Positions 1 through 64,000 of a stretch of 64,000 nucleotides of DNA are shown piece after piece. The notes beneath the pieces were generated by a model. It was not told the DNA's origin. It saw only the letters and a program-made list of their open reading frames with translations, and searched no databases. The stretch is from Rossellomorea orangium (lineage in GTDB: Bacteria > Bacillota > Bacilli > Bacillales > Bacillaceae_B): NCBI RefSeq assembly GCF_019334305.1, contig NZ_JAHWGH010000014.1, positions 372,001 to 436,000 on the forward strand. The letters run 5' to 3'. The position numbers and the translations under genes were made by a program. Position 1 is the stretch's first letter, and each line of letters starts with the position of its first letter.

Positions 1-431
1 AGGGCCTCCGCCGATGAGTAGACAGAACGGTTGATGACCTTCGTCTTACTTCCCATGTCAACGAATTCCAACGTCACATCCGTTGCCGGCATGTCTTCAT
101 TCGTATGGCCTTCCGCATCCGAGAAGACATCGACGTAAACGATTTTCTCCGGTTCGCAGATTTCTCTATACGTCCCTTTTCCCCATGATTCCATTCCGTA
201 GAATGGCCCCTGGCCTTGATCCACGCATTTCATACAGTAATGCCAGACACCTCCCGGCTGGAAATCCATTTGGCATACAGGCAGCTCCCAACCTCTTGGC
301 CCCCACCAGCGTTTGAGATACTCGGGCTCTTTAAACATCTTGAACACAATATCACGCGGGGCATCAAAGGTCCTTTCCAAGATAAGTACCCGGTTGTCTT
401 CCACTCTCGAAAGCATATGGCTGTTGGACAT
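1..431 (-). CDS. AHSA1/SRPBCC domain protein, 3' end cut by window
   Basis: The gene reads leftwards off the window, so only the first 143 codons are present. The protein starts MSNSHMLSRVEDN and contains the family hallmark YLKRWWGPRGW followed by a PGGVWHYCM segment. These are typical of the Activator-of-Hsp90-ATPase-homologue branch of the SRPBCC (START-like) fold, which binds small hydrophobic ligands in a cavity. The start is supported by GAGGAGGAAC four bases upstream of the ATG. The exact ligand or reaction cannot be told from sequence. Bacillus homologues are usually annotated only as SRPBCC domain-containing proteins. No partner gene is visible. Confidence 0.8.
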   Translation of the reverse strand, partial: MSNSHMLSRVEDNRVLILERTFDAPRDIVFKMFKEPEYLKRWWGPRGWELPVCQMDFQPGGVWHYCMKCVDQGQGPFYGMESWGKGTYREICEPEKIVYVDVFSDAEGHTNEDMPATDVTLEFVDMGSKTKVINRSVYSSAEA

Positions 432-573
432 TTCAGTTCCTCCTCAATAGGTTGAATGTACATATTGTGAAGATGTGATGGCCTGAATCTGTTGCGTTCT
501 AAAAAAAGTAACCGATAGTAGTATTCTCCAGAGAATCCTATACTCCTTCATTCTCTCTAACTTTTTCTTCAAA

Positions 574-637
574 AGAGCCAAGGGGACAGGTCCCTTGGCT
601 CTTCCTGTGGAAGCAGAGGGACGGTTCTCATGCTTCC
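574..637. repeat. Pair of short palindromic intergenic repeats (types A and B)
   Basis: Type A at 574-602 is a near-perfect palindrome, AGAGCCAAGGG..TCCCTTGGCTCT. Type B at 610-637 is GGAAGCA, then GGGACGGTTCT, then TGCTTCC. Both motifs recur many times in the first 28 kb of the window, always between genes or at gene ends. Confidence 0.8.
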
Positions 638-715
638 TTTTTTTATGAAGTCGACGCCCAAGCATGTTCACTACAATCATGAAAATAGAGCACACTATCC
701 ATAGGAGGTGGTAGT

Positions 716-850
716 GTGACGGACAAAAAGAAACCATCCAAAGACGGAGACTCAGCCAATAAATATCAGCAGGATCGCCACAATCAAAATGCCAAAGCAG
801 CGGCAGCACTTGAACCTGTGGCCCCAAGGATTGACTTAGATCATATTTAG
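716..850 (+). CDS. Small hydrophilic protein, 44 aa
   Basis: The ORF has a GTG start preceded by AGGAGG with a 5-base spacer, and it is followed by a terminator-like hairpin at 869-900. The product begins MTDKKKPSKDGDSANKYQQD and is rich in Lys, Asp, Gln and Ala with no membrane segment. I do not recognise it. The good ribosome site and downstream terminator are the reasons for calling it a gene. Its size and composition would fit a small stress or sporulation protein, but that is only a guess. Confidence 0.6.
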   Translation: MTDKKKPSKDGDSANKYQQDRHNQNAKAAAALEPVAPRIDLDHI

Positions 851-868
851 TTCCTCAAAGAGAACGGT

Positions 869-900
869 AAAAGCCCAGATTCTTCCTGGCTCTGGGTTTT
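869..900 (+). terminator. Rho-independent terminator
   Basis: The arms AGCCCAGA and TCTGGGTTTT close a loop directly after the 44-aa ORF. Confidence 0.55.
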
Positions 901-915
901 CCGGTTTCCAACACT

Positions 916-1437
916 TTAGACCAAATAAGGTAAAAACGCCTTATGACGATAGACCCCAGCCGCTTCTCGTTTCACTTCTTCCATGATGACGTCTATTTCA
1001 GAAATCAATGCTTGTAACGACTCCTTCACTGCCCCTCCTTCAAAAAGCTCAAGAGAAATGGGCAATTCATCTTCATCTAAAACGGTATATCTTCCATCAG
1101 GAAATACAAGTACGTCCACAATTAAATCTTCAAACGAAACCATACCTGGGACAATTTTTGTATTTTTCACTATGTTAAAATACGCACCCAAATAGTCACC
1201 ATTCCGACTTCTCCAAAAATACAGATTATACGGTCTGTCCTCCCAATAATATGCGACGGTATAACTTCCTCGTGGAATCGTTATTTCATCATCTGAAGTC
1301 GTCATGGTAAAAGGGGTTTCGATGACATGAAATAACGTTATTCTTCGATTCCCCAGTTCCAATACCCTGCATGAATAATCCACAGTATCTAAATTATACT
1401 TAATTTTCCGTTCGAGAATTTCTTCCATTTCGAACAC
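916..1437 (-). CDS. DUF402 domain protein
   Basis: The 173-aa protein shows DUF402 features: a beta-rich N-terminal half, the central motif YLGAYFNIV near residue 80, and an acidic segment, DLIVDVLVFPDGRY, near residues 105-118. The family includes phosphatase and RNase-type enzymes such as FomD, in which conserved Asp/Glu residues bind divalent metal. The encoded start is GTG, and an ATG three codons downstream (MEEILERK) is an equally plausible start. It is divergent from the VOC gene at 1674 and stands alone. The substrate is unknown. Confidence 0.75.
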   Translation of the reverse strand: MFEMEEILERKIKYNLDTVDYSCRVLELGNRRITLFHVIETPFTMTTSDDEITIPRGSYTVAYYWEDRPYNLYFWRSRNGDYLGAYFNIVKNTKIVPGMVSFEDLIVDVLVFPDGRYTVLDEDELPISLELFEGGAVKESLQALISEIDVIMEEVKREAAGVYRHKAFLPYLV

Positions 1438-1673
1438 AACCCTTTATTAGTTTCGAGAAGTAAAGGGAAAGCAGTCACCTGCTCCCCTCCTTCACCCGCT
1501 ATTATAGTGGACCTTTCTTCCATTATAAAGGTTTCTAAGATCGCCACCTTCTTTGCAAAATAAGTAAATCTTATACCATATCATAAAATCATTATCATTT
1601 ACTTATTAAAATAATCGGGATACTATTAAACTAAGGTTAGAATTTATTCCCAATAGAGGAGGAATGAGTTTAG

Positions 1674-2036
1674 ATGATACTCGGTTTACATCACGTCCAG
1701 ATCACCATTCCGAAAGGCACTGAAAAAGAGGGAAAAGAATTTTACTGTGCTCTTCTGGGGTTACCTGAAATCGAGAAACCCGACTCACTGAAAGGACGCG
1801 GAGGATTCTGGTTAAAGGTTGGGGACAGAGATGTTCACATAGGCACGGAAGATGGGTTCGACCGTTCCAAAACGAAAGCCCATCTGGCTTACCAGGTCGA
1901 TAATATTTCAACTTGGAGAAACAGATTGAAGAAGCATAATATTCAAATCCTGGAAGGGGTGCCGATACCCGGGTTTGATCGGTTTGAGTTCAGAGACCCC
2001 TTCGGAAATCGGGTCGAAATGATTCAAGCGGTTTGA
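1674..2036 (+). CDS. VOC (glyoxalase/bleomycin resistance fold) protein
   Basis: This 120-aa single-domain protein of the vicinal-oxygen-chelate superfamily opens with LHHVQITIPKG and ends with FEFRDPFGNRVEMIQ. Those are the first and last metal-ligand strands (His and Glu) of the fold. It is the usual length for one-module VOC proteins, which act as dimers. AGGAGG lies upstream. The family contains glyoxalases, dioxygenases and thiol transferases for antibiotics. Nothing here allows a choice between them. Confidence 0.85.
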   Translation: MILGLHHVQITIPKGTEKEGKEFYCALLGLPEIEKPDSLKGRGGFWLKVGDRDVHIGTEDGFDRSKTKAHLAYQVDNISTWRNRLKKHNIQILEGVPIPGFDRFEFRDPFGNRVEMIQAV

Positions 2037-2115
2037 GAAGCGTGGGAGAACCCATCTCTTTGTGAAATTTGCCCTCCCTGAATTAAAATTCCCATTATTT
2101 CCCGACCAGCATTTG

Positions 2116-2140
2116 GTTTGTTTTCCTTCCAATCGGATAT
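2116..2140 (+). promoter_or_regulatory. Candidate SigB promoter of csbD-like gene
   Basis: GTTTGT (2116-2121), a 13-base spacer and GGATAT (2135-2140) resemble the SigB consensus GTTTAA-N12-15-GGGTAT. They lie about 45 bases before the CsbD ORF, a family commonly controlled by SigB in Bacillus. Confidence 0.45.
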
Positions 2141-2183
2141 TAAATAATATGAAATCAAACCATAGAAATGAGGTAGTGAGAAC

Positions 2184-2366
2184 ATGCGGGAAAATCATGA
2201 TCAAGTAAAAGGAAAGACAAATCAGGCGAAGGGAGAAGTGAAGAAAGGGCTAGGCAAACTGACAAACGACCATTCGATGATTGCAGAAGGTGAACGCGAC
2301 AAGGATAAAGGAAAGATGCAAGAAAAGGTTGGAAATGCGAAGGAATCGTTTAAAAAGAATTGGTAA
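2184..2366 (+). CDS. CsbD-family general stress protein
   Basis: The 60-aa very hydrophilic protein has the CsbD pattern: N-terminal DQVKGKTNQAKGEVKKGLGK, then GEGERDKDKGK-like charged repeats ending in KESFKKNW. CsbD is a SigB-dependent general stress protein of B. subtilis with no defined biochemical function. The ATG follows a GAGGTAGTGAG ribosome site. A SigB-like promoter lies upstream and a strong hairpin terminator follows, so it is probably a monocistronic stress gene. Confidence 0.88.
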   Translation: MRENHDQVKGKTNQAKGEVKKGLGKLTNDHSMIAEGERDKDKGKMQEKVGNAKESFKKNW

Positions 2367-2370
2367 CAGT

Positions 2371-2406
2371 AAGGAAGCGCGGGTCAATTCCCTGCGCTTC
2401 CTTTTC
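2371..2406 (+). terminator. Terminator after csbD-like gene
   Basis: GGAAGCGC and GCGCTTCC arms are followed by TTTTCC immediately after the CsbD stop. The stem uses the same GAAGC/GCTTC ends as the type B repeats. Confidence 0.75.
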
Positions 2407-2421
2407 CATTCCTTGGCTCCT

Positions 2422-3414
2422 CTACAAATACCCTTTCAACCCTTCCTTCACCTCATCACTCGCAAAAGCCGCGTCCACACTGTTCAGATAAATCTCCCGA
2501 TAATCCTCTTCACTCATGGCAAATTCACCCCATACCAACTCACATTCCTTCGTCATCGTCGTATCCGAGACCGTTCGGTTGTCTGTATTGATGGTGATCT
2601 TGATGCCGTCTCTGTGAAATTCGTAAAGCGGGTGATCTCGGAATTCCCGAACGGCTTTTGTCTGAACATTGCTCGTCGGACAGATTTCAAGCACGATCCC
2701 CTTATCCTTTACCACCTGATACGCTTCCGGACAATCTGTAATATAAACACCGTGCCCGATTCTCTCTGCCCCCAGCCATTCAACGGCCTCGAGAACATTT
2801 CTCCCGACGCCTGTTTCACCGGCATGGATCGTGACTCTGTAGCCATACTCTCTCGCAAGAGCAATCGGTTCAACGAATTCCGCGCAGAACCCAGCCTCTT
2901 CGGACGCACATAAATCAATGGCGACGACTCCTTTGCCAAGGAACCCCTTCCCCTTTTCCACCACTTCAAAGGCGCTTTCCGGAGACATCGTTCTCATACA
3001 GCACAAAATGATATTCCCTTTGATATCAAATCGCTCTTCCGCTTCTTTCATCCCATCAATGACACTTTCGATGATTTCTTCCACCGACAGTCCCTTTCGT
3101 GTATGTAAGAGCGGGGCGAATCGGACCTCCATATATTTCACGTTTTCCCCCGCCGCATCTTCATACAGCTCGAAGGTGATTCTCTTCAGATTTTCCTTTG
3201 ACTGCATCACGTCATTCGGAATCGAGAACTTCTCCAGGTATTCATCCAATGATTTGCAGTCTAACGGGGCAATCAGTTCTTCTTTTATCTTATCTTGATC
3301 AAAAGAAGGAAGCTGAATTCCGTCCTTCTTCGCTAAATCAATAATTGTTTCGGGTCTGACACTCCCATCCAGATGGCAGTGAAGTTCAATTTTAGGCATT
3401 GTGGAATCATTCAT
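2422..3414 (-). CDS. add: Adenosine deaminase
   Basis: The enzyme deaminates adenosine/deoxyadenosine to inosine in purine salvage in the cytoplasm. Visible motifs are KIELHCHLDGS (zinc-binding HxH near the N-terminus), VTIHAGETG (metal His and catalytic Glu region), ERIGHGV, ICPTSNVQT and ITINTDNRTVSDT (catalytic Asp region). The length, about 330 aa, is normal. The upstream TTG overlaps the ribosome site, so the ATG at 3414 was chosen because GAGGAGG lies 7 bases before it. The gene stands alone between a terminator and csbD. Adenine deaminase-like activity is a less likely alternative. Confidence 0.92.
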   Translation of the reverse strand: MNDSTMPKIELHCHLDGSVRPETIIDLAKKDGIQLPSFDQDKIKEELIAPLDCKSLDEYLEKFSIPNDVMQSKENLKRITFELYEDAAGENVKYMEVRFAPLLHTRKGLSVEEIIESVIDGMKEAEERFDIKGNIILCCMRTMSPESAFEVVEKGKGFLGKGVVAIDLCASEEAGFCAEFVEPIALAREYGYRVTIHAGETGVGRNVLEAVEWLGAERIGHGVYITDCPEAYQVVKDKGIVLEICPTSNVQTKAVREFRDHPLYEFHRDGIKITINTDNRTVSDTTMTKECELVWGEFAMSEEDYREIYLNSVDAAFASDEVKEGLKGYL

Positions 3415-3442
3415 GTTGGACCTCCTCAATTTTTCTATAAAA

Positions 3443-3502
3443 AAAAATCCTGATTACGAAGAAAATACATAGTACAGTACCTTCTTCGTAATCAGGATTT
3501 TT
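3443..3502. terminator. 21-bp perfect inverted repeat, likely terminator
   Basis: Arms 3443-3463 and 3482-3502 are exact complements, A-rich at the outer left end and T-rich at the right end, with an 18-base loop. It lies between the GNAT gene stop and the add start. It most likely ends transcription coming from the GNAT side, or it attenuates add. Confidence 0.7.
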
Positions 3503-3610
3503 TGGTTCCTGGTAGAGACCTCCAAACCATATTATTGGAGTTATACGAATGTGAAATCGTATTTGGTTTGTTATAACGATAATAAAATTCGCGTTGAATG
3601 TCAAGGTGAA

Positions 3611-3680
3611 GCGCGGGGACGGTTCTGTTGCTTTCTTGAAATCAAAAAGAAGCAGCAGAACCGTTCCTATGCTTCCCGGC
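3611..3680. repeat. Composite type B palindromic repeat
   Basis: GGGGACGGTTCTGTTGCTTTC is followed after a short spacer by its near-complement GAAGCAGCAGAACCGTTCC. The right part encodes the last residues and stop region of the neighbouring GNAT gene. Confidence 0.75.
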
Positions 3681-4257
3681 TAGATGAAACAGTTTTCTTT
3701 CGTTCCCCATCCAGTTCCGATAAAGCTTCAAAAAATTCGTCCCGCAACACGCCCATGATAATGTTGTCATGGAATTCCCCATCGTAGAATAGCTCACTGC
3801 GGATCACACCCTCTTGCTTAAACCCAAGCTTACCGTATGCTTTGATTCCCCTCGCATTATATGAATATACACATAAGGCGATGCGATTTAAATGGAGGTG
3901 CTGGAATCCATACTCCATGATCAGACGCAATGCTTCCGTACCGAAACCCTTCCCGAAATACTTCGGATCATGGATGGCAATTCGCACATTCGCATGGCGA
4001 TTCAAATAATCAATCTCGTTTAAGGCAAGATCTCCAATCGGTTCTTCCGTTTCGTTCTTCGTGATGATCAGGTCAATTCGATGATCATCCAGCGCAAAGG
4101 CATCATAAGCCTTTTCGATTTTCGCTGGTGTTAACATTTTTTGTGCACCCGTCATCTTTCTGATTTCCGGATTGCTCAAAGCTTTCAAAATCAAGGCATA
4201 ATCCTCTTTTTGAAAAGTACGCAAAGACACAGATTTTCCAACCAAGAATGTGTCCAT
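3667..4257 (-). CDS. GNAT acetyltransferase, RimJ/RimL-like
   Basis: This N-acetyltransferase of about 196 aa has the motif-A acetyl-CoA loop in the segment IHDPKYFGKGFGTEALRLI and the typical RimJ/RimL ending HLNRIALCVYSYNARGIKAYGKLGF followed by EGVIRSELFYDG. It probably acetylates a protein N-terminus or a small amine. Two in-frame ATGs lie 6 bases apart. The downstream one has better spacing from the AGGGGGA site. The C-terminal tail (KKTVSSSREA) is encoded inside a dispersed palindromic repeat, so the original C-terminus has probably been replaced. Confidence 0.85.
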   Translation of the reverse strand: MDTFLVGKSVSLRTFQKEDYALILKALSNPEIRKMTGAQKMLTPAKIEKAYDAFALDDHRIDLIITKNETEEPIGDLALNEIDYLNRHANVRIAIHDPKYFGKGFGTEALRLIMEYGFQHLHLNRIALCVYSYNARGIKAYGKLGFKQEGVIRSELFYDGEFHDNIIMGVLRDEFFEALSELDGERKKTVSSSREA

Positions 4258-4263
4258 CCCCAT

Positions 4264-4962
4264 CCCCCTGCTTCCAATTATTAGAACATCATTATTTTAT
4301 CAAGGGCCATCATAACTGTCTATAGGAAGCCCTTGGACGTTTCATCTAGCGACATCCACTCTCATATAAAAAAGAAATCCTGAGCATGTGATCTTTCAAC
4401 AGAGCATCAAGGAGTTTGACGACAAAAGAAACGGGGCAATCGAATCAAAACCTCACAAACAGAGAATGTCATGGCTTTGTTGAAAACCGAGCTGAGGGAT
4501 AATGGTCAGGACCAAGCCTGGACGTGTCAATCATTCCCTTCTCTTCTTTTCACCTTGGCCCACCTTATTTACGATGTTCATACTCAAAACCGAAAAACGG
4601 CGCCTGCCCTATCCAAGGTCTGGCGCCGTGCTTTTAGGAAGAGCGGACAATGTTCTCACACTTCATTTCCATGAAAAGGAAAAAGCGTCCACTGCTACTA
4701 CCTTAAATAAAATCACTCAACAACAACCAATAACAAGGATTTAATGGGAGATTAGGCGGGACTGGTATGACGGTTGTATTGTATCCAACGATAAAGCTTG
4801 CCGGATTCGTAGCCGTAGCCCAACCCGTTATTTAACACATCATCACCCCTAAAAATCATCATTACTGTAATAGTATGTAGATTTTCAGGAGTGCTTGGAC
4901 AAAAGGACAAGTTAGTTATTCATACCTTCTCTGATGGCATGGGGACAGTTCCTTTGCTTCCT
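4264..4962. other. Gene-poor spacer with hairpin and repeats
   Basis: About 700 bases lack a convincing long gene. A hairpin with 8-bp arms ACGGCGCC/GGCGCCGT and a following CTTTTA lies at 4597-4634. A type B-like diverged repeat lies near 4640-4672. GGGGACAGTTCCTTTGCTTCC at about 4940-4960 touches the end of the PP2C-like gene. A tiny ORF is listed separately. Confidence 0.5.
4752..4838 (-). CDS. Possible 28-aa peptide
   Basis: The GTG-started ORF encodes MLNNGLGYGYESGKLYRW and a short polar tail. AGGGGTGAT lies just upstream. The Gly/Tyr-rich composition resembles short Bacillus spore or coat peptides, but no family is recognised and the ORF could be chance. Confidence 0.3.
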   Translation of the reverse strand: MLNNGLGYGYESGKLYRWIQYNRHTSPA

Positions 4963-5772
4963 CTATACATCACTTGGCATCTGCACATCCTCTGAGACAT
5001 TGACCTCCCAGGTAATGATGGTGGTGCTATCCCGCACATGATGTTCCCGGATGGTGTCAAGGAGAGCCCTGATGCCATCGTTTCCTTGATGACGCTGCAG
5101 TGTGTTGTAGATTTCTTTAGGACCAGAGTAAGGTTCACCAGGACATTCCACTAATCCATCCGTCGTCACCAGAATCCGATTCAGTCCTTTTCGTAGCTCC
5201 CGTATGCCTCTGCTATAGCAGGGAACATCTTGATCAAAGGTGTTGACATGCCCGACCCATTCGTAAAATTGTCTTTGGTTGATCTGAAATTGACCCAGCT
5301 GGGCGAGTTCCGTGTGAAACAGGTACGAAAGGCAATCCCCTATCGAGAACCACCACAGGTACTTATTTTTCCTTAAAAGAATGATACAAGCTGTCTCCCC
5401 TTTGACCCGCCGACATTCAGACAAAAACTCCTTTTCCTGAAACATTTCCAGTATGGTTTCTTCTATTCCTTTAAAAGCTTGAGCAAACGGCTTGGTTAAA
5501 AGGACATAAATCTCTTCCTTAAAGTTTGCAAACTGGCGGAGCACCAATTCAGCACTTTCCGCGGAATAGTGGGCATCGAGCATCACAACAAATTCCCAGC
5601 TCCCTGTCTCATCCGCCCATATTAAGCATCCATCCTCATTTTTATATTGTCCTGCCGTTGAATTCCCGCCAAATCGTCCCAGAGTTAGGTGGCTAATGTG
5701 ATCAATGATGATCTGATCGACATAACCGTCTTGACTTCCGACCCAGCTGAACTCACAAACGGAACGTGTCAT
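4963..5772 (-). CDS. PP2C-like serine/threonine phosphatase domain protein
   Basis: The protein of about 269 aa has a PP2C-like layout: MLDAHYSAESAE (degenerate motif for the first metal Asp), ACIILLRKNKYLWWFSIGDC (the GDSR-like strand), ILVTTDGLVE (the TDGL motif) and DSTTIITWEV at the end (the second metal Asp). Several canonical residues are altered (GDC in place of GDSR), so activity is uncertain. The start was placed at the ATG overlapping the HIT stop by 4 bases (ATGA), which indicates translational coupling with the HIT gene. A type A/B-like repeat overlaps the 3' end. It could instead be a non-catalytic stress or kinase partner. Confidence 0.7.
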   Translation of the reverse strand: MTRSVCEFSWVGSQDGYVDQIIIDHISHLTLGRFGGNSTAGQYKNEDGCLIWADETGSWEFVVMLDAHYSAESAELVLRQFANFKEEIYVLLTKPFAQAFKGIEETILEMFQEKEFLSECRRVKGETACIILLRKNKYLWWFSIGDCLSYLFHTELAQLGQFQINQRQFYEWVGHVNTFDQDVPCYSRGIRELRKGLNRILVTTDGLVECPGEPYSGPKEIYNTLQRHQGNDGIRALLDTIREHHVRDSTTIITWEVNVSEDVQMPSDV

Positions 5773-6221
5773 AGGGCGTTTTTCTCCATATAGGCCTTCA
5801 AACGGGTGCACAGCTGTACCACTTCCTCGCTGCCCCCCATCGGAGCACTTTCCCAGTCGTACACCTCCATGGGACCCCAGAATTCCTCCGGTGTTCCCGG
5901 ATATCGAGCGACCAAATGCATATGAAGATGTGGAACGGAATTGCCCGACACAAGCGAATAGATATGCTCAGCCTGCTCCGACTCCTTGAGAGCCTTACTG
6001 ACTTTCGCCATCGTGATCCCAAACCTCTTCGCTTCCTCTTCCGTCATATCCGCAAGGGACGGAGCATGCCTCTTTAGATCAATCATGATATGACCTAAAT
6101 AATTGGGTTTACCGTTTCGGTCGATGTGCCCCACGTACACATAGTCATCTTCGTAAATACATACCCCGGATGTCTCAATATCCCCGGCGTGCTTATCACA
6201 TATAAAGCAATCCTTCCCCAT
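5769..6221 (-). CDS. HIT-family nucleotide hydrolase
   Basis: The 150-aa protein has the histidine-triad signature VPHLHMHLVARYPG near residue 100, with the middle His as the nucleophile, and an N-terminal CFIC zinc-type pair (residues 5 and 8). HIT proteins hydrolyse nucleoside phosphoramidates, AMP-lysine/aminoacyl-adenylates or diadenosine polyphosphates. The ATG follows an AGGGGGAAGGG ribosome site. The gene sits directly behind a T-box riboswitch and terminator, so its expression should respond to an uncharged tRNA, which is unusual for this family. It overlaps the PP2C-like gene by 4 bases. Confidence 0.9.
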   Translation of the reverse strand: MGKDCFICDKHAGDIETSGVCIYEDDYVYVGHIDRNGKPNYLGHIMIDLKRHAPSLADMTEEEAKRFGITMAKVSKALKESEQAEHIYSLVSGNSVPHLHMHLVARYPGTPEEFWGPMEVYDWESAPMGGSEEVVQLCTRLKAYMEKNAL

Positions 6222-6251
6222 TGCCCTTCCCCCTTTACCATTGTAAAAACA

Positions 6252-6470
6252 AAAAATCCCACCGTCTCATAAAGAGACGATAGGATCTCTATCGCGGTAC
6301 CACTCTTCTTGTTTCCATTCCAATCGAAATAAAACATCTCAAGGACCCGATGACGGAGGTTACCCGTATAGACCTACCTGTCAGTCTATCCACTCCTAGG
6401 CGAGTTGGGGAGGTCATTGACTGTCTTTCACCTAACGACAGCTCTCTACACAATAACGTATCCTTACTAA
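6252..6470 (-). ncRNA. T-box riboswitch leader
   Basis: Read on the minus strand, the leader has the Stem I start AGAGAGCTG..GGTGAAAGACAG, a distal Stem I region, a mid-leader segment ACGGGTAACCTCCGTCATC, and the invariant T-box AGTGGTACCGCG at 6293-6304 that pairs with the tRNA acceptor end. It is followed by the competing terminator ATCCTATCGTCTC..GAGACGGTGGGAT with a T-run (6252-6284). The next gene is the HIT hydrolase. The specifier codon cannot be assigned safely without folding the RNA. Confidence 0.93.
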
Positions 6471-6562
6471 TCCTAATCCATGTGTTTACCTATATCTTTT
6501 AGAACATTCTATATATTACCAATTTACTTGTCAATATGTATTTTAACAACCATAGGTACTGC

Positions 6563-6590
6563 CACGGGACCTTTTCCCTTGGCTCAGTCA
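6563..6590. repeat. Diverged type A repeat
   Basis: GCCACGGGACCTTTTCCCTTGGCT keeps the palindromic outline of the type A element. Confidence 0.5.
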
Positions 6591-6669
6591 AGCTTTTCTT
6601 CTCCACCTCTCACTCTTCAGTGTGTTAAAATATATTTGGAAACTACGGTAAAGGAGAGTTAGTGCGCAC

Positions 6670-7488
6670 ATGATCGATCAAGGTAAACAAACATACACGA
6701 AAGCCATTTGTGAAAAAATAATGAGTCAAAAACAAGAGCTTATCGTTCAAAAAGACAATCTGAGATTAAGCCAATATCGAAACATAGAATCACAGCTGCA
6801 GAGCTGGCGTGAGAATATCATCGACATTTATGCGAAATCAATTGAAAGTGGCTTAGAACCGGCCTTCCAGCAATTACAGGAGTGGGGTTCAGAAGCCGTC
6901 GATACACTGGTGAATTTCAATTTGCCGTTGGAGATTGCTTTGGACGAAGTAAGAGATTACCGAAATTTAATCGGACACATCATCAAAGAGGAAGCGTCCG
7001 CTTTCAATTTGTCATTTGATCAATTTTACGAGCTGCTCTCAGACTTCGATGCAGTGGTGGATAGGGCCGTGCATTGGCTGAGCATGTCGTATACAAGAAG
7101 ATTCTATACACGGATCAATGCGGCAGAAGCAACAGCGCTGGAGTTATCCATCCCGGTGATCAAAATCACCAATCAAGTCGGCATACTCCCTTTGATTGGT
7201 GACATTGACACCGAAAGAGCGCAAGAACTGATGGATAAAGCCCTCTCCAAAGGGAATGAATTATCCCTGGAATACTTAGTGATTGATCTATCCGGCGTTC
7301 CAATTATCGATACGATGGTGGCTGACCGCATTTTCAAAGTAGTCGATGCCCTATCCCTGATCGGAATCAAAACCATCCTATCCGGAATCAGACCAGAAAT
7401 TGCCCAGACCATGACTCACCTTGGGATCGATAGTTCCAGAATCCCTGTGACCTCGAGTCTTCATATAGCGTTGGAGAAATTTTTGTAA
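6670..7488 (+). CDS. RsbR-family stressosome protein (RsbRD-like N-domain + STAS)
   Basis: The 272-aa protein has an alpha-helical RsbR-type N-terminal domain (about 1-150) and a C-terminal STAS domain (about 158-272). The STAS part carries the strand LVIDLSGVPIIDT, with Thr215 at the position phosphorylated by RsbT in B. subtilis RsbR paralogues. Such proteins form the stressosome core that sequesters RsbT and controls SigB. No RsbS/T genes adjoin it, as is also true of the scattered RsbR paralogues of B. subtilis. The gene ends in a strong terminator. The input sensed by the N-domain is unknown. The rhodopsin gene downstream is separately transcribed. Confidence 0.9.
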   Translation: MIDQGKQTYTKAICEKIMSQKQELIVQKDNLRLSQYRNIESQLQSWRENIIDIYAKSIESGLEPAFQQLQEWGSEAVDTLVNFNLPLEIALDEVRDYRNLIGHIIKEEASAFNLSFDQFYELLSDFDAVVDRAVHWLSMSYTRRFYTRINAAEATALELSIPVIKITNQVGILPLIGDIDTERAQELMDKALSKGNELSLEYLVIDLSGVPIIDTMVADRIFKVVDALSLIGIKTILSGIRPEIAQTMTHLGIDSSRIPVTSSLHIALEKFL

Positions 7489-7490
7489 GA

Positions 7491-7522
7491 AGCACAGGGA
7501 TTGTTCCTGTGCTCTTTTTATT
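7491..7522 (+). terminator. Terminator of RsbR paralogue gene
   Basis: AGCACAGG and CCTGTGCT arms are followed by CTTTTTATT, starting directly after the stop codon. Confidence 0.85.
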
Positions 7523-7537
7523 ATGATGACATTATGA

Positions 7538-7640
7538 AACGGGACGGTTCATCCTGCATTTCGTTTCTCAAGCCAAGGGACCTGTCCCTCTGACTGCCTC
7601 TGGCTGTGGCTGCATAGGGACGGTTCTCATGCTTCCTTTT
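7538..7640. repeat. Cluster of three palindromic repeats
   Basis: In order these are a partial type B (GGGACGGTTCATCCTGC), a type A (AGCCAAGGGACCTGTCCC) and a full type B (GGGACGGTTCTCATGCTTCC). Confidence 0.75.
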
Positions 7641-7827
7641 TCTGATTCCTTTACTATTCCCCCTCATAAACATCTAATGCCTTCCAGAAGAAGCAACGGT
7701 GCTTCTTTTCCACTATAGGAAACTGACAGCAATTTCAAGACTCCCTTGCGTCACACACCAAGGGTATATTCCCGAAGCAATAGGTTAATACCTAATAAAA
7801 AAAGGATTTACGGAGGTCGTGAAGCAT

Positions 7828-8526
7828 TTGTATGCGTTTATGAGTGATATTGAAGTGACACTCTTATGGATTTACGTGGGAGTTATGTTTACAGGAGCAG
7901 CCGTCTTTGCCATATGGAGCATGAGAAGAAAAGGAGTTCCCAGGGTAGAGTATTTCATTGCTTTCCTTATTCCGGTTTGGTCGGGTCTAGCTTATATGTC
8001 CATGGCCATGGGACAGGGAGCTGTTCTCGTAGAAGGACAACTTGTTTATTTCGCCCGTTATCTAGACTGGGTCGTGACGACACCTTTATTGCTTACTGCT
8101 CTCGCGTTGACCGGTATGCATCAAGTAAAGAAGAAGGATCCAATCATCATTGCAAGCTTGATCGTAGCAGATGTCATCATGATTAGCAGCGGATTTATCG
8201 CTGACCTTTCATCGGGTGTCATGGTGTATACCTGGTATCTCGCAGGTGTGACAGCATTCCTGGTCATCCTTTGGATCATTTGGGTACCATTGAGAAAAAT
8301 GTCTAAGAAACAGGACCAAAGCGTTTATAAAGTGTACCTCATTATGTGTGGGTATCTGACCTTCTTCTGGATTAGCTATCCTATTGCATGGCTCCTTGGA
8401 CCTTCAGGGCTCGAAATCACCGGACAGTCAGGGGATACATTGTTATTCGTCATCTTGCCCATCTTTTCAAAAGTTGGGTTCAGCTTATTGGATTTGTATC
8501 AATTACGTCATTTGAAGTATGGATGA
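7828..8526 (+). CDS. Xenorhodopsin-type microbial rhodopsin
   Basis: This is a seven-helix retinal protein. Counting from the in-frame GTG at 7819 (235 aa), helix C reads ARYLDWVVTTPLLLTA, so the DTD positions are Asp83, Thr87 and Ala94. Helix F has WISYP. Helix G has ILPIFSKVGF with the Schiff-base Lys218. Pro214 replaces the second counterion Asp (Asp212 of bacteriorhodopsin). That Pro is the mark of the Anabaena-sensory-rhodopsin/xenorhodopsin branch, whose characterised members include inward proton pumps, among them one from Bacillus coahuilensis. The GGAGGT site lies 10 bases before TTG 7828 but only 1 base before GTG 7819, so the TTG start is preferred. No retinal-forming dioxygenase (blh/brp) is in the window. 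Confidence 0.9.
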   Translation: MYAFMSDIEVTLLWIYVGVMFTGAAVFAIWSMRRKGVPRVEYFIAFLIPVWSGLAYMSMAMGQGAVLVEGQLVYFARYLDWVVTTPLLLTALALTGMHQVKKKDPIIIASLIVADVIMISSGFIADLSSGVMVYTWYLAGVTAFLVILWIIWVPLRKMSKKQDQSVYKVYLIMCGYLTFFWISYPIAWLLGPSGLEITGQSGDTLLFVILPIFSKVGFSLLDLYQLRHLKYG

Positions 8527-8585
8527 AATGGGGGACGTGGAACGGGAACAGACCCCCTTCTTTGTAGCCCTATTAAGTAACAGGC

Positions 8586-8614
8586 CAAGAGCACGGGGAC
8601 GGTTCTCGTGCTTC
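8586..8614. repeat. Type B palindromic repeat
   Basis: AGAGCACGGGGACGGTTCTCGTGCTTCT lies between the convergent rhodopsin and protease genes. Confidence 0.75.
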
Positions 8615-8619
8615 TATAA

Positions 8620-8650
8620 TAAAAAGACAAAGGCAGTGCATGCCTTTGTC
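8620..8650 (-). terminator. Terminator of subtilase gene
   Basis: Arms GACAAAGGCA/TGCCTTTGTC (8626-8635, 8641-8650) are followed on the minus strand by TTTTTATTAT. Confidence 0.85.
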
Positions 8651-8661
8651 TCAAACTCTTT

Positions 8662-11600
8662 CTATTCAATACCTAATTCATTCTTGATATCTTCCAAGGA
8701 CGAACCTTTATATTTTTCTTTTGGTTTCGGTGCAGAATCCACGCCAGGATCTGCTTCAAGGAAGTTGTATTCGACTAATTCGAAGTCCTTTGCATCAACC
8801 GTTCCGTCGAAATTCAGGTCCGCATGTTGATCATCCGTTCCCCAGCTGTTTTTCAACTCGACCGCATCCATGATATCAATCACGCTGTCCTGGTTGATGT
8901 CCCCGGCATCCTGCGTACGCAGGGGTAAGCCATGCCACGTGCCGACAATCTTATCTTCACGTTGATCAAAGATCGTGAACATGGATTTGACCGGGAAGTG
9001 TCCTGGAATCGTCACTTCCATCTCGAAAGGCTTATCGGTCACTGGGAGCTTCGCTATGAAGTCATTGTTGCGGACCATTTCCCCTTCATGTACGTTGCCT
9101 TCCCAATCGGTGACCTTGATGGAAACGGGAGCTTTTGAATAGTCTATATTATTGTCATATACTCCGTCGGTACCAAAGAATCCTTGGGCCTTAATGTCCC
9201 CTCTTATCTCTGAATAGCTGCGCAGCAGTTCCGGATATTGTCCTTCAAAGTAGCCGTAAAGATTAGTACTTTGACCGTTTACGTCTTTATACTTGCTTGA
9301 GAAGGTTGGTGCCGTGACATAGTTCATTCTGTAATATTTAGCATCCTTCGCTTCAAACGTCACTTCTGCCATTGGAATGTCCCCATTTACTTCCGCTTCC
9401 GGATTCTCTACATTCAGCTGAACATCAAGATGTCTCTTCGAACTGGTTTTTTCCTTGTCCTCATGCGTAATTTCAGCATCTCCATACTTGGCGAAATCCG
9501 GGTGGACCTTCACGTCCGTCAACTCCAGCTGATTGCTGTCGTAATCTACTGAGAAAGATCCTTCTTTCAGTTGCTTCACATTATGGGCTGAGAGTGTCAT
9601 GGTGAGCGTCTCGCCTGCCATGAGTTCTTTTTTATCCATGGAAGCCGTGGCATATTGTGTACCTTCTTTTACAAAGCTGTTGATAATCGGTCCACCCTGT
9701 GCGAAGTTTCCGACGGAATCGTGTGCAAAGAATCCAACAGGATACCGGCTGAGGATCGGGTTCATCAAGATTTCATCCGAAAGGTTCCCTTCACCATCTG
9801 TATTTAATGCCCCTGTTGGGAATGGTGATCCATAATGATAGACAATGTAATTATTGGATTGGGATGCTTCGAGTCCCGCTTTCTTCATATCTTCAATGGT
9901 CTTATCAAAAAGGGACATGGAGAATGGAACCGTTTCTTCTCCTTCTTTATACTCATACACACCCGTCGGCAATGTACTTGAAAACTCTGGAGCTGTATTA
10001 TCAATGAATGTATCCGTTTCTTTCGTAAACGTTTTACCTTCACTGTTAGTCCCCACTAATCTTAGCTTGTAATGGCCTTCCGGTGCCAAAGCAGGGTTGA
10101 CTGATATACGGTTACCTTCATACGGGTAATAGTAACCTGCAAAGGCAGAGTTAATAATGATCATCTGTCCCTCATTGATTCCTGAAGTATTCATGACCCC
10201 GACCAGTCCCATTTCTTTATTCGTCTTCCCATCCACCAACACGACGCTGATCTGTTCCATAGGTGACTTCAACGTGAAATCCATTGGGGTATAATTGAAC
10301 AAAGTTCCGAATTGATTATTCTCTTTCGTCGAGAAGTTGAACGCTCTGACTGATTCAATTCCTTCTTCGGAAATTCGGATACCAAATGGGATTTGATATT
10401 CTTCAGATGGATTTTCCTCATTCACATAACGGATATACCCTTCATAGTAACCCTCTTCAGCTGTCTTAGGGATCGTTAAGGATACGTTCGTTTTCTTTTT
10501 CTTCCCGGCATTCACCTTAACCTTTTCATCAAAAGTTAGATGGATTCCGTTTTTGGAAGCGTCAAGCGAATGATTGCTAAACTCCACACTAGCATGAAAC
10601 GTTTTCGTTTCTTCACCGGAGTTCTCGATCATAATCGTACGCTGATCTCTTAGTGACTTTTCAATATACTGATATCCGAAGCTCATCCCCCCGGTCTGCT
10701 CATCAATGTTCATTTCTTCTCCATTCATGAGAGTGGTTGTTTCATCAATGACCTGAAAATTCATATCTGAATGAATGGCTTCATAAGGGTCCACCCTGCC
10801 TGCGCCGACTTCATAGACACTATAATCGCCGTTCATAGAATCCGCGGTGTTCATGAAAATGGATTTCACATCTGCCGGTTCCAAGTCATTATTGGATTGT
10901 AATAATAGTGCCGCCATACCAGCTACATGTGGGGATGCCATGGAAGTTCCCGATAATCTCGCATAGGCGTAGTCATACGTTCCGTTTTCTTTATCGTTGA
11001 TATAGGATGGAACCGTTGATAACACTCCCACACCAGGGGCAACAATTTCAGGTTTGATATCATAATTCATTTTCGATGGTCCCCTTGAGCTGAAATCGGC
11101 AAGGCGGTCACCCTCTGTTGTGATGGCTTGCATATCGCTAAAGGTAAAGGTTTCTCCTTCCTGGATGCCGGCCTTCAACGCCTCTCCTTCTGCCTTTGTC
11201 AGGGAGAAAGTAGGAACGAAATCGACTCCCTCTCCAAGGTAATGAGGGATATGCCCTTCTTCATCGTTATTGTTGTAAATCATGACGGCTTTCGCTCCAT
11301 GCGAGGCTGCCGCTTTAATCTTATCCACAAACGAAATCTCACCACGGCTGATCAATGCGATATTCCCGGCTACCGGCTTACCGATAAAATCATTGTTACT
11401 GGCAGCAAGACCCACATCTACTAGTTGCATACTACTATCCTCTAAATCTGTGAGATGATCACTATAATTTCTGGCCATCAGCTGAAGGTTGACGCTTTCT
11501 GCTCCATATTGACCTTTGAATGTTGCAATATCGATCGGGACATCACTTGCACCAACCGTTAAGGCAAGGGCAGCGGTTCCAGGTGAGCCTAATGTAAAGG

Positions 11601-12723
11601 ATTCACTTCCGCTATTACCAGCCGAAACGACAGCCGTCACACCGCTGAGGACAGCATTATTCACCGCTACAGAAGTCGGATACAGGGGATCATTGACACC
11701 TGCCCCAAGAGAAAGGTTGATGACATCCATTCCGTCCGCAACGGCACGATCAATCCCTGCAATGACCCCTTCGCTCGACCCTCTTCCATAAGGTCCGAGG
11801 ACACGGTAGCTATAGAGATCGGCTTCAGGCGCTACCCCTTTTATACTGTACTCGCTCTCATTATCCCCTTCACCGGCAACCGTACCGGCCACATGAGTCC
11901 CATGTTCGGTGTAATAGGAATTGCCATTCGAAAATTCCGGCAAACCGGACTCTTTCCATTCTTGATACGTTGCTTCCATAGGATCATTGTCATTGTCCAC
12001 GAAGTCATAACCGCCTTTATAGACTTCATCCAAGTCAGGATGGTGATAATCGATCCCTGTATCAAGAACCCCCACTTTGATTCCTTTGCCGGTAAACCCT
12101 TCATTATGTAGCTTATCGACTCCTAAGTAAGGAAGGCTTTCCATCATATACTCTTCCGCTGATGTGCTAGACGACTCCTCTGATGGAACCGGCGGATCAA
12201 TTTGAACATCGACGTTGCTGTAGACCGCTCTTACCACATCCAGATTGATTAATTCTTCTAATCTATTAGCTGGAAGTTCCAAGGAAACACCGTTCATAGC
12301 GTTTTTAAATACCTTGCCTATCTTGTAACCGTTATTGCTTTTATTCTTGAACATAGTGGCCAACTCGTTCTTGAAGTCTTTTTGATCCTTATCAACATGT
12401 GCCTTCGCTTCATTAGCGTCCAGGTTCTTTCCTTCCAGTTTCGCTTTCAACTGAGCGACTTTTTCAGGATGGTGGTCGAGCTGTACGATTACTTTCACCG
12501 GGCTGTCGCTCTTCAGGTTAACCTTTCGATCTAAATAAAGACCTTGTTTTTCCACCGACTGAAGCTGCTTATAATTTTCCAGCTGCTGTGGCGACATGTT
12601 GGCAAGTACGGATTCAATGGAAGTTGGTTTTTCTGCCAGGACATTCAATGCCGGGATATTCCCTGAACCGAGCAAAAGACTTGTACCCAATGCATACACT
12701 AGCATTTTTTTATTTCTTTTCAT
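8662..12723 (-). CDS. Secreted subtilisin-like (S8) protease with PA, cohesin-like and dockerin-like segments
   Basis: This 1353-aa exported protease is Vpr-like. In order it has a signal peptide (about 1-31), an I9-type propeptide (about 70-175), and an S8 catalytic domain with Asp221 (GVLDTGIDYHHPD), His274 (EHGTHVAGT) and Ser594 (GTSMASPHVAG). A PA insert lies at about 420-540. Fn3-like beta domains follow, then a cohesin-like domain at about 1025-1170 (ETLTMTLSAHNVKQ, then SFSVDYDSNQLELTDV), and near the C-terminus paired EF-hand-like dockerin repeats (about 1272-1325; DINQDSVIDIMD and DLNFDGTVDAKDF). There are no S-layer domains or LPXTG motif. Carrying both a cohesin-like and a dockerin-like segment in one chain is notable. 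A terminator follows. It probably degrades extracellular protein. Confidence 0.93.
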   Translation of the reverse strand: MKRNKKMLVYALGTSLLLGSGNIPALNVLAEKPTSIESVLANMSPQQLENYKQLQSVEKQGLYLDRKVNLKSDSPVKVIVQLDHHPEKVAQLKAKLEGKNLDANEAKAHVDKDQKDFKNELATMFKNKSNNGYKIGKVFKNAMNGVSLELPANRLEELINLDVVRAVYSNVDVQIDPPVPSEESSSTSAEEYMMESLPYLGVDKLHNEGFTGKGIKVGVLDTGIDYHHPDLDEVYKGGYDFVDNDNDPMEATYQEWKESGLPEFSNGNSYYTEHGTHVAGTVAGEGDNESEYSIKGVAPEADLYSYRVLGPYGRGSSEGVIAGIDRAVADGMDVINLSLGAGVNDPLYPTSVAVNNAVLSGVTAVVSAGNSGSESFTLGSPGTAALALTVGASDVPIDIATFKGQYGAESVNLQLMARNYSDHLTDLEDSSMQLVDVGLAASNNDFIGKPVAGNIALISRGEISFVDKIKAAASHGAKAVMIYNNNDEEGHIPHYLGEGVDFVPTFSLTKAEGEALKAGIQEGETFTFSDMQAITTEGDRLADFSSRGPSKMNYDIKPEIVAPGVGVLSTVPSYINDKENGTYDYAYARLSGTSMASPHVAGMAALLLQSNNDLEPADVKSIFMNTADSMNGDYSVYEVGAGRVDPYEAIHSDMNFQVIDETTTLMNGEEMNIDEQTGGMSFGYQYIEKSLRDQRTIMIENSGEETKTFHASVEFSNHSLDASKNGIHLTFDEKVKVNAGKKKKTNVSLTIPKTAEEGYYEGYIRYVNEENPSEEYQIPFGIRISEEGIESVRAFNFSTKENNQFGTLFNYTPMDFTLKSPMEQISVVLVDGKTNKEMGLVGVMNTSGINEGQMIIINSAFAGYYYPYEGNRISVNPALAPEGHYKLRLVGTNSEGKTFTKETDTFIDNTAPEFSSTLPTGVYEYKEGEETVPFSMSLFDKTIEDMKKAGLEASQSNNYIVYHYGSPFPTGALNTDGEGNLSDEILMNPILSRYPVGFFAHDSVGNFAQGGPIINSFVKEGTQYATASMDKKELMAGETLTMTLSAHNVKQLKEGSFSVDYDSNQLELTDVKVHPDFAKYGDAEITHEDKEKTSSKRHLDVQLNVENPEAEVNGDIPMAEVTFEAKDAKYYRMNYVTAPTFSSKYKDVNGQSTNLYGYFEGQYPELLRSYSEIRGDIKAQGFFGTDGVYDNNIDYSKAPVSIKVTDWEGNVHEGEMVRNNDFIAKLPVTDKPFEMEVTIPGHFPVKSMFTIFDQREDKIVGTWHGLPLRTQDAGDINQDSVIDIMDAVELKNSWGTDDQHADLNFDGTVDAKDFELVEYNFLEADPGVDSAPKPKEKYKGSSLEDIKNELGIE

Positions 12724-13001
12724 TAACTGATCCCATCCTCTTTATCTTAATTTTCTAACAACTAAAATATAGCATTGGTCACGCCTGTCACCTATTGGGA
12801 AATCCATGTAGGTATATAGATTCAGGTTCAAGATTTAAAAACGGCAGAAGGATGTAACGGCAGGAACGGAACCCGGGCTGATTCGCAAGATATACCATTT
12901 GGCCCACGTTTCGACCCTCTCCGACATTTCCATTTAAAGTGAATACGCAGTATAAATAGACCAGGTCTATACAATCATTTCGATTTCCCAAGAAGGAGCC
13001 G
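12724..13001. other. Upstream region of subtilase gene
   Basis: The subtilase ATG is preceded by AAAGAGGATGGGATCAG. No other gene is supported up to the repeat at 13002. Confidence 0.4.
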
Positions 13002-13068
13002 GGGGGACAGGTACCTTGGCCTGTTTTCCAAATAAAAAACAGAAAGCCATGGGACCTGTCCCCATGGC
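13002..13068. repeat. Two type A palindromic repeats
   Basis: GGGGGGACAGGTACCTTGGC is followed by AAGCCATGGGACCTGTCCCC and ATGGCTTTCC. The second copy can fold as a hairpin that may end the ElaA-like gene transcript. Confidence 0.7.
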
Positions 13069-13096
13069 TTTCCTTGCAACGGTATTAAACTAAAGC

Positions 13097-13537
13097 CTAC
13101 TCCAAAATCATATCAATATGCGGAATCCCATCATCCAGATAGGTTTCCGTGATCGCCCTGAATCCAAATGATCCATAGAACTCCCGCAGATATTCCTGAG
13201 CCTGAATCTTCACCTGTTGCTGCCCCCACTCTTCATGAATGAATGCCAACCCTCTTTTCACTAACTCGTTTGCCAACCCTTTCCCGCGATAACCTTCCTT
13301 TACGAGGACTCTCCCAATGGACGGTTGCTCATACGATACCCCTGCAGGCAAGAGCCTAGCATAGGCAACAACCTCACCATTTTCTTCCCTATAAAGATGA
13401 TAGGAATGCAGATCCTTACCATCAACTTCAAGGTAGGCGCATTCCTGCTCCACGACGAAAACCTCAGTCCTTACTTGTAATAGTTCGTATAGCTCGTGGG
13501 TTGATAGATCTGTAAAGCTCTTTACTTTCCAGCTCAT
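13097..13537 (-). CDS. ElaA-like GNAT acetyltransferase
   Basis: The protein of about 146 aa has the ElaA-type N-terminus SFTDLSTHELYELLQVRTEVFVVEQ and the acetyl-CoA-binding motif GRVLVKEGYRGKGLANELV. It ends with FYGSFGFRAITETYLDDGIPHIDM. The function is N-acetylation of an unknown amine. The upstream GTG overlaps the ribosome site AGAGGTGG, so the ATG at 13537 is preferred. It stands alone between palindromic repeats. Confidence 0.88.
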   Translation of the reverse strand: MSWKVKSFTDLSTHELYELLQVRTEVFVVEQECAYLEVDGKDLHSYHLYREENGEVVAYARLLPAGVSYEQPSIGRVLVKEGYRGKGLANELVKRGLAFIHEEWGQQQVKIQAQEYLREFYGSFGFRAITETYLDDGIPHIDMILE

Positions 13538-13566
13538 GAAATTGGCCACCTCTTTTATGGTTTAAA

Positions 13567-13645
13567 GAGCCACCGGGACAGGTACCTTGGCTCATTTTTC
13601 ACTATTGTACCACGGGAAGCAGGGGGACGGTTCTCTTGCTTCCGT
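13567..13645. repeat. Type A plus type B palindromic repeats
   Basis: GAGCCACCGGGACAGGTACC with TTGGCTC is followed by GGAAGCAGGGGGACGGTTCT with CTTGCTTCC. Confidence 0.75.
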
Positions 13646-13662
13646 TGAACAATTCACCAACA

Positions 13663-14370
13663 CTATTCCCTCTCCAATCCCTGAAGCTCATTCACCGTTA
13701 CAAATTCATATCCTTCTTCTGCCAATGATTGTATGACCCCTTCAAGAGTCTTCAATTCCTCACCAGTCTTGTCATACATCGCATGCAGTAAAATAATCGA
13801 GCCCGGTGTGACATTGTCATTCACGTATTCTATTTTATCGGCAGCAACCGTATAAAACGTATCCGGTTCAATATTCCACATGATCGTGTCTCGATCATGC
13901 TTCGATAAATAATAAGGCAATCCCACAATCTTTTTCCCGTTTGGCGGTCGAAAGTCAATTTCCCCCGAATAGCCGGCTTTTCGAATCAGATCGTCTGTTT
14001 TTTCAATCTCTTCCTTAATGAACGAAGGTGATTTCAAAATCATCCGGTGATGGGAATACGTATGATTTCCGATCTGATGACCTTCTTCTACCAGTTTCTT
14101 CGCTTCTTCAGGTTGTTCTTCTATCTCATTCCCGATCAGAAAGAATGTGGCTTTGATATCATACTCCTCTAACAATGTGATAATCTCATCTACATTCTCA
14201 GTTGGACCGTCATCAAACGTTAATGCCACCACTTTTTGATTGGTTTCCACCTTATCTGTCAGCCCTCCAAAGAATTGAAACGTTCTGGCGTTCATCAATT
14301 TAAACGTACCGAATAATAAGAAGAAAATGATCAAAATGACTGTCCCGATAAATATAAGTTTCTTTTTCAT
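13663..14370 (-). CDS. Polysaccharide deacetylase (NodB homology), membrane-anchored or secreted
   Basis: The 235-aa protein has an N-terminal hydrophobic segment (about 4-25) that acts as a signal anchor. NodB motifs follow: ALTFDDGPTENV (motif 1, metal Asp and catalytic Asp), GNHTYSHHRM (motif 2, HxxxH), DFRPPNGKK (motif 3) and SIILLHAMYDKT (motif 5). It should remove N- or O-acetyl groups from cell-wall or extracellular glycans such as peptidoglycan or chitin-type polymers. It resembles PdaA/YlxY-type Bacillus proteins, but the exact substrate is not visible. Confidence 0.9.
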   Translation of the reverse strand: MKKKLIFIGTVILIIFFLLFGTFKLMNARTFQFFGGLTDKVETNQKVVALTFDDGPTENVDEIITLLEEYDIKATFFLIGNEIEEQPEEAKKLVEEGHQIGNHTYSHHRMILKSPSFIKEEIEKTDDLIRKAGYSGEIDFRPPNGKKIVGLPYYLSKHDRDTIMWNIEPDTFYTVAADKIEYVNDNVTPGSIILLHAMYDKTGEELKTLEGVIQSLAEEGYEFVTVNELQGLERE

Positions 14371-14399
14371 CCGTTGTGATTTCCCCTTTTACGTTTGAA

Positions 14400-14538
14400 T
14401 GAAGCCTGGGGCCGATTCTTTAGCTTCCTTTAATTAGTAGAATCCCCCCTCTATCATACTTCAAAATAATAGATACAATAAAGCCCCACTCCAAAACAGG
14501 GAGTGAGGCGCAAACGCAGGGACGGTTCTCCTGCTTCC
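14400..14538. repeat. Diverged and typical type B repeats
   Basis: A diverged copy (GAAGCCTGGGGCCGATTCTT) lies near 14400-14432. A clear copy, GCAGGGACGGTTCTCCTGCT with TCC, ends at 14538. Confidence 0.6.
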
Positions 14539-14605
14539 AAAATAACAATCAGGAAATCCGTCCCTTATTTAACCTATCCTTCATCAGAACAAACTCTATT
14601 CACCC

Positions 14606-15013
14606 TTACAGTTCCTCATACCACTCATCCGAAACCGGCTCCAGCCACTCAGGCTTCCCGGCCGTGATGGCTACATGCGAGAACCAGCTGTCCTTCGTCG
14701 CACCGTGCCAGTGCTTGATGCCGTCATGGGTAACAACGACATCGCCGGCTTTCAAGAACTGAGCTTCTTTTCCTTCTTCCTGATACCATCCTTCTCCCCC
14801 GGTGACCAACAGCACCTGATAGCCATCGCGATGGACGTGCCAGTTATTCCGGCACCCGGGTTCGAACGTGACGTTCCCGACCCCGACACTCACCTTGGGA
14901 TCAAACACCAGACCCTTCAGATAACTCTCCCCAACAAAATACTGGGCAAATGCTTCATTCTTATCTCCAACAGGGAACAAGCCCCCGTCTTTCAATTCTT
15001 CATGCTTTGCCAT
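14606..15013 (-). CDS. Cupin-domain protein
   Basis: The 135-aa single cupin has motif 1 NNWHVHRDGYQVLLVTGGEG and motif 2 GDVVVTHDGIKHWHGA, which supply the metal-binding His/Glu set. Proteins of this size act as small dioxygenase, isomerase or decarboxylase-like enzymes. The substrate is unknown. It lies 18 bases after the aldo-keto reductase stop and is co-transcribed with it, so it probably works on a related carbonyl compound under control of the divergent TetR. Confidence 0.85.
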   Translation of the reverse strand: MAKHEELKDGGLFPVGDKNEAFAQYFVGESYLKGLVFDPKVSVGVGNVTFEPGCRNNWHVHRDGYQVLLVTGGEGWYQEEGKEAQFLKAGDVVVTHDGIKHWHGATKDSWFSHVAITAGKPEWLEPVSDEWYEEL

Positions 15014-15031
15014 AAGGCAATCCCCCTTCTA

Positions 15032-15889
15032 TTATTTTTTGCTGAAGACTGGGAAGAAGTCGTGCTCCCCGTAGCTTTCAAGACTTTTCACCTGCTTCAA
15101 TGCTTCCATGTCTGAATCGCTGATGATGAAATCAAGCTCGGCGTTATTCTTCATATGATCAGGATTCGCTGTTTTTGGAATGACCACAAGTCCAAGCTGG
15201 ATGTCATAGCGCAGGCAAAGCTGAGCCACGCTCACCCCGTATTGTTCTGCCATGGCCTTTACTTCTTCATGTTCTAGAACGGCACCGTGGCCAATCGGAG
15301 AGTAAGCTTCTACGAGAATGCCGCTCTCCTGACAGAATTCGATGAGCTCCGTCGGGGTATGGCTTACGTGAGCGAGGATCTGGTTGACCATCGGCTTGAC
15401 TTTCGAGTGCTCGAGGATGTTTTCGACATCATCTTGAAGGAAGTTGGACAGGCCGATCGCCTTCACCTTCCCGGCTTCATACGCATCCTCCAGCGCCTTC
15501 CACACATTTCTGTTCTCTTCAAAATAACGGTTCTCTTCACGGAACTCCGCCCACGGCTGCGGGCTATGGACGATCATCAGATCGATATAGTCCATTCCAA
15601 GCTTCTCTAAGGACGCATCGATCGATTCCGCCACCGCTTCATACGTCTTCGCCTCTCCCGCTACCTTCGATGTGATGAAGATCTCTTCCCTCGCCACGCC
15701 GCTCAAGCGAATCCCTTCGCCGACTCCTGCTTCGTTTTCATACGCCTGGGCCGTATCAATGTGACGATACCCGATGGAGATCGCCTCCTGAACCGCCTTC
15801 GATGTTTGCTCGTCATCTAAGAGCCAAGTCCCGAGACCAAGCATCGGGATTTCAACCCCGTTTGATAATTTGCTTTTTTCATTGAACAT
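15032..15889 (-). CDS. Aldo/keto reductase
   Basis: The 285-aa NADPH-dependent reductase has the AKR signature GYRHIDTAQAYENEAGVG (catalytic Asp and Tyr), ITSKVAGE (Lys region), LMIVHSP (His), GLSNF, and the cofactor segment VVIPKTANPDHMKNN. The start ATG follows GGGAG. It is the first gene of a two-gene operon with the cupin and is divergent from a TetR regulator. That arrangement typically means induction by a reactive aldehyde or ketone. Confidence 0.92.
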   Translation of the reverse strand: MFNEKSKLSNGVEIPMLGLGTWLLDDEQTSKAVQEAISIGYRHIDTAQAYENEAGVGEGIRLSGVAREEIFITSKVAGEAKTYEAVAESIDASLEKLGMDYIDLMIVHSPQPWAEFREENRYFEENRNVWKALEDAYEAGKVKAIGLSNFLQDDVENILEHSKVKPMVNQILAHVSHTPTELIEFCQESGILVEAYSPIGHGAVLEHEEVKAMAEQYGVSVAQLCLRYDIQLGLVVIPKTANPDHMKNNAELDFIISDSDMEALKQVKSLESYGEHDFFPVFSKK

Positions 15890-15920
15890 ATCATCGTCTC
15901 CCTTCTTTTATAAAAACGAA

Positions 15921-15938
15921 ATCGTATATTGATACGAT
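15921..15938. promoter_or_regulatory. Palindromic operator candidate for TetR
   Basis: ATCGTAT-attg-ATACGAT is a perfect 7-bp inverted repeat in the divergent promoter region between the aldo-keto reductase and the TetR gene. Confidence 0.6.
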
Positions 15939-16059
15939 ACCGCACATCTGTGTATAATATAAAACGACATAGAGACATCTTCAATGATCAAAACACCTTG
16001 ATCTGTGCGTTATCGCACAACGAAGACCATATTGTACGAAAACAATAAAGGAGTTGCCC

Positions 16060-16605
16060 ATGACCAAGATCGACCGCAGGGTACAGAAAACACAAGAAGC
16101 CATCAAAGGGGCATTCATTCAATTGATGTCGGAGAAAGGCTTTGACCATATCACCATCCAGGACATCTCCGACCGGGCCAACGTCGGCCGCCGAACCATC
16201 TACGACCACTATCTCGACAAATTCGATATACTGGACCGCCTCATCGAAGAGCATATCCATGAGCTACGGAAACTGTGTCAAGATGCAGCCGATCTGAGCT
16301 ACGAGGAAGGCAATATGATCTGGTTCGACTATTTCCAGCAGAATGAAGCCTTCTTCACCACCATCCTGTCCAGTAAAGGCGCACCAACATTCCGCACCAG
16401 CTTCCTCGCCTTTGTCATCGAAGAATTAGAGGCGGATGTCGATGTTACCGAAGGAATCAATCAGGGAATGAGCAAAGAACTCGTGCTGAAGTTCTTTGGA
16501 GCCGCCATCGTTGAAATCGTAGAAGCGTGGATTACCGGGGGACTCTCTGAACCCGCAGAAGTTGTGGCGGGTCAGATGGGGAGTTTGTTGGACCGGAATT
16601 TGTGA
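16060..16605 (+). CDS. TetR-family transcriptional regulator
   Basis: The protein of about 181 aa has an N-terminal HTH of TetR type, KTQEAIKGAFIQLMSEKGFD, followed by TIQDISDRANVGRRTIYDHY, and a C-terminal ligand-binding helical domain. The ATG at 16060 was chosen because AAAGGAG is 6 bases upstream. The neighbouring in-frame TTG is too close to that site. It probably represses the divergent aldo-keto reductase/cupin operon through the palindrome at 15921. Confidence 0.9.
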   Translation: MTKIDRRVQKTQEAIKGAFIQLMSEKGFDHITIQDISDRANVGRRTIYDHYLDKFDILDRLIEEHIHELRKLCQDAADLSYEEGNMIWFDYFQQNEAFFTTILSSKGAPTFRTSFLAFVIEELEADVDVTEGINQGMSKELVLKFFGAAIVEIVEAWITGGLSEPAEVVAGQMGSLLDRNL

Positions 16606-16607
16606 AG

Positions 16608-16632
16608 GGCCATGGGGACAGGTCCCTTGGCT
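16608..16632. repeat. Type A palindromic repeat
   Basis: GGGCCATGGGGACAGGTCCC with TTGGCTT lies at the end of the TetR gene and beside the insertion cassette. Confidence 0.7.
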
Positions 16633-16680
16633 TGTTCTTCTTCTAACTAGGCTCTGTTAAAGTTAAATGTTGATAAGTAG

Positions 16681-16713
16681 AAAAAAGGAACTTCCATTTT
16701 AAGGAAGTTCCTT
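16681..16713 (-). terminator. Terminator of cassette HIT gene
   Basis: AAGGAACTTCC/GGAAGTTCCTT arms with a T-tract on the minus strand lie right after the HIT stop. Confidence 0.8.
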
Positions 16714-16717
16714 TAGA

Positions 16718-17203
16718 TTATTTATTTAACTCTTCGGTAAGGATGTTGATGGCTTCCATTACTTCTTTAACATTTCTTTTGTCATTCAATTCATCTCTAG
16801 CGTGTAGTAATACTGGTCGGACCGACTCAACTGAACGTCCAAATTCATACATCCAATCATATCTAGGAACCATCCAAATATGAAAATGATGAGTAGTGTC
16901 CTCATTGTAGAAATAGTAGACATATTCAATACCTAAAGCTTCTCTTTGCGCTTTTCTAATCTTTGATAGAATGTTTATGTAATCTAACCTCTCTGGTTCG
17001 GTTAATTCATCCAAACATTTAATGTGTCTTTTAGAAGCTAAAATTATTAATCCTCTAATAGGATATGCGACATCTTGATGAGCATGAAAGTGCTCTGTTT
17101 CAATGACCACACCGCCGTCTGGTTCAATCATTCCACTTGTTAATGCACAACTAAGACATTCCACTTCTACTGTTTCTCCATTTGATAAGGTGATTTTTCT
17201 CAA
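16718..17203 (-). CDS. HIT-family protein, passenger of the insertion cassette
   Basis: The protein of about 161 aa has the motif THHFHIWMVPRYDWM, a histidine triad variant, and an early CLSC pair. It should hydrolyse or transfer nucleotidyl groups. The start was set at the TTG at 17203 because CGGAGG lies 6 bases upstream. The longer frame lacks a ribosome site. It is the only gene in the cassette and is more AT-rich than its flanks. It is quite different from the T-box-linked HIT protein at 5769, so it is not a duplicate. Confidence 0.85.
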   Translation of the reverse strand: MRKITLSNGETVEVECLSCALTSGMIEPDGGVVIETEHFHAHQDVAYPIRGLIILASKRHIKCLDELTEPERLDYINILSKIRKAQREALGIEYVYYFYNEDTTHHFHIWMVPRYDWMYEFGRSVESVRPVLLHARDELNDKRNVKEVMEAINILTEELNK

Positions 17204-17386
17204 GCGATTCCTCCGAACACATAATAGTATAGTTCCTGCTAATTCAAGATAACAACTCAAAGCTAGTTTATCCTAAGTGTATCATAGGTTTGACACTTGG
17301 AATTATATTCAATTCGCTGATGATAAATACTTTCTAAAACTTGAGATTAACATTTCGTTTTAACAGAGCCTCTAACTAAAAAAGAA

Positions 17387-17476
17387 AGCCACGGTTCACT
17401 GCCCCCGTGGCTTTTCAAAAAAATGCGTGGACGGATCCTGTTAAAAAGAAGCAACAGAACCGTCCCCATGCTTCCT
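17387..17476. repeat. Type A-like hairpin and composite type B repeat
   Basis: AGCCACGGTTCACTGCCCCCGTGGCTTTT is a terminator-like hairpin. GACGGATCCTGTT and GAAGCAACAGAACCGTCCCC with ATGCTTCC follow. The last part encodes the C-terminal residues of the histidine kinase. Confidence 0.7.
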
Positions 17477-18829
17477 AAACCTCACCACAAACCGGCATCC
17501 CTTTTCATATTCTCCATCCAACTCAATCGTTCCACCATTTTGCTCGATGATTTTCTTCGCAATGGCGAGTCCGAGTCCCGTTCCGCCGGTTTCCCCATTC
17601 CTCGAGGCGTCCATCCGTACAAATGGTTCGAATATCTTTTCATGGTAGTCGTGAGGGATTCCTGTTCCAAGGTCCTCGATGATCATGACAGCCTCGTTCT
17701 GCTTCTCACAGAGGGAAACCGACAAATATCCATCACTGTACATCATTCCGTTTTGAAGAATATTCGTCATGGCCCTCTCTAGTTTGGAAGAGTCGAATGT
17801 CACCACGAGAGGTGCCTCGGTGATATCAAATTCATACTCTATCCCCTTTTCCTCTAACTCTTCCACATAAGAAGACAACAGAGTCCGGAGCCATTCAGCC
17901 ATATCCTGTTCCCTCCGGCAGAGTGAGTCGCAGTCCACATCCATGTGAGACAGGTCGAACAGATCATGAATCAACCGGTTCGCCCGTTGGCTGTTGGATA
18001 TGATGATGTCGGTATATTTCTGCTGATCTTCTCGATTCAGATGGGTAAAGCTGTTCAACGTTTCAGCATAGCCCTGGATATTGGTCAAGGGAGTCTTCAG
18101 ATCATGGGAAATGTCCAGGATGAGCTGCTTCCTCAGCTGTTCGGACCTTTCCTTCAAACTGATTTCCGTCCCGATTGTCTCGGCCATTTGGTTGATCTTC
18201 TGCTTTAACTCGTTCAATTCCTGATTGGCCTCGAACTCGATTTTCTCCCCGTAGTTTCCTGCAGAAATGGAATCAATTCCCTTTAGAAGCTTTTGAATCG
18301 GCTGAATGAGCTGGACCGATGTCCTCTTCACATACCAATACAGAATCGAGATCAAACACACCATAAAGAAGATGATGGTGAAGAAGAACACGTCATCCAA
18401 TTGGAAGTAGTCATCTGCGGGGAAGTAGAGTAACAGATACTCGTCCCCTTTTTCCGGTATGAATAAATCTGTTTCGTACGTGTCGGTATGCTTCAGAAAG
18501 GCATCCAGTCCGTACGCAAATCCGACCTTATGAGGACTATTGAATTGGTCGGTCACCTCATACCCGGTGCTGACCAATTCCAGGTACGCATGATCCGGCA
18601 GTTCATTCTTCGTGAAAGCCTCTTTCATCCCGTCTTTCTTCGCATCTTCATACACTCCCTGGAGGAAATCCTGATCAAGGTCCTCATAGACGGTCTCCAC
18701 ATACACGTAGTTCGCCAAGAGGGTGAACGTCCCTACTACAAGGAGGATGATGAACAGTAGCGAATAATTGATAAAGAATTGTTTCGTGATAGAAATAGAT
18801 TTTTTAAGGAGGATCGGATTAGTCTTCAT
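17441..18829 (-). CDS. Sensor histidine kinase
   Basis: The 462-aa membrane kinase has TM1 at about 18-38, an extracellular sensor loop (about 40-140), TM2 at about 145-165, and a HAMP linker. The HisKA domain carries the phosphoacceptor His242 in DISHDLKTPL. The HATPase domain has the N-box (ERAMTNILQNGMMYS), EDLGTGIP and GTGLGLAIAKK. It overlaps the response regulator by 11 bases and is its partner. The final residues (KHGDGSVASF) are encoded by a dispersed palindromic repeat, so the natural C-terminus has been altered. The stimulus is unknown. Confidence 0.92.
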   Translation of the reverse strand: MKTNPILLKKSISITKQFFINYSLLFIILLVVGTFTLLANYVYVETVYEDLDQDFLQGVYEDAKKDGMKEAFTKNELPDHAYLELVSTGYEVTDQFNSPHKVGFAYGLDAFLKHTDTYETDLFIPEKGDEYLLLYFPADDYFQLDDVFFFTIIFFMVCLISILYWYVKRTSVQLIQPIQKLLKGIDSISAGNYGEKIEFEANQELNELKQKINQMAETIGTEISLKERSEQLRKQLILDISHDLKTPLTNIQGYAETLNSFTHLNREDQQKYTDIIISNSQRANRLIHDLFDLSHMDVDCDSLCRREQDMAEWLRTLLSSYVEELEEKGIEYEFDITEAPLVVTFDSSKLERAMTNILQNGMMYSDGYLSVSLCEKQNEAVMIIEDLGTGIPHDYHEKIFEPFVRMDASRNGETGGTGLGLAIAKKIIEQNGGTIELDGEYEKGCRFVVRFRKHGDGSVASF

Positions 18830-19514
18830 GGTTCTCCATCCGGTAGCCGAGGCCCTTCACGGTCGTGATGTAGGCCGGATAGCGCGGATCCCTTTCAATC
18901 TGCTCCCTGATCCGGCTGATATGGACCATGATCGTATTACTGTCACCGATGTAATCCGTGTTCCATACAAGCTCATACAGCTGGGCCTTCGTATACAACC
19001 GGTTCACATTCTTCATGAAAATCGACAGCATCTTTGTCTCCTTCGGGGTCAACAGTAGACGCTCCCCGTCCTTCGTCACTGTTTGTTTTACGGGGTCATA
19101 TTCGAGGGATCCGTTTCGAATCAAACGGTTTCCTTCCCCCACACTGTAATCCGTATACCGCCGGATCTGGGCATTCACCCTCGACACGAGCTCCACCATA
19201 CTGAAGGGCTTCACGACATAATCATCAGCTCCGAGCCCGAATCCCAATACTTTATCAGCATCATCCGCCCGCGCCGTCAAGAGCATGATCGGAACCTTAC
19301 AGCATTTCCGGACTTCCTGGATCACCTGAAACCCGTCCACTTTCGGCATCATCAGATCCAGGATCAGAAGGGTCGGGCGCTTCTCCCTGCACTTCAGGAT
19401 CACCTCTTCCCCATCATAGGCCTGCTCCACACGATACCCCTCATTCCGCAAATGAAGGGTGACCAATTCATTAATTTCCACATCATCTTCTGCAATATAA
19501 ATTAACTCTGCCAT
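18819..19514 (-). CDS. OmpR-family response regulator
   Basis: The protein of about 231 aa has a receiver domain with acidic pocket EDD near residue 9, phosphoacceptor Asp53 in LLILDLMMP, the Thr of LLTAR and the Lys of YVVKPF. A winged-helix DNA-binding domain follows (LTPKETKMLSIFMKN, then NTIMVHISRIREQIE). The ATG at 19514 follows GGGAG with good spacing, and the longer frame has no ribosome site. It is the first gene of an operon with the histidine kinase. Confidence 0.93.
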   Translation of the reverse strand: MAELIYIAEDDVEINELVTLHLRNEGYRVEQAYDGEEVILKCREKRPTLLILDLMMPKVDGFQVIQEVRKCCKVPIMLLTARADDADKVLGFGLGADDYVVKPFSMVELVSRVNAQIRRYTDYSVGEGNRLIRNGSLEYDPVKQTVTKDGERLLLTPKETKMLSIFMKNVNRLYTKAQLYELVWNTDYIGDSNTIMVHISRIREQIERDPRYPAYITTVKGLGYRMENHED

Positions 19515-19694
19515 AGCGTTACTCCCAGTCTTATAAAATATCATCCTATTTTACCATGAAAGCCCCGATGTTTTTTGAGAATCAAACGACATTTAAGGTT
19601 GCGTTAAGATTGGGATGAAGAAAATTGTGTACAATGAATACATTGTGGTCAGATAGGCCAATTCAACGAAACGAGTCGAGCAGGTGAGAAAAAC

Positions 19695-20144
19695 ATGACC
19701 AAACAACTGGATGAATTCATATTAAAAGGACAATTTGAAGAAGCCAAACAAAGAACGAAAGAACTCTCCCAGAGAGAACTGAACGAAGAACTAATGAATA
19801 TCGCCTTCAGCGATTCAAGCATAGCGAACTACTCATTCATCATGAGTTTACTCGTCGAGAAAGAGACCGTTGAGCTGCATGATATGGCGTTTCGCTTAAT
19901 GGTGAATCCACTAAGCTACCTGGACGGTGCGTACTATGCCGCCCTCTATCATGCCAGGCGGTGCGTGGAATTGACGGACCGGAAAGAGGTCGGCTATCTT
20001 TCGAATCTATTGTTTTTACATAAAATACCGAATCCTGTAGTCGGTGAAGAGGAAGCATTTGAGACGGCGAAACGGATGCTCGTGCTGGTGCCTGATCATC
20101 GAGCGGCGAGAGAGGTTTTGAATAGGCGGTACATACGAAAATGA
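19695..20144 (+). CDS. Hypothetical protein, helical repeat-like, 149 aa
   Basis: The protein is predicted all-helical and charged, beginning MTKQLDEFILKGQFEEAKQR and rich in Leu/Glu/Arg. The pattern of paired helices (about 30-residue units) suggests a TPR/HEAT-like scaffold of the immunity-protein kind, but I recognise no family. GCAGGTGAG lies upstream. It overlaps the next small membrane-protein gene by 4 bases and is presumably co-transcribed with it. Confidence 0.7.
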   Translation: MTKQLDEFILKGQFEEAKQRTKELSQRELNEELMNIAFSDSSIANYSFIMSLLVEKETVELHDMAFRLMVNPLSYLDGAYYAALYHARRCVELTDRKEVGYLSNLLFLHKIPNPVVGEEEAFETAKRMLVLVPDHRAAREVLNRRYIRK

Positions 20145-20308
20145 TGAGTAAAAGAAGTAAAGTCATTTGTTCCATTCTAATGGTGATCGGTCTTATCTTT
20201 GTTTATGCTGCAATGAAAAGCAATGATGTGGAGAGCGCGCTGGGTTATTCACTTGTCGCCATCATTGGGTTTGTGGATGCGTATTTATTTTATAGAATAA
20301 GAGAGTGA
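20141..20308 (+). CDS. Small membrane protein, 55 aa
   Basis: The ORF starts with ATGATGAG, overlapping the previous stop (ATGA coupling). It encodes two hydrophobic stretches (VICSILMVIGLIFVYAA and YSLVAIIGFVDAYLFY) separated by a polar loop, and ends RIRE. This is a two-helix membrane peptide of unknown function. Translational coupling and clean membrane topology support it. Confidence 0.65.
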   Translation: MMSKRSKVICSILMVIGLIFVYAAMKSNDVESALGYSLVAIIGFVDAYLFYRIRE

Positions 20309-20443
20309 CGCATGGGGGCGGTTTCCGTGCTTCATGGATGCAATGAACATGGAGAAAGGACCTCATATCCAATACTTTTTGATACAGTTTATTATCTATT
20401 AATAAGATTTCTTGCCCTTTATAGAGGAACCCGCAGAAGTAAA

Positions 20444-20630
20444 ATAACCGGAGATTTTCCGGTTATATTCAGAAGGGAGCTTGTTTCTCGGGTAAATAAG
20501 CGGAGGTTTTCCGCTTATGAAAAGAAAAAGCAGCCGTTATTGTATTTTGTGAGGCAATAGGCGGAATTCTTCCGCCTATTTCAGCTCTTTTTTAGTTGCC
20601 ATGACGAATTAAGCGGAATTTCTCCGTCTA
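20444..20630. repeat. Array of four short hairpins (YCGGARNTTTYCCGY type)
   Basis: Copies lie at 20444-20466 (ATAACCGGAGATTTTCCGGT), 20496-20518, 20556-20580 and 20610-20630. Each is a palindrome of about 21 bases with a GGA..TCC core, and centres are 52-61 bases apart. The copies differ from each other in the stem by compensating changes. Confidence 0.7.
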
Positions 20631-20745
20631 TTTATCGGCTCTGGTGCTTTCCCTGATCCCTATATAGAAAAAGCACGTGGACTGCCCCGCGCTTCACGAT
20701 TATATTAACTAATAGCTTGAACACTCTTTCAAAAGGAGAATCTGG

Positions 20746-21051
20746 ATGAAGAAAAGTCAGGTTTTTATCAGTGCCATGTTCATGATAGCAACAGCATTAG
20801 GCATATTCGGCCAGGATATAGCCTATTTCTTACATAACCATTTTCCTAGTACTCTCCCAGTACACTACCTAACCTTCCTTACAATTTTCAGCATTATCCT
20901 ATATTTATTTTCACTATTATTCATCATTACATTGATCATAAAGAACAAGATTGATAAAGAGAAAGCCTATCTGTACTTGTTCATGATGGTGGTTTCCATG
21001 CTACTAACGTCTACTTGGTCCCTATTTGTTTTATCTATGTGGTGGGGCTGA
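20746..21051 (+). CDS. Small three-helix membrane protein, 101 aa
   Basis: MKKSQVFISAMF leads into a first hydrophobic helix, followed by helices near 40-65 (LTFLTIFSIILYLFSLLFII) and 75-98. AAAGGAG precedes the ATG. No family is recognised. It lies in a run of short genes (20.7-22.1 kb) with no known functions. Confidence 0.65.
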   Translation: MKKSQVFISAMFMIATALGIFGQDIAYFLHNHFPSTLPVHYLTFLTIFSIILYLFSLLFIITLIIKNKIDKEKAYLYLFMMVVSMLLTSTWSLFVLSMWWG

Positions 21052-21098
21052 GTGAGGATTCCCTCCTATGATTTAAATATAAGTAAAGGAGAAGTTCC

Positions 21099-21446
21099 AT
21101 GAAATCACTACATGAAATATTGATTAACTGGCAGGAGAATCTGGATCAGGATGAATGGTATTTCAGTCGATCTTTTGAAGAGATCACCGAGAACATGACT
21201 TCTGAGGAGGCTTTTCACTATATACCAGTCGTCGTTAAAGAGTTTACAAAATTGAAAAATGCCTTCTTAATTGGAGAAATGATAGACTTCCTTCATGCCG
21301 TCTATACAAAAGCCAATACAACAGAAGTGCATCCAATCCTAGCACAAGAACAAGAAATCATATACAACATCATCCTCACCTATGGAGATGATTACTCCAA
21401 GCACGCATTGAATGAATTCAAGAAATCAATAAGGTGGAAGAATTAG
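21099..21446 (+). CDS. Hypothetical protein, 115 aa
   Basis: This acidic, helical cytoplasmic protein begins MKSLHEILINWQENLDQDEW. It has an AAAGGAG ribosome site. Its size, acidity and neighbours resemble bacterial immunity or SMI1-like accessory proteins, but no diagnostic motif is seen. A type B palindromic repeat follows its stop. Confidence 0.6.
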   Translation: MKSLHEILINWQENLDQDEWYFSRSFEEITENMTSEEAFHYIPVVVKEFTKLKNAFLIGEMIDFLHAVYTKANTTEVHPILAQEQEIIYNIILTYGDDYSKHALNEFKKSIRWKN

Positions 21447-21520
21447 AGGGACGGACCTTGTTAACAGAAGCATGCATTGACATCCGGGAATGAGCCAGGG
21501 ACGGTTCTACTTCTAGGTAC
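21447..21520. repeat. Diverged type B repeats
   Basis: GGGACGGACCTTGTTAACAG with AAGC, and later GAGCCAGGGACGGTTCTACT. Confidence 0.55.
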
Positions 21521-21577
21521 CGTCTCTATTTAATCATTTCTTTCAATTCAAGGTTCATTTAATATAAGGGGGTTAGC

Positions 21578-21802
21578 ATGATGTTTTTTAAAAAGGATGA
21601 ACGTATTAACAAGAAAAGTGTAGATGCAGCCATTCTGAGTACATTCATCTTTTGGGGAATGACTCTTCTTATCAATGCACTCTTTGAAGTGACAACAAAC
21701 AAACCCCTCATCAGCAGCTCTTTTGTTATGTTATCTGCAGGGTTACTGATCTTTTATTCTACTGAACAAATAGCGAATTACCTTCATAAAAGAAAAGAGT
21801 AG
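21578..21802 (+). CDS. Small two-helix membrane protein, 74 aa
   Basis: An N-terminal charged stretch (KKDERINKKSVDAA) is followed by two transmembrane helices and a charged tail (NYLHKRKE). The start ATG follows AAGGGGGTTAGC. It is unrecognised. Confidence 0.6.
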   Translation: MMFFKKDERINKKSVDAAILSTFIFWGMTLLINALFEVTTNKPLISSSFVMLSAGLLIFYSTEQIANYLHKRKE

Positions 21803-21823
21803 CATCTATACATTTATCAGGAG

Positions 21824-22105
21824 TTGATCTTCAAATTGATTTTCGATGATCGTTATCATTTACATGTAGGGTATTATAAAAATCAAAATGACATAGAAGC
21901 CATTTTTTATAAAGTAAAAGATCAAAACATTTGGTGTATGTTCTTTGACAATGATTATTATAAACTCAATATCCAAGAAGGATATCCTGCTATCAAAAAT
22001 TTCGGCTTATTGATTGGCATTTATCCCACTGAAAGCGAAGATTTATCTGTGGAACAAGGTACTGATCTATTTGAGGCATTTTTAAATGAACAACAGTTAG
22101 TTTGA
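21824..22105 (+). CDS. Hypothetical protein, about 93 aa
   Basis: This beta-rich small protein has an aromatic core (YKVKDQNIWCMFFDNDYYKL). AGGAG abuts the first in-frame TTG. A second TTG four codons later (21836) has more normal spacing and may be the true start. No family is recognised. A type B repeat begins at its stop codon. Confidence 0.5.
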   Translation: MIFKLIFDDRYHLHVGYYKNQNDIEAIFYKVKDQNIWCMFFDNDYYKLNIQEGYPAIKNFGLLIGIYPTESEDLSVEQGTDLFEAFLNEQQLV

Positions 22106-22133
22106 AGCACAAGGACGGTTCTCGTGCTTCTTT
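22105..22133. repeat. Type B palindromic repeat
   Basis: GAAGCACAAGGACGGTTCTC with GTGCTTCTTTTTT can also serve as a terminator for the gene that ends here. Confidence 0.75.
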
Positions 22134-22194
22134 TTTATCTATCAGAAACATTCATTAGCCTACCCTATCTTTCTACCAACATTCACCTTCATGA

Positions 22195-22410
22195 TTATCC
22201 ATTTCTGGCCCGCTTCCTCATCATAAAACCAAACATCATACTGGTGAGGATGTAAGAGATTCCTATAATAGACAACGCGTCTGTTAATAAGGACCATAGT
22301 CGATTGCCTTGAATCACAGCTCCCCATACGATAAAGCTCGCGATAAACAGGAGTGGGAACATGAGAAAGCACCCCAGAAAGGTCAGGGTTTCTTTTTGCT
22401 TCTCCATCAT
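22195..22410 (-). CDS. Small two-helix membrane protein, about 71 aa
   Basis: The protein begins MMEKQKETLTFLG, with two hydrophobic helices and a basic C-terminus (MMRKRARNG). The start at 22410 is favoured because AGAAGG lies 6 bases upstream. No homologous family is recognised. Confidence 0.6.
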   Translation of the reverse strand: MMEKQKETLTFLGCFLMFPLLFIASFIVWGAVIQGNRLWSLLTDALSIIGISYILTSMMFGFMMRKRARNG

Positions 22411-22602
22411 GATCATCCTTCTCTCGTTAGTGGGTTTGTTGTGTTTCCACATATCCGTTTCACAAGCCCTTCTCCTCTCTTTGTAAGATCCCTCAATAAC
22501 AATGAAAAGATATCCGCTATTGGGTCCATAAAAGAAAGATACATGACCAACCTAATAAGAAACTTAAAGGAAGCTTAAGGGAACCTTAAATTATTTATGT
22601 AG

Positions 22603-22626
22603 TAACAAGGGACCTGACCCTTTGGC
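22603..22626. repeat. Diverged type A repeat
   Basis: CAAGGGACCTGACCCTTTGG keeps the palindromic core. Confidence 0.5.
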
Positions 22627-22700
22627 ATACCAGTTCGCACACTAACAGGCTAGAATCATCACTGCATTTCCACTATAATAGGAGAAAGGAGGTGAAAAAA

Positions 22701-22961
22701 ATGGACAAGCAAATTCTGAACATGTTATCCGATATTCAACAGAACATGAAAGAGTTCGATCGTAATCTGAAGGAATTCGGTAATGATTTGAAAGAAGTAA
22801 AGGAAACAGTCAATCGAATTGAAACGTCGCAGACAGAAGATGTCATTGCTATGTTAAAAGTAGGAAACCAACGTTCTGAAACAGACTTCCATTATCTGAA
22901 CACAAGAATCACCAATATTGATAAACGGGTTTTCAACCTTGAGAATCGAGCTGAAAGGTAA
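22701..22961 (+). CDS. Coiled-coil protein, 86 aa
   Basis: Almost the whole protein is a heptad-patterned coiled coil (MLSDIQQNMKEFDRNLKEFG and ITNIDKRVFNLENR). Short proteins of this kind are common in Bacillus and lack an assigned role. The ATG at 22701 is chosen because AAAGGAGGTG precedes it by about 6 bases. The in-frame GTG overlaps that site. A terminator follows at 23066. Confidence 0.75.
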   Translation: MDKQILNMLSDIQQNMKEFDRNLKEFGNDLKEVKETVNRIETSQTEDVIAMLKVGNQRSETDFHYLNTRITNIDKRVFNLENRAER

Positions 22962-23065
22962 TCGTCATTTATCTAAAAAAGTTTACTCTTCGTTCCCTCT
23001 CACCATGACCCACACTCCATTTCTTCGATGTACCTTTTCGTTGACCTTCCATCCTAAACAAAAAA

Positions 23066-23103
23066 AAGATGTCTGACCTACTGGGGTCAGGCAACTTTCT
23101 TTT
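23066..23103 (+). terminator. Terminator after coiled-coil gene
   Basis: AAAG..CTGACC and GGTCAG..CTTT arms are followed by CTTTTC. Confidence 0.65.
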
Positions 23104-23123
23104 CACGACTCATTCAACTATCT

Positions 23124-23150
23124 GGAAGGCCACGGGGAAAGGTCCCCCGG
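23124..23150. repeat. Diverged type A repeat
   Basis: AAGGCCACGGGGAAAGGTCC with CCCGGTCT lies just beyond the crtQ 3' end. Confidence 0.5.
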
Positions 23151-23176
23151 TCTATCGCTCTCGAAAAGAGGTCTTC

Positions 23177-24283
23177 TCACACCTTGATCTTCCGCCCCTT
23201 CCACTGCACCGAATGAAACACATTCACCCGTACAAAAGAATAAAGGAAAATCACCACAAAGAATAAAAAGAACAAAGGATAAAAAGGGAAATACCCCCAT
23301 CTGAAATTCCCGACCCTGCGGGCAAACCATGCTGTTTGAACGCCATAGAGGATATACAATACTCCATAGACGATCATAGCGGCAATACTTCCCTCTATCA
23401 TCGAAGAGATCAATGAAGACGCGCTCGTTAAACTCCCCGTAATCCATAAGATGACCATCAGCATGACAACAGGATGAGTGGACTTGGAACCGACGGCAAA
23501 ACTTTTGCACCAGCCTTCGATCAGGCTCCCCACTCCTTCCGGATACATGCGGAACGAAATGATCCCCCTGCCGCCCAGGCAGCGAACGGGAAGATTCTGC
23601 TCAAGAAAGGCCTCTCCCAGTGCCAGATCATCCATGATGGCGCCCTCAATCTTTTCATGCCCGCCGGATAAAAAATAATCGTCTCGATTACATAGAATAC
23701 ATGGTCCGAACGAGCCGGCGGCTTTAAACCGAGATCCCCAGAGGGTGAATAGATTCATCCCCACCACGACGATGATGTTAAAAACGATGGAGAGATGTTC
23801 ATACACACGCTCCACGGTGTGATAGGGCTGCAAGGCGAGGATTCCCCTCGCTCCTTTCCTCTCGTAGACATGCAAAAGATTCCGTAATCCATCCACATTC
23901 ATGAACCGGGTATCGGCATCCAGGAACAGCAGCCAATCCCCTTTAGCCTCCTTGGCACCCCGCCAGCAGGCAGACGATTTCCCTGCCCCGTTATTCTGCA
24001 GGACCGTGACACCGTATCTTTCTGCGACATCAACGGTACGATCCGATGAATCGTCATCCACCAACAGAACTTCAAATCCCTTGTATCGCTGCTCCTGCAA
24101 CGACTTCAATAACGGGGAGATCCTGCCTTCTTCATTCCGGGCAGGGATAATGATGGACACAAACGGCAACCCCGCCGTATGTTTGGAGGTGAATCGTGGA
24201 ACCGGCAACGACCAAAACACGATCATGCCAATGATCACCCCCAGGACACCCAGGATGAGATTGATCACTTCTGAAGTTGTCAT
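23177..24283 (-). CDS. crtQ: Glycosyltransferase CrtQ-like (C30 carotenoid glucosylation)
   Basis: This 368-aa membrane GT2 enzyme has an N-terminal TM, the catalytic domain with VSIIIPARNEEGRI, LLVDDDSSDRTVD (nucleotide-sugar Asp) and LFLDADTRF (DxD metal site), then C-terminal TM helices. In the staphyloxanthin pathway CrtQ glucosylates 4,4'-diaponeurosporenoate. The assignment rests on fold plus position behind crtP and crtO. It is the last gene of the operon, 56 bases after crtO. Confidence 0.87.
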   Translation of the reverse strand: MTTSEVINLILGVLGVIIGMIVFWSLPVPRFTSKHTAGLPFVSIIIPARNEEGRISPLLKSLQEQRYKGFEVLLVDDDSSDRTVDVAERYGVTVLQNNGAGKSSACWRGAKEAKGDWLLFLDADTRFMNVDGLRNLLHVYERKGARGILALQPYHTVERVYEHLSIVFNIIVVVGMNLFTLWGSRFKAAGSFGPCILCNRDDYFLSGGHEKIEGAIMDDLALGEAFLEQNLPVRCLGGRGIISFRMYPEGVGSLIEGWCKSFAVGSKSTHPVVMLMVILWITGSLTSASSLISSMIEGSIAAMIVYGVLYILYGVQTAWFARRVGNFRWGYFPFYPLFFLFFVVIFLYSFVRVNVFHSVQWKGRKIKV

Positions 24284-24339
24284 GCCACCCTCCTCCTTCC
24301 TGTAAAACTCACCACCGTGCTTTATGTAGCTGCATTTCC

Positions 24340-24840
24340 TTACAATAGCCTGCTTGATTTCTTCCCAACACCAGACGTAATCGCCGATATCCGCCCCCGA
24401 TTGTACCGCTGAACCACAATAATCGGAAGGTTAAAAACAAGGGCATACAGAACCATCCCCCACCCTGCCCATACGGGATTCCATATGAAGAACAGCGGAG
24501 CAGGAAGAATGGAGAGCCAATGAGTCAATTCCGCACGTTTCGTTTCCGCCGCAAATACCATCAAGTCCCTCGACTTCGTCCCATGCAAACCCTTTTTACT
24601 GTATCCCTTTTTGAGAAAAATCGTGCCGTCCAGAATCAAACCCTTCCACGCTTTCACCCGGAATAACCGCTGCCACAATGCCCCGCACTGTTCAAAAGGG
24701 AACGTCCTGAACCAGAAATGGTCTTGCAAGAACCACGCCAACGGCAGTTTCAAGCAAAGGGCCGAAATGAAGAGATGAAAGAACGTCCAGGCAACCACAT
24801 CAAGGATGATAATCCAATAGTCAGGAAGCGAGACAATCAT
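24340..24840 (-). CDS. crtO: Glycosyl-4,4'-diaponeurosporenoate acyltransferase CrtO-like
   Basis: The 166-aa membrane protein has several hydrophobic helices and the family core FRTFPFEQCGALWQRLFRVKAWK, then LKKGYSKKGL. It matches the length and layout of staphylococcal CrtO, which esterifies the glucosyl carotenoid with a fatty acid. It starts 15 bases after the crtP stop. Confidence 0.87.
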   Translation of the reverse strand: MIVSLPDYWIIILDVVAWTFFHLFISALCLKLPLAWFLQDHFWFRTFPFEQCGALWQRLFRVKAWKGLILDGTIFLKKGYSKKGLHGTKSRDLMVFAAETKRAELTHWLSILPAPLFFIWNPVWAGWGMVLYALVFNLPIIVVQRYNRGRISAITSGVGKKSSRLL

Positions 24841-24855
24841 GACATCACCCCTTTG

Positions 24856-26343
24856 TTATCCAGAATCCCTCTCCATAATCTTCTCACCGACAAGCTGGCC
24901 GCTTAACGTCACCATCGGCATTCCGCCACCCGGGTTCACCGTCCCACCTACAAAATAAAGATTGTCGTACCGTTCACTCTGCTTCGGATGCTTCAACCCT
25001 TTATTCTTCTTACTATCGGACACCGTCCCATAAATCGCCCCGCGGTCGGAACCATATGTACGCCTGATATCTTCCGGTGTCCACATATCCCTCGTGACAA
25101 TGTTCTCACGCAAGCCATCAAGACCCATTTTCTCCAACTTGATCAGGACCCGCTCAGCAAATTGTTCATAGTCCCCTTGCGTATACGGATTCTCATCCCG
25201 GATAAATGGAATATGCGGAAGCACCTTGATATTCTCATGTCCTGCAGGGGCCTGTGTCGGATCAGTCTTATTCACATTGACCAGATAAATGACCGGATCG
25301 GCCGGCAGTTCATGACGATGGAAGATCGATTCCATTTGCGCCTTCATATTTTCAGCGAAAAAGAAATTGTGATGACGAAGCTGCGGATAACTCTTCTTTA
25401 CACCGAGATGCATGACAAGACCGGAACTCGCCGGTTCGAATTTCGTTTTTAATTTTTCAATATAATCGCTGTCTTCCTCCAGCAATCGCTCGTACACCGG
25501 TATGACTTCCATATTGGACACATAGTGATCGGCCGTCACCCGTGTCCCGTCATCCAATACGGCTCCGGTAATGTCGCCATCCTTCTTTTCAAGTTTGACG
25601 ATCTGCCGTCCAAGGTGGAAAGTCACCCCCACTTCTTCCGCAAGCTTCACAAGCGCATCCGCGAGCTTATGCAAACCGCCGGGAACATACCATGCTCCCT
25701 GGTCATGCTGCATGTAGATCATCATATTCATCACGGCCGGCGCATCGTAAGGGGACGAACCCACATACTTGATAAAATAAGAGAGCATATCGCGAAACTG
25801 CTCATGACTGATCCGCTTATCGAGGGATTTATGCACCGTGGACATCAGGTCAATGTTCTTCATGACACTGAACAGTCCCGCCTTCTTGACGATTCCTTTT
25901 GCCGTATCCGCCCCTTTAAATAACGTTTTATCCGTCATATCGTAATGAGTCTTCGAATGCTCCAGCAGGCGTTGATATTCACGAATGTCCTTTTCACTGA
26001 GAGAGGCATTCTTCTCCAGCATGTCGTTCAAATCTTCATACAAGTCTATGACATTTCCATCGGGGAAGAAGGAACGCCATTGATGATCCAGCCTCTCAAT
26101 CTGGACATAATCCTTCATCGATTTACCGCTGGCCGCAAACAATTTCTCAAAGATCTGCGGCATCGTCAAAATGGACGGACCAAGATCAAACCCAAAGCCG
26201 TCTTGCTCGAGCCGGTTCAACTTTCCTCCAATGTGAGTGTTTTTTTCATATAAGGAGACATCGTATCCCGCCTGTGCGAGCGTAATGGCCGCCGACACCC
26301 CGCCGAGTCCCCCTCCAATGATCAGTACCGTTTTATTTTTCAA
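24856..26343 (-). CDS. crtP: 4,4'-diaponeurosporene/diapolycopene oxygenase CrtP-like
   Basis: This FAD enzyme of the CrtI/CrtN/CrtP group is about 495 aa, the same as staphylococcal CrtP. It has a dinucleotide-binding N-terminus, VLIIGGGLGGVSAAITLAQA, then GFGFDLGPSILTMPQIFEKL, HQWRSFFPDG, and the C-terminal FVGGTVNPGGGMPMVTLSGQ. The strong match of GFDLGPSILTMP and HQWRSFFPDG to CrtP rather than CrtN supports an oxidase that turns terminal methyls into aldehyde/carboxyl. The start is TTG 26343, with AGGAGG 10 bases upstream. The longer frame has no ribosome site. It is first in crtP-crtO-crtQ; crtM and crtN are absent from the window. Confidence 0.9.
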   Translation of the reverse strand: MKNKTVLIIGGGLGGVSAAITLAQAGYDVSLYEKNTHIGGKLNRLEQDGFGFDLGPSILTMPQIFEKLFAASGKSMKDYVQIERLDHQWRSFFPDGNVIDLYEDLNDMLEKNASLSEKDIREYQRLLEHSKTHYDMTDKTLFKGADTAKGIVKKAGLFSVMKNIDLMSTVHKSLDKRISHEQFRDMLSYFIKYVGSSPYDAPAVMNMMIYMQHDQGAWYVPGGLHKLADALVKLAEEVGVTFHLGRQIVKLEKKDGDITGAVLDDGTRVTADHYVSNMEVIPVYERLLEEDSDYIEKLKTKFEPASSGLVMHLGVKKSYPQLRHHNFFFAENMKAQMESIFHRHELPADPVIYLVNVNKTDPTQAPAGHENIKVLPHIPFIRDENPYTQGDYEQFAERVLIKLEKMGLDGLRENIVTRDMWTPEDIRRTYGSDRGAIYGTVSDSKKNKGLKHPKQSERYDNLYFVGGTVNPGGGMPMVTLSGQLVGEKIMERDSG

Positions 26344-26645
26344 TGGTTCCGTTCCTCCTGTTCGGAAATCTTGTTTGGGGTATGTATGTTTATCTAAGAC
26401 ACGTTCAATGTATGCCTGGCCTTGAGCCAGTGCTTTTTCCAATATATCAAGTCTGTATCTTTTGTACTTTTCTTATACCCTAACTTCATGTAATAAAAAA
26501 CGTGGAATGTGGTTGGAGGATGGTTCAATATAGAGGGGCTTCCGTTTCAGGCAGCATGTAGAGAGTTTGATAAGAATAGGTAAGGATCGTTAGGTTTTCT
26601 ACTATCTCTAGTATTCCACGGAAAAGAGGCATAACCCTTCTTTAT

Positions 26646-26690
26646 CTTTGCACCGGGGGAAGCACCGGGACGGTTCTCGCACTTCATAGA
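26646..26690. repeat. Type B palindromic repeat
   Basis: GGAAGCACCGGGACGGTTCT with CGCACTTCAT lies upstream of the crt operon. Confidence 0.7.
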
Positions 26691-26706
26691 TGAAATCAAT
26701 AACACA

Positions 26707-26736
26707 AAAGGACCTCTCATATTACGGAGGTCCTTT
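26707..26736 (-). terminator. Terminator hairpin
   Basis: AAAGGACCTC and GAGGTCCTTT are perfect 10-bp arms. The T-rich tail is on the minus strand, so it would end the 54-aa membrane-peptide transcript. Confidence 0.7.
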
Positions 26737-26830
26737 CTTATACTTATTAGGAAACTAGTTTTGTGGAATGATATCTATGGACTGTATGTATCCTATTTTT
26801 CCTCTTTTTAGCCTATTCAACAGACCGCTA

Positions 26831-26995
26831 TTAGATTGCAAAAATAAAGGCAGTAATCAGTAAGGAAAAAAATAAACTTATAAAAAATGAAAGGGCCCAA
26901 TGTTTTTTTTCTGTCAGTCTGAGGAAAATATTTAAGCATGAGCTAATGAAAAAACATACAAGGAATAGAAATAATATGATGAAAAGTATAGGCAT
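26831..26995 (-). CDS. Small membrane protein, 54 aa
   Basis: The ORF encodes MPILFIILFLFLVCFFISSC, a polar linker NIFLRLTEKKHW, then a second hydrophobic helix ending FIFAI. The ribosome site is weak (GAGTGAG). A terminator lies about 95 bases downstream. This is a two-helix membrane peptide of unknown function. Confidence 0.5.
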   Translation of the reverse strand: MPILFIILFLFLVCFFISSCLNIFLRLTEKKHWALSFFISLFFSLLITAFIFAI

Positions 26996-27493
26996 TATCT
27001 CACTCTTTTCGATTTTTTTACTGTGATAACATTTTCGTTAAAACGATTCTTGCATCCTATCATCTATATTAATTAAACCTAATTGTACCCTGATTCTTTT
27101 GAGACCAGCTTGATCCCTCTTTCAAACCACTCATTGTCACTGATAATTAATCCTCTATTCTTCATCCACCTGCTTTATCGATTAAACCATTCAAATCCAA
27201 ATAATACCTTATCATACAAAAGGAGAAAATTTCCCGAATATTAATTTTTATTAAGGATGTACGCTGTTTGAATCTACCCTTCAACTGGTTGTACAAGTGA
27301 CGAGTTCCGAATAGTGATGGTACAAAATACAGTATTACGATAACGCTTTATCCTTTCAGGGGGGCAGGCACCATTTTATGGACAAAAGAAAAACGCGTAG
27401 GGACGCGATTTTTCTAATTTACAATTTAGTTTTTCAATTGGGCTTTTCCTAAGCAGAACCATTTCTTCATACTTTCTAAGTACGAATTTCACA
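26996..27493. other. Intergenic region, nothing recognised
   Basis: About 500 AT-rich bases lack a convincing gene, RNA or repeat on either strand. Confidence 0.4.
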
Positions 27494-28048
27494 TTAATCA
27501 ACATCTGTCATAGCTTCAGAGTACAGCTCATTGCCCTCATGATCGTAAACCTTCATTGACTTGATTTTATTTAATTCATAATCAACTTTAGACATGTAGC
27601 TGTCCGTATATTCTTTGTCAGTCTTACTATTGACGTTGTATCTCTCTTGACTATCATCATCAAAGATCACTTCGAAGTATCCAACCGATTCAGGAGACTT
27701 ATTAAACTTAATTCCGATGTAATGATTATACTCACCATCAAGAAATGCAAAGGATACCTTATCATGGCTATCTACTTTTACTATTTTCCTATCTTCTTCA
27801 GAGTACTCAATGATGCCAAACTTATCTTCATCATCGTTTAGAAATAGAGAATAGATATATGATTCTTCATCATGAACTTCTAAGTTTCTTATATCGTTTT
27901 GACTAACATAGTTGTTGTACTTTTCTAATAGTGGGGTAGTATTTTCGTCGTTTCCAATGTCAAATTTATATGCAATGCTTCCAATAGTTGCCGCTATTAA
28001 TACAGCTAATCCCATTACTATGTATAAGGTTCTTGATCTTTTCTTCAA
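27494..28048 (-). CDS. Membrane-anchored hypothetical protein, about 184 aa
   Basis: A short basic N-terminus is followed by one transmembrane helix (YIVMGLAVLIAATIGSIAY) and an extracytoplasmic acidic beta-rich domain. The start was set at TTG 28048 because GGGAGGG lies 7 bases upstream. The longer frame has none. The extracellular part is rich in Asp/Glu and Tyr. No domain is recognised, and a role in envelope stress or as a lipoprotein-like accessory is only a guess. Confidence 0.65.
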   Translation of the reverse strand: MKKRSRTLYIVMGLAVLIAATIGSIAYKFDIGNDENTTPLLEKYNNYVSQNDIRNLEVHDEESYIYSLFLNDDEDKFGIIEYSEEDRKIVKVDSHDKVSFAFLDGEYNHYIGIKFNKSPESVGYFEVIFDDDSQERYNVNSKTDKEYTDSYMSKVDYELNKIKSMKVYDHEGNELYSEAMTDVD

Positions 28049-28132
28049 GATTATCCCTCCCACTAGTAACCATAACACCCTAGTTATTGGTAAGCCCGGG
28101 GAGAAAACATCACGTTCTACTATCAAGCTTCT

Positions 28133-28426
28133 CTATTTTTTCATCCCTTCAACCAACGCCCCCCCACTAACCCTCTCCCTCCAAATCAATCCCCCATCCT
28201 CCAACACACCCACCATATCCATCATCACCGCAAACCCCATATCCACCCCACTCAACACCCCAGCCCCCTTACATCCCTCCCACAACTCCCGATAACTCAC
28301 CAACCCATACCCATCCTCACGCCTCTCCCGCTCCTCACCCAACAACCCCATCAACACCCCATACACCTTCAAACTCTCAATCCGAAAATCCAACTCACTC
28401 CCCTTCGCATACTCCGTCACCAACAT
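28133..28426 (-). CDS. Hypothetical protein, about 97 aa, strongly G-biased coding strand
   Basis: The start ATG at 28426 has GGGGAGGG 6 bases upstream. The product begins MLVTEYAKGSELDFRIESLK and is helical, Gly/Val/Glu-rich, ending MKK. The plus strand over this gene is extremely G-poor (nearly only A, C and T), so codon use is very unlike its neighbours. It is the last gene behind the phage-type replication module, with a palindromic repeat in between. The function is unknown. Confidence 0.55.
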   Translation of the reverse strand: MLVTEYAKGSELDFRIESLKVYGVLMGLLGEERERREDGYGLVSYRELWEGCKGAGVLSGVDMGFAVMMDMVGVLEDGGLIWRERVSGGALVEGMKK

Positions 28427-28451
28427 CCCAATCCCTCCCCATTCATCATCA

Positions 28452-28520
28452 ATGAGCCAAGGGACCTGTCCCCCCGGCCGCCACTCAAACCAAACCAACA
28501 GAACCTTCCCCCCGCTTCAT
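28452..28520. repeat. Type A and type B repeats at the helicase gene end
   Basis: Type A (GAGCCAAGGGACCTGTCCCC) and, about 30 bases on, the complement of a type B (AACAGAACCTTCCCCCCGCT with TCAT). The latter encodes the last residues and stop of the DnaB-like gene. Confidence 0.7.
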
Positions 28521-29840
28521 CCATCCCCCACGAAACCGCCCAAACTCCTTCACAAAATCCAACTTCACCGTCCCCACCGGCCCATTCCGGTTCTTCGCAA
28601 TTTTCACTTCCACTTCCGACCCGTTCTTCGAGTCCGGATAGTAGTAATCATCCCGGTACAGGAACAACACCACATCTGCATCCTGCTCGATATTCCCCGA
28701 GTCACGCAGATCTGACAACCTCGGCCGCTTGTCATCCCTGGACTCCACTCCCCTCGATAACTGCGACAACAGTATAATCGGAATCCCAAACTCCTTCGCC
28801 ATCCCCTTCAGCTGCTTCGTAATATGCCCAATCGCGAGATCATGCCGGTCAAACCGCTCCTTCAACGTGATCAGCTGCAGGTAATCAATCACCACAAGAA
28901 ACGGCTCCGTCGGGTATTCCCGCTTCAGGTTCATGATCCGCTGTCTGATCTCAGTCAGGGTGATCATCCCATTTTGCGAGAGTTCGAGTTTCGCTTTGTA
29001 CACCGCATTCATCGCCCCGTGCATCCTCGGCATCTCGTCCTTCGTCAAATACTTATACGGATTCTGCCATTTCATCATGTTAATATCCGTGATACTTGAT
29101 AGTAATCGCTGCATGATCTGCCTCGAACTCATCTCTAGAGAAAACACCATGCTCACCCCTTTCTCCCTCGTGCATTCCCAAGCAAGCTGGATGGCAAAAG
29201 CCGTCTTCCCCATGGAGGGTCTCGCCGCCAGGATGATGAGCTCCCCTTCCTTCCACCCTCCTGTCAAGGCATTCAGGCTCTCGAATCCCGTCGAGACACC
29301 GGGAAGTCCGTCCCTCTCCATGTAAAGAGATTCATAGAGATCCATAATGATGTCGTCCTTCGTTTCTTCGTCGGTGATGGTGTTCGTATGCATGTCGATA
29401 AGTGCCTTGTAGAGGCCCTGTGCGGATTCCGGGGTGTAGGCGTTCAGGAAGTGATGGGCCGAATTCTTGATGAGGCTCAGTTCGTAATACTTCAGCACAA
29501 TCTGTTCATACTGCTCGATGTTCACCGTCGTCGGGCAGTAGTTCGCAAGCGCCAGGAGAAACTGGACCCCACCCACATTCTCAATATCATCCCCCAGCTC
29601 CTCCATCAGCATCACCAGATTAATCTCGAGCCGCTTCTTCTGCAGCCCCTTCATCGCTTTAAAAATGAGGCGGTTCCTCACCAGGCTAAAATGCTTCTCC
29701 TCCAAGGTCAGTGTATCGAACACATCCGCATCCAGAAGGACCGCTCCAATAATCATGCTCTCCGCTTCATGCAACTCCCGAAGCAGCTGCTCCTCAGCCC
29801 CATGGTGGTGCAGGTCGGGTCCATTCGTTTCCTCGTTCAT
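28485..29840 (-). CDS. DnaB/G40P-like replicative helicase
   Basis: The protein of about 451 aa has an N-terminal DnaB domain (EQLLRELHEAESMIIGAVLL) and a RecA-like helicase core with GFESLNALTGGWKEGELI, Walker A AARPSMGKTAFA, Walker B LVVIDYLQLI, then LSQLSRGVESR and the arginine-finger segment DADVVLFLYRDDYY. It is a ring 5'-3' helicase. The partner G39P-like and DnaD-like genes upstream show it is phage-type (SPP1 G40P) rather than the host DnaC. The last residues (GEGSVGLV) come from a dispersed repeat. Confidence 0.92.
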   Translation of the reverse strand: MNEETNGPDLHHHGAEEQLLRELHEAESMIIGAVLLDADVFDTLTLEEKHFSLVRNRLIFKAMKGLQKKRLEINLVMLMEELGDDIENVGGVQFLLALANYCPTTVNIEQYEQIVLKYYELSLIKNSAHHFLNAYTPESAQGLYKALIDMHTNTITDEETKDDIIMDLYESLYMERDGLPGVSTGFESLNALTGGWKEGELIILAARPSMGKTAFAIQLAWECTREKGVSMVFSLEMSSRQIMQRLLSSITDINMMKWQNPYKYLTKDEMPRMHGAMNAVYKAKLELSQNGMITLTEIRQRIMNLKREYPTEPFLVVIDYLQLITLKERFDRHDLAIGHITKQLKGMAKEFGIPIILLSQLSRGVESRDDKRPRLSDLRDSGNIEQDADVVLFLYRDDYYYPDSKNGSEVEVKIAKNRNGPVGTVKLDFVKEFGRFRGGWMKRGEGSVGLV

Positions 29841-30105
29841 CCTCAATTCGTATCGCTCCTTCTTTTTCCCACGCTTCCATGGTTTCTAGTATCGTCGTTT
29901 CCTTCACCGGCTGTTCATACAACTCAGCGATGGTCGGCATGTACGGACTCACTCTGATATGAGCTTGGATCCGTCTCTTCACCCCGTCATACTCACAGTC
30001 CTTCAGGTGCCGAAACCAGATGATCGCCGTCTCACGACTGAGCAGCCGGTGAGGATACGCTCCCTTGATCATCTTCACCAGCTCCCTGAACTCCCCCGAC
30101 GTCAT
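29794..30105 (-). CDS. G39P-like helicase loader/inhibitor
   Basis: The 103-aa protein matches the small loader group typified by SPP1 G39P. Its N-terminal helical domain has SGEFRELVKMIKGAYPHRLL and an extended C-terminal tail ends in RPAPPWG. Such proteins hold the phage helicase inactive and deliver it to the origin-bound initiator. The start overlaps the DnaD-like stop (ATGA), and its 3' end overlaps the helicase start, so the three genes are coupled. Confidence 0.8.
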   Translation of the reverse strand: MTSGEFRELVKMIKGAYPHRLLSRETAIIWFRHLKDCEYDGVKRRIQAHIRVSPYMPTIAELYEQPVKETTILETMEAWEKEGAIRIEDERGNEWTRPAPPWG

Positions 30106-30962
30106 GCCTCCGTCACAATCTCCTCAAGCCCGTCCAAGAAGTCATCCATGTCCTCCATCGATTCCCGAGGAGTGATATACGCCTCAAGGGCCTTCTCCAA
30201 ATACTTCGGACTATTGATCGTCAGCTTCGGATTGATGCTCTCCTGCTTGTCAAACTGCTCATCCATAAACCGAATCAGCTCATCCGTCGATAACTCGCTC
30301 AAGCTGATCCGCTCCATCGCCACGTGATCCATCGGCGTCAACAGAAACCCTTGTCCCCTCCTGCCAACGAAATGCCCGATCAGCGCCTGCAGTCTATTTA
30401 CATCCTTAGCGTCTCTAGTGGCAGTGGTGTTGATGTTGTTGTTCTCTAAGATCTCTTCTTTCTCTAAGTTCTTAAGTCTGTTTGCAGGTTCTCTTCGCAC
30501 CTGTTTCACATCCTTTTCGCCGCACGAAGACCCTCCGGAACCAGCCCCATCATCAGGCTGGTCACCACCGGATTCCTCACGTCCCTCTTCCTTCTTAGAC
30601 ATCCCCATCCAACTCAAATACTCCCCACAGGCGAAATCCTTCGTCGGCCTCAGCGTAAACACATACCCATGCTCATACTTCTCCGCCTTCAACCACCCAC
30701 ACTTCTCCAACCGCTTAATCGAACGCTGAATCCGCGAATGCGAATACTCATCAATCTTCTTCCCATTATAGAACCACAGATCCTCCCGCAGCTTCCGGAG
30801 CGAACGCACATACTGCCTCTCCCCAAGCACCACACCCCCAACCTGAACCCCGCCTTGATACGTCGCATTCAACAGAATCAACACATACAACCGAAGATCC
30901 TCCGGGTGATGAAACGTCTCCTTATCCAACATACCTGTCTCCAACTTTCTCCATCCATTCAT
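30102..30962 (-). CDS. DnaD-like/phage replication initiator protein
   Basis: The protein of about 286 aa has an N-terminal winged-helix region (about 20-120, with SHSRIQRSIKRLEKCGWLK as recognition part), a variable acidic linker (GREESGGDQPDDGAG), and a C-terminal helical segment. It resembles the G38P/DnaD-type initiators that sit before G39P/G40P in phages. The ATG at 30962 was chosen because ATAGGAGTG precedes it. It is first gene of the replication module. An origin may lie in or beside this gene, but no iterons were seen. Confidence 0.75.
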   Translation of the reverse strand: MNGWRKLETGMLDKETFHHPEDLRLYVLILLNATYQGGVQVGGVVLGERQYVRSLRKLREDLWFYNGKKIDEYSHSRIQRSIKRLEKCGWLKAEKYEHGYVFTLRPTKDFACGEYLSWMGMSKKEEGREESGGDQPDDGAGSGGSSCGEKDVKQVRREPANRLKNLEKEEILENNNINTTATRDAKDVNRLQALIGHFVGRRGQGFLLTPMDHVAMERISLSELSTDELIRFMDEQFDKQESINPKLTINSPKYLEKALEAYITPRESMEDMDDFLDGLEEIVTEA

Positions 30963-31190
30963 TACAATCACTCCTATTTCGTTTTGGTTTCACCCTTTAT
31001 ATAGGGAGATGGGAGTGAAAGGGACACCCTATGGATAATTTTTTATAAAAAAACATTCGGGTGGGGTCCGAATGGTTGAAGGAGAACATATGAACTTAAT
31101 GAATACACCATTTAATGGCATGAAGACACTTGAACTTTCATCTATATAAATTAGACTTAAAGTAATGAACAATAGAGAGGAGGACCTTAT

Positions 31191-31775
31191 GTGAAAAAGA
31201 AAACATTCACATTCAAGCTGTTTGATGAAGGATACTATGAGCTCCTCAAATACGTGCCCTACTTTAGAAAAGTTTATTTCTTTGGAAACATAGGATTGTT
31301 CGCGGTTTCCATAGTATTATTTTTGTACTGGAATCATGAATTTCAAGAATCAGCAAATACATCTTCCCCGGTGATGTTCGCATTTATATCGCAAGTGATG
31401 GTCCCAGCTCTATTGGCATTAGGTTTATCCCTTGTCGTACTCCTCGTGCTGTATCTCTTATTCCGCTTCAGAATCCATGTTTTCCTAAAACAATCAGCCA
31501 GACGTTTAAAAGAGAAATACCAGCCAGCAAACGATGAAGAATATTTGATTGTGTTTGATCAGGATCAAAATGCCTTCTTACTTGGAAATCGACAATATCG
31601 GATTGGTCAGAATTTAAAAGTGGTATCTACTTCTAGACATCTTCTTTTTTATGATGGGGATGGGAAGTCTCAGAGTAAGTTTTATATTCCTAAGGAAGGG
31701 GATCAAGGACATCAGGAAAATGTAGCTTTTATTGCTAATTACTTAGAGAAATCATCAGAGGTACAGTATAAATAG
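31191..31775 (+). CDS. Two-TM membrane protein, 194 aa
   Basis: The start is GTG, with GAGGAGG 7 bases upstream. A basic N-terminus is followed by TM1 (about 31-47) and TM2 (about 70-92), and a C-terminal cytoplasmic beta-rich domain with ANDEEYLIVFDQDQNAFLLG. This resembles YcxB-like/bacterial PH-type membrane proteins in layout, without a clear match. Function is unknown. A long hairpin terminator follows. Confidence 0.65.
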   Translation: MKKKTFTFKLFDEGYYELLKYVPYFRKVYFFGNIGLFAVSIVLFLYWNHEFQESANTSSPVMFAFISQVMVPALLALGLSLVVLLVLYLLFRFRIHVFLKQSARRLKEKYQPANDEEYLIVFDQDQNAFLLGNRQYRIGQNLKVVSTSRHLLFYDGDGKSQSKFYIPKEGDQGHQENVAFIANYLEKSSEVQYK

Positions 31776-31886
31776 AAGGAAAAAGACTGGTGAATGTTTA
31801 CGTGGGGTTAGATCGGAATGAAAAGGTAGAGCCCCTTTTGAATCTGGAAATTTAGTTTGCGGAAGTATTTTACTTGAATAGAAATC

Positions 31887-31929
31887 AAGGCTTTATATAC
31901 AAATTATAAAATCTTGTATATAAAGCCTT
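31887..31929. terminator. Perfect 16-bp inverted repeat terminator
   Basis: AAGGCTTTATATACAA pairs exactly with TTGTATATAAAGCCTT, then ATTTTG. The spacer from 31776 to 32165 holds nothing else. Confidence 0.75.
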
Positions 31930-32165
31930 ATTTTGATTGTTGTATATCATTTATCTATTGAATAGTATTCTTGTACTGTGCAGCGATGTTTCTTTTGTTT
32001 TAATTTATTTTGTTCTACATTAGCCCTGTCGCAAGTAGAACAAAGGGGGAGAGAATTTTACTCTTTAGCTAAAAAATTGCCATAACGAATAAATGCCTTT
32101 TTAGAACTGCATCACTACCAACTGGAGATTCAAGTAATCAAAACGAACCCGTTAGAGCTCCCTTA

Positions 32166-32600
32166 CTATTTGAGTTTAGAACTTAGAAATTCTTTGGCAG
32201 TAAATAACATTCCCTTAGTAAAACTTTCACTTTTTGCATTCATAACATCTTGTTTTTTCATTATATCTTCTAGTTCCTTACACCATCTATTAATACGTTC
32301 TTGATTATAATCTTCTTTGCCTTCCTCATTTTCAATTTGCAATATTAATGTTTCAGCACGTTTATTAAGTATTTTTCTTTTATCATCTCTTATGAGTTTT
32401 TGGGTTTCTTGATCTAGTTCAATCTTTTTCTTGATAGCCTCTAATGCAATCGGTATAAATGCTTTACCTGCTTCAACTGCCATGGTAACTGCAATCTCTT
32501 TACCTACTGAATTTAAGTTTTCCTTTCTTCCTAGTACCTCAATGTCTTTAGAATCCACTTTTATTACATCTACTTTAGATGGCTTGACCTTATTAGTCAT
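32166..32600 (-). CDS. Hypothetical helical protein, 144 aa
   Basis: The protein is Lys/Glu-rich and helical, with a moderately hydrophobic segment MAVEAGKAFIPIALEAIKKK and a long charged helix after it. The start ATG follows GGGGGGGA. No domain is recognised. It may be a structural or membrane-associated accessory protein of the neighbouring defence genes. Confidence 0.55.
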   Translation of the reverse strand: MTNKVKPSKVDVIKVDSKDIEVLGRKENLNSVGKEIAVTMAVEAGKAFIPIALEAIKKKIELDQETQKLIRDDKRKILNKRAETLILQIENEEGKEDYNQERINRWCKELEDIMKKQDVMNAKSESFTKGMLFTAKEFLSSKLK

Positions 32601-33436
32601 TTTATCCCCCCCCGTAAAATTTTATAAATTCACCAAGTTTTAATGTAAATAACTGAATATCTTATCAATTGTTTAATCTGCAAAATCCTTTTTACCATAT
32701 CAATAATAAAGTTTTGTTTAAAGCTCCCCTCAAATTTTTACTTATCTTCACAATATGATCATTTCCTGGCTGTTAAAACCATTTTCATTTAGGTATTTTC
32801 AGTAAAATATTTCTTCTTGCCATCATTAAAAGGTAGTACATTTTCTTTAAATCTCTTGACTCAATTTCTTCCCGTGGCTTCTGGCCATTTTAGTTTTCGA
32901 TAAAGGGCAACCCGAGACATTTTGTTGTTTTTTCAGAACATAAACCTCAAATCTCTTTTGGTTATATTTTACCATTTAAGAAAGGGAAATGATTACATTT
33001 TATTTATTTTGTCTATGTAACATCCTGAAGCGTATTAATATACTCACTCTCGTGATGATTTAGCATGTACTCATTTAGTACAACCGTCCTCGAAGTTTGG
33101 GATCAGACCCTTGGTACATTCGTCTATAAGTCGCTCAAGATGATCCGCTCCGTCCCATAGGTAATCCATCCGTGTCAACGAAAATATAGGGTAAAACCCA
33201 AATGTTCGTTGACTAAATCATAAATCCAATTGAAAAGAAAAAAAGTATTACTTCACTTTTCTTTATTGTATGAATTTAATAGCTGCTTTTTTTAGCAGCT
33301 TCTAATTAATGAGGAAAAAACCATTAAATTTAGCCTTATTTTAATTAGCTGCAAATATTTATTGACTTCTTACTGAATTAAAATTAAACTGATATTATCA
33401 AGCAGCTTAAATATAAAATAATGGAGGTTCTAATTT
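32601..33436. other. Gene-free AT-rich region with possible gene remnant
   Basis: No complete gene is seen. On the minus strand around 33080-33200 an open stretch contains MDYLWDGADHLERLIDECTK and ends soon after, which looks like the tail of a lost gene. The rest is AT-rich. Promoter-like sequence for the DUF262 gene is expected at the right end. Confidence 0.35.
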
Positions 33437-34612
33437 ATGGCAATTAAAATCAATAAAGCACTACAAAGAAATGCATTCAATGATCCAACAAAGGAAACCA
33501 TCCAGAAATCAATTAGTCAACTATGTCAAGATGTAGAATCAGAACAGATTATAATGCCTATTTTTCAGCGTGATTTGGCATGGACCACAAAGAAAAAGGT
33601 GGATTTGTACAATTTCCAATTAAATGGATTCGCACCAGTATCACCTATTTCTATGAATAGAACTGGTCCTAAGAGTTTAGATATGCCACATGTAACTTTG
33701 ATAAATAGAAGTGAAATAGAAGAGCTACAGGAGGGTAAACTTAGTGTAATTGATGGTCAACAAAGAATTTCAACTAACTTTCAAGCATATACAAACGATG
33801 AATCTATTAGAGAAATTGTATTAGATGTAACTAGAGGGAAGTTTCTGGATTTAAAAGGAAGTGATATTAAGAAGAATCAGATTCCAGTTGGTGTTTTATA
33901 CAACAAAGAACCAAGAATCTATACTGAATATATTAGATCTAATCCACTACTAGCAGAATATGATGTATCTTCTTTGCTCGGCCAAATAAGAACTAAATTT
34001 CTTAATTATTTTTACACCATTAATTATGCACAAGACTTGTCTGGCGAAGAACAAATTGAATGGTTTGATGTACTAAACTTAGCAGGTAGTAGAGTACCTG
34101 AAATTCAAATGAAACTTACTCGATTACAAATAAAAGGATTGGATTTCTATAAAGAATACTCGAATATTTTCCGAGATAAACTGGAGCTTGTAGGCCTTGA
34201 CCATTTATTTGTTCAAAAAAATACAGAAGTATCTATTCCTCTAGCTACTTTAAATTCAGCTTTTGAATTAGTTAGCGGTAAGGACGGACACTCATTAAAT
34301 TACAGCCCTATGGCATCTGATAAAAAAGAGTCATTTATAAGTGACATGGAACCAAGTCAATTAAGAACTTGTTTTGAAATGACACTACAAGGTTTAGATA
34401 AAGCCTTAGATTTCATTAACGAAATCAACTTAGCAGAGCCTACTAGGATTGATTATATTACCTATCTAACTGGATACTTTACTTATAATAAAGACATGAA
34501 TTTATCGGAACGAAACAAACAAAATGTTATTGATTGGTATAATGGATCTAATTTCGTAAATAAAACAAACCAGGAAAGACGATTAATGTTTGATAAATTA
34601 CTAAAATGTTAG
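33437..34612 (+). CDS. DUF262-domain protein (GmrS/ParB-like fold)
   Basis: The 391-aa protein has the DUF262 motifs IMPIFQRDLAWTTKKKVDLYN (QR-W motif) and LSVIDGQQRIST (DGQQR motif), which form the NTP-binding ParB-like site. DUF262 is the S part of GmrSD-type modification-dependent nucleases and of several stand-alone defence proteins. The C-terminal half is helical, and no DUF1524 HNH nuclease follows, so it is either a solo DUF262 effector or it works with another nuclease. GGAGG lies upstream. A terminator lies just after the stop. Confidence 0.82.
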   Translation: MAIKINKALQRNAFNDPTKETIQKSISQLCQDVESEQIIMPIFQRDLAWTTKKKVDLYNFQLNGFAPVSPISMNRTGPKSLDMPHVTLINRSEIEELQEGKLSVIDGQQRISTNFQAYTNDESIREIVLDVTRGKFLDLKGSDIKKNQIPVGVLYNKEPRIYTEYIRSNPLLAEYDVSSLLGQIRTKFLNYFYTINYAQDLSGEEQIEWFDVLNLAGSRVPEIQMKLTRLQIKGLDFYKEYSNIFRDKLELVGLDHLFVQKNTEVSIPLATLNSAFELVSGKDGHSLNYSPMASDKKESFISDMEPSQLRTCFEMTLQGLDKALDFINEINLAEPTRIDYITYLTGYFTYNKDMNLSERNKQNVIDWYNGSNFVNKTNQERRLMFDKLLKC

Positions 34613-34640
34613 TTTTATAATCTACGTAAACAATCTCAAA

Positions 34641-34670
34641 AAAGCCATCGCTCTTGTGCGATGGCTTTTT
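34641..34670 (+). terminator. Terminator of DUF262 gene
   Basis: AAAGCCATCGC/GCGATGGCTTTTT hairpin. Confidence 0.88.
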
Positions 34671-34923
34671 ACATAATATAATATTCGGAAAAACATTGGT
34701 GTGTTTCCGAACGAAACAAGACGACATAATATACTTACGGGGAAATACGAAGTGCTTTTAAATTAAAACAGATCTTACTTTTGTTGAACTAAGAGGAAGA
34801 TAATGCAATACTACCAGAAAAAGAAATTAAGAAGATGTTAGAGAGTTGATGGAATATATATGAAAATAAGATAAATGATACAAAGGTGTAGATCTTTCTA
34901 GTTTATAAAAGTACTCACCCAAA

Positions 34924-35200
34924 CCTATCACAATAAAGCAGAAAAACACAATCCCAATGTCGTCCCAATATAATTCCCAATAATATACCCCAAGGTCCCC
35001 ACCACAAGTATGGGACCGACCAAGCAAGTCCTTCCACCCTTTCGCAATGGCCATCGCAGCAGCGGTTGTCGGCCTCCCACATTGGCGTTGTTCACTAGAA
35101 GGATCTCTTCAAGGTCATACTTTAATAGCTTTCCTGCCGTCAGTGACACAGCCAGGTTAACTACTACAATAATAAACACAAATACGAATTTGTCTCAGGT
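34924..35200 (-). pseudogene. Fragment of DUF819-family membrane protein, two frameshifts
   Basis: Three pieces in three frames together read like the C-terminus of a DUF819 (YjcL-like) protein: VVVNLAVSLTAGKLLKYDLE then EILLVNNANVGG; TAAAMAIAKGWKDLL; VGPILVVGTLGYIIGNYIG. The order is that of the intact family, but the frame changes after NANVGG and again after KDLL, and the N-terminal part is missing. It is a decayed remnant inside the defence island. Confidence 0.75.
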
Positions 35201-35409
35201 ATCATTAAGTAGGACTAAATAATAATCAAAAAATGAATCATTTTGAGAATTGAATAAATACTGTTCCTTTTTACGATTAAGGTTATGAACTAGAAAAGTG
35301 AAGAATTAATTAAAATGTAAGATTCCCTTATTTTGATGCCCAAGCTATTTTCCTTTTTATATAACAAAAAAGAACGACATTTTTGTAGCCGTTCTTTTTC
35401 AATATTTCT

Positions 35410-36438
35410 CTAGCTTATTAACTCTATTTTTTTTGCACATTGGTTTCCATTCACATATTCTGTTAAACCATCAGCTAATTTCATTCCAACATTCCACATT
35501 AAAACAGGTGGAATCGCGTTACCGAGTGCTTTATACTGTGTTCCTTCTGCTCTTACCAGTTTGTAATTGTCAGGAAAAGCCTGTATTCGTGCAACTTCTC
35601 TTGGTGTAAATCTGCGATATCTATCATTTATCTTTAGAACAGGGTCTGTACTATTAAGACTTACTTTTGCAAGGTGGGCACCAACTGTATTGCATGGTTT
35701 ATTTATATCTTGGGCTCGTCCTTTGTTCATATCTTTCTTCGCTCTTAACATTCCTTCAACAGCTCTTTGACTAAAATAGTATTTTTCATCTATTTCATTT
35801 TCAGAGAAAATAACATCTTTCAATGGAATGAAATTTTTGTCAAATAGAGTACCTTCTTCAAAATAAGTGGGCTCAGGAAATTTATAATCAATATTAATGT
35901 CATTACGTATTCCTATAATAAATACACGAAATCTATTTTGAGGAACTCCAAATTCAGCTGCGTTTAAAAGTCGATAGCTGACTGCATATCCTGCATTTTC
36001 GAATTCCTTAATAATTAACGGAAATGCTTCTCCTTTATTTGCAGAAAGAAGACCTTTAACGTTTTCAGCAATAAAAGCCTTTGGTTGCTTTTTTTTCAAT
36101 ACACGAACCATCTCAAAAAACAGTTTTCCACTCACATCATTCTTAATGCCAAGTCTCTTTGGATTTTGTGCCACTATTGAAAAAGAAACGCATGGAAACC
36201 CACCAACTAATATATCATGTTCCGGAATTTCATCCTCATGAACAGTTCTTATATCCCTGACATCGGGAATAACATCAAAGTTTTCACTAAAGATTTCTGC
36301 AATTTTTTCATCAATTTCATTTGCATAAACTGTTTCAAAAGGCAGCTTTTCATATTGTTCTCCTAGAAACTCAAAACCGCCTTTGAGTCCTAAATCTCCT
36401 CCGCCACAACCAGAAAACAATGAGGCAACTTTAAACAT
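35410..36438 (-). CDS. DNA (cytosine-5) methyltransferase
   Basis: The 342-aa enzyme has the C5-methylase motifs FSGCGGGDLGLKGG (I), GGFPCVSFSI (IV, catalytic Cys), AENVKGLLS (VI, ENV), QNRFRVFIIG (VIII) and YKALGNAIPPVL (X). It should methylate one strand or half-site of the recognition sequence protected against the nuclease encoded just upstream. It is the last gene of a three-gene operon, 15 bases after the nuclease stop. Confidence 0.93.
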   Translation of the reverse strand: MFKVASLFSGCGGGDLGLKGGFEFLGEQYEKLPFETVYANEIDEKIAEIFSENFDVIPDVRDIRTVHEDEIPEHDILVGGFPCVSFSIVAQNPKRLGIKNDVSGKLFFEMVRVLKKKQPKAFIAENVKGLLSANKGEAFPLIIKEFENAGYAVSYRLLNAAEFGVPQNRFRVFIIGIRNDINIDYKFPEPTYFEEGTLFDKNFIPLKDVIFSENEIDEKYYFSQRAVEGMLRAKKDMNKGRAQDINKPCNTVGAHLAKVSLNSTDPVLKINDRYRRFTPREVARIQAFPDNYKLVRAEGTQYKALGNAIPPVLMWNVGMKLADGLTEYVNGNQCAKKIELIS

Positions 36439-36453
36439 TTTTAACCACCTTCT

Positions 36454-37860
36454 TTATATTAAAAGTGTCTCCTCTTCACCACATTTTTTAGGGTCGAAAA
36501 TAATATCCATCCCATTTCGCGGAATTGCAGACAAATTGCCATTTTTATAATTTCCTACAGGGTCCTGAATAACAAATAGTTTTAAAGAACCTTTAGTAAC
36601 CATTAAACGATATACATAATACCTTTCTTTATTAGATTCCGCTGCACTCCATTCATTCGGTGTTAAATGGAAACGCATGAAAGCTAGAGGGGTGGAACTT
36701 GATGTTGTCTTCACTTCTATATTACGGTGAGTCTCATCAATGTCCCTAGAGTTTATATCATACCCTATAGCATACATCGTAGGAATTAATTTTATCAGAT
36801 GCTCAAGGTCGGGTCTACCTTCTTGAACGATTCGTTTCTTTTCGTGAGTCAAGATTAAACTTTCACCAATTGAACCTATACTACCAGTAGAAGACAATCC
36901 ACCTTCTGCTATAATTCTGTCTAAGTCAATAAGACTTTTTAACTCTTGATATTGTTTTGATGTGTCAGCAACTAGAGCAAGAATATCAGTGTCAAAGAAC
37001 CCTTCTTCACGCTCAGTATTAAAATATGCAACCCACTCGGAATCTAACTCTTTGACCTCATCAAGTGTTAGCGAAGAAATATCAGAAATTCCCTTATAAT
37101 AATCAAATAAATCATTGGTTGGATTTAAAAACCTATGGATAGAAATACTTTCTACTTGATTAATATAGTATTTATTGTTCGGACGCTTAACGAGTAGGTT
37201 TGCTTGAACCATATAATCAAGTATATCCCCAGCGTATCTTACTACATCACCCGTCCAATCGTAATCTAAATCCTTTTGTCTATTTGCTCTTATCAATTTC
37301 CAAGTATCTTTTGATGATCTGCCATCCCTAGTTACACGAAGGTCATTAAAAATACAGTGTGTCGCCTCCGTTTTACTAATTCCTGCTCGAACGCCTTCCT
37401 TTTCTTCAGCTTCACTTAACATCTCAAGGATATATGAACATGGTCGGAAGTTAATCCTATTTTTTAAATACTCTAAATTAATATGAGGCTTTAAAAAACC
37501 GCCTGGATATTGGAAGTGATAGCAGAAAAGTTTAAAAAATTTCACTAAATCTTGATTAGTCGCCAATTCTAAGGCTCGAATACTTGGTTTTAGATAACTT
37601 CCTTCTTGTATTATAAAAGAAAATAGAGCATCGATTTCAGTACGCCAGTTATTTATCGTTTTTTGTTTTTTTGAAAGATTACCAGGATATTTTTTTATTG
37701 CAAAATCTAAATCTAAAATAAAATCCTTAATTGGCTTCTTTCCAATAGCTGCTATTTCAGAAGCAATGTAGATTAAAACATTTTCTATGTCATTCTTGAA
37801 GCGGGGTCTTGGATGATGTAATCTAAAATAATGTTTGCTCGGTACATTGTAAATTGTCAT
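36454..37860 (-). CDS. Restriction endonuclease-like protein with DUF3883 domain
   Basis: The 468-aa protein is flanked by two C5 methylases. Its C-terminal part has the DUF3883 pattern: SIGESLILTHEKKRI, then GYDINSRDIDETHRNIEVKTTS, with the PD-(D/E)xK-like D..EVK arrangement. That marks a nuclease domain. The N-terminal 300 residues are helical and probably read the target DNA. Position between two cognate methylases supports a type II endonuclease. The recognition site cannot be read from the sequence. Confidence 0.85.
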   Translation of the reverse strand: MTIYNVPSKHYFRLHHPRPRFKNDIENVLIYIASEIAAIGKKPIKDFILDLDFAIKKYPGNLSKKQKTINNWRTEIDALFSFIIQEGSYLKPSIRALELATNQDLVKFFKLFCYHFQYPGGFLKPHINLEYLKNRINFRPCSYILEMLSEAEEKEGVRAGISKTEATHCIFNDLRVTRDGRSSKDTWKLIRANRQKDLDYDWTGDVVRYAGDILDYMVQANLLVKRPNNKYYINQVESISIHRFLNPTNDLFDYYKGISDISSLTLDEVKELDSEWVAYFNTEREEGFFDTDILALVADTSKQYQELKSLIDLDRIIAEGGLSSTGSIGSIGESLILTHEKKRIVQEGRPDLEHLIKLIPTMYAIGYDINSRDIDETHRNIEVKTTSSSTPLAFMRFHLTPNEWSAAESNKERYYVYRLMVTKGSLKLFVIQDPVGNYKNGNLSAIPRNGMDIIFDPKKCGEEETLLI

Positions 37861-37885
37861 ATGCTTTCACCCCAAAATGTAAAAA

Positions 37886-38932
37886 CTAAGATAGATATTT
37901 TAATAATTCTTCTGCAATTGATTTTGCTAACAATGGTGGAACGGCATTTCCTACTTGCCTATATTGCTGAGTTCTATTCCCATAAAAAATAAAACTATCT
38001 GGAAAGGATTGAAACCTTGCATTCTCCCTAACAGTTGGTACGCGATTAGCTTTATAATGGAAATGATGGCGATGCCCCGTATCAATAGTTAAACTTGGTT
38101 TTTTGCTGTGATATCTTGTCCACGCCACATTAAAGTTCCTAGTGCCTTTGTATTGTTCAGGTAAGTCTTTATAATTGCCCCCTTCTGGAACGAAGCTTAT
38201 TATTTTTTTCGTTTGTTCATTATGGTTAGTAGCCTGGTGATTATAAATAACCTCTGAATTCTTTCGACAGAATCTTTGGTATTCATTTTGTGGGTCACAT
38301 GTATATTGCTCAATTTCATTACCAAGAACTTCTTCCAATAATGGTAAATCACATGTTGCTTCTTCAGTAGTTAATCTATCATTTTCAAAGAAAATTTTTG
38401 GTTCTGGGAAAGAATACCTTTCTCCATTCCTTAATCCTACAAAAAACACCCTTTTTCGTGTTTGAGGAACACCATAATCAGCAGAATTTAACATTTGATA
38501 ATTAACATTATAACCCATTTGTTGAAATTCTTCTAAGATACTTTCTTTTATTGCTCCTTTAAATAGACTTACTAAACCTGGAACATTTTCTATAACAAAA
38601 GCTTTAGGTTGTAGTTCTCTCACAATCCTGATAAATGATAAGTAAAGTTTATTCCTTGGGTCATGTAATTTCCTGGGTCCAGCTAAAGACATACCTTGGC
38701 AAGGGGGGCCTCCAATAATTACATCGATATTTTTACCACCTACTAATCTTTTAATCTCTTCTCCCGAAATTTCTGTAATATCAGTAGTGATCCCGATGCT
38801 CCCTTTATGATTCTTTTCAAAAGTATTTATTGCTGCCTTATCGTTATCAATTCCTAAAAGTGTGTTATAGCCAGCTAATTCGAAACCTAATGATAATCCT
38901 CCGCAGCCACTAAAAAGGTCAATGATGTTCAT
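37886..38932 (-). CDS. DNA (cytosine-5) methyltransferase
   Basis: The 348-aa methylase has FSGCGGLSLGFELAGY (I), GGPPCQGMSLAG (IV, catalytic Cys), IENVPGLVSL (VI), QTRKRVFFVGL (VIII) and QVGNAVPPLLAKSI (X). The target-recognition region lies between VIII and X (TRYHSKKPSLTIDTGHRHHFH). It differs throughout from the methylase at 35410, so the pair are not recent copies. It is first gene of the operon, with AAGGAG-type sequence upstream. Confidence 0.93.
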   Translation of the reverse strand: MNIIDLFSGCGGLSLGFELAGYNTLLGIDNDKAAINTFEKNHKGSIGITTDITEISGEEIKRLVGGKNIDVIIGGPPCQGMSLAGPRKLHDPRNKLYLSFIRIVRELQPKAFVIENVPGLVSLFKGAIKESILEEFQQMGYNVNYQMLNSADYGVPQTRKRVFFVGLRNGERYSFPEPKIFFENDRLTTEEATCDLPLLEEVLGNEIEQYTCDPQNEYQRFCRKNSEVIYNHQATNHNEQTKKIISFVPEGGNYKDLPEQYKGTRNFNVAWTRYHSKKPSLTIDTGHRHHFHYKANRVPTVRENARFQSFPDSFIFYGNRTQQYRQVGNAVPPLLAKSIAEELLKYLS

Positions 38933-39521
38933 GTTTTTATCTCCTTAAACCTAAATTTCAATTTCTAACTCAATTCAAGTAATCAAATTCACCTGTGTAA
39001 ATTCATGCGTGATAATTAATTGTAACAAAAAAGAACACAAGGCTAAATGAAAATCAATATTAAGTAATAGTGCAAAATTCAAACATACGTTCCTATTCTA
39101 TCATTTTAAATATTACCTTATATATAATAATGACAAAAGATGTAAATTAATGATACATAACAAAACGGATTAGAAAAAATGGCTAATATAATAAATTCCC
39201 TTGAATTATACACTACTATAGTCATTTCATAATTATAAATATATTGGTATTATAAATATTTTGGTGAAATTCAATTTGCAATTTCATTAGAAAAAAGTAG
39301 ACCATCAAAAAATTGATGATCTACTTCAACAGACGTCCTCGTGATATACCTTACATTACAATTGTTTTTAATTTATTGTTATAATAGAATATTTTATCTC
39401 TTGAAAGATAACTCAATACAGAATATTCTTTTTGAGTGCCTTTCAGCACTGAACAAGCAACTTTAGGTTTTAAGGGTTAGGTTTTAAGGGAAAGATATAT
39501 TCTATTTCACCTTCATTTTGA
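38933..39521. other. AT-rich intergenic region with terminator
   Basis: About 590 bases lack a gene. A hairpin at 39295-39326 (AAGTAGACCATCAA/TTGATGATCTACTT) is the only clear element. A short tandem duplication TAGGTTTTAAGGG occurs near 39465-39490. Confidence 0.5.
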
Positions 39522-40508
39522 TCAAGGGGCCCAAATTGCATCAAATCCATTTTTAACAGAGTAATCATAAAGCATAATCAATTTCTTCGGATTATAATTC
39601 TGCATCTGCTTATTCAACTGGTCATTATTTACGGGGTACATTAACTCTTCATTACGTTCTATTATCCCCTCAAGAAAACCTCTTTCCGGCAGCTTATCAC
39701 TTTTTGAGCTATTACACTTATTGCACGCCAATACAAGGTTCCATATATGATCAGATTGTACAAATGACCACGGAATAAAATGATCAACGTGTGTTTCTCT
39801 CTTTTGTCCACTCAGTGCCTTATTACAATAAAAACACTGTGCTGAAAAATGTGATAAAAGTATATCCTCAAAAGGTCTAAGTGAAGATCTCTTAGCAATA
39901 CTCTCTACCTTTTCTAAAAGATAGTTAATGCTTGGGACTTCATTAAGTTGCTCAATCATTGCTGCCATATGATAGTTTGTAAGATTCGTAATGAGTCTTT
40001 GATAGTTCAACATGAAAGCATGGACAGCTGGATTGAACCTTAACAGTTCCGTTTTGTGATCAAAGGCATAAAATTGTCCCCTTGTATCACCATATAATGC
40101 CCCAAATACATTTATCTTCATAGTTGCTTTAATTTTACTGACTAACTTTAATTGTAGGGAATCAGGTATTTTATCAAAAACCATTTCTGATGGAATTGAA
40201 TGCTTGCTCTGTTCTTCTTTGATAATCGATACCACTCTTGCCGTTTTACCGCTATTTTGATTTGTTAAGTTGTGATGGATGATTAAATTCCAGTACACTT
40301 TTGTAAACGTGTATGCGAGTTGGTCATAAGTAACTTTGAAATCCTCATCTATTTGATATAAATTTTCGATCAGTGCTTTGATTAGAGCATATTTATAGGT
40401 AGATGACTTTACTGATTTGCTTGAAAGGATGATTGTGAAAGTCCGCCAGATCTCTTCATCCGTTAAGTATATCTCTCTTAGCTCTCCTACCTTTAGCTTA
40501 TGACTCAT
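39522..40508 (-). CDS. HNH endonuclease domain protein
   Basis: The 328-aa protein has a C-terminal HNH site: CFYCNKALSG, then HVDHFIPWSF, then NLVLACNKCNSSKSD, which gives two Cys pairs for zinc and the catalytic His-Asn-His set. The N-terminal 200 residues are helical, with no recognised domain. It lies in a defence neighbourhood and 20 bases downstream of the MazG-like gene, so it may be a nuclease effector, possibly working with it. Confidence 0.87.
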   Translation of the reverse strand: MSHKLKVGELREIYLTDEEIWRTFTIILSSKSVKSSTYKYALIKALIENLYQIDEDFKVTYDQLAYTFTKVYWNLIIHHNLTNQNSGKTARVVSIIKEEQSKHSIPSEMVFDKIPDSLQLKLVSKIKATMKINVFGALYGDTRGQFYAFDHKTELLRFNPAVHAFMLNYQRLITNLTNYHMAAMIEQLNEVPSINYLLEKVESIAKRSSLRPFEDILLSHFSAQCFYCNKALSGQKRETHVDHFIPWSFVQSDHIWNLVLACNKCNSSKSDKLPERGFLEGIIERNEELMYPVNNDQLNKQMQNYNPKKLIMLYDYSVKNGFDAIWAP

Positions 40509-40528
40509 TGGGTCCCATCCTTTTTCAT

Positions 40529-40852
40529 TTAATCCTCTACTTCATTCAAGAAAATCCTTTTATCGAATCCGCCTCTTTTTTCAGCTTTCTCATGCCGTAT
40601 TGCTTCTATTTCTTCTAGTGATGTTTTATGAGACTTAGCAAACGCATGAACAATCTCCATTAGATCGGCCAATTCTTCTATTGCATCTTCCCTGGTTTCT
40701 GCATCGTGGTATTCCTCTAATTCTTCAAAGCTCTTCTTCTTCAATTCAATTAGATACTCCTCTTCGGAAAGAACGCTTGTTGTAAAAGCTTTTCCTGTTG
40801 CTTCAATGATTTCTGGTATTCTATCCCGCACTAATTTGTTATATGTAGGCAT
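40529..40852 (-). CDS. MazG-like nucleoside triphosphate pyrophosphohydrolase
   Basis: The protein of about 107 aa begins MPTYNKLVRDRIPEIIEATG and has the all-alpha NTP-PPase core ELKKKSFEELEEYHDAETREDAIEELADLMEIVHAF, with the EExxE and ExxD metal motifs. It should hydrolyse (d)NTPs to monophosphates. The start at 40852 is chosen because GGAGG lies 8 bases upstream. The earlier ATG overlaps that site. It is sandwiched between DUF2075 helicase and HNH genes. Confidence 0.88.
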   Translation of the reverse strand: MPTYNKLVRDRIPEIIEATGKAFTTSVLSEEEYLIELKKKSFEELEEYHDAETREDAIEELADLMEIVHAFAKSHKTSLEEIEAIRHEKAEKRGGFDKRIFLNEVED

Positions 40853-40889
40853 TAAACATTCCTCCAATAGATGTAGTTATCAAACTTAA

Positions 40890-42830
40890 TTAATAATCCG
40901 CTTTCCCCTCAGCAACCATACTTCCACCTATAAAAAACTCATTCCCATCATATTCCCGACTACTCTCTTCAAACCGCTCTCTCAAATACTCCCCTAGCTC
41001 AGGATCCGTACAATACACATAGCAGCCCTTCTGCCCACGAGTCATCAACGTCCGGTACGTGTTCCGTATGATCTCATCCGCTACCTTCTCAGCTCTCTCT
41101 GGATCTTCCTTCATCATTTTCTTTATACCCTTCAATGAAGAGTCAGTCTTAGCTCTTTCGGTATGATCTGTGATTATCCGTCCATGTTCATATCTCATGT
41201 CATCCCCTATGATCACCCCTACGTATTCAAACTCCAGACCCTGGCACGTATGGATGCAGCCGGCTTCTTTGACAGAATCGACATCAATTGCCCAGGTGGC
41301 AGAATTATCGAGGTTCCAGCTCATTTTAAAGTCGAATTCATCAAGAACAATGTCATGATAGTCCGTGTTGCTCTTCCCCTCTTTGTCCCAGTTCCAGCAG
41401 TAGCCTGCAACCATTCGAGATTTGTTGTTGGCATTTTTTCTTTCAATTTCGTTTCTCAGTTCATTCGGATCGTTGAAAACCTTGAAATCATACTGACTGC
41501 CGATATAATTGGCATTTGCTGTTGTTCTGATCTGAAGAACGTCATCTAGCCATGCTAAGTAACCATCGGAGCCACTGCAGCGAAATTGAGATTCAAGGTT
41601 CATGATCGTGAGCGGTGCATTGTTTTCTTTGGCGAATCGTTCAATTTCTTTAAGACTTCCATGATCCTTTAACGTGACCCGCTGCCTTTCATCAATAAAA
41701 AAGATGGAAAGCTTTGATGCTTCGATGATTTCCTTTGTCTGATTTTCACCGAGGTGCTGAAACATCCCGGACTTCAGATTCAGTCGGTGGGCTTCATCCA
41801 CGATTAGCGCATCAAACTCATCCCTGGGAGCATCGAAGTAGCTTCCGGATCCTTTAAACAGGTTATCAATATGTCCCTTCTTGAAATCTTTTTTCAGTTT
41901 GGTAGAATAAATGTTTCGAGGTGCCGCGTTCTTCGTAACATACTGACAGACCATGTTGAGATTGGTTAAGTGGACCAATAGATTAATAGCAAGAACCGAT
42001 TTCCCAGTTCCCGGACCACCCTGGACGACCAGTACCTGCTTTGTATTAGTGCGAAGGGCTTCTTTTGCCAAATGAATGGCTTCCTCATATACCACTTTCT
42101 GATCATCAATCATCACAAATTCATCATTGCCCTTCAGCATTTGATTCAACGAATCCTGAAGTGACTTTGATGGCCTGATGCGACCATTCTCTATTTTATA
42201 AAGGTTCTCCTTGTTATCCCCAACCCGAATATAACGCTTGATGAAGTCCCGGAGCTTCTTGGCCTGACCCTTCACAAAGACTGGAGCCTGCTCTATATAA
42301 TAATCATAGACCGGATCTGTCAGGGGATCTTCTTCCCCCTGATTCAAGTAATTATGTAAATACGCACAAGGATACAGTTCCATCTCCGCGTTTTGAGCAT
42401 TCTCATTGTAATCCTTTATGAGGGACGCATACGACCAAGCCTGATAGGATGGATGAGTCGTCTCGACCAGACCGCGATTCATAGCCGTCTTTACAATCGC
42501 TTCCTTCCCTTTAATCACCTCAACAGACTCCCACTGCTTCAGCTCCACTATCACAATGGAATTCTTCTCCCCATCCTTCCCAGAGATCAGGAAATCCACC
42601 CGTCGAGACGTATGCGGAATCTTAAACTCAATCGCCACCCCAGCGTCACTAGGAATCTCTTGTTCACTAAGAACCCGAAACATGTACTGCATCGAATTAT
42701 CCCAAGAGCGAACTTCCCGCTCATTGATCTTTCCAATCTTCGACGTGTAATTGCTGCATATATTATTGACTAATTCATCATGAAAAACATCTTCAAGAAA
42801 ATCTTGTTTAGTAGCTTCATATACGATCAT
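40890..42830 (-). CDS. DUF2075 helicase/ATPase with N-terminal nuclease-like domain
   Basis: The 646-aa protein has an N-terminal PD-(D/E)xK-like segment (TSRRVDFLISGKDGEKNSIV, then IVELKQWE). The DUF2075 ATPase domain follows, with Walker A VVQGGPGTGKSVLA, Walker B ALIVDEAHRL, and UvrD-like motifs (TCQGLEFEYVGVIIG; RTLMTRGQKGCYVY). Homologues are common in defence islands. It lies 37 bases before the MazG-like gene and downstream of a divergent XRE regulator that may control it. Confidence 0.88.
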   Translation of the reverse strand: MIVYEATKQDFLEDVFHDELVNNICSNYTSKIGKINEREVRSWDNSMQYMFRVLSEQEIPSDAGVAIEFKIPHTSRRVDFLISGKDGEKNSIVIVELKQWESVEVIKGKEAIVKTAMNRGLVETTHPSYQAWSYASLIKDYNENAQNAEMELYPCAYLHNYLNQGEEDPLTDPVYDYYIEQAPVFVKGQAKKLRDFIKRYIRVGDNKENLYKIENGRIRPSKSLQDSLNQMLKGNDEFVMIDDQKVVYEEAIHLAKEALRTNTKQVLVVQGGPGTGKSVLAINLLVHLTNLNMVCQYVTKNAAPRNIYSTKLKKDFKKGHIDNLFKGSGSYFDAPRDEFDALIVDEAHRLNLKSGMFQHLGENQTKEIIEASKLSIFFIDERQRVTLKDHGSLKEIERFAKENNAPLTIMNLESQFRCSGSDGYLAWLDDVLQIRTTANANYIGSQYDFKVFNDPNELRNEIERKNANNKSRMVAGYCWNWDKEGKSNTDYHDIVLDEFDFKMSWNLDNSATWAIDVDSVKEAGCIHTCQGLEFEYVGVIIGDDMRYEHGRIITDHTERAKTDSSLKGIKKMMKEDPERAEKVADEIIRNTYRTLMTRGQKGCYVYCTDPELGEYLRERFEESSREYDGNEFFIGGSMVAEGKADY

Positions 42831-43036
42831 TATCGTCAGCCTTTCGTCTAACAGTATATTCCTATTATTTAGTTAAATTTGGGATTTAGCAAGCATCTCC
42901 CTAATTTTAACCTTTAAGTAAAGATGCATATAGAGAAATAGTTTAATTAAGTTCCATTTATTTCAATAAGTTGACGATCTGTCCGTTCCAAGCCATTTTT
43001 CACCATTTGATAATGGTTGTAAAAGGGGTCAAAGTA

Positions 43037-43351
43037 TTGGACAAACCATTGACGGAACGGGAATTATACGGAAAGTACATATCCATTTTATTACGATTAA
43101 GACGAAACGAAATGGGCTATACTCAGGCAGAACTAGAAGAAAAAGCAGGCCTGGCTCGAACCACCATAAGCAATATTGAACGGGGTAAACGAACCCCTGA
43201 ATCCTATACCCTATCGAAAATTGCCGTAGCATTGGGGATCAGCCTGGACCGCTTAAACGAAGAAGTGTGGGAGAACATAGAGAAACATAAAGACCATAAC
43301 TCTTCTGCATTAAAACAACTAAACTCAGATCTATACTATAGAGGTGATTGA
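43037..43351 (+). CDS. XRE-family HTH regulator
   Basis: The protein of about 104 aa has a central HTH: LLRLRRNEMGYTQAELEEKA, then GLARTTISNIERGKRTPE and YTLSKIAVALGISLD. Translation most likely begins at TTG 43037, which has AAGGGG 7 bases upstream. The ATG-initiated longer frame has none. It is divergent from the DUF2075 gene and probably controls it and itself. The next small ORF overlaps its stop. Confidence 0.85.
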   Translation: MDKPLTERELYGKYISILLRLRRNEMGYTQAELEEKAGLARTTISNIERGKRTPESYTLSKIAVALGISLDRLNEEVWENIEKHKDHNSSALKQLNSDLYYRGD

Positions 43352-43550
43352 GATTAAAAAGCAGGAATTTGTGTTGATGAAGGATAAGCAGGTTTACCGT
43401 TTTAAGATTGTTGGGTTTGATGAGAAGAATGCTTATGGGGAGATTTATTTTACGGAGAATGATCAATCTACTTCTATATTTAGGGGTTCGGATGTGAAGG
43501 AAGTAATTAGGTTGGTGAAGGAAGAAAGCAGTGGCTTACGGGGGAGGTAA
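43344..43550 (+). CDS. Hypothetical protein, 68 aa
   Basis: A GTG-started ORF overlaps the XRE stop by 8 bases. It is beta-rich and charged (VYRFKIVGFDEKNAYGEIYF). No family is recognised. The overlap suggests it is co-translated with the regulator. Confidence 0.5.
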   Translation: MIEIKKQEFVLMKDKQVYRFKIVGFDEKNAYGEIYFTENDQSTSIFRGSDVKEVIRLVKEESSGLRGR

Positions 43551-43653
43551 GCCACTGCTTTAATTACTAAAAAACCTGATTTTTATTTACAGTTTGATAT
43601 TAATAGAAAGGGAGCCTCCCCGAAATTGATCACTTGATTACCTCTTAATACAA

Positions 43654-44256
43654 TTATGAAATCTCTTCTTCAAACCCCATAAACCAATACCCAAAATCAT
43701 CTTCCTTACAGAATGCTCGTCGCTCTTCAATTGTCTTATCAGTCTTAAACCAGTATGCATATACTTGCTGCCCCTCTGAATTTTGGTTATAAATACGGTA
43801 TATCATTAAGGTCTGAGATTGTTGGGTACTATTTTTCTCCAAAATAAGATTGTTAAGAAATGCAATTCTCTCCTTAGATTCTATATACTGAATACCAATG
43901 ACGTGCGTAGGTTGATATCCTTCTTCCGTTTCAGAAAATAACTTCTCAATGGTTTCCACATCTTTGTGAAACTGGCTCTCACGCTCTAAATGTAGGTCTA
44001 AGGAGACATATGTATCATCACTGATCCGCTTATCCCACTTCCACCAGGATAAATCCATAGGTCGTGATCGTCCCTTCTCCTTATCTACTTTTCGGTCTTC
44101 AATAAATACATCAAAGCCGAGCATCTCTCCTAAACTCGCAAAATAGTCTATTTCTCTCTTTGTAAACATGGATATATTATGATCCGAAGAGAGATTTAGT
44201 CTTCTATAGTTCCTTACATAGCCCTCGAAGAATTGCATAAGATTAAAATGGTCCAT
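43654..44256 (-). CDS. Hypothetical protein, 200 aa
   Basis: Unrecognised cytoplasmic protein. It contains a conserved-looking segment with aromatic residues (DLSWWKWDKRISDDTYVSLD) and ends FGYWFMGFEEEIS. The pattern of a WK-W core, a Leu-His-Leu-Glu stretch and a nuclease-like spacing could hide a divergent PD-(D/E)xK fold, but I cannot support that. It sits downstream of and close to the next gene (27 bases), so the two are probably one operon. Confidence 0.6.
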   Translation of the reverse strand: MDHFNLMQFFEGYVRNYRRLNLSSDHNISMFTKREIDYFASLGEMLGFDVFIEDRKVDKEKGRSRPMDLSWWKWDKRISDDTYVSLDLHLERESQFHKDVETIEKLFSETEEGYQPTHVIGIQYIESKERIAFLNNLILEKNSTQQSQTLMIYRIYNQNSEGQQVYAYWFKTDKTIEERRAFCKEDDFGYWFMGFEEEIS

Positions 44257-44283
44257 GGAGTTCTCCTTAACTAAAAAGTTTTC

Positions 44284-45324
44284 TTATTTCACTTCTTCCT
44301 TCAAAAAATACCGAACAACATTCGTCGTACTAAAACCACTTGCCGTCCTATGCAACACTTGATATCTATACGCCCCTAATGACAACATGGCATTACATAC
44401 AGGAACGATTCTATTCCTCAACCCCATCTCTTTATGAATGTCCCCTGACCTTATATCTATATAGAAGCTACCTCTATTAGCTTCTTCATTTAAGATGGTC
44501 ATAATATGCTTTCTAATAGAATCCGTTAAACCCGAACCTTCAGCGACACTTTTAGTAGATGACTGAATCCTTGCCATGGGTGCATTCCTTTTCTTTAATT
44601 TGTAATCAGTCGCAAACTGAACCACTTGTCTAATTTCCTCTTCAAACTGATCTGAGCTTTCAAGCATATACCCAATCTGCCAGAAATACATATCGACTAA
44701 TTTCATTGGCGTATAGTGTATATCTCCTGAATCAAGAAGTCTCCTACATGCTCTAAACTCACCGACGTGTTCATTATAGAAATTTGCTAATTCCCCCAAT
44801 GATCGAGCGTTTAGCTGTTGGTTGAAACCAAATAGAGCTATCCCCATTTTAAAGTACCTATCATAGGTGGGGACGTTCCCAAATACTCCAAGCATAATCT
44901 TTGTCACAAGGGTATCGGATACATTGATCTCTACTTCCTTCCCTTGCAAAACGGTAATATTATCTAGATAAACATTTCTTATATTCCCAATGAGCTTGTC
45001 CATATCTTTAAAGGTACCCACATCTAAGAACTCGCCTTCATTCATTTGAAAGGGATCTTTGTATACAGGATTCCTTACGACCTCACGAATAAAATACTGA
45101 TGAACCTTATAATCCTTGAACAATAGGAAAGAACTTCCCCTTAACATCCCCCAGCTGGCCAGATAAAACGCTAACTGTAGACATGCCTGATCAGAAATAT
45201 CTTCATCCTCAAGATGCTGATGATGCTTAGAGAAAAACCGGTAGCAGTGTTCCCAGGATTTAAAGCGATGATGTGGGTCTTGGGTGGTTTCATGGTGGTA
45301 GTTTGAAATGATTTCTTTAATCAT
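44284..45324 (-). CDS. Hypothetical protein with C-terminal winged-helix-like end, 346 aa
   Basis: The body is helical with conserved-looking stretches (LAFYLASWGMLRGSSFLL, FGNVPTYDRYFKMGIA, FGFNQQLNARSL). The last about 70 residues (FYIDIRSGDIHKEMGLRNRI, then VCNAMLSL) resemble a winged-helix DNA-binding domain. I recognise no named family. It is likely in an operon with the 200-aa gene. The defence-island setting makes an antiviral role possible. Confidence 0.6.
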   Translation of the reverse strand: MIKEIISNYHHETTQDPHHRFKSWEHCYRFFSKHHQHLEDEDISDQACLQLAFYLASWGMLRGSSFLLFKDYKVHQYFIREVVRNPVYKDPFQMNEGEFLDVGTFKDMDKLIGNIRNVYLDNITVLQGKEVEINVSDTLVTKIMLGVFGNVPTYDRYFKMGIALFGFNQQLNARSLGELANFYNEHVGEFRACRRLLDSGDIHYTPMKLVDMYFWQIGYMLESSDQFEEEIRQVVQFATDYKLKKRNAPMARIQSSTKSVAEGSGLTDSIRKHIMTILNEEANRGSFYIDIRSGDIHKEMGLRNRIVPVCNAMLSLGAYRYQVLHRTASGFSTTNVVRYFLKEEVK

Positions 45325-45435
45325 TGGTGATCTCCTTTGGCACTTTTGTTTATAGATGTAATGAATAATGTAATATTATGGTAACATATAAGGAGGATAT
45401 TCCTACTAAAAAGTTCATGAAAAGAGGTTGAAAGA

Positions 45436-46548
45436 ATGCTAACGTTTAATGAGGCGAGAACGATATTCCTTTCCTATTCAGAGCTTCAAGAGACAATGTC
45501 TGGTGAGAGGTACAGTTATTCCGTTAGGTATAGTGCTCATAGGGGAAAACAAATTGCTAAAGAGATTTCTTGCAATCAAGATGGCTCATTTAATGGCTAT
45601 ATCTTCTCCAGATATATGGGTCAGCAAATGAAAGAGAAGTATAAAGAGCACATTGATCCAAGAGAAATGATTAAAATTAAGTCTTTCACAAGGGAGCAAT
45701 TAAATGCAGTGATAATGGACGCCATATCCGCAATGGGACAAAAAGAGAAATCATTCATCGTTGAGCGCCCTGTTGAAAAAGTTGTAGCAGAAGAAAGGGT
45801 AGAAGAGGATAATCCATCACCAGAATTAGTACGAAGCTGCCTTTATAACTGGCTCGGGTATGGTAACCCTAATGGAGCGATCTGGTTCATTGGAACAGAA
45901 GAAGGCGGAGCTGAAATCTGGAGACAAAAAACGACAACCTTACATGAAAGCTTGCAGCTACGTAAGAACTTCCATCTTCATATGGACTTTTATGATGTCT
46001 GGGAAAATCAATATCAAATCGACATAAATTCCTTTAAAGGAGCCACGGTTTGGAATTACTGTGCAGCCCTTCTATTGAGTATGAATAATGAAGTAGTTAA
46101 CTCCTCCTCCATACGAGACTTTATTTTCAATGAGAAACGATTAGGCAGCAAACGTTCAAATCACTATTTGTGTGAACTATACCCTCTTCCTAAACGTCAA
46201 AAGAATGTAATCGCTCCTTATGAACATATCTGGAATTCCGTAGCAGAATATTATAAAGAAACGAGCCAAAAGAGGATTCAATTATTAATAGATACGTTAT
46301 TAGAGAATAAAGATGTAAAACTACTAGTGGCTTATGAAAGGGATGTCCTTCACCTTTTAAAAGAGCATCTAGATTCTATCATTCTTGTGGACAACTGGTC
46401 CTATAAGAAACAACAATACGCTCTTTATGAAATTAGACTCGACACAAAGAGAAAAATCGCTTTGCTTTCGACTCCGTTTTTTGGTCAGGGACAAATTAGT
46501 TATGATGGTCTAAAGGATACACTCAACCATATCTCTGAGTACATGTAA
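45436..46548 (+). CDS. Hypothetical protein, 370 aa, possibly UDG-fold-like
   Basis: The protein has a charged N-terminal part to about 125 and then a globular domain starting PNGAIWFIGTEEGGAEIWRQ. The last segment ends KRKIALLSTPFFGQGQISYDG. The IGTEEGG turn followed much later by a LLSTPFFGQG turn recalls the two active-site loops of uracil-DNA-glycosylase-like proteins, but the fit is weak and the function is unknown. It is divergent from the 346-aa gene. Confidence 0.6.
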   Translation: MLTFNEARTIFLSYSELQETMSGERYSYSVRYSAHRGKQIAKEISCNQDGSFNGYIFSRYMGQQMKEKYKEHIDPREMIKIKSFTREQLNAVIMDAISAMGQKEKSFIVERPVEKVVAEERVEEDNPSPELVRSCLYNWLGYGNPNGAIWFIGTEEGGAEIWRQKTTTLHESLQLRKNFHLHMDFYDVWENQYQIDINSFKGATVWNYCAALLLSMNNEVVNSSSIRDFIFNEKRLGSKRSNHYLCELYPLPKRQKNVIAPYEHIWNSVAEYYKETSQKRIQLLIDTLLENKDVKLLVAYERDVLHLLKEHLDSIILVDNWSYKKQQYALYEIRLDTKRKIALLSTPFFGQGQISYDGLKDTLNHISEYM

Positions 46549-46586
46549 TAATGGGAGGGTAAAGAGATCATCTTTACCCTTAATAG

Positions 46587-46982
46587 CTATATTATGAACT
46601 TCCTATCATTCCCCATCACCTTCAAATGATCCTTCCACACATACAACTTCCAATACTCACCCTCCGTAGCATTCCTCGTCATCGCACCCGGAGTCATTAA
46701 CTTACGCAACTCTTTAAAGTCCACATAATGAATTTGGTTCCCCTCAAGTCGCACAGCTAGAATAGCAATATGCGAATCATCTAATAAATCCACTTGTTTC
46801 GTCGTTAAATCAAACCACCCGTTACCATTTACATGTAGTTTAGAAGATGGCGTACAAAGGACAATCCGTTTTCCTCTACTAGTTCCTTCATACATAATTT
46901 GTTTTCTCTTTATATTGGATAATGCACATTGATATTTCTCATTTACCGTTGATACGACTAATTGCTTATTCGGAACAGACAT
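46587..46982 (-). CDS. Hypothetical protein, about 131 aa
   Basis: The start ATG at 46982 follows GGAGG with 6-base spacing. The product is beta-rich and basic (VVSTVNEKYQCALSNIKRKQ). No recognised domain. It is convergent with the 370-aa gene. Confidence 0.6.
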   Translation of the reverse strand: MSVPNKQLVVSTVNEKYQCALSNIKRKQIMYEGTSRGKRIVLCTPSSKLHVNGNGWFDLTTKQVDLLDDSHIAILAVRLEGNQIHYVDFKELRKLMTPGAMTRNATEGEYWKLYVWKDHLKVMGNDRKFII

Positions 46983-47196
46983 TGTTATCCTCCATATTCT
47001 TCTATTTTTTCCATCGTACCACAAAAGTGTGTAATCTGTTCTTAGCAATTTTTTTGATTAAGAATGATCTTTAACCAAGATTGTTTAAGATTAATTACAC
47101 ATGAGATAAAAATCTCCATTGTAACTAAGTGCCTATAAGTGTGTAATAATATGGTAAAATAATCTTAATAGTCTAATGAACAGTTGAGGTGTCCCA

Positions 47197-47859
47197 ATGC
47201 TAAAACAACTACTCTCAAAACTCCTACCAGCCAAAGATGAAGCCAAACCTGAAATCATCGTACAAACTCAAAAGGTTTTCCTATACGAAACGGACCCGTC
47301 TAAACTAGAAAGCATCATTCAGTCCACGGCTCCTAAAGGCCCTCAGCCAGGATACGTGAATATCATCCAGGAACATATGAATGGCTGGTTCAAAATCGTA
47401 AGCTCCACGACCATTGATAAAAGCCTGAATGTGTTCAACGTGAAACAGCCCTTTGATTATCACCTGGTGTATTTGATTAAATCCGGTGATGTTCAATCGA
47501 CCGAGAAAGCATTCCATGACCACTTCGCTTCGAAAAAGTTACAGGGTGAGTGGTATGATTTCTCTAGTGAAGACGTTGCTTGGATTAAAAGTGGTTCGTA
47601 TACTCCTGAGATTACAGGCACAATCGGCACTCACTCCCAACTGAGCAATGAGCAGCCTTTAACGCCTAAACAATTGGATTACGCGAAATCGATGATTAAA
47701 AGATTAGGATCTTCCTATTCCCTTGCTGTTGAAGAATCTGCTCTAACCCAAATGGACTTGAAGCGACTGTCGGTCTATTTCCGCTTTAAGAATCAAGGGG
47801 CTTTGAAGAATCTCGTTGAATCTGGTGTCATTAAGAAGAAAGAGTTCGTCAAACGCTGA
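47197..47859 (+). CDS. GIY-YIG nuclease, T5orf172/Mug113-like
   Basis: The 220-aa protein matches the T5orf172 branch of GIY-YIG nucleases: YVNIIQEHMNGWFKIVSSTT, then VFNVKQPFDYHLVYLIKSGD, then EKAFHDHFASKKLQGEWYDF. The usual GY-KIG start is degenerate here (GWFKIVS), but the catalytic His/Glu pattern is kept. A C-terminal helical domain follows. It is convergent with the NERD helicase, and the two share a bidirectional terminator. Confidence 0.8.
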   Translation: MLKQLLSKLLPAKDEAKPEIIVQTQKVFLYETDPSKLESIIQSTAPKGPQPGYVNIIQEHMNGWFKIVSSTTIDKSLNVFNVKQPFDYHLVYLIKSGDVQSTEKAFHDHFASKKLQGEWYDFSSEDVAWIKSGSYTPEITGTIGTHSQLSNEQPLTPKQLDYAKSMIKRLGSSYSLAVEESALTQMDLKRLSVYFRFKNQGALKNLVESGVIKKKEFVKR

Positions 47860-47864
47860 TAAGA

Positions 47865-47898
47865 AAAAGGTATGAACAGCGTGCTGCTCATACCTTTT
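47865..47898. terminator. Bidirectional terminator
   Basis: AAAAGGTATGA and TCATACCTTTT arms between convergent genes. Confidence 0.85.
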
Positions 47899-47905
47899 CT
47901 TTATG

Positions 47906-49822
47906 TCATCCACTTTTCTCGCTTGTTTTCTTCTGTTCTTTTCTTTCGATAAGGCATTGATCAAAGTACTGTGTGAATTCCGATTCTCCTGAATACGACA
48001 GACATAAATACTCTTTCGCCCGTGTCATCCCGATATATAGAAGGGACACTTCTCTTTCCACGTCTTCCTCCAGTGCAAACGGCATATTATCCACATTCAC
48101 AATGAAGACCGCCTGAAAGTCGAGCCCTTTACTGCTGTCGATCGTACTGATTTTGACTCGGTTATCATCCTTCTCGAAGCTCCGCTTGGATTCACTATTT
48201 TCCGTTAACCAGAAGTAGTCAATCTGCTCTTTTTGAAGTTCGCGCTTTAGAGTGTCGATGTAGCTTGTGCTGAATGATTTCTTGATGCGGTATAGAATGA
48301 GCATTTCCGAGAACGGCACATGCTTCTCTTCGTTCAGCTTTTTAATTTGTCTGGCTACGAACCTTGCCTCCTGTTGGAAATCACCTTTCTTGATGATAGC
48401 AGGCTCGATTCCTTTTCTTCGTGTACTTTGCGGAGCGATGATTTCGCCTTCGAATTCCCTCGTAACCACTTTATTCTTTAACGAGGAATGCGTCTTATAG
48501 AAGTCCCATGCGAACTTAACCACTTGGGCAGTGTTCCGATAATTGATGCTTAACACTTTCGATCTTCCTTGGAAGCTGAGGCCCATGTCCTGCAGGTAAC
48601 TTCTTTTTCGTTTATAGATAGACTGAGCTCGGTCCTCTACTAATAGAAGAGACTTGGTTTCTGGGTTAAGAAGACCCGATACCAGTTCAAACCAGGAAGA
48701 TTCAAAGTCCTGTCCCTCATCAATCAGGATCGCATCATATGTAGGGAGAATCGCTTCCCCGTTTTTAATCTTTTCGAGCACGGTTGGCAGCTCTTTTTCC
48801 TTAATCTTGAGATCATTCTTTAGCCAAGAATGAAAGTTACGAACCGAGATATGATGCTTCTTCTCTTGGACATTTCCAGAGCCGGAGAAATCAAAGTCAA
48901 AGAGATTATCAGGCTCATTCATCATATGGAAGACAATCTGCTCAATGTTCCGGGCAAGGGAAATATTGTAGCAGAGAATAAGGATCTTCCAGTCCGGCTG
49001 CTCTTTAGCGAGTAGTTTCGCCCTGCTCGCAAGAATTAGCGTCTTCCCGCTCCCCGCGACTCCACGGATCAGCCGGTTCTTATCCCCAATCTGCTTCGCC
49101 AAGTTCTCCTGATGAAGATCCATCGCTTTAATATCATGTAGCGATAGCAACAGTTGATCCTGATACGGAACAGGCTGCTTGAACTCCGCACTGATTCGCA
49201 CCTCTGGAAACAAGTGATACCGAATCGCATCCATTTCTTCTTTTGAGAGAGGATTTTGTAACCGGTACGGAATCGTAAACATATTCACGATCTTCTCGAT
49301 TAAATTCTCTTCTGAGAAACCATCCTTCTCCGGATCAATCTCATCCCTCGTCAAACAGAAGGACGGTTCCACCACCGCATACAACCCATTCTCAATAAAA
49401 TCCTTCTGATGCAAACGGGTAAAAACCGCACCGAATCCATAAGGGAACTTCAGCTGAAATTGATATCGTCCCTCCAACTGAACAAGATTCTTATCCTTCT
49501 TCAACACATCCGCAATATGAAACACATAATCCCGTGCCTGCTTCAAAGGATTCTTCGTCTTCCTCTGCTCCCCAGAAGACGTATGTAAAATCCACTCATC
49601 ATGATTCAACTGCAACAACGTATTCTTCGTATAATCCTTAACCTCTAACACAACCAAACCCAAATCCGGCCCAATAATAACAAAGTCAGGCCGCTTCCCA
49701 TGAATCTCAGGTTCATAATACACAATATAATCATCTGGCAAATACGTCTTCAACGTACGAAACAACAACCTCTCCCCAGCCGTAGCCGACGATCGGATCG
49801 CTTCTGGTATGGTGTAAGCCAT
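47906..49822 (-). CDS. NERD-domain UvrD/Rep-type helicase
   Basis: The 638-aa protein has an N-terminal NERD nuclease-related domain (ERLLFRTLKTYLPDDYIVYY, RPDFVIIGPDLGLVVLEVKD). The SF1 helicase follows: Q-like start LHQENLAKQIG, Walker A GVAGSGKTLILA, Walker B AILIDEGQDFE, QRSI-like motif, SINYRNT, and TIDSSKGLDFQAVF. Fusion of a NERD nuclease and helicase is common in defence loci. The first about 300 bases of the coding strand are strongly G-rich. Confidence 0.93.
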   Translation of the reverse strand: MAYTIPEAIRSSATAGERLLFRTLKTYLPDDYIVYYEPEIHGKRPDFVIIGPDLGLVVLEVKDYTKNTLLQLNHDEWILHTSSGEQRKTKNPLKQARDYVFHIADVLKKDKNLVQLEGRYQFQLKFPYGFGAVFTRLHQKDFIENGLYAVVEPSFCLTRDEIDPEKDGFSEENLIEKIVNMFTIPYRLQNPLSKEEMDAIRYHLFPEVRISAEFKQPVPYQDQLLLSLHDIKAMDLHQENLAKQIGDKNRLIRGVAGSGKTLILASRAKLLAKEQPDWKILILCYNISLARNIEQIVFHMMNEPDNLFDFDFSGSGNVQEKKHHISVRNFHSWLKNDLKIKEKELPTVLEKIKNGEAILPTYDAILIDEGQDFESSWFELVSGLLNPETKSLLLVEDRAQSIYKRKRSYLQDMGLSFQGRSKVLSINYRNTAQVVKFAWDFYKTHSSLKNKVVTREFEGEIIAPQSTRRKGIEPAIIKKGDFQQEARFVARQIKKLNEEKHVPFSEMLILYRIKKSFSTSYIDTLKRELQKEQIDYFWLTENSESKRSFEKDDNRVKISTIDSSKGLDFQAVFIVNVDNMPFALEEDVEREVSLLYIGMTRAKEYLCLSYSGESEFTQYFDQCLIERKEQKKTSEKSG

Positions 49823-50190
49823 GTGAACACTCCAACTGTTTGTGATGGTTATATTATACTACAAAAGTTGTGGTGTTTTTACATTTAATGGTTTAGTTTT
49901 GTTTTTAGTTCACATTCAAACTAAGGGCTTATTTAAGTTTGCAAAGAGCCTTCATTCAGAAATATTCATCTGCATTTTCTCTACAATAACGAAGTGTAAT
50001 AAATAGTCACCACATTTTGAAAACTTTATCCATTGTATTACTGCATTACCAATTCTCAAAGGGACTAGATGTGTCAGTTCATAAAAGCAAAGCATTTTCA
50101 ATAAGGAATGCATTTCACTTAAATAAATACAACTCAAAAACATTTCAAAATAAGTTATTGACATTTCTAAAAATATCCATTAATCTAACA
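49823..50190. other. AT-rich spacer, nothing recognised
   Basis: About 370 bases between the helicase start and the TetR operator show no supported gene. Confidence 0.4.
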
Positions 50191-50210
50191 ATGTAAGTAA
50201 TTACTTGCAT
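50191..50210. promoter_or_regulatory. TetR operator candidate (autoregulation)
   Basis: ATGTAAGTAATTACTTGCAT is a palindrome with one mismatched pair, just upstream of the TetR start. The same core recurs before the permease gene. Confidence 0.65.
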
Positions 50211-50229
50211 GAAATGGAAGTTGATAATC

Positions 50230-50814
50230 ATGGACGAATCAAAAAATACATCTGAACGTATACTTAAAGCATTTACAGAATTATTTCGAAATTATGGTTA
50301 TAAAGGGGCAACCACGCGAGCCGTAGCACAAAAAGCAGGAGTTAATGAAGTAACCATTTTTCGTCACTTTGGAAATAAAAAAGGTATTATGGATGCACTT
50401 CTTCAATCCGTTTCTTTTAGTCCTAATTTAGAGAAAATCATTAGCGAAGAAATAAATTGGGATCTTGAACATGACTTGTGGATTATAGCTGAAAAATATC
50501 ATATGTATTTAGAGAAAGCAAAAGACTTAATTTTTATAGGTATTAGAGAGGCTGGCATATTTCCAGAGTTAAATGAATTAATAATGCAGATTCCTAAGCA
50601 ATTAAAGATGCTATTGGTTTCTTACTTTACTGAAATGAAAACAAGAGGAAAATTAATTAATACTGATGTCGACTTTCAAGCAATGAATTTTATATGGTTG
50701 AACTTTGGTTATTTCCTTTCTAAATCACAATTTGGTGATAATATTATTTCAAGTTCTGAAAAAAAGTTCATTAAACACAGTGTTGAGCTTTTTGCTAGGG
50801 GTTTAACCCCCTAG
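50230..50814 (+). CDS. TetR-family regulator
   Basis: The protein of about 194 aa has the TetR HTH TSERILKAFTELFRNYGYKG, then TTRAVAQKAGVNEVTIFRHF, and a C-terminal domain of hydrophobic helices. The ATG at 50230 was taken because GGAAG precedes it. An upstream ATG (50209) lies inside the operator. The gene ends inside its own terminator. Operators before it and before the next gene point to autoregulation plus control of the permease. Confidence 0.9.
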   Translation: MDESKNTSERILKAFTELFRNYGYKGATTRAVAQKAGVNEVTIFRHFGNKKGIMDALLQSVSFSPNLEKIISEEINWDLEHDLWIIAEKYHMYLEKAKDLIFIGIREAGIFPELNELIMQIPKQLKMLLVSYFTEMKTRGKLINTDVDFQAMNFIWLNFGYFLSKSQFGDNIISSSEKKFIKHSVELFARGLTP

Positions 50815-50820
50815 TTTTTT
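50795..50820 (+). terminator. Terminator overlapping TetR stop
   Basis: CTAGGGG/CCCCTAG hairpin followed by TTTTTT. The TAG stop is within the right arm. Confidence 0.85.
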
Positions 50821-50830
50821 ATCGAAAATT

Positions 50831-50848
50831 ATGCAAGTATGTACTTAC
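50831..50848. promoter_or_regulatory. TetR operator candidate before permease gene
   Basis: ATGCAAGTATGTACTTAC shares the AAGTA..TACTT core with the palindrome at 50191. Confidence 0.6.
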
Positions 50849-50867
50849 TTTAAAAGGAGAGATAACA

Positions 50868-52073
50868 ATGAAAACATTTAAACAATTTTTTAAAAATACC
50901 GAAACTTTAGTAGGAATAGCGACAGCTATTTCATTCTTGTTAATTTTCTTTTGTATTTGGATGACTGCATATAGTGGTGTTTCAGACCGTGTAGAAAAGT
51001 TAAGAATTGGAGTAGTAAATGAAGATGGATTAATTGGCTCAAAGATTGAGAAAGAATTAAAGAAAAGCGTTCCTTTTGAAATAAAACCTTACCAGTCTAT
51101 AACTAAGGCAAAGAAAGCTATGAATAAAAGAAATTTGGATATGGTAATATTTATCCCTGCCAACTTCTCTAATCAGTTACAGGGAGAAGGAAAAACAAAA
51201 ATAACGTATTTCATTAATCAAGCAAATGCCTCTATGGCAAAACAAATTATGGACAGTGCAGCACAAAATATAACCCAATCAGTTAACTCAAATGTTTATG
51301 CTTTTAAACAGCAACTTATCCTATCGACCATGCCTGGACAAATAAGTAAAGTTATACCAGACCAAAAAACAGCTCAAAACATATCAGGAGATATTTCAAA
51401 AGTCATACTTAATTTAAGTAATCAATTAGTTGATCCCTCCGTAGTAAAAACAAACAATACTAGTGGTTTTTCGGCTACTATGGTCCCTATGATGATAGTG
51501 TTAGCTTCTTTCGTGGGGTCCATGATTATGAGTCTAAACCTCAATACTGTATCAATAAGACTAAAAAATCATTTTAATAAATGGTCAATCTTTCTAACAA
51601 GACAAATTATTAACTTTGGTTCATCGATCCTTTTAGCTATTATTACATTACTTTTCTTAGCTATTTTCAATATAGAAATGACTACAACACTATTTGAGAC
51701 TGGCATATTTCAATTTTTGGTTTATTTTTCCTTTTTAAGCTTAACGCAAATGTTTATTATCTTATTTGGTCCTGGCGGTATGATTTTCAATATTATTTTC
51801 CTTTCATTACAGCTAGTAACCTCAGGAGTAATAGTTCCAAAAGAAATGTTATCAGGTTTTTATCATGCCGTAAGTTTCTATTTACCAGCAACGTATGTTG
51901 CTGATGGCTACTATACTGTAATTTTTGGGGGAGATACCCTTGCAAACAATATGTTAACATTATTCATTATTACAACAATTGTGTTATTTATCGCATTTGT
52001 AAGGGTTAGTTTTCAAGATAACCCAGGACTATTGAAAGGTAAGTCTCCTACTCAAGAGAACGTTTTGTCTTAG
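50868..52073 (+). CDS. ABC-2 type permease, YhgE/Pip-like
   Basis: The 401-aa protein has the ABC-2/Pip layout: TM1 near the N-terminus (about 15-35), a large extracytoplasmic region (about 40-200), then a cluster of five TM helices from about 210 (MVPMMIVLASFVGSMIMSLN) to the C-terminus. Such permeases export drugs or lipids with an ATPase encoded elsewhere. AAAGGAG precedes the ATG. The TetR operator upstream suggests drug-type induction. Convergent to the polyketide operon, it could export its product. Confidence 0.85.
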   Translation: MKTFKQFFKNTETLVGIATAISFLLIFFCIWMTAYSGVSDRVEKLRIGVVNEDGLIGSKIEKELKKSVPFEIKPYQSITKAKKAMNKRNLDMVIFIPANFSNQLQGEGKTKITYFINQANASMAKQIMDSAAQNITQSVNSNVYAFKQQLILSTMPGQISKVIPDQKTAQNISGDISKVILNLSNQLVDPSVVKTNNTSGFSATMVPMMIVLASFVGSMIMSLNLNTVSIRLKNHFNKWSIFLTRQIINFGSSILLAIITLLFLAIFNIEMTTTLFETGIFQFLVYFSFLSLTQMFIILFGPGGMIFNIIFLSLQLVTSGVIVPKEMLSGFYHAVSFYLPATYVADGYYTVIFGGDTLANNMLTLFIITTIVLFIAFVRVSFQDNPGLLKGKSPTQENVLS

Positions 52074-52185
52074 TCTTAGTAAGAATTAACTATATGATCA
52101 TTGTTTTTTTGTGAATTAATTAAAATGGACTATAGATTATTAGCACTTAAAAGTAGATTCCTAGAATTAATTATTTTTAAAGTTT

Positions 52186-52214
52186 AAAAAAAGTGTCCTA
52201 ATTGGACACTTTTT
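52186..52214. terminator. Bidirectional terminator
   Basis: AAAAAGTGTCC/GGACACTTTTT hairpin between permease and polyketide operon ends. Confidence 0.88.
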
Positions 52215-52220
52215 GGGACC

Positions 52221-53408
52221 TTATTCAAATTGGTTTTTCTTAATTAAAATGCTTATACTTTGATTGTGATAATCTTTTCCGTTTATAACAATTGACTCAA
52301 CAGAACTAGCTTGATCTTTATTTACGTAACTCGTTATATACTTAGATTCAGCAAAATTAGGATCTTCAAAAGTAGATAAAAGTTCCTGATGTTTCAGCAT
52401 AAGGCAGGCAGTGGCGATATCCAGGGGAATTGAAGCGGATAATAAGTTACCTAAGAATTTCTTAGATGTTCCCACTGGTATTTTTCTAATAGATGCAAAA
52501 GTATTTCCTAGGACTTCTTCTAAATCATCTATTTCTTTTCGATCCTCAGTAATATTTCCACTAGCATTTAAGAAGATATAATCTATGTCCGTGCTTATAT
52601 CATCGATTAAATTTTGAAAGGTACTTTTCGTACTAGACCCGACCTTAACGCTCTCAATTTCTGCTATTATTTCTGCTCCACGTGATTTAGCATATTCGTA
52701 TTCCTCTAATATTAAAACTATAGCACCCTCTCCTATAATCTGACCATTAGCTTGTGAAGTAAATGGATTGTATTCACCATTTTCCGAAAGTCTACCACTT
52801 GAGAGTAATGCATTATACACTAGAGGTGTAAGAGGGGCCTCAGATGCTCCCACTAAGGCTCCTTTTAACTTCCCACTTTTAATAATATGTAATGCATGAT
52901 TTATAGCATACCCGCCACTTAACGAATCTGCCGAGATAGTTTTACTATAACCGAGAATATTATGTTTTATAGATATTTCTCCCTGAGGGGCTGTCGGGAA
53001 CCAGGAAGTGGCAACATATGAATTTAATTTTGTGAGGTCTTTTTTATACAAATCATAAAGTTGAGGTTCTACATATGACCAGCCTCCTGTACAATTTCCA
53101 AGAATTATTCCTATGTCTTTCGCACAATCATCATTAATGATTAAATTGGCATCTTGCATTGCTTTTTCAGCAGCAATTAAAGCCATGCTTGAAAACTTAT
53201 CTATCTTTTTCAGGTTTCTTTTAGGGATTAAATTTTGAATTAACTCATCAGAAACCTTTGATACAACTTGCTCTTCATCTGAATCTAGGTATAATTTTTC
53301 CCTAGAAAAGTGGGAGATCCCTTCATTCATATCCTTCCATAAATCTCTATATTCTAAACCGCTTGCTGTCACAGTTCCTATACCAGTGATAACAACTCTA
53401 TTACTCAT
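52221..53408 (-). CDS. Type II PKS chain-length factor (KS-beta)
   Basis: The 395-aa ketosynthase homologue has the overall KS fold (VVITGIGTVTASGLEYRDLW; QANGQIIGEGAIVLILEEYE), but the active-site Cys is replaced by Ser162 in SADSLSGGYAI. The two catalytic His loops are lost (NASGNI replaces the HGSST loop). Catalytically dead KS partners of this kind are the chain-length factors of type II PKS, paired with an active KS. It follows KS-alpha by 15 bases in the operon. The chain length it would set cannot be predicted by eye. Confidence 0.88.
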   Translation of the reverse strand: MSNRVVITGIGTVTASGLEYRDLWKDMNEGISHFSREKLYLDSDEEQVVSKVSDELIQNLIPKRNLKKIDKFSSMALIAAEKAMQDANLIINDDCAKDIGIILGNCTGGWSYVEPQLYDLYKKDLTKLNSYVATSWFPTAPQGEISIKHNILGYSKTISADSLSGGYAINHALHIIKSGKLKGALVGASEAPLTPLVYNALLSSGRLSENGEYNPFTSQANGQIIGEGAIVLILEEYEYAKSRGAEIIAEIESVKVGSSTKSTFQNLIDDISTDIDYIFLNASGNITEDRKEIDDLEEVLGNTFASIRKIPVGTSKKFLGNLLSASIPLDIATACLMLKHQELLSTFEDPNFAESKYITSYVNKDQASSVESIVINGKDYHNQSISILIKKNQFE

Positions 53409-53423
53409 GTATGCTCTCCCCCT

Positions 53424-54701
53424 TTACTCTGAATATTTTCCAATAATTAAACTTGAGTGAATACCAGAAAAACCACTACTAATCTTCAAAACATACTCCA
53501 CAGGATATTGAAGTTTTGTATTCCCTACTACCCATAAATCTATCGCTGGGTCTTTTTCTACTAGGTTAATAGTTGGTGGGATAATCCCTTCTTGAATACT
53601 TTTTATACTACTAACAATCTCTATACTGTTAGATGCAGCCAAAGGATGGCCAATTTGGGATTTGACAGAAGTAACAGGTATTTGTTCAGTTCTATCTTCA
53701 AAAATTGAAAATAGGGCTTGGTTTTCGGCACGATCATTTTGAGGCGTAGATGAGCCATGCATGTTAACAAAGTTAATTGCTTCCTTGGGTATTCCTGAAT
53801 CCTCTAATGCAAGTTCTATTGAATTCGCAATTGAAATTCCATCTTGAGGAATATCAGTCATATGTTGTGCGTTATTACAGCTACCAAATCCAAATACTTC
53901 TGCTAAAATTGTAGCACCCCTTTTCTTAGCGTGAGTTAAAGACTCCACAACTAGGATTCCACATCCCTCTGCTAGCACAAAACCATCACGGTCTTTATCA
54001 AATGGCCTAGAAGCTCTTTCTGGGCAATCATTCTTTTTTCGAGAAGTCGCTTTAATTTTATTAAACGCTGCAACAGGCAGAGGAGTGATTGGTGCTTCCG
54101 TAGCACCAGTCAGAGCTACATCAATTTCTCCTGATCGAATTGCTTCTAGTGCATAGCCAAGTGCATCAATGCCCCCTGTACACCCTGTAGTAATAACTGC
54201 GTTTCCCCCGGAAAAATTATATTTTTCAGCCAATGTTCTGCTAATTGTATTAAATTGGAACCAATCATAGACTGGATCATTTGAATTAGAAGTTAAAGGC
54301 AGGCTTGTCTCACCTGATTTAGTACCTTTTCTAAAAGTCTGTTCCATATTACCTATGCCACCAATAGCATTGGCTATATAAACTCCCCTTTTATCTGGAT
54401 TATTTTCCTTAGAATAATCCAATCCAGACATGGCTATCGCTTCTTTAGTGGCCGCTAAAGCAAAGAGGACACTTCTGTCATATTTTTCAATCTCTTCTTG
54501 TTTCAATCCAACACTTTCTGGTTTAAAGCAATCAGCAATGCCTGCAATTGCACTTAGATTACAAGGTATTTCAAAGTCCGTTATTTCTCTAACCCCAGAC
54601 ATCCCTCGTATATGGTTATACCAGAACCTCTCCAAATTTTCCCCGATAGGTGTTACAACTGACATTCCAGTTACTACTACCCGTTCTCTTTTCATTTCCA
54701 T
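53424..54701 (-). CDS. Type II PKS ketosynthase (KS-alpha)
   Basis: The protein of about 425 aa has the KS catalytic set: Cys174 in TTGCTGGIDALGYA, His315 in VNMHGSSTPQNDRAENQ, Lys347 and His352 in SVKSQIGHPLAASNS. The GSSTPQND loop is like type II PKS KS-alpha rather than FabF. Counting assumes the ATG at 54701, which has GGAG 6 bases upstream. It pairs with KS-beta to elongate malonyl units on the ACP. Malonyl loading would have to come from the host FabD since no AT gene is present. Confidence 0.9.
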   Translation of the reverse strand: MEMKRERVVVTGMSVVTPIGENLERFWYNHIRGMSGVREITDFEIPCNLSAIAGIADCFKPESVGLKQEEIEKYDRSVLFALAATKEAIAMSGLDYSKENNPDKRGVYIANAIGGIGNMEQTFRKGTKSGETSLPLTSNSNDPVYDWFQFNTISRTLAEKYNFSGGNAVITTGCTGGIDALGYALEAIRSGEIDVALTGATEAPITPLPVAAFNKIKATSRKKNDCPERASRPFDKDRDGFVLAEGCGILVVESLTHAKKRGATILAEVFGFGSCNNAQHMTDIPQDGISIANSIELALEDSGIPKEAINFVNMHGSSTPQNDRAENQALFSIFEDRTEQIPVTSVKSQIGHPLAASNSIEIVSSIKSIQEGIIPPTINLVEKDPAIDLWVVGNTKLQYPVEYVLKISSGFSGIHSSLIIGKYSE

Positions 54702-54720
54702 GTAGCACTCCTTCACTTAC

Positions 54721-55473
54721 TTATTCCATATTAGCGACAACGCGAGCCCAACCTGCTCCGCAATTTTTCACCTTGATTGGGAAACAAGATACTTTAAACC
54801 CGAATGGAACTGGTACTTTATCTAAATTACATAACCGTTCTATCTGACAATATTCTTTTTGTCTACCATAAACATGAGCTGGCCATAATACTTCGGTAGA
54901 GTTAGTCCGTTCAAATTCATCTAACATTTTATGAAATGGAGGATCAAAACCAAAGCTATCAATTCCTATTATTTTAACCCCTTGTTTAACTATCCAGTTT
55001 GTTGCTTCTTTTGTTACTCCTCTAAAGTCAGTGAAATATTCTTTTGTTCCCCAAAGCTTATCAGCTCCAGTATTAATGAAGACAATATCCCCTGGTTTAA
55101 TTGTATATCCCACTTTATATAAATAATCTACAATTTCTTGTTTAGTAACTGGTCCATCACTTTTACTTTTGGCGTCGATTATTAGACCGTCCCCGTAACA
55201 CCATTCAAGCGGGACTTCTTCAATAGTCTTAGCTCTTGCTCCTTCGCACAGTGGACCATAATGTGATGGGGCATCAAGATGAGTTCCCGAGTGGCTTGTA
55301 ATTTTTATGCGCTCATGGGATAGTGCCATACCATCAGGGAAATCTTCTTTTTTTAAGTTTTTATCAGCTCCAAGAATTTCTGCACCTTGTTCATGAGAAA
55401 TATATTCTATCTCAACTGGTTCTGGTTCACTTGTAGATGTTTCAATTGTCAAGCTAAGGTCGATTATCTTCAA
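54721..55473 (-). CDS. PF04199-type putative cyclase/metal hydrolase
   Basis: The protein of about 250 aa belongs to the cyclase family (kynurenine formamidase fold). It has the metal motif HSGTHLDAPSHYG near residue 63 and a C-terminal PAHVYGR segment. Members occur in type II PKS pathways as late-acting cyclases, and otherwise as hydrolases. The start is TTG 55473, with GAGGTG 7 bases upstream. It lies 19 bases before KS-alpha. In this context ring closure of the polyketide is the best guess. Confidence 0.82.
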   Translation of the reverse strand: MKIIDLSLTIETSTSEPEPVEIEYISHEQGAEILGADKNLKKEDFPDGMALSHERIKITSHSGTHLDAPSHYGPLCEGARAKTIEEVPLEWCYGDGLIIDAKSKSDGPVTKQEIVDYLYKVGYTIKPGDIVFINTGADKLWGTKEYFTDFRGVTKEATNWIVKQGVKIIGIDSFGFDPPFHKMLDEFERTNSTEVLWPAHVYGRQKEYCQIERLCNLDKVPVPFGFKVSCFPIKVKNCGAGWARVVANME

Positions 55474-55531
55474 TTTCAAGCACCTCTAAACTGCTCCCTT
55501 TCTATTAAAGAAAAGGAGCACTAAATTATAT

Positions 55532-56428
55532 TTAATTCATTGCTTTGGCAAATGAGTTTAAAATTTTGTTTATTCGCTCCTCAAGTTTTTCTCTATAGTC
55601 AGTAACACGCTTTTTATACTCAACTAATTCTTCATCTGGTCCTCTTTTAAGCGTAAAACCCCGTTTTGCTTCTACGGTTGTTTTATCAGTACCATCATGT
55701 CCTGACAGTAACCAAGCACCCACATGATAGTTCAATAAACGAGGAGGCTCTGGGCTAAAGAAATGAATCCCCTCGTCCTCTGCGTACCGAATAGTTCTAA
55801 CATTTTCTTTGGCGCCATCTCTCCATACAGTCATAGCAAATTCTTGATGGACTTGATCATCATAAATGACGGTCACATTATCAATTTTATTCCAATATGA
55901 ATTCCACTTTTTTATATCCCAAAAAATTTCAAATAAACTGTGCTTATTTTCATTTAGCTCAATAGATAGGGTAATTTCCTGATAAAGTTCCAGATAATTT
56001 TTAAAGCAGGTAAGGTTTTGGTTTAGAAATCTCTTAAGATTTTTTGTAAATCTAATTTCAGCTAAATGAAGTTCTTCATCTGTCATATTTTCATTAACCA
56101 ACTCAACCGTTCTTGTAGCTGTTACCTCTGTAGTACTCCCTTTGTTTATAAACTTCCATTCTCCTACCATACTTTTAACTCCCGGAGGGGGGATTGGTTG
56201 AGTTAATTCTATACTTTCATATTTTTTGCAAATCCTTTTGGAATGAACAGTTTCAGGACCAGTTGGCCTTGAAACTGTCATTAAAAACTCTTGATAGACC
56301 CCATCATCTTCAATTTCATTAATTTCCAACACGTCTGGAAGAACTTTTTTCCATTTATGAATATCAGCATAAGCACCATATACTTCTTCAATTGGCGCAT
56401 TAATAATAATCGTTTGCTGAATAATCAT
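55532..56428 (-). CDS. Di-domain SRPBCC aromatase/cyclase
   Basis: The protein of about 298 aa has two SRPBCC repeats. Repeat 1 begins IIQQTIIINAPIEEVYGAYA and has ELTQPIPPPGVKSMVGEW. Repeat 2 begins about residue 150 (ITLSIELNENKHSLFEIFWD) and has FFSPEPPRLLNYHVGAW. This is the architecture of di-domain aromatase/cyclases of type II PKS pathways, which fold and dehydrate the first ring. The start overlaps the ACP-cyclase stop by 4 bases (ATGA), so both are translated together. Confidence 0.87.
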   Translation of the reverse strand: MIIQQTIIINAPIEEVYGAYADIHKWKKVLPDVLEINEIEDDGVYQEFLMTVSRPTGPETVHSKRICKKYESIELTQPIPPPGVKSMVGEWKFINKGSTTEVTATRTVELVNENMTDEELHLAEIRFTKNLKRFLNQNLTCFKNYLELYQEITLSIELNENKHSLFEIFWDIKKWNSYWNKIDNVTVIYDDQVHQEFAMTVWRDGAKENVRTIRYAEDEGIHFFSPEPPRLLNYHVGAWLLSGHDGTDKTTVEAKRGFTLKRGPDEELVEYKKRVTDYREKLEERINKILNSFAKAMN

Positions 56429-57132
56429 GATGAAACAACTTCTTTTGAAAATATGTTTTTCCACAAACGTAAAGAGGCTTGTGCATGTTCAAATAGTTTA
56501 TCTTCGATTGCTCTTGGTAAGTTCTCTAAAGTAATGTTAGGGAAAAACTCTTTTGCACCTTCTTCAGAGATGTTCCAATTGTGTACTAATGTACCTTCGG
56601 TCATACCATTTTCGAGTTGTTTTAACACCCAGCAACCCCCGTGGTGTTTTAAATACTTTGGTGGAACGGGCTGAAAAAACTCAATAACATTTTCTCGCAA
56701 CCTCCGAATGGAACGAACTTTGACTGGGTTTCCATCTGTGTCAACCGTCATATAAAATTCTTGGTTTGCACCATCATCATATAAAACCTCAATCTTTTTA
56801 ATATGAGGAAGCAATTCCTCCCAGTGTTCCAACTTCCAAAGTGCATCTAAAAAATCACTAGCTGAAGTTGGTAATACTACAGTGTCAGTGCGCCGATAAT
56901 TGAAAGGGGACTTTTTTTGTTCTATTAAACTCAAAACTTCTTGCACAGTAGAGTCACGCGTAATTTCCCCGTCTTTTAAATAGACATTATGTTGTTCTTC
57001 AATTTCACATGTAAGTTCAACAATTTCTTGAGAATCCATTTCTAATTCTTCACCAAGTGTTTGCCCTAACTGAATATCTTCAATTCCAATTCCCATTCCT
57101 TCTAATAAACTTTTAAAAATTTTAATATTCAT
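56425..57132 (-). CDS. Acyl carrier protein fused to an aromatase/cyclase domain
   Basis: The 235-aa fusion has residues 1-75 as an ACP, with the phosphopantetheine Ser34 in ELEMDSQEIVEL and helix III ending DSTVQEVLSLIEQ. Residues about 80-228 are a SRPBCC domain (VVLPTSASDFLDALWKLEHW, EFFQPVPPKYLKHHGG) like the one in the next gene. Type II PKS ACPs are normally stand-alone, so the ACP-cyclase fusion is unusual. AAAGGAG precedes the ATG. It is the only ACP in the operon. Confidence 0.87.
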   Translation of the reverse strand: MNIKIFKSLLEGMGIGIEDIQLGQTLGEELEMDSQEIVELTCEIEEQHNVYLKDGEITRDSTVQEVLSLIEQKKSPFNYRRTDTVVLPTSASDFLDALWKLEHWEELLPHIKKIEVLYDDGANQEFYMTVDTDGNPVKVRSIRRLRENVIEFFQPVPPKYLKHHGGCWVLKQLENGMTEGTLVHNWNISEEGAKEFFPNITLENLPRAIEDKLFEHAQASLRLWKNIFSKEVVSS

Positions 57133-57171
57133 ATTAATTCTCCTTTTATAATTTGATTATTCCGAAAACTA

Positions 57172-58425
57172 TTAAGCTAGCTCAGTCTCTTTGCTTTTAA
57201 CTGGGTCATGGTCGGCTAATAAATGACAACCGGCTAAACCTGAAATAAGAAAGATAAAATCCTCTCTATCTGTTAATTTCCTCCATGGGTCCACAAGAGT
57301 TTGAGCCTTTTTAAAATAAGATGTTCTATCAAGACTAGCATCATAAAAATAATGTACGAAGGAAATGACTTTTTCTAAGAATGTCTTATACGCTGCTTCG
57401 TAGCGATATAAATATTCATTCTCGTTTAAGGGATCATCTAGAGCTGAATTAATAAGCTTTGCTGATAAACTTCCAGCATTCATAGCAAGGAAAACACCAG
57501 AGGAGAATAGTGGATCAATAAATCCAGCAGCATCTCCTGCTAGTACATAACCAGGTCCATAAAACTGTTTTGAAACATATGACCAATCTTTTGCAGTTCG
57601 AACGGAATCTACTTGCCTAGCATTTTTAATACGGCGTTTAGTTTCTATACTATTAGATAATACCTCTCTAAATTTTTGTTCAAGGTTGAGATTACCTTTT
57701 TCTTTTGTCCAGTTTCCATTAGATACCCAACCTATGCTAGTCTTTCCATTTGCTAATGGTATAACCCATATCCATCCATCCGTTGTATTTTCAGTTAATA
57801 TGTTTCCAGCTGCGCGATGTTCATATTGCTCAACATCTTCAAAATAACTCCAAACTGCTATGTTTTTTAATTTTTCATCGTATTCTATTAACTTGTTTTT
57901 TCTTGCCAATAATGTAGCTTGTCCAGAAGCATCAATTATATATTTGGCATGAACGATGTATTCTTCTCCATTTGGTTTTCTGTAACGTACCCCTGTGCAT
58001 CGTCCATCTATTTCAATAAATTCAATAACCTGATGTCCTTCTAAAACTGTTGCACCTTTTTCTCTGGCGTTATTTAAAAGAATTTGATCAAATTTACTTC
58101 TCTCTACTTGAAAAGCATAATCATATTCCCCCCCATCTGGACCAGTTTCTCCAAAGTAAATATGCCAAGGGTCAATTGTATTTCCCCATAATAGAGTGAC
58201 ACCATATTTTTGAATAAAATCATCTCTTTTTACCTTATCGTAAATTTCAAGCTCTTTAAGAATTGGAATTATACCTGTCACAAGAGACTCACCAATCTTA
58301 TATCTTGGAAATACCTCTTTTTCTATCACCAAAACATCTTTTCCATTCTTAGCCAATAGCGCAGATGCTGTAGCTCCTGCTGGCCCTCCACCAACTACGA
58401 TTACGTCATAATATAACTTATTCAT
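57172..58425 (-). CDS. Flavin-dependent halogenase-like/oxidoreductase
   Basis: This 417-aa FAD enzyme has GGGPAGATASALLAKNGKDVL (FAD site) from residue 11, PRYKIGESL, QKYGVTLLWG with the Lys common to carrier-protein or phenolic halogenases, the tryptophan pair motif GWIWVIPLANGKTSIGW and the halogenase Fx.Px.SxG signature GFIDPLFSSGVFLAM. These favour a halogenase acting on a polyketide ring. A hydroxylase of the same fold is the main alternative. The start overlaps the methyltransferase stop (ATGA). Confidence 0.85.
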   Translation of the reverse strand: MNKLYYDVIVVGGGPAGATASALLAKNGKDVLVIEKEVFPRYKIGESLVTGIIPILKELEIYDKVKRDDFIQKYGVTLLWGNTIDPWHIYFGETGPDGGEYDYAFQVERSKFDQILLNNAREKGATVLEGHQVIEFIEIDGRCTGVRYRKPNGEEYIVHAKYIIDASGQATLLARKNKLIEYDEKLKNIAVWSYFEDVEQYEHRAAGNILTENTTDGWIWVIPLANGKTSIGWVSNGNWTKEKGNLNLEQKFREVLSNSIETKRRIKNARQVDSVRTAKDWSYVSKQFYGPGYVLAGDAAGFIDPLFSSGVFLAMNAGSLSAKLINSALDDPLNENEYLYRYEAAYKTFLEKVISFVHYFYDASLDRTSYFKKAQTLVDPWRKLTDREDFIFLISGLAGCHLLADHDPVKSKETELA

Positions 58426-59492
58426 TGAAACTCACCTTTTTCTGCAAAAATTAGGTTACTTGGACCAGTAATATGCTGTAACGATACATTCAGAAATTTA
58501 GATCCGTTCAGTAAATTACTATACTCATCTATTGTATAGGCATGTCCTGTACCAACTAAAAACGCTTCTACACCAAATAACAAAGGAAAAATATTTCTTG
58601 AATTTCTGTCTTCTACTATGAATTCATTAATAATTAGCTTTCCGCCTTTTTTTAAAGCCAGATAGCATTTCTCTAATAGCTTTTTATTTTCTATTTCACT
58701 GAACCCATGTAATATATGACTAAGTATTAAAAAATCATATTGCTCTATTCCATAATCAACTTCGAAAATATCGCCACTTACATATTGAATCTGCCTGTCC
58801 ACATTCATACGCCTTGCCTGTTCCTCAGCAATACTCAATACGTTCTTTCTATCAATTCCGACAACATTTGCATTTGCATTATGGACAGCGATCAATTGTC
58901 CATATATTCCGGATCCACATCCAACATCTAAGATATTAAATGGAGTAGTAATATTGTCTAAATGTAAGAGTCTTCTTATTTCTTCTACTACAGGTCTAGA
59001 AATTGAATTTAAATAAGGGACAACAACTTCCCATACTTTATTCATTTCATTACCAAATAGTTTATTAGCAGGATTGCCACTAACAATTGACTCACCTAAT
59101 TTTGACCAAACAGGGAAATTTAGATCTTTATGAACCTTCCAAATCCCTCCAATATAATGTTCGCTATCAGTCCTAAGGTAAGCACTAAATTCATTTGATA
59201 CATAATAGTACTTATCATCACATGTTAAAATTTCTAATCCTACTAATGCATCTAACAGCACTTTTAAGCCAGTGGCATTATACTCACTAGATTTTACAAT
59301 TGAAGTGATATCTGCCTTTCCCTCTTCGAAAAAGTCGAAAATTCTCAACTCTAAAGCAGCTACATATACACCAGCTTCTTGTAATCCCCAAGAAATTTTA
59401 AATAGTTTGTTTAATTCTTTATTTTTGTTATAATAATCTTGTATATTGTTTTTTTTATTGTTGGGGATAGTGTAATCATATCCATTTACCAT
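58422..59492 (-). CDS. SAM-dependent O-methyltransferase
   Basis: The 356-aa protein has an N-terminal winged-helix dimerisation domain (IFDFFEEGKADITSIVKSSE, LKVLLDALVGLEIL) and a C-terminal class I methyltransferase with ILDVGCGSGIYGQLIA, then VVGIDRK and GKLIINEFIVED. This is the layout of O-methyltransferases that act on aromatic polyketides. AAGGAG precedes the start. It is coupled to the halogenase-like gene. Confidence 0.9.
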   Translation of the reverse strand: MVNGYDYTIPNNKKNNIQDYYNKNKELNKLFKISWGLQEAGVYVAALELRIFDFFEEGKADITSIVKSSEYNATGLKVLLDALVGLEILTCDDKYYYVSNEFSAYLRTDSEHYIGGIWKVHKDLNFPVWSKLGESIVSGNPANKLFGNEMNKVWEVVVPYLNSISRPVVEEIRRLLHLDNITTPFNILDVGCGSGIYGQLIAVHNANANVVGIDRKNVLSIAEEQARRMNVDRQIQYVSGDIFEVDYGIEQYDFLILSHILHGFSEIENKKLLEKCYLALKKGGKLIINEFIVEDRNSRNIFPLLFGVEAFLVGTGHAYTIDEYSNLLNGSKFLNVSLQHITGPSNLIFAEKGEFQ

Positions 59493-59571
59493 TCATTATC
59501 TCCTTATTTTTTGACTTAAATGAGAGTTCGACATTTTATTTTTTTAACCACCTCCTTAAAAGTTTTCCGTT

Positions 59572-60465
59572 TTATTTAAACAGACTCCTTGCTCTCAAAT
59601 AATGAGCCCAGTATCCCACCATACTCTTATATTTTTTAGAGATTTCTGTAAGGCATAAATCTCCATAAAGAGATTTGACTTCCTTTTGTAGCATTTTTTC
59701 ACCAACTGGTAATTTTTCCATCCTCCCTATGCCTCGAAGCATTATAAAGGATGACGACCATTCTCCAATGCCATTTATCTTTTGAAGCCACTCATTAACT
59801 TTTTCATAATCTGAATAAATTAGAAACTCGTCTTCTATATCTGCAAAAGCATTTGCAGCAGATAGTAAATAATTGGTTTTACGAGAATTTCCAAGAAGTG
59901 ATTGAACTTTATCCTCAGATGAATTTAGTATATGAAGTGGCTCAGGAAATGAAGTATATTCTTGTTGCTTAACTCTTATAGATTTTCCATAAGTTTTTGC
60001 TAATTGATTCATCAAATATTTTGCTTTCCTTTGAGGGGTTCTTTGAGATAGAATAGCCCAACACGCATTTTCAAATGGCGTTAAAAACTTTACTTGATGA
60101 TACCCATATAGGTTCTCAATAATTGGATAAAAGGCAGAGTCGTTCTTTGCATCCTTATAAAATTGGTCTAATTCATCTTCTAAGCTAAGGTAGAGCTTGA
60201 TTCTGTTAATAACTTTCTCTTCAAGTTTTTCCGAGATTTCTGAATCTGAATATAACTTATAATTAACTTGAGGAGTTGCGATGTCTCCTTTACCAACTAA
60301 GTTAAATAATACAATTTGATCATCTATACTGGTTGCTTTAATAAGTGAACGACTATTAACAGACTTTTCTTCTTTTGAAGGAGGGAATCGATTAATAAAC
60401 GTTAAGGACTTTTCAAAATCGTAAGGCGCTTTTGGATAAAGTACCCCTTCTTTTTTATTTACCAA
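59572..60465 (-). CDS. HhH-GPD DNA glycosylase (AlkA-like), altered catalytic position
   Basis: The protein of about 297 aa has the HhH-GPD core NACWAILSQRTPQRKAKYLM, then the hairpin LQKINGIGEWSSSFIMLRGI. At the position of the catalytic Asp in AlkA (LPTDLG) it reads LPVGEKML, so the usual Asp is missing. The start is TTG 60465, with AAGGAGG 8 bases upstream. Its place in the polyketide operon suggests self-protection against a DNA-damaging product, as known for other genotoxin clusters, but this is inference. Confidence 0.82.
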   Translation of the reverse strand: MVNKKEGVLYPKAPYDFEKSLTFINRFPPSKEEKSVNSRSLIKATSIDDQIVLFNLVGKGDIATPQVNYKLYSDSEISEKLEEKVINRIKLYLSLEDELDQFYKDAKNDSAFYPIIENLYGYHQVKFLTPFENACWAILSQRTPQRKAKYLMNQLAKTYGKSIRVKQQEYTSFPEPLHILNSSEDKVQSLLGNSRKTNYLLSAANAFADIEDEFLIYSDYEKVNEWLQKINGIGEWSSSFIMLRGIGRMEKLPVGEKMLQKEVKSLYGDLCLTEISKKYKSMVGYWAHYLRARSLFK

Positions 60466-60539
60466 ATTAACTACCTCCTTCTTGACCAATATAATAATTT
60501 TATTACGTAGGTAGAGACGCCTCCCTACCTACAAATTTT

Positions 60540-60929
60540 TTAACAACTACAGTTAGTAGTTTTCTCCGTACTTAGTGGTTCTTGAGGGAAATTCATTTTT
60601 TCCCAAGCCGCAATCCCTCCTGTTAGTTCTTGAACATCTTCAAAACCATTCTCCAATAATTTCACTGCTACTTTTGATGCTGTATTACACCATACATCCC
60701 AACAATAAACCACTACCTTTTTGTCTTTAGGAATCTCATTCAAACGGCTTTCGATTTCAACTTGCGGAATGACGACTGCTCCGTCAATTTTATTTTTCCT
60801 TGCTTCAACGGGACCGTTGCGAACATCTATTAAAACAGAATCTTCAGGAAATTTCTTTTTCATTTGTATATAATCCATAGGGCTTAGAGTTGCTTCAATT
60901 CGAGATTTAAAATAATCTAATCTATTCAT
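60540..60929 (-). CDS. Rhodanese-domain protein
   Basis: The 129-aa single-domain sulfurtransferase has the LIDVRNGPVEARKNKIDGAV start and the active-site loop VVYCWDVWCNTASKVA. A Cys is at the usual catalytic position, and a second Cys lies five residues on. The C-terminal tail CSC is unusual. It is 23 bases after the MarR gene. The role in the operon is unclear, perhaps sulfide or persulfide handling. Confidence 0.87.
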   Translation of the reverse strand: MNRLDYFKSRIEATLSPMDYIQMKKKFPEDSVLIDVRNGPVEARKNKIDGAVVIPQVEIESRLNEIPKDKKVVVYCWDVWCNTASKVAVKLLENGFEDVQELTGGIAAWEKMNFPQEPLSTEKTTNCSC

Positions 60930-60952
60930 TTTTATTCCTCCATTTAATTAAT

Positions 60953-61465
60953 TTAAATAAAACTAGTGATACCTTTTCTCATTTTACTTAAGAGTTCAAA
61001 AAAAGTTTTACGTTCCTCTGGTGATAAAGAACTAACTAGTCCAGCTGTTTTATTATAATGATTAGGTAGCATACCTTCTAAAACTCCTAGTCCTTCTTTA
61101 GTTAAAAAAACAGCTTGCTTTCTGCGATCATCAGGGTGAATCGAACGTTTTACAAAGCCATCTTTTGATAATCCATCAATAAGACCAGTTATAGTAGCTT
61201 TGGTTACATTAGCACTTTTCGCTAATTCTGAAGGGGTAATTGGACTCTCAAATTCACGATATAGTAGCATCATTAAAGTGAACTTCCCTTCAGAAAGACC
61301 GTAGTGTGAAAAATGTTTTCCATAGGCAGCGTTTACTTCTTTGGCGGTTTTTAAAAAATTTAATGTTAATAGCACGCCCTCTACATCTACATTCGGAAAT
61401 TTTTCAGAATAGCTAGATAATATCTCAGGTGTGGGTAGGTCTTTTAGATTAAAATCTAGATACAG
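60953..61465 (-). CDS. MarR-family regulator
   Basis: This MarR protein has the winged HTH SPITPSELAKSANVTKATITG, then GLIDGLSKDGFVKRSIHPDDR, with the wing RKQAVFLTKEG. The start is unusual. A perfect AAAGGAGGT lies 7 bases before a CTG at 61465, whereas the in-frame GTG abuts it and the promoter excludes longer starts. It is first gene of the polyketide operon. The operator overlaps the promoter, so it should be an autorepressor relieved by a ligand. Confidence 0.87.
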   Translation of the reverse strand: MYLDFNLKDLPTPEILSSYSEKFPNVDVEGVLLTLNFLKTAKEVNAAYGKHFSHYGLSEGKFTLMMLLYREFESPITPSELAKSANVTKATITGLIDGLSKDGFVKRSIHPDDRRKQAVFLTKEGLGVLEGMLPNHYNKTAGLVSSLSPEERKTFFELLSKMRKGITSFI

Positions 61466-61488
61466 TTGTTCCACCTCCTTTTTAGTAT

Positions 61489-61525
61489 GCCACCTTATTA
61501 TAAGGCGGCTAACTAAAAAAGTAAA
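61489..61525 (-). promoter_or_regulatory. Promoter and MarR operator of the polyketide operon
   Basis: On the minus strand TTTACT (61520-61525), a 17-base spacer and TATAAT (61497-61502) form a good SigA promoter. The -10 box lies within the palindrome GCCACCTTATTATAAGGCGGC (61489-61509), which has one mismatched pair in its two 10-base arms. Binding of a MarR dimer here would block the promoter. Confidence 0.75.
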
Positions 61526-62071
61526 CACAATTAGAAAAAAATGTATTTTTTAACACCTAGTATTATATTCTAATTTCCAAATATATATATATAAGTTCAT
61601 AAAGTATGCACAAGTTTTTACATATATTCAAATAATTGTATTTTTTTGTCGTTATCTTGTATTATAGATTAATTTATTTTTTTATGAACTCTTATATACA
61701 AAAATGAGCCAAAAGTACCCCTTTTTATATATGCAAAACAAAACTAATTAAATACATATTCTACCAAATAATTACGAAATCAAGGCGTTAAGTATGTGTT
61801 TTTTGTATAAAATTAACATTTATTTAAAATATTTTACTTTTAATATCAAAATTTTATATTAATTAGCTTAATTACATTTAGTTCCTAACAACCTTAGCAA
61901 AAAGTTAGAGAAAACTTCTCCCATTATCTTAAATGTACTACTGACATTTTTACAAAAATAAGCACTAAACCCCATTCTTATCGTGGTTTAGTGCTTATTT
62001 TTCTATAATAGCATATATCCAACTTTGGAAAGGGTCTACTACTTTGTTTTTTGCTAACTAAGAGCTATCCC
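61526..62071. other. AT-rich spacer with bidirectional terminator
   Basis: No gene is seen. A hairpin at 61961-61997 (AAGCACTAAACC/GGTTTAGTGCTT with flanking A and T runs) is a bidirectional terminator. The stretch around 61555-61860 is very AT-rich. Confidence 0.5.
61961..61997. terminator. Bidirectional terminator
   Basis: 12-bp arms AAGCACTAAACC/GGTTTAGTGCTT. On the minus strand it could end the HEAT-like gene. Confidence 0.8.
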
Positions 62072-63757
62072 CTACTCCTCAATATAAGGCTGTTCCCTCA
62101 AATGCCCCGTCTGCTCAACCAACACATAATAAAACTCACCATACTCCACCCAGCGCATCGGAAACTTCATCGTGATAACATTCTCTTTGTTATAAACACT
62201 AATCTGTTTCTTATCATACGTTACCTTCTTAATTTCCTGAAGAGGAATGCTCTCTTTCTTCTCACCCTTCACCTTCATTAATTTCCTGCCCACAATGACG
62301 ACAGCACTCCGCTTTTTCTTCCATAGTTCATAGACGGTAAGAATCCCTCCAAGGAGAGTGAAGCCAACGGAGATGTAAATCTCGGTTTCGGTGATGCCGT
62401 TAATGAAGACCCTGATCCAGTGTGAAATCAGGATGGCATAGAAGAACCACAGACCTTTGGAGAGGCTTGGTGAGCTCTCGTAGTAGACGGTCTCTTCATT
62501 TTCACGTGCGTATTCTTCCCGTTTTTTCAAGAAGAGCTGTTTGTGCTCTTCGACGGTTCTGTTCTGTATTGGTTCGAGGTCGGTGTGGGTGCCTTCCCAC
62601 ATGTGCGCACTGTCATCCTCCTCCTCAAGGCCATATCCTCCCACCCATGCAGCGAGTACCTCGTCCCCATGGGAGAAGCTCATCAGATAATAGCGCAGCG
62701 GCTGACCGTATGAGTTCACGGTGTCGACGGAATCGACGACCTCGATGTTTTCCGGAAAGATATTGAGATCCTCTCCTTCTTCATCCTGCAAATGGACCAG
62801 ATGGTTAAAGAGATGTGCCTTTGCAAGCACCGGCTGCTTTGGACTGACAGGGAAGAGATGCTCTTTATTATGTTCCGCGAGCCCCCAGTACATCAACTCG
62901 GCACTTTCGACATGATTGGAAAGCGATCGGAGCATGTCCGGTTGAACCGGGATATTCTTATTCATCGCGACCACTACCGCATTCGTGCAGATGCGTGGAT
63001 CCTTGAACGAAACGGCCTCCTTCAGAAAACCCTCTGCCTCCTCGGAGTAATAGAAGTTCATCAACCCGATCAACACATTGATACGGTACCTCAGCCGGAA
63101 GTACGACTCTTTCCACGATTGATACGCATAGTTGGACCGATATTCCTTGTCATAATTCAGATACTCGTCCCGAAGCTTCGCATAATCAGCCAACAGCACC
63201 GGAAGCACCTTCGCCCTCTTGTACCCTGCCTCCACTCCCGACTCAATGATCGCCGTGATGAAGTCATAATACATATATTTATAATAAGGGGATTCCAACT
63301 GATCGATCGTCTTATCCACAATCGCCCTCAACATCACCGGAAACTCACACAGCTCCTCCACCGGCAGCACGACTTCCTCATGTGTAACCAACTGCACCGT
63401 CTTGTCATGAATCTCCTGAAAGATCCCCTCATCCTTCGTCAGCAGCAAACACTCAAGAGCCCGCACCTTCGCATCCGGATCAAACCCATCAAAGCGCAGC
63501 AGAATCTCATCAATAATCTCAGGCATCGGATAGTCACACACAAACTCTACCAACCCAAGGGAAGGATTATCCCACACATCCACCCGCTCAGGAAACGTTG
63601 AAGCCGCCTCCTTCACCATATCCTTCAACATCTCCACCCGGATCTTCAGATCATCATGCCCCTTCAACTCATACAACGTTCCAAGCGCCTCATACCGCGT
63701 CCCCGGATCCGTGCTGTGCAGCTGTTTTACCAAACTTCTCATTTTTATCTCGTTCAT
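62072..63757 (-). CDS. HEAT-repeat-like protein with C-terminal membrane segment
   Basis: The 561-aa protein has helical repeats over about 400 residues (LVKQLHSTDPGTRYEALGTL, EILLRFDGFDPDAKVRALEC). Two TM helices follow near residue 445-490 (GLWFFYAILISHWIRVFING; EIYISVGFTLLGGILTVYEL), and a C-terminal about 70-residue beta-rich PH-like domain. I know no named family. AAGAAGGGG precedes the ATG. The 5' third of the coding strand is G-rich. Confidence 0.75.
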   Translation of the reverse strand: MNEIKMRSLVKQLHSTDPGTRYEALGTLYELKGHDDLKIRVEMLKDMVKEAASTFPERVDVWDNPSLGLVEFVCDYPMPEIIDEILLRFDGFDPDAKVRALECLLLTKDEGIFQEIHDKTVQLVTHEEVVLPVEELCEFPVMLRAIVDKTIDQLESPYYKYMYYDFITAIIESGVEAGYKRAKVLPVLLADYAKLRDEYLNYDKEYRSNYAYQSWKESYFRLRYRINVLIGLMNFYYSEEAEGFLKEAVSFKDPRICTNAVVVAMNKNIPVQPDMLRSLSNHVESAELMYWGLAEHNKEHLFPVSPKQPVLAKAHLFNHLVHLQDEEGEDLNIFPENIEVVDSVDTVNSYGQPLRYYLMSFSHGDEVLAAWVGGYGLEEEDDSAHMWEGTHTDLEPIQNRTVEEHKQLFLKKREEYARENEETVYYESSPSLSKGLWFFYAILISHWIRVFINGITETEIYISVGFTLLGGILTVYELWKKKRSAVVIVGRKLMKVKGEKKESIPLQEIKKVTYDKKQISVYNKENVITMKFPMRWVEYGEFYYVLVEQTGHLREQPYIEE

Positions 63758-63985
63758 AGGTTCCCCTTCTTAGTAAGAAAATTGATTATTTCTTTGTTAT
63801 TTTATTATGGGGGAGGTGGGAGTACATGTGTCTTTTGGCATAGGTAAATAAAAATATTTTACAGTTGAGTAAAAAAGAAAGGGGCAAGGGGATTTTAATA
63901 GAATAGTCTAGTAATAACCTCCACATTTTGATATCTGCTGTTTCCCTGACAGATCATTTTTTCAACAAAAAGGAGAGAAATAAAA

Positions 63986-64000
63986 ATGAACTTCTTACTT
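63986..64000 (+). CDS. Start of a gene cut by the window end
   Basis: AAAGGAGAG lies 7-8 bases before an ATG, which opens MNFLL before the window ends. The product cannot be identified. Confidence 0.5.

Follow-up and report, generated by a model that had tools for sequence, protein, structure and literature searches.

We interpret, with high confidence, a compact operon of ten genes in the window (the full 64,000-nt stretch of a Rossellomorea orangium contig under analysis) as a complete type II polyketide synthase (PKS) cluster of a rare, apparently uncharacterized class, which occupies a variable chromosomal locus and was probably acquired horizontally. All ten open reading frames (ORFs), spanning 52221 to 61528 on the minus strand, were confirmed in the window, and the intergenic gaps, read from the MarR gene to the CLF gene, measure 23, 50, 79, −4, 39, −40, 52, 4, and 15 bases. 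These genes, together with two convergent-side neighbors that are candidate cluster members only, are as follows:

52221..53408, minus strand: CLF (KSbeta) of 395 aa, with a ketoacyl-synt domain, Ser in the Cys column, and a CLF-only motif
53424..54716, minus strand: KSalpha with C179/H320/K352/H357; start probably at internal Met 8
54721..55479, minus strand: PF04199 cyclase, kynurenine-formamidase-like (Pfam, 3.7e-33)
55532..56464, minus strand: two-domain SRPBCC aromatase/cyclase, domains D2 and D3 (Pfam Polyketide_cyc; predicted folds)
56425..57132, minus strand: ACP (LEMDSQE) fused to SRPBCC aromatase/cyclase domain D1 (Pfam, NCBIfam, predicted fold)
57172..58425, minus strand: flavin-dependent halogenase-type enzyme (Trp_halogenase), related to CndH, CmlS, and 8ZOP
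58422..59492, minus strand: O-methyltransferase, Methyltransf_2 plus dimerization domain (Pfam)
59572..60489, minus strand: HhH-GPD (AlkA/OGG-like) protein, candidate self-protection gene (Pfam; Glu at the expected catalytic Asp)
60540..60929, minus strand: rhodanese-domain protein, candidate stress gene (Pfam)
60953..61528, minus strand: MarR-family regulator (Pfam); start probably about 20 codons inside the ORF
50209..50814, plus strand: TetR-family regulator, convergent neighbor, possibly controlling export; candidate cluster member only
50868..52073, plus strand: YhgE/Pip-type ABC-2 membrane protein, possible exporter; candidate cluster member only

The ORFs, Pfam domains, and catalytic tetrad bear out the initial annotation, which had described a compact type II PKS operon of ten co-directional genes; its inventory overlooked that the ACP and one SRPBCC domain form a single gene, and it omitted the HhH-GPD and rhodanese genes. 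Because homologue alignments begin there, the true starts of the MarR gene, the two-domain gene, and KSalpha probably lie 7 to 24 codons inside the longest ORFs; with Met 13 as its likely start, the two-domain gene overlaps the preceding gene by only ~4 bases. A single MarR-controlled promoter, as previously suggested, was not upheld: positions 49800 to 62100 contain 41 promoter-like sites versus 50.9 ± 7.5 in shuffled sequences, which is no excess, and terminator-like sites were likewise not above shuffles.

Both KS genes match Pfam ketoacyl-synt (8.7e-29 and 2.9e-42), and alignment confirms the earlier call of an active KS with a Cys-less partner: the KSalpha tetrad is complete (C179/H320/K352/H357), and the partner has Ser in the Cys column. 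In the phylogeny, KSalpha falls inside a clade of 19 type II KS rows, separate from eight FabFs (support of 100/99), and forcing the window KS together with the FabFs is rejected by the approximately unbiased (AU) test (p = 8.9e-73), such that the KS tree proposed by the initial annotation as a check came out in favor of type II PKS ketosynthases. Forcing the whole seven-locus class with the FabFs gave p = 0.011, and a single clade of the class plus actinobacterial KSs was not rejected (p = 0.052), groups B and C of these tests having been named only after inspection of the tree; thus, the anticipated placement of KSalpha outside the Actinobacteria is drawn by the tree but is not enforced by the test.

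That both KS genes are FabF paralogues serving a special fatty acid, with no PKS present, is extremely improbable and, for the window KS, is rejected by the tree and by the AU test under the model used. KSalpha does score 385.6 bits against the FabF model TIGR03150, although this is below the cut-off of 493.75; a separate fabF exists elsewhere in the genome, the cyclase set is conserved, and a CLF-only motif (GNxxGGWxxxE..ATxWFPxxxQG) occurs in 16 of 18 CLF rows, the window CLF included, and in 0 of 27 KS/FabF rows. In the plasmid collection, the DNA nearest to the genome's own fabF is from Listeria and Staphylococcus (68 to 70%), in keeping with Bacilli, whereas one gene of the window had no close plasmid match. 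Among PDB entries, KSalpha is closest to Photorhabdus AntD (304.7 bits), ahead of the best FabF (282.5). The CLF of this class is unusual. The Gln that we take to be a mark of actinobacterial CLFs is absent from the window CLF (it is present in one of the two Streptomyces CLFs compared). Within the CLF tree, S. haemolyticus, AntE, and S. saccharolyticus sit on long branches.

The PP-binding match of the ACP gene (7.4e-4, 20.2 bits) is just below the Pfam cut-off of 20.8, and the protein carries the phosphopantetheine Ser in MDSQE, matches NCBIfam ACP models at values down to 3.7e-8, and is predicted to fold into ACP-like helices. Polyketide_cyc is found in the two-domain gene (1.7e-11), the second half of which has no Pfam match of its own, and the ACP-linked SRPBCC domain is below the cut-off (E = 0.005). 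These two weakly detected domains are nevertheless real, since their predicted folds fit aromatase/cyclases (best matches, ZhuI and BexL) and they belong to supported orthologous clades; structural matches across the cyclase folds are ZhuI, BexL, StfQ, and TcmN, from AlphaFold input alignments of only 6 and 9 rows.

Judged by its gene set, the operon is a member of a rare class of type II PKS, found at seven loci (the window, a Staphylococcus haemolyticus plasmid, one Nostoc, and four Chlamydiota), each of which has three orthologous SRPBCC domains, a PF04199 enzyme, KSalpha, and CLF. The three SRPBCC domains form three orthologous clades with all seven loci in each, and in the D2 clade the window sequence joins Nostoc (86/80) rather than S. 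haemolyticus. The PF04199 gene may have been transferred independently, as the class does not form a clean clade in the corresponding tree, where a Crinalium enzyme groups with Nostoc and one Enterococcus faecium enzyme falls within the class. Neither of these was counted as a member: the Crinalium plasmid PF04199 enzyme (59% identical) adjoins a type I PKS, and no PKS gene is among the 14 features listed around the E. faecium gene. The S. haemolyticus plasmid holds homologues of all ten operon genes in another order, with the HhH gene adjoining the methyltransferase and a VOC gene also present alongside MarR, rhodanese, and HhH; its CLF is annotated at 325 aa, and what it carries in the last three columns of the tetrad cannot be read reliably. 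Radical SAM genes occur in L024 and L025 (by scanning), in L058 (by matching to L024), and in L026 and L027 (assigned by position and size).

Searches for the class have a defined reach. A CLF profile (A1) was made from the window and L024 to L027, which therefore match it by construction; it newly found only G822, and the S. haemolyticus locus was found by tblastn of KSalpha. The cyanobacterial and Chlamydiota samples center on genomes in which the cluster was already known, and the Bacillota samples overlap. Among viral contigs, 55 stretches matched a pattern, none of which encodes a relative. Literature titles on type II PKS with Chlamydiae, Staphylococcus, or L. gasseri include none on this class, a weak indication given that subscription papers lie mostly outside the search, and the class is apparently uncharacterized so far. 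Two points escaped the initial annotation: the MarR–rhodanese–HhH trio as part of a cassette, and the recurrence of the gene set in Staphylococcus, Nostoc, and Chlamydiota.

Read from the encoded domains, the most likely product is an aromatic polyketide that is unreduced and O-methylated and may be halogenated. The flavoenzyme matches Pfam Trp_halogenase (2.6e-41) and, as the initial annotation had proposed, is halogenase-type by sequence: it carries K73 (aligned with K76 of 3E1T), WIWVIP at 218 to 223, and FIDPLFSSG at 302 to 310, i.e., all three of the features that we take to be family marks of flavin-dependent halogenases (the catalytic Lys, WxWxIP, and FxxPxxSxG). No paper was found for structure 8ZOP. 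The methyltransferase matches Methyltransf_2 (1e-18). Among the ten operon genes, Pfam and NCBIfam detect no ketoreductase, AT, or PPTase, in agreement with the earlier annotation, and Pfam detects no dehydratase. Host FabD and an Sfp-type enzyme had been expected to supply the pathway: a FabD-type protein is indeed encoded by one gene, but PF01648 has a single match in the genome, a protein of 128 aa that is of the AcpS type, and Sfp-type activation of the ACP was discarded on that ground.

We therefore picture AcpS arming the ACP and FabD supplying malonyl-ACP, if the one gene of each type in the genome serves this pathway. KSalpha and CLF, by family function and with no ketoreductase in the operon, would assemble an ACP-bound poly-beta-keto chain that stays unreduced; the three SRPBCC domains and the PF04199 enzyme, going by fold and conservation, would fold and aromatize it, with D1 tethered to the ACP and D2 and D3 in one protein; and the flavoenzyme would halogenate or hydroxylate, and the methyltransferase O-methylate, the product. 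A type II PKS-like route to a nonaromatic or short product, as for polyenes or cispentacin, with the SRPBCC domains handling something else, is very unlikely. Such enzymes are known (described in PMC10698177), and Bacillota KS-CLF loci of another class carry different partner genes; against this stand the conservation of three domains with an aromatase/cyclase fold across all seven loci, ten genes devoid of ketoreductase and dehydratase, and no match to the SDR family among the 20 neighbor genes scanned in L024 and L025.

The remaining three genes look like stress and DNA repair genes (MarR, 1.7e-13; Rhodanese, 1e-13; HhH-GPD, 7.4e-7). The HhH-GPD score of 29.9 bits exceeds the cut-off of 26.2, which places the protein in the family, and phmmer matched AlkA-type chains (best E = 3.3e-6). 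At the position we take to be that of the catalytic Asp, the 2H56 alignment has Glu in the window, S. haemolyticus, and the same-genus genome G003; Asp is retained in a S. saprophyticus relative and in 2H56, and the residue in a Deinococcus relative is ambiguous. The HhH gene accompanies the PKS in the window and in S. haemolyticus; among the matches listed for the remaining five loci, it does not appear.

Since each of the ten genes has a homologue on the S. haemolyticus plasmid, the HhH, rhodanese, and MarR genes are, on this comparative evidence, probably part of the PKS cassette. It is possible, if somewhat unlikely, that they constitute a stress operon native to the genus and merely lying upstream of a biosynthetic cluster of seven genes, from methyltransferase to CLF: in G003 the three genes keep this order with no PKS beside them, and the 79-base gap directly follows the trio. 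However, the plasmid combines trio and PKS in a different order, with HhH beside the methyltransferase; of 36 genomes of the genus, just 2 have a MarR match at E ≤ 1e-30; and GC3 of the trio is as low as that of the PKS genes. The low G+C of the operon is no more than a hint, given that 2 of 11 other sampled genes are equally low in GC3; the operon locus is variable among the genomes of relatives. As cassette members, MarR, rhodanese, and HhH could, from their co-occurrence, form a module that responds to the product and protects the cell from it. A bolder scenario, tentative and rather unlikely as a whole, is that of a mobile class (Bacillota, cyanobacterium, and Chlamydiota) whose Bacillota branch gained the halogenase, the methyltransferase, and the trio against a DNA-damaging or electrophilic-quinone product, the HhH protein (Glu for Asp) being a new lesion-binding or base-excising self-resistance protein. 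Type II PKSs outside the Actinobacteria are little characterized, and this class is spread over three phyla, with Chlamydia-like bacteria and a staphylococcal plasmid among its carriers; the compactness of the 9.3-kb operon makes both the chemistry of the class and the proposed self-resistance role of HhH directly testable.

Type II PKSs in Bacillota are already known: clostrubin and wexrubicin (as covered in PMC11747023), KS/CLF of Streptococcus sp. GMD2S (PMC6638757), and an ACP of Paenibacillus sp. FSL R7-277 (PMC11744666) are cases in the same phylum, whose KS/CLF our tree does not include. Also related are plasmid and genome loci with a KS-CLF-ACP-methyltransferase-ligase-cupin-PF04199-SRPBCC composition in Priestia, S. 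saccharolyticus, L. gasseri, A. kunkeei, G1419, and two cyanobacteria. By annotation or BLAST, these share with the window the KS/CLF pair, a PF04199 cyclase, and an SRPBCC protein; they differ in their ligase and cupin genes, in an SRPBCC protein from another clade (three rows tested), and in a KS that, in the tree alignment, is about 36 to 38% identical to the window KS and that belongs to a separate clade (100/99).

The closest KS with a solved structure is AntD of the Photorhabdus luminescens anthraquinone (ant) PKS (AntD/AntE, PDB 6SMO); identity to the window is 39.5% for KS and 28.5% for CLF. AntE shares the CLF motif with the window CLF and, like it, lacks the actinobacterial Gln (Asp in AntE). 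The ant cyclase/aromatase AntH, tridomain as described in PMC6638757, parallels the three SRPBCC domains here in domain number, whereas the pathway described there includes a ketoreductase (AntA), which the window operon lacks; unlike ant, the window operon also has a halogenase, a methyltransferase, and the MarR, rhodanese, and HhH genes. For this last gene, the nearest parallel is a DNA-glycosylase-type gene inside an aromatic polyketide cluster, as in the trioxacarcin and LL-D49194 clusters, whose glycosylases (TxnU2/U4 and LldU1/U5) are HTH_42 proteins with repair activity reported in PMC8934636; the window candidate is instead an HhH-GPD protein with Glu for the expected Asp.

The polyketide genes lie in a minus-strand array of ten tightly packed ORFs (gaps of -40 to 79 bases), which, with the features that surround it, reads as follows:

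36454-49822, left of the operon: defence-like genes (type II restriction enzyme-like gene, Schlafen-group helicase, NERD-UvrD helicase, GIY-YIG/T5orf172-type gene)
61528 to 52221, minus strand, in reading direction: MarR regulator, rhodanese, HhH-GPD protein, O-methyltransferase, halogenase-type flavoenzyme, ACP-SRPBCC fusion, two-domain SRPBCC protein, PF04199 cyclase, active ketosynthase (KSalpha) and its Cys-less partner (CLF)
61948-62008: inverted repeat with 24-nt arms (92% complementarity, 13-nt spacing) in the gap between the operon and its right-hand neighbour, perhaps a terminator of this neighbour, which ends at 62072
62072-63757: right-hand neighbour

KSalpha retains the full tetrad, and in the CLF Ser replaces Cys. 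A 45-row tree of KS, CLF and FabF sequences separates eight FabFs from 19 type II PKS ketosynthases (support 100/99), and places the window KS in a seven-member clade (100/99) with sequences from S. haemolyticus (its sister, 100/99), Nostoc and four Chlamydiota; the CLFs of these seven loci, hereafter the class, likewise form one group (100/100). Topology tests rejected a grouping with the FabFs both for the window KS (p 8.9e-73) and for the whole class (p 0.011). A single clade of the class and three actinobacterial KS was not rejected (p 0.052), so the place that the tree gives the class among type II KS is provisional. The motif GNxxGGWxxxE..ATxWFPxxxQG occurs in 16 of the 18 CLF rows, including AntE, and in none of the 27 KS or FabF rows; the two CLFs that lack it are both from Streptomyces. 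The initial annotation, which had called a compact type II PKS operon at 52221..61525, thus identified the type of system correctly.

Members of the class are rare and span three phyla. With KSalpha as the query, pattern scanning of GTDB genome contigs recovered four loci, in Nostoc sp. PA-18-2419 and three Chlamydiota MAGs, all of which cluster genes for an ACP, three SRPBCC domains, a flavoenzyme, a PF04199 protein, KSalpha and CLF, along with a gene that fits a radical SAM enzyme by size or family (HutW/HemN-like in the two loci scanned). A CLF profile built from these loci and the window matched 4/190 genomes in a Chlamydiota sample (three already in the profile, plus one additional locus, G822) and, in a cyanobacterial sample of 339 genomes, found one class member, the Nostoc itself, together with two loci that belong to another class. 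In samples centred on the window's genome, no other genome has a locus of the class, whether the sample was drawn from its phylum (1/398; 611 bits, versus 212.5 for the next match), order (1/397) or taxonomic class (1/398), and none of 60 relatives has one. The seventh locus emerged from a tblastn search of 72,556 plasmid records: S. haemolyticus Dog117_H plasmid NZ_CP120084.1, whose KS is 53% to the window's (next best plasmid KS, 45%), contains homologues of all ten window genes in a different order (CLF 35%, PF04199 62.5%, two-domain SRPBCC 38%, D1 (the window's ACP-fused SRPBCC domain) 47%, ACP 41%, flavoenzyme 54%, methyltransferase 34%, HhH 42%, rhodanese 52%, MarR 41%). Its cluster also encodes a VOC protein, and genes for IS6 transposase and recombinase lie close by.

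Because Pfam detection of the SRPBCC domains is uneven, these were tested further. AlphaFold models of the ACP-SRPBCC and two-domain proteins (mean pLDDT, 81.2 and 82.7) have the aromatase/cyclases ZhuI and BexL as best PDB matches, with StfQ and TcmN close behind; plant proteins of the Bet v 1 type, which share this fold, are matched as well. phmmer links the two-domain protein to BexL (8.4e-9). Across the seven loci, the three domains (D1 to D3) form three clades of seven (97/94, 97/92 and 100/99), indicating that an ancestral D1-D2-D3 trio was retained while fusions changed: ACP-D1 is fused in the window and Chlamydiota, D2-D3 in the window and S. haemolyticus.

The two Bacillota loci share further genes, namely, the methyltransferase, HhH, rhodanese and MarR genes. 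Neither the ten genes of the window operon nor the 24 features annotated on the S. haemolyticus stretch include one for a radical SAM protein. Both encode a halogenase-type flavoenzyme (window marks K73, WIWVIP and FIDPLFSSG) that falls near CndH and 8ZOP, and the two may share a clade with 8ZOP; in Nostoc and Chlamydiota, the flavoenzymes have no WxWxIP motif and make up a distinct clade (97/94). After its cluster, the Nostoc locus has three glutathione S-transferase-like genes and an O-methyltransferase (12641-16325), perhaps with a tailoring or detoxifying role.

The operon is one insert in a variable locus. Its genes have G+C contents of 0.32-0.38 and GC3 of 0.21-0.27, against a pooled GC3 of 0.49 in 11 other genes of the window, among which two are similarly low (0.22 and 0.25); the convergent left flank, a TetR regulator and a YhgE/Pip-type membrane protein, is equally low in G+C. 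The right-hand neighbour is present in 13/36 genomes of the genus, including the window's own, and in the seven regions fetched, its homologues adjoin other genes and none from the operon. In G006, of the same genus, homologues of the window genes at 42971-43351 (93%) and 40890-42830 (95%) lie ~4 kb from this neighbour, versus ~19 kb in the window.

Another congener, G003, has MarR-rhodanese-HhH only (71/76/55% to the window's), with no biosynthetic core gene among eight neighbours scanned. The simplest reading is that this trio is a portable protection module picked up by the cluster. On a Deinococcus sp. KNUC1210 plasmid (7603-8882), a VOC gene directly precedes an HhH protein (38% to the window's), and a YafY-type regulator stands before them; VOC accompanies the S. 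haemolyticus cluster too. The window HhH, like those of S. haemolyticus and G003, has Glu where AlkA-like relatives carry the Asp expected to be catalytic, making its excision activity uncertain. DNA glycosylases for self-resistance are known in aromatic polyketide clusters, those described in PMC8934636 being HTH_42 proteins, whereas the window's is an HhH-GPD protein.

As for supply enzymes, the window's genome yields a single match each to PF00698 (FabD-type) and PF01648, the latter an AcpS-type protein of 128 aa. Sfp is reported in PMC11744666 to have had limited success on ACPs from type II PKS of non-actinomycetes, a result in keeping with AcpS use but no demonstration of it.

The second matches in the samples around the window's genome, G1249 and G1419, belong to other classes. 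G1249, of the same order as the window's genome, carries a different type II PKS locus (G1249:C16:6001-26000, ~9-17 kb) that combines KS, CLF, PF04199 and SRPBCC genes with a 560-aa halogenase, at 40% to that of the window, and two genes resembling methyltransferases. A separate kind of cluster (KS-CLF-methyltransferase-ligase-cupin-PF04199-SRPBCC) exists on plasmids of Priestia, L. gasseri, S. saccharolyticus and A. kunkeei and also in G1419 and two cyanobacteria. On a Crinalium epipsammum plasmid (8632-24744), a PF04199 protein 59% to the window's sits beside a type I PKS, along with two genes resembling aromatase/cyclases; such cyclases may also work with type I systems.

Type II PKS of Bacillota are already known, as in clostrubin and wexrubicin (PMC11747023), Streptococcus (PMC6638757) and Paenibacillus (PMC11744666), and PMC10132072 catalogues KS-CLF pairs in 14 phyla, Firmicutes among them, so members of the class may sit unnamed in such lists. 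Against this literature, surveyed mostly by listings, the elements that seem new are the recognition of these loci as one type II PKS class, the three-cyclase layout that recurs in it across three phyla, the occurrence of all ten genes on a plasmid, and the module of HhH, rhodanese and MarR.
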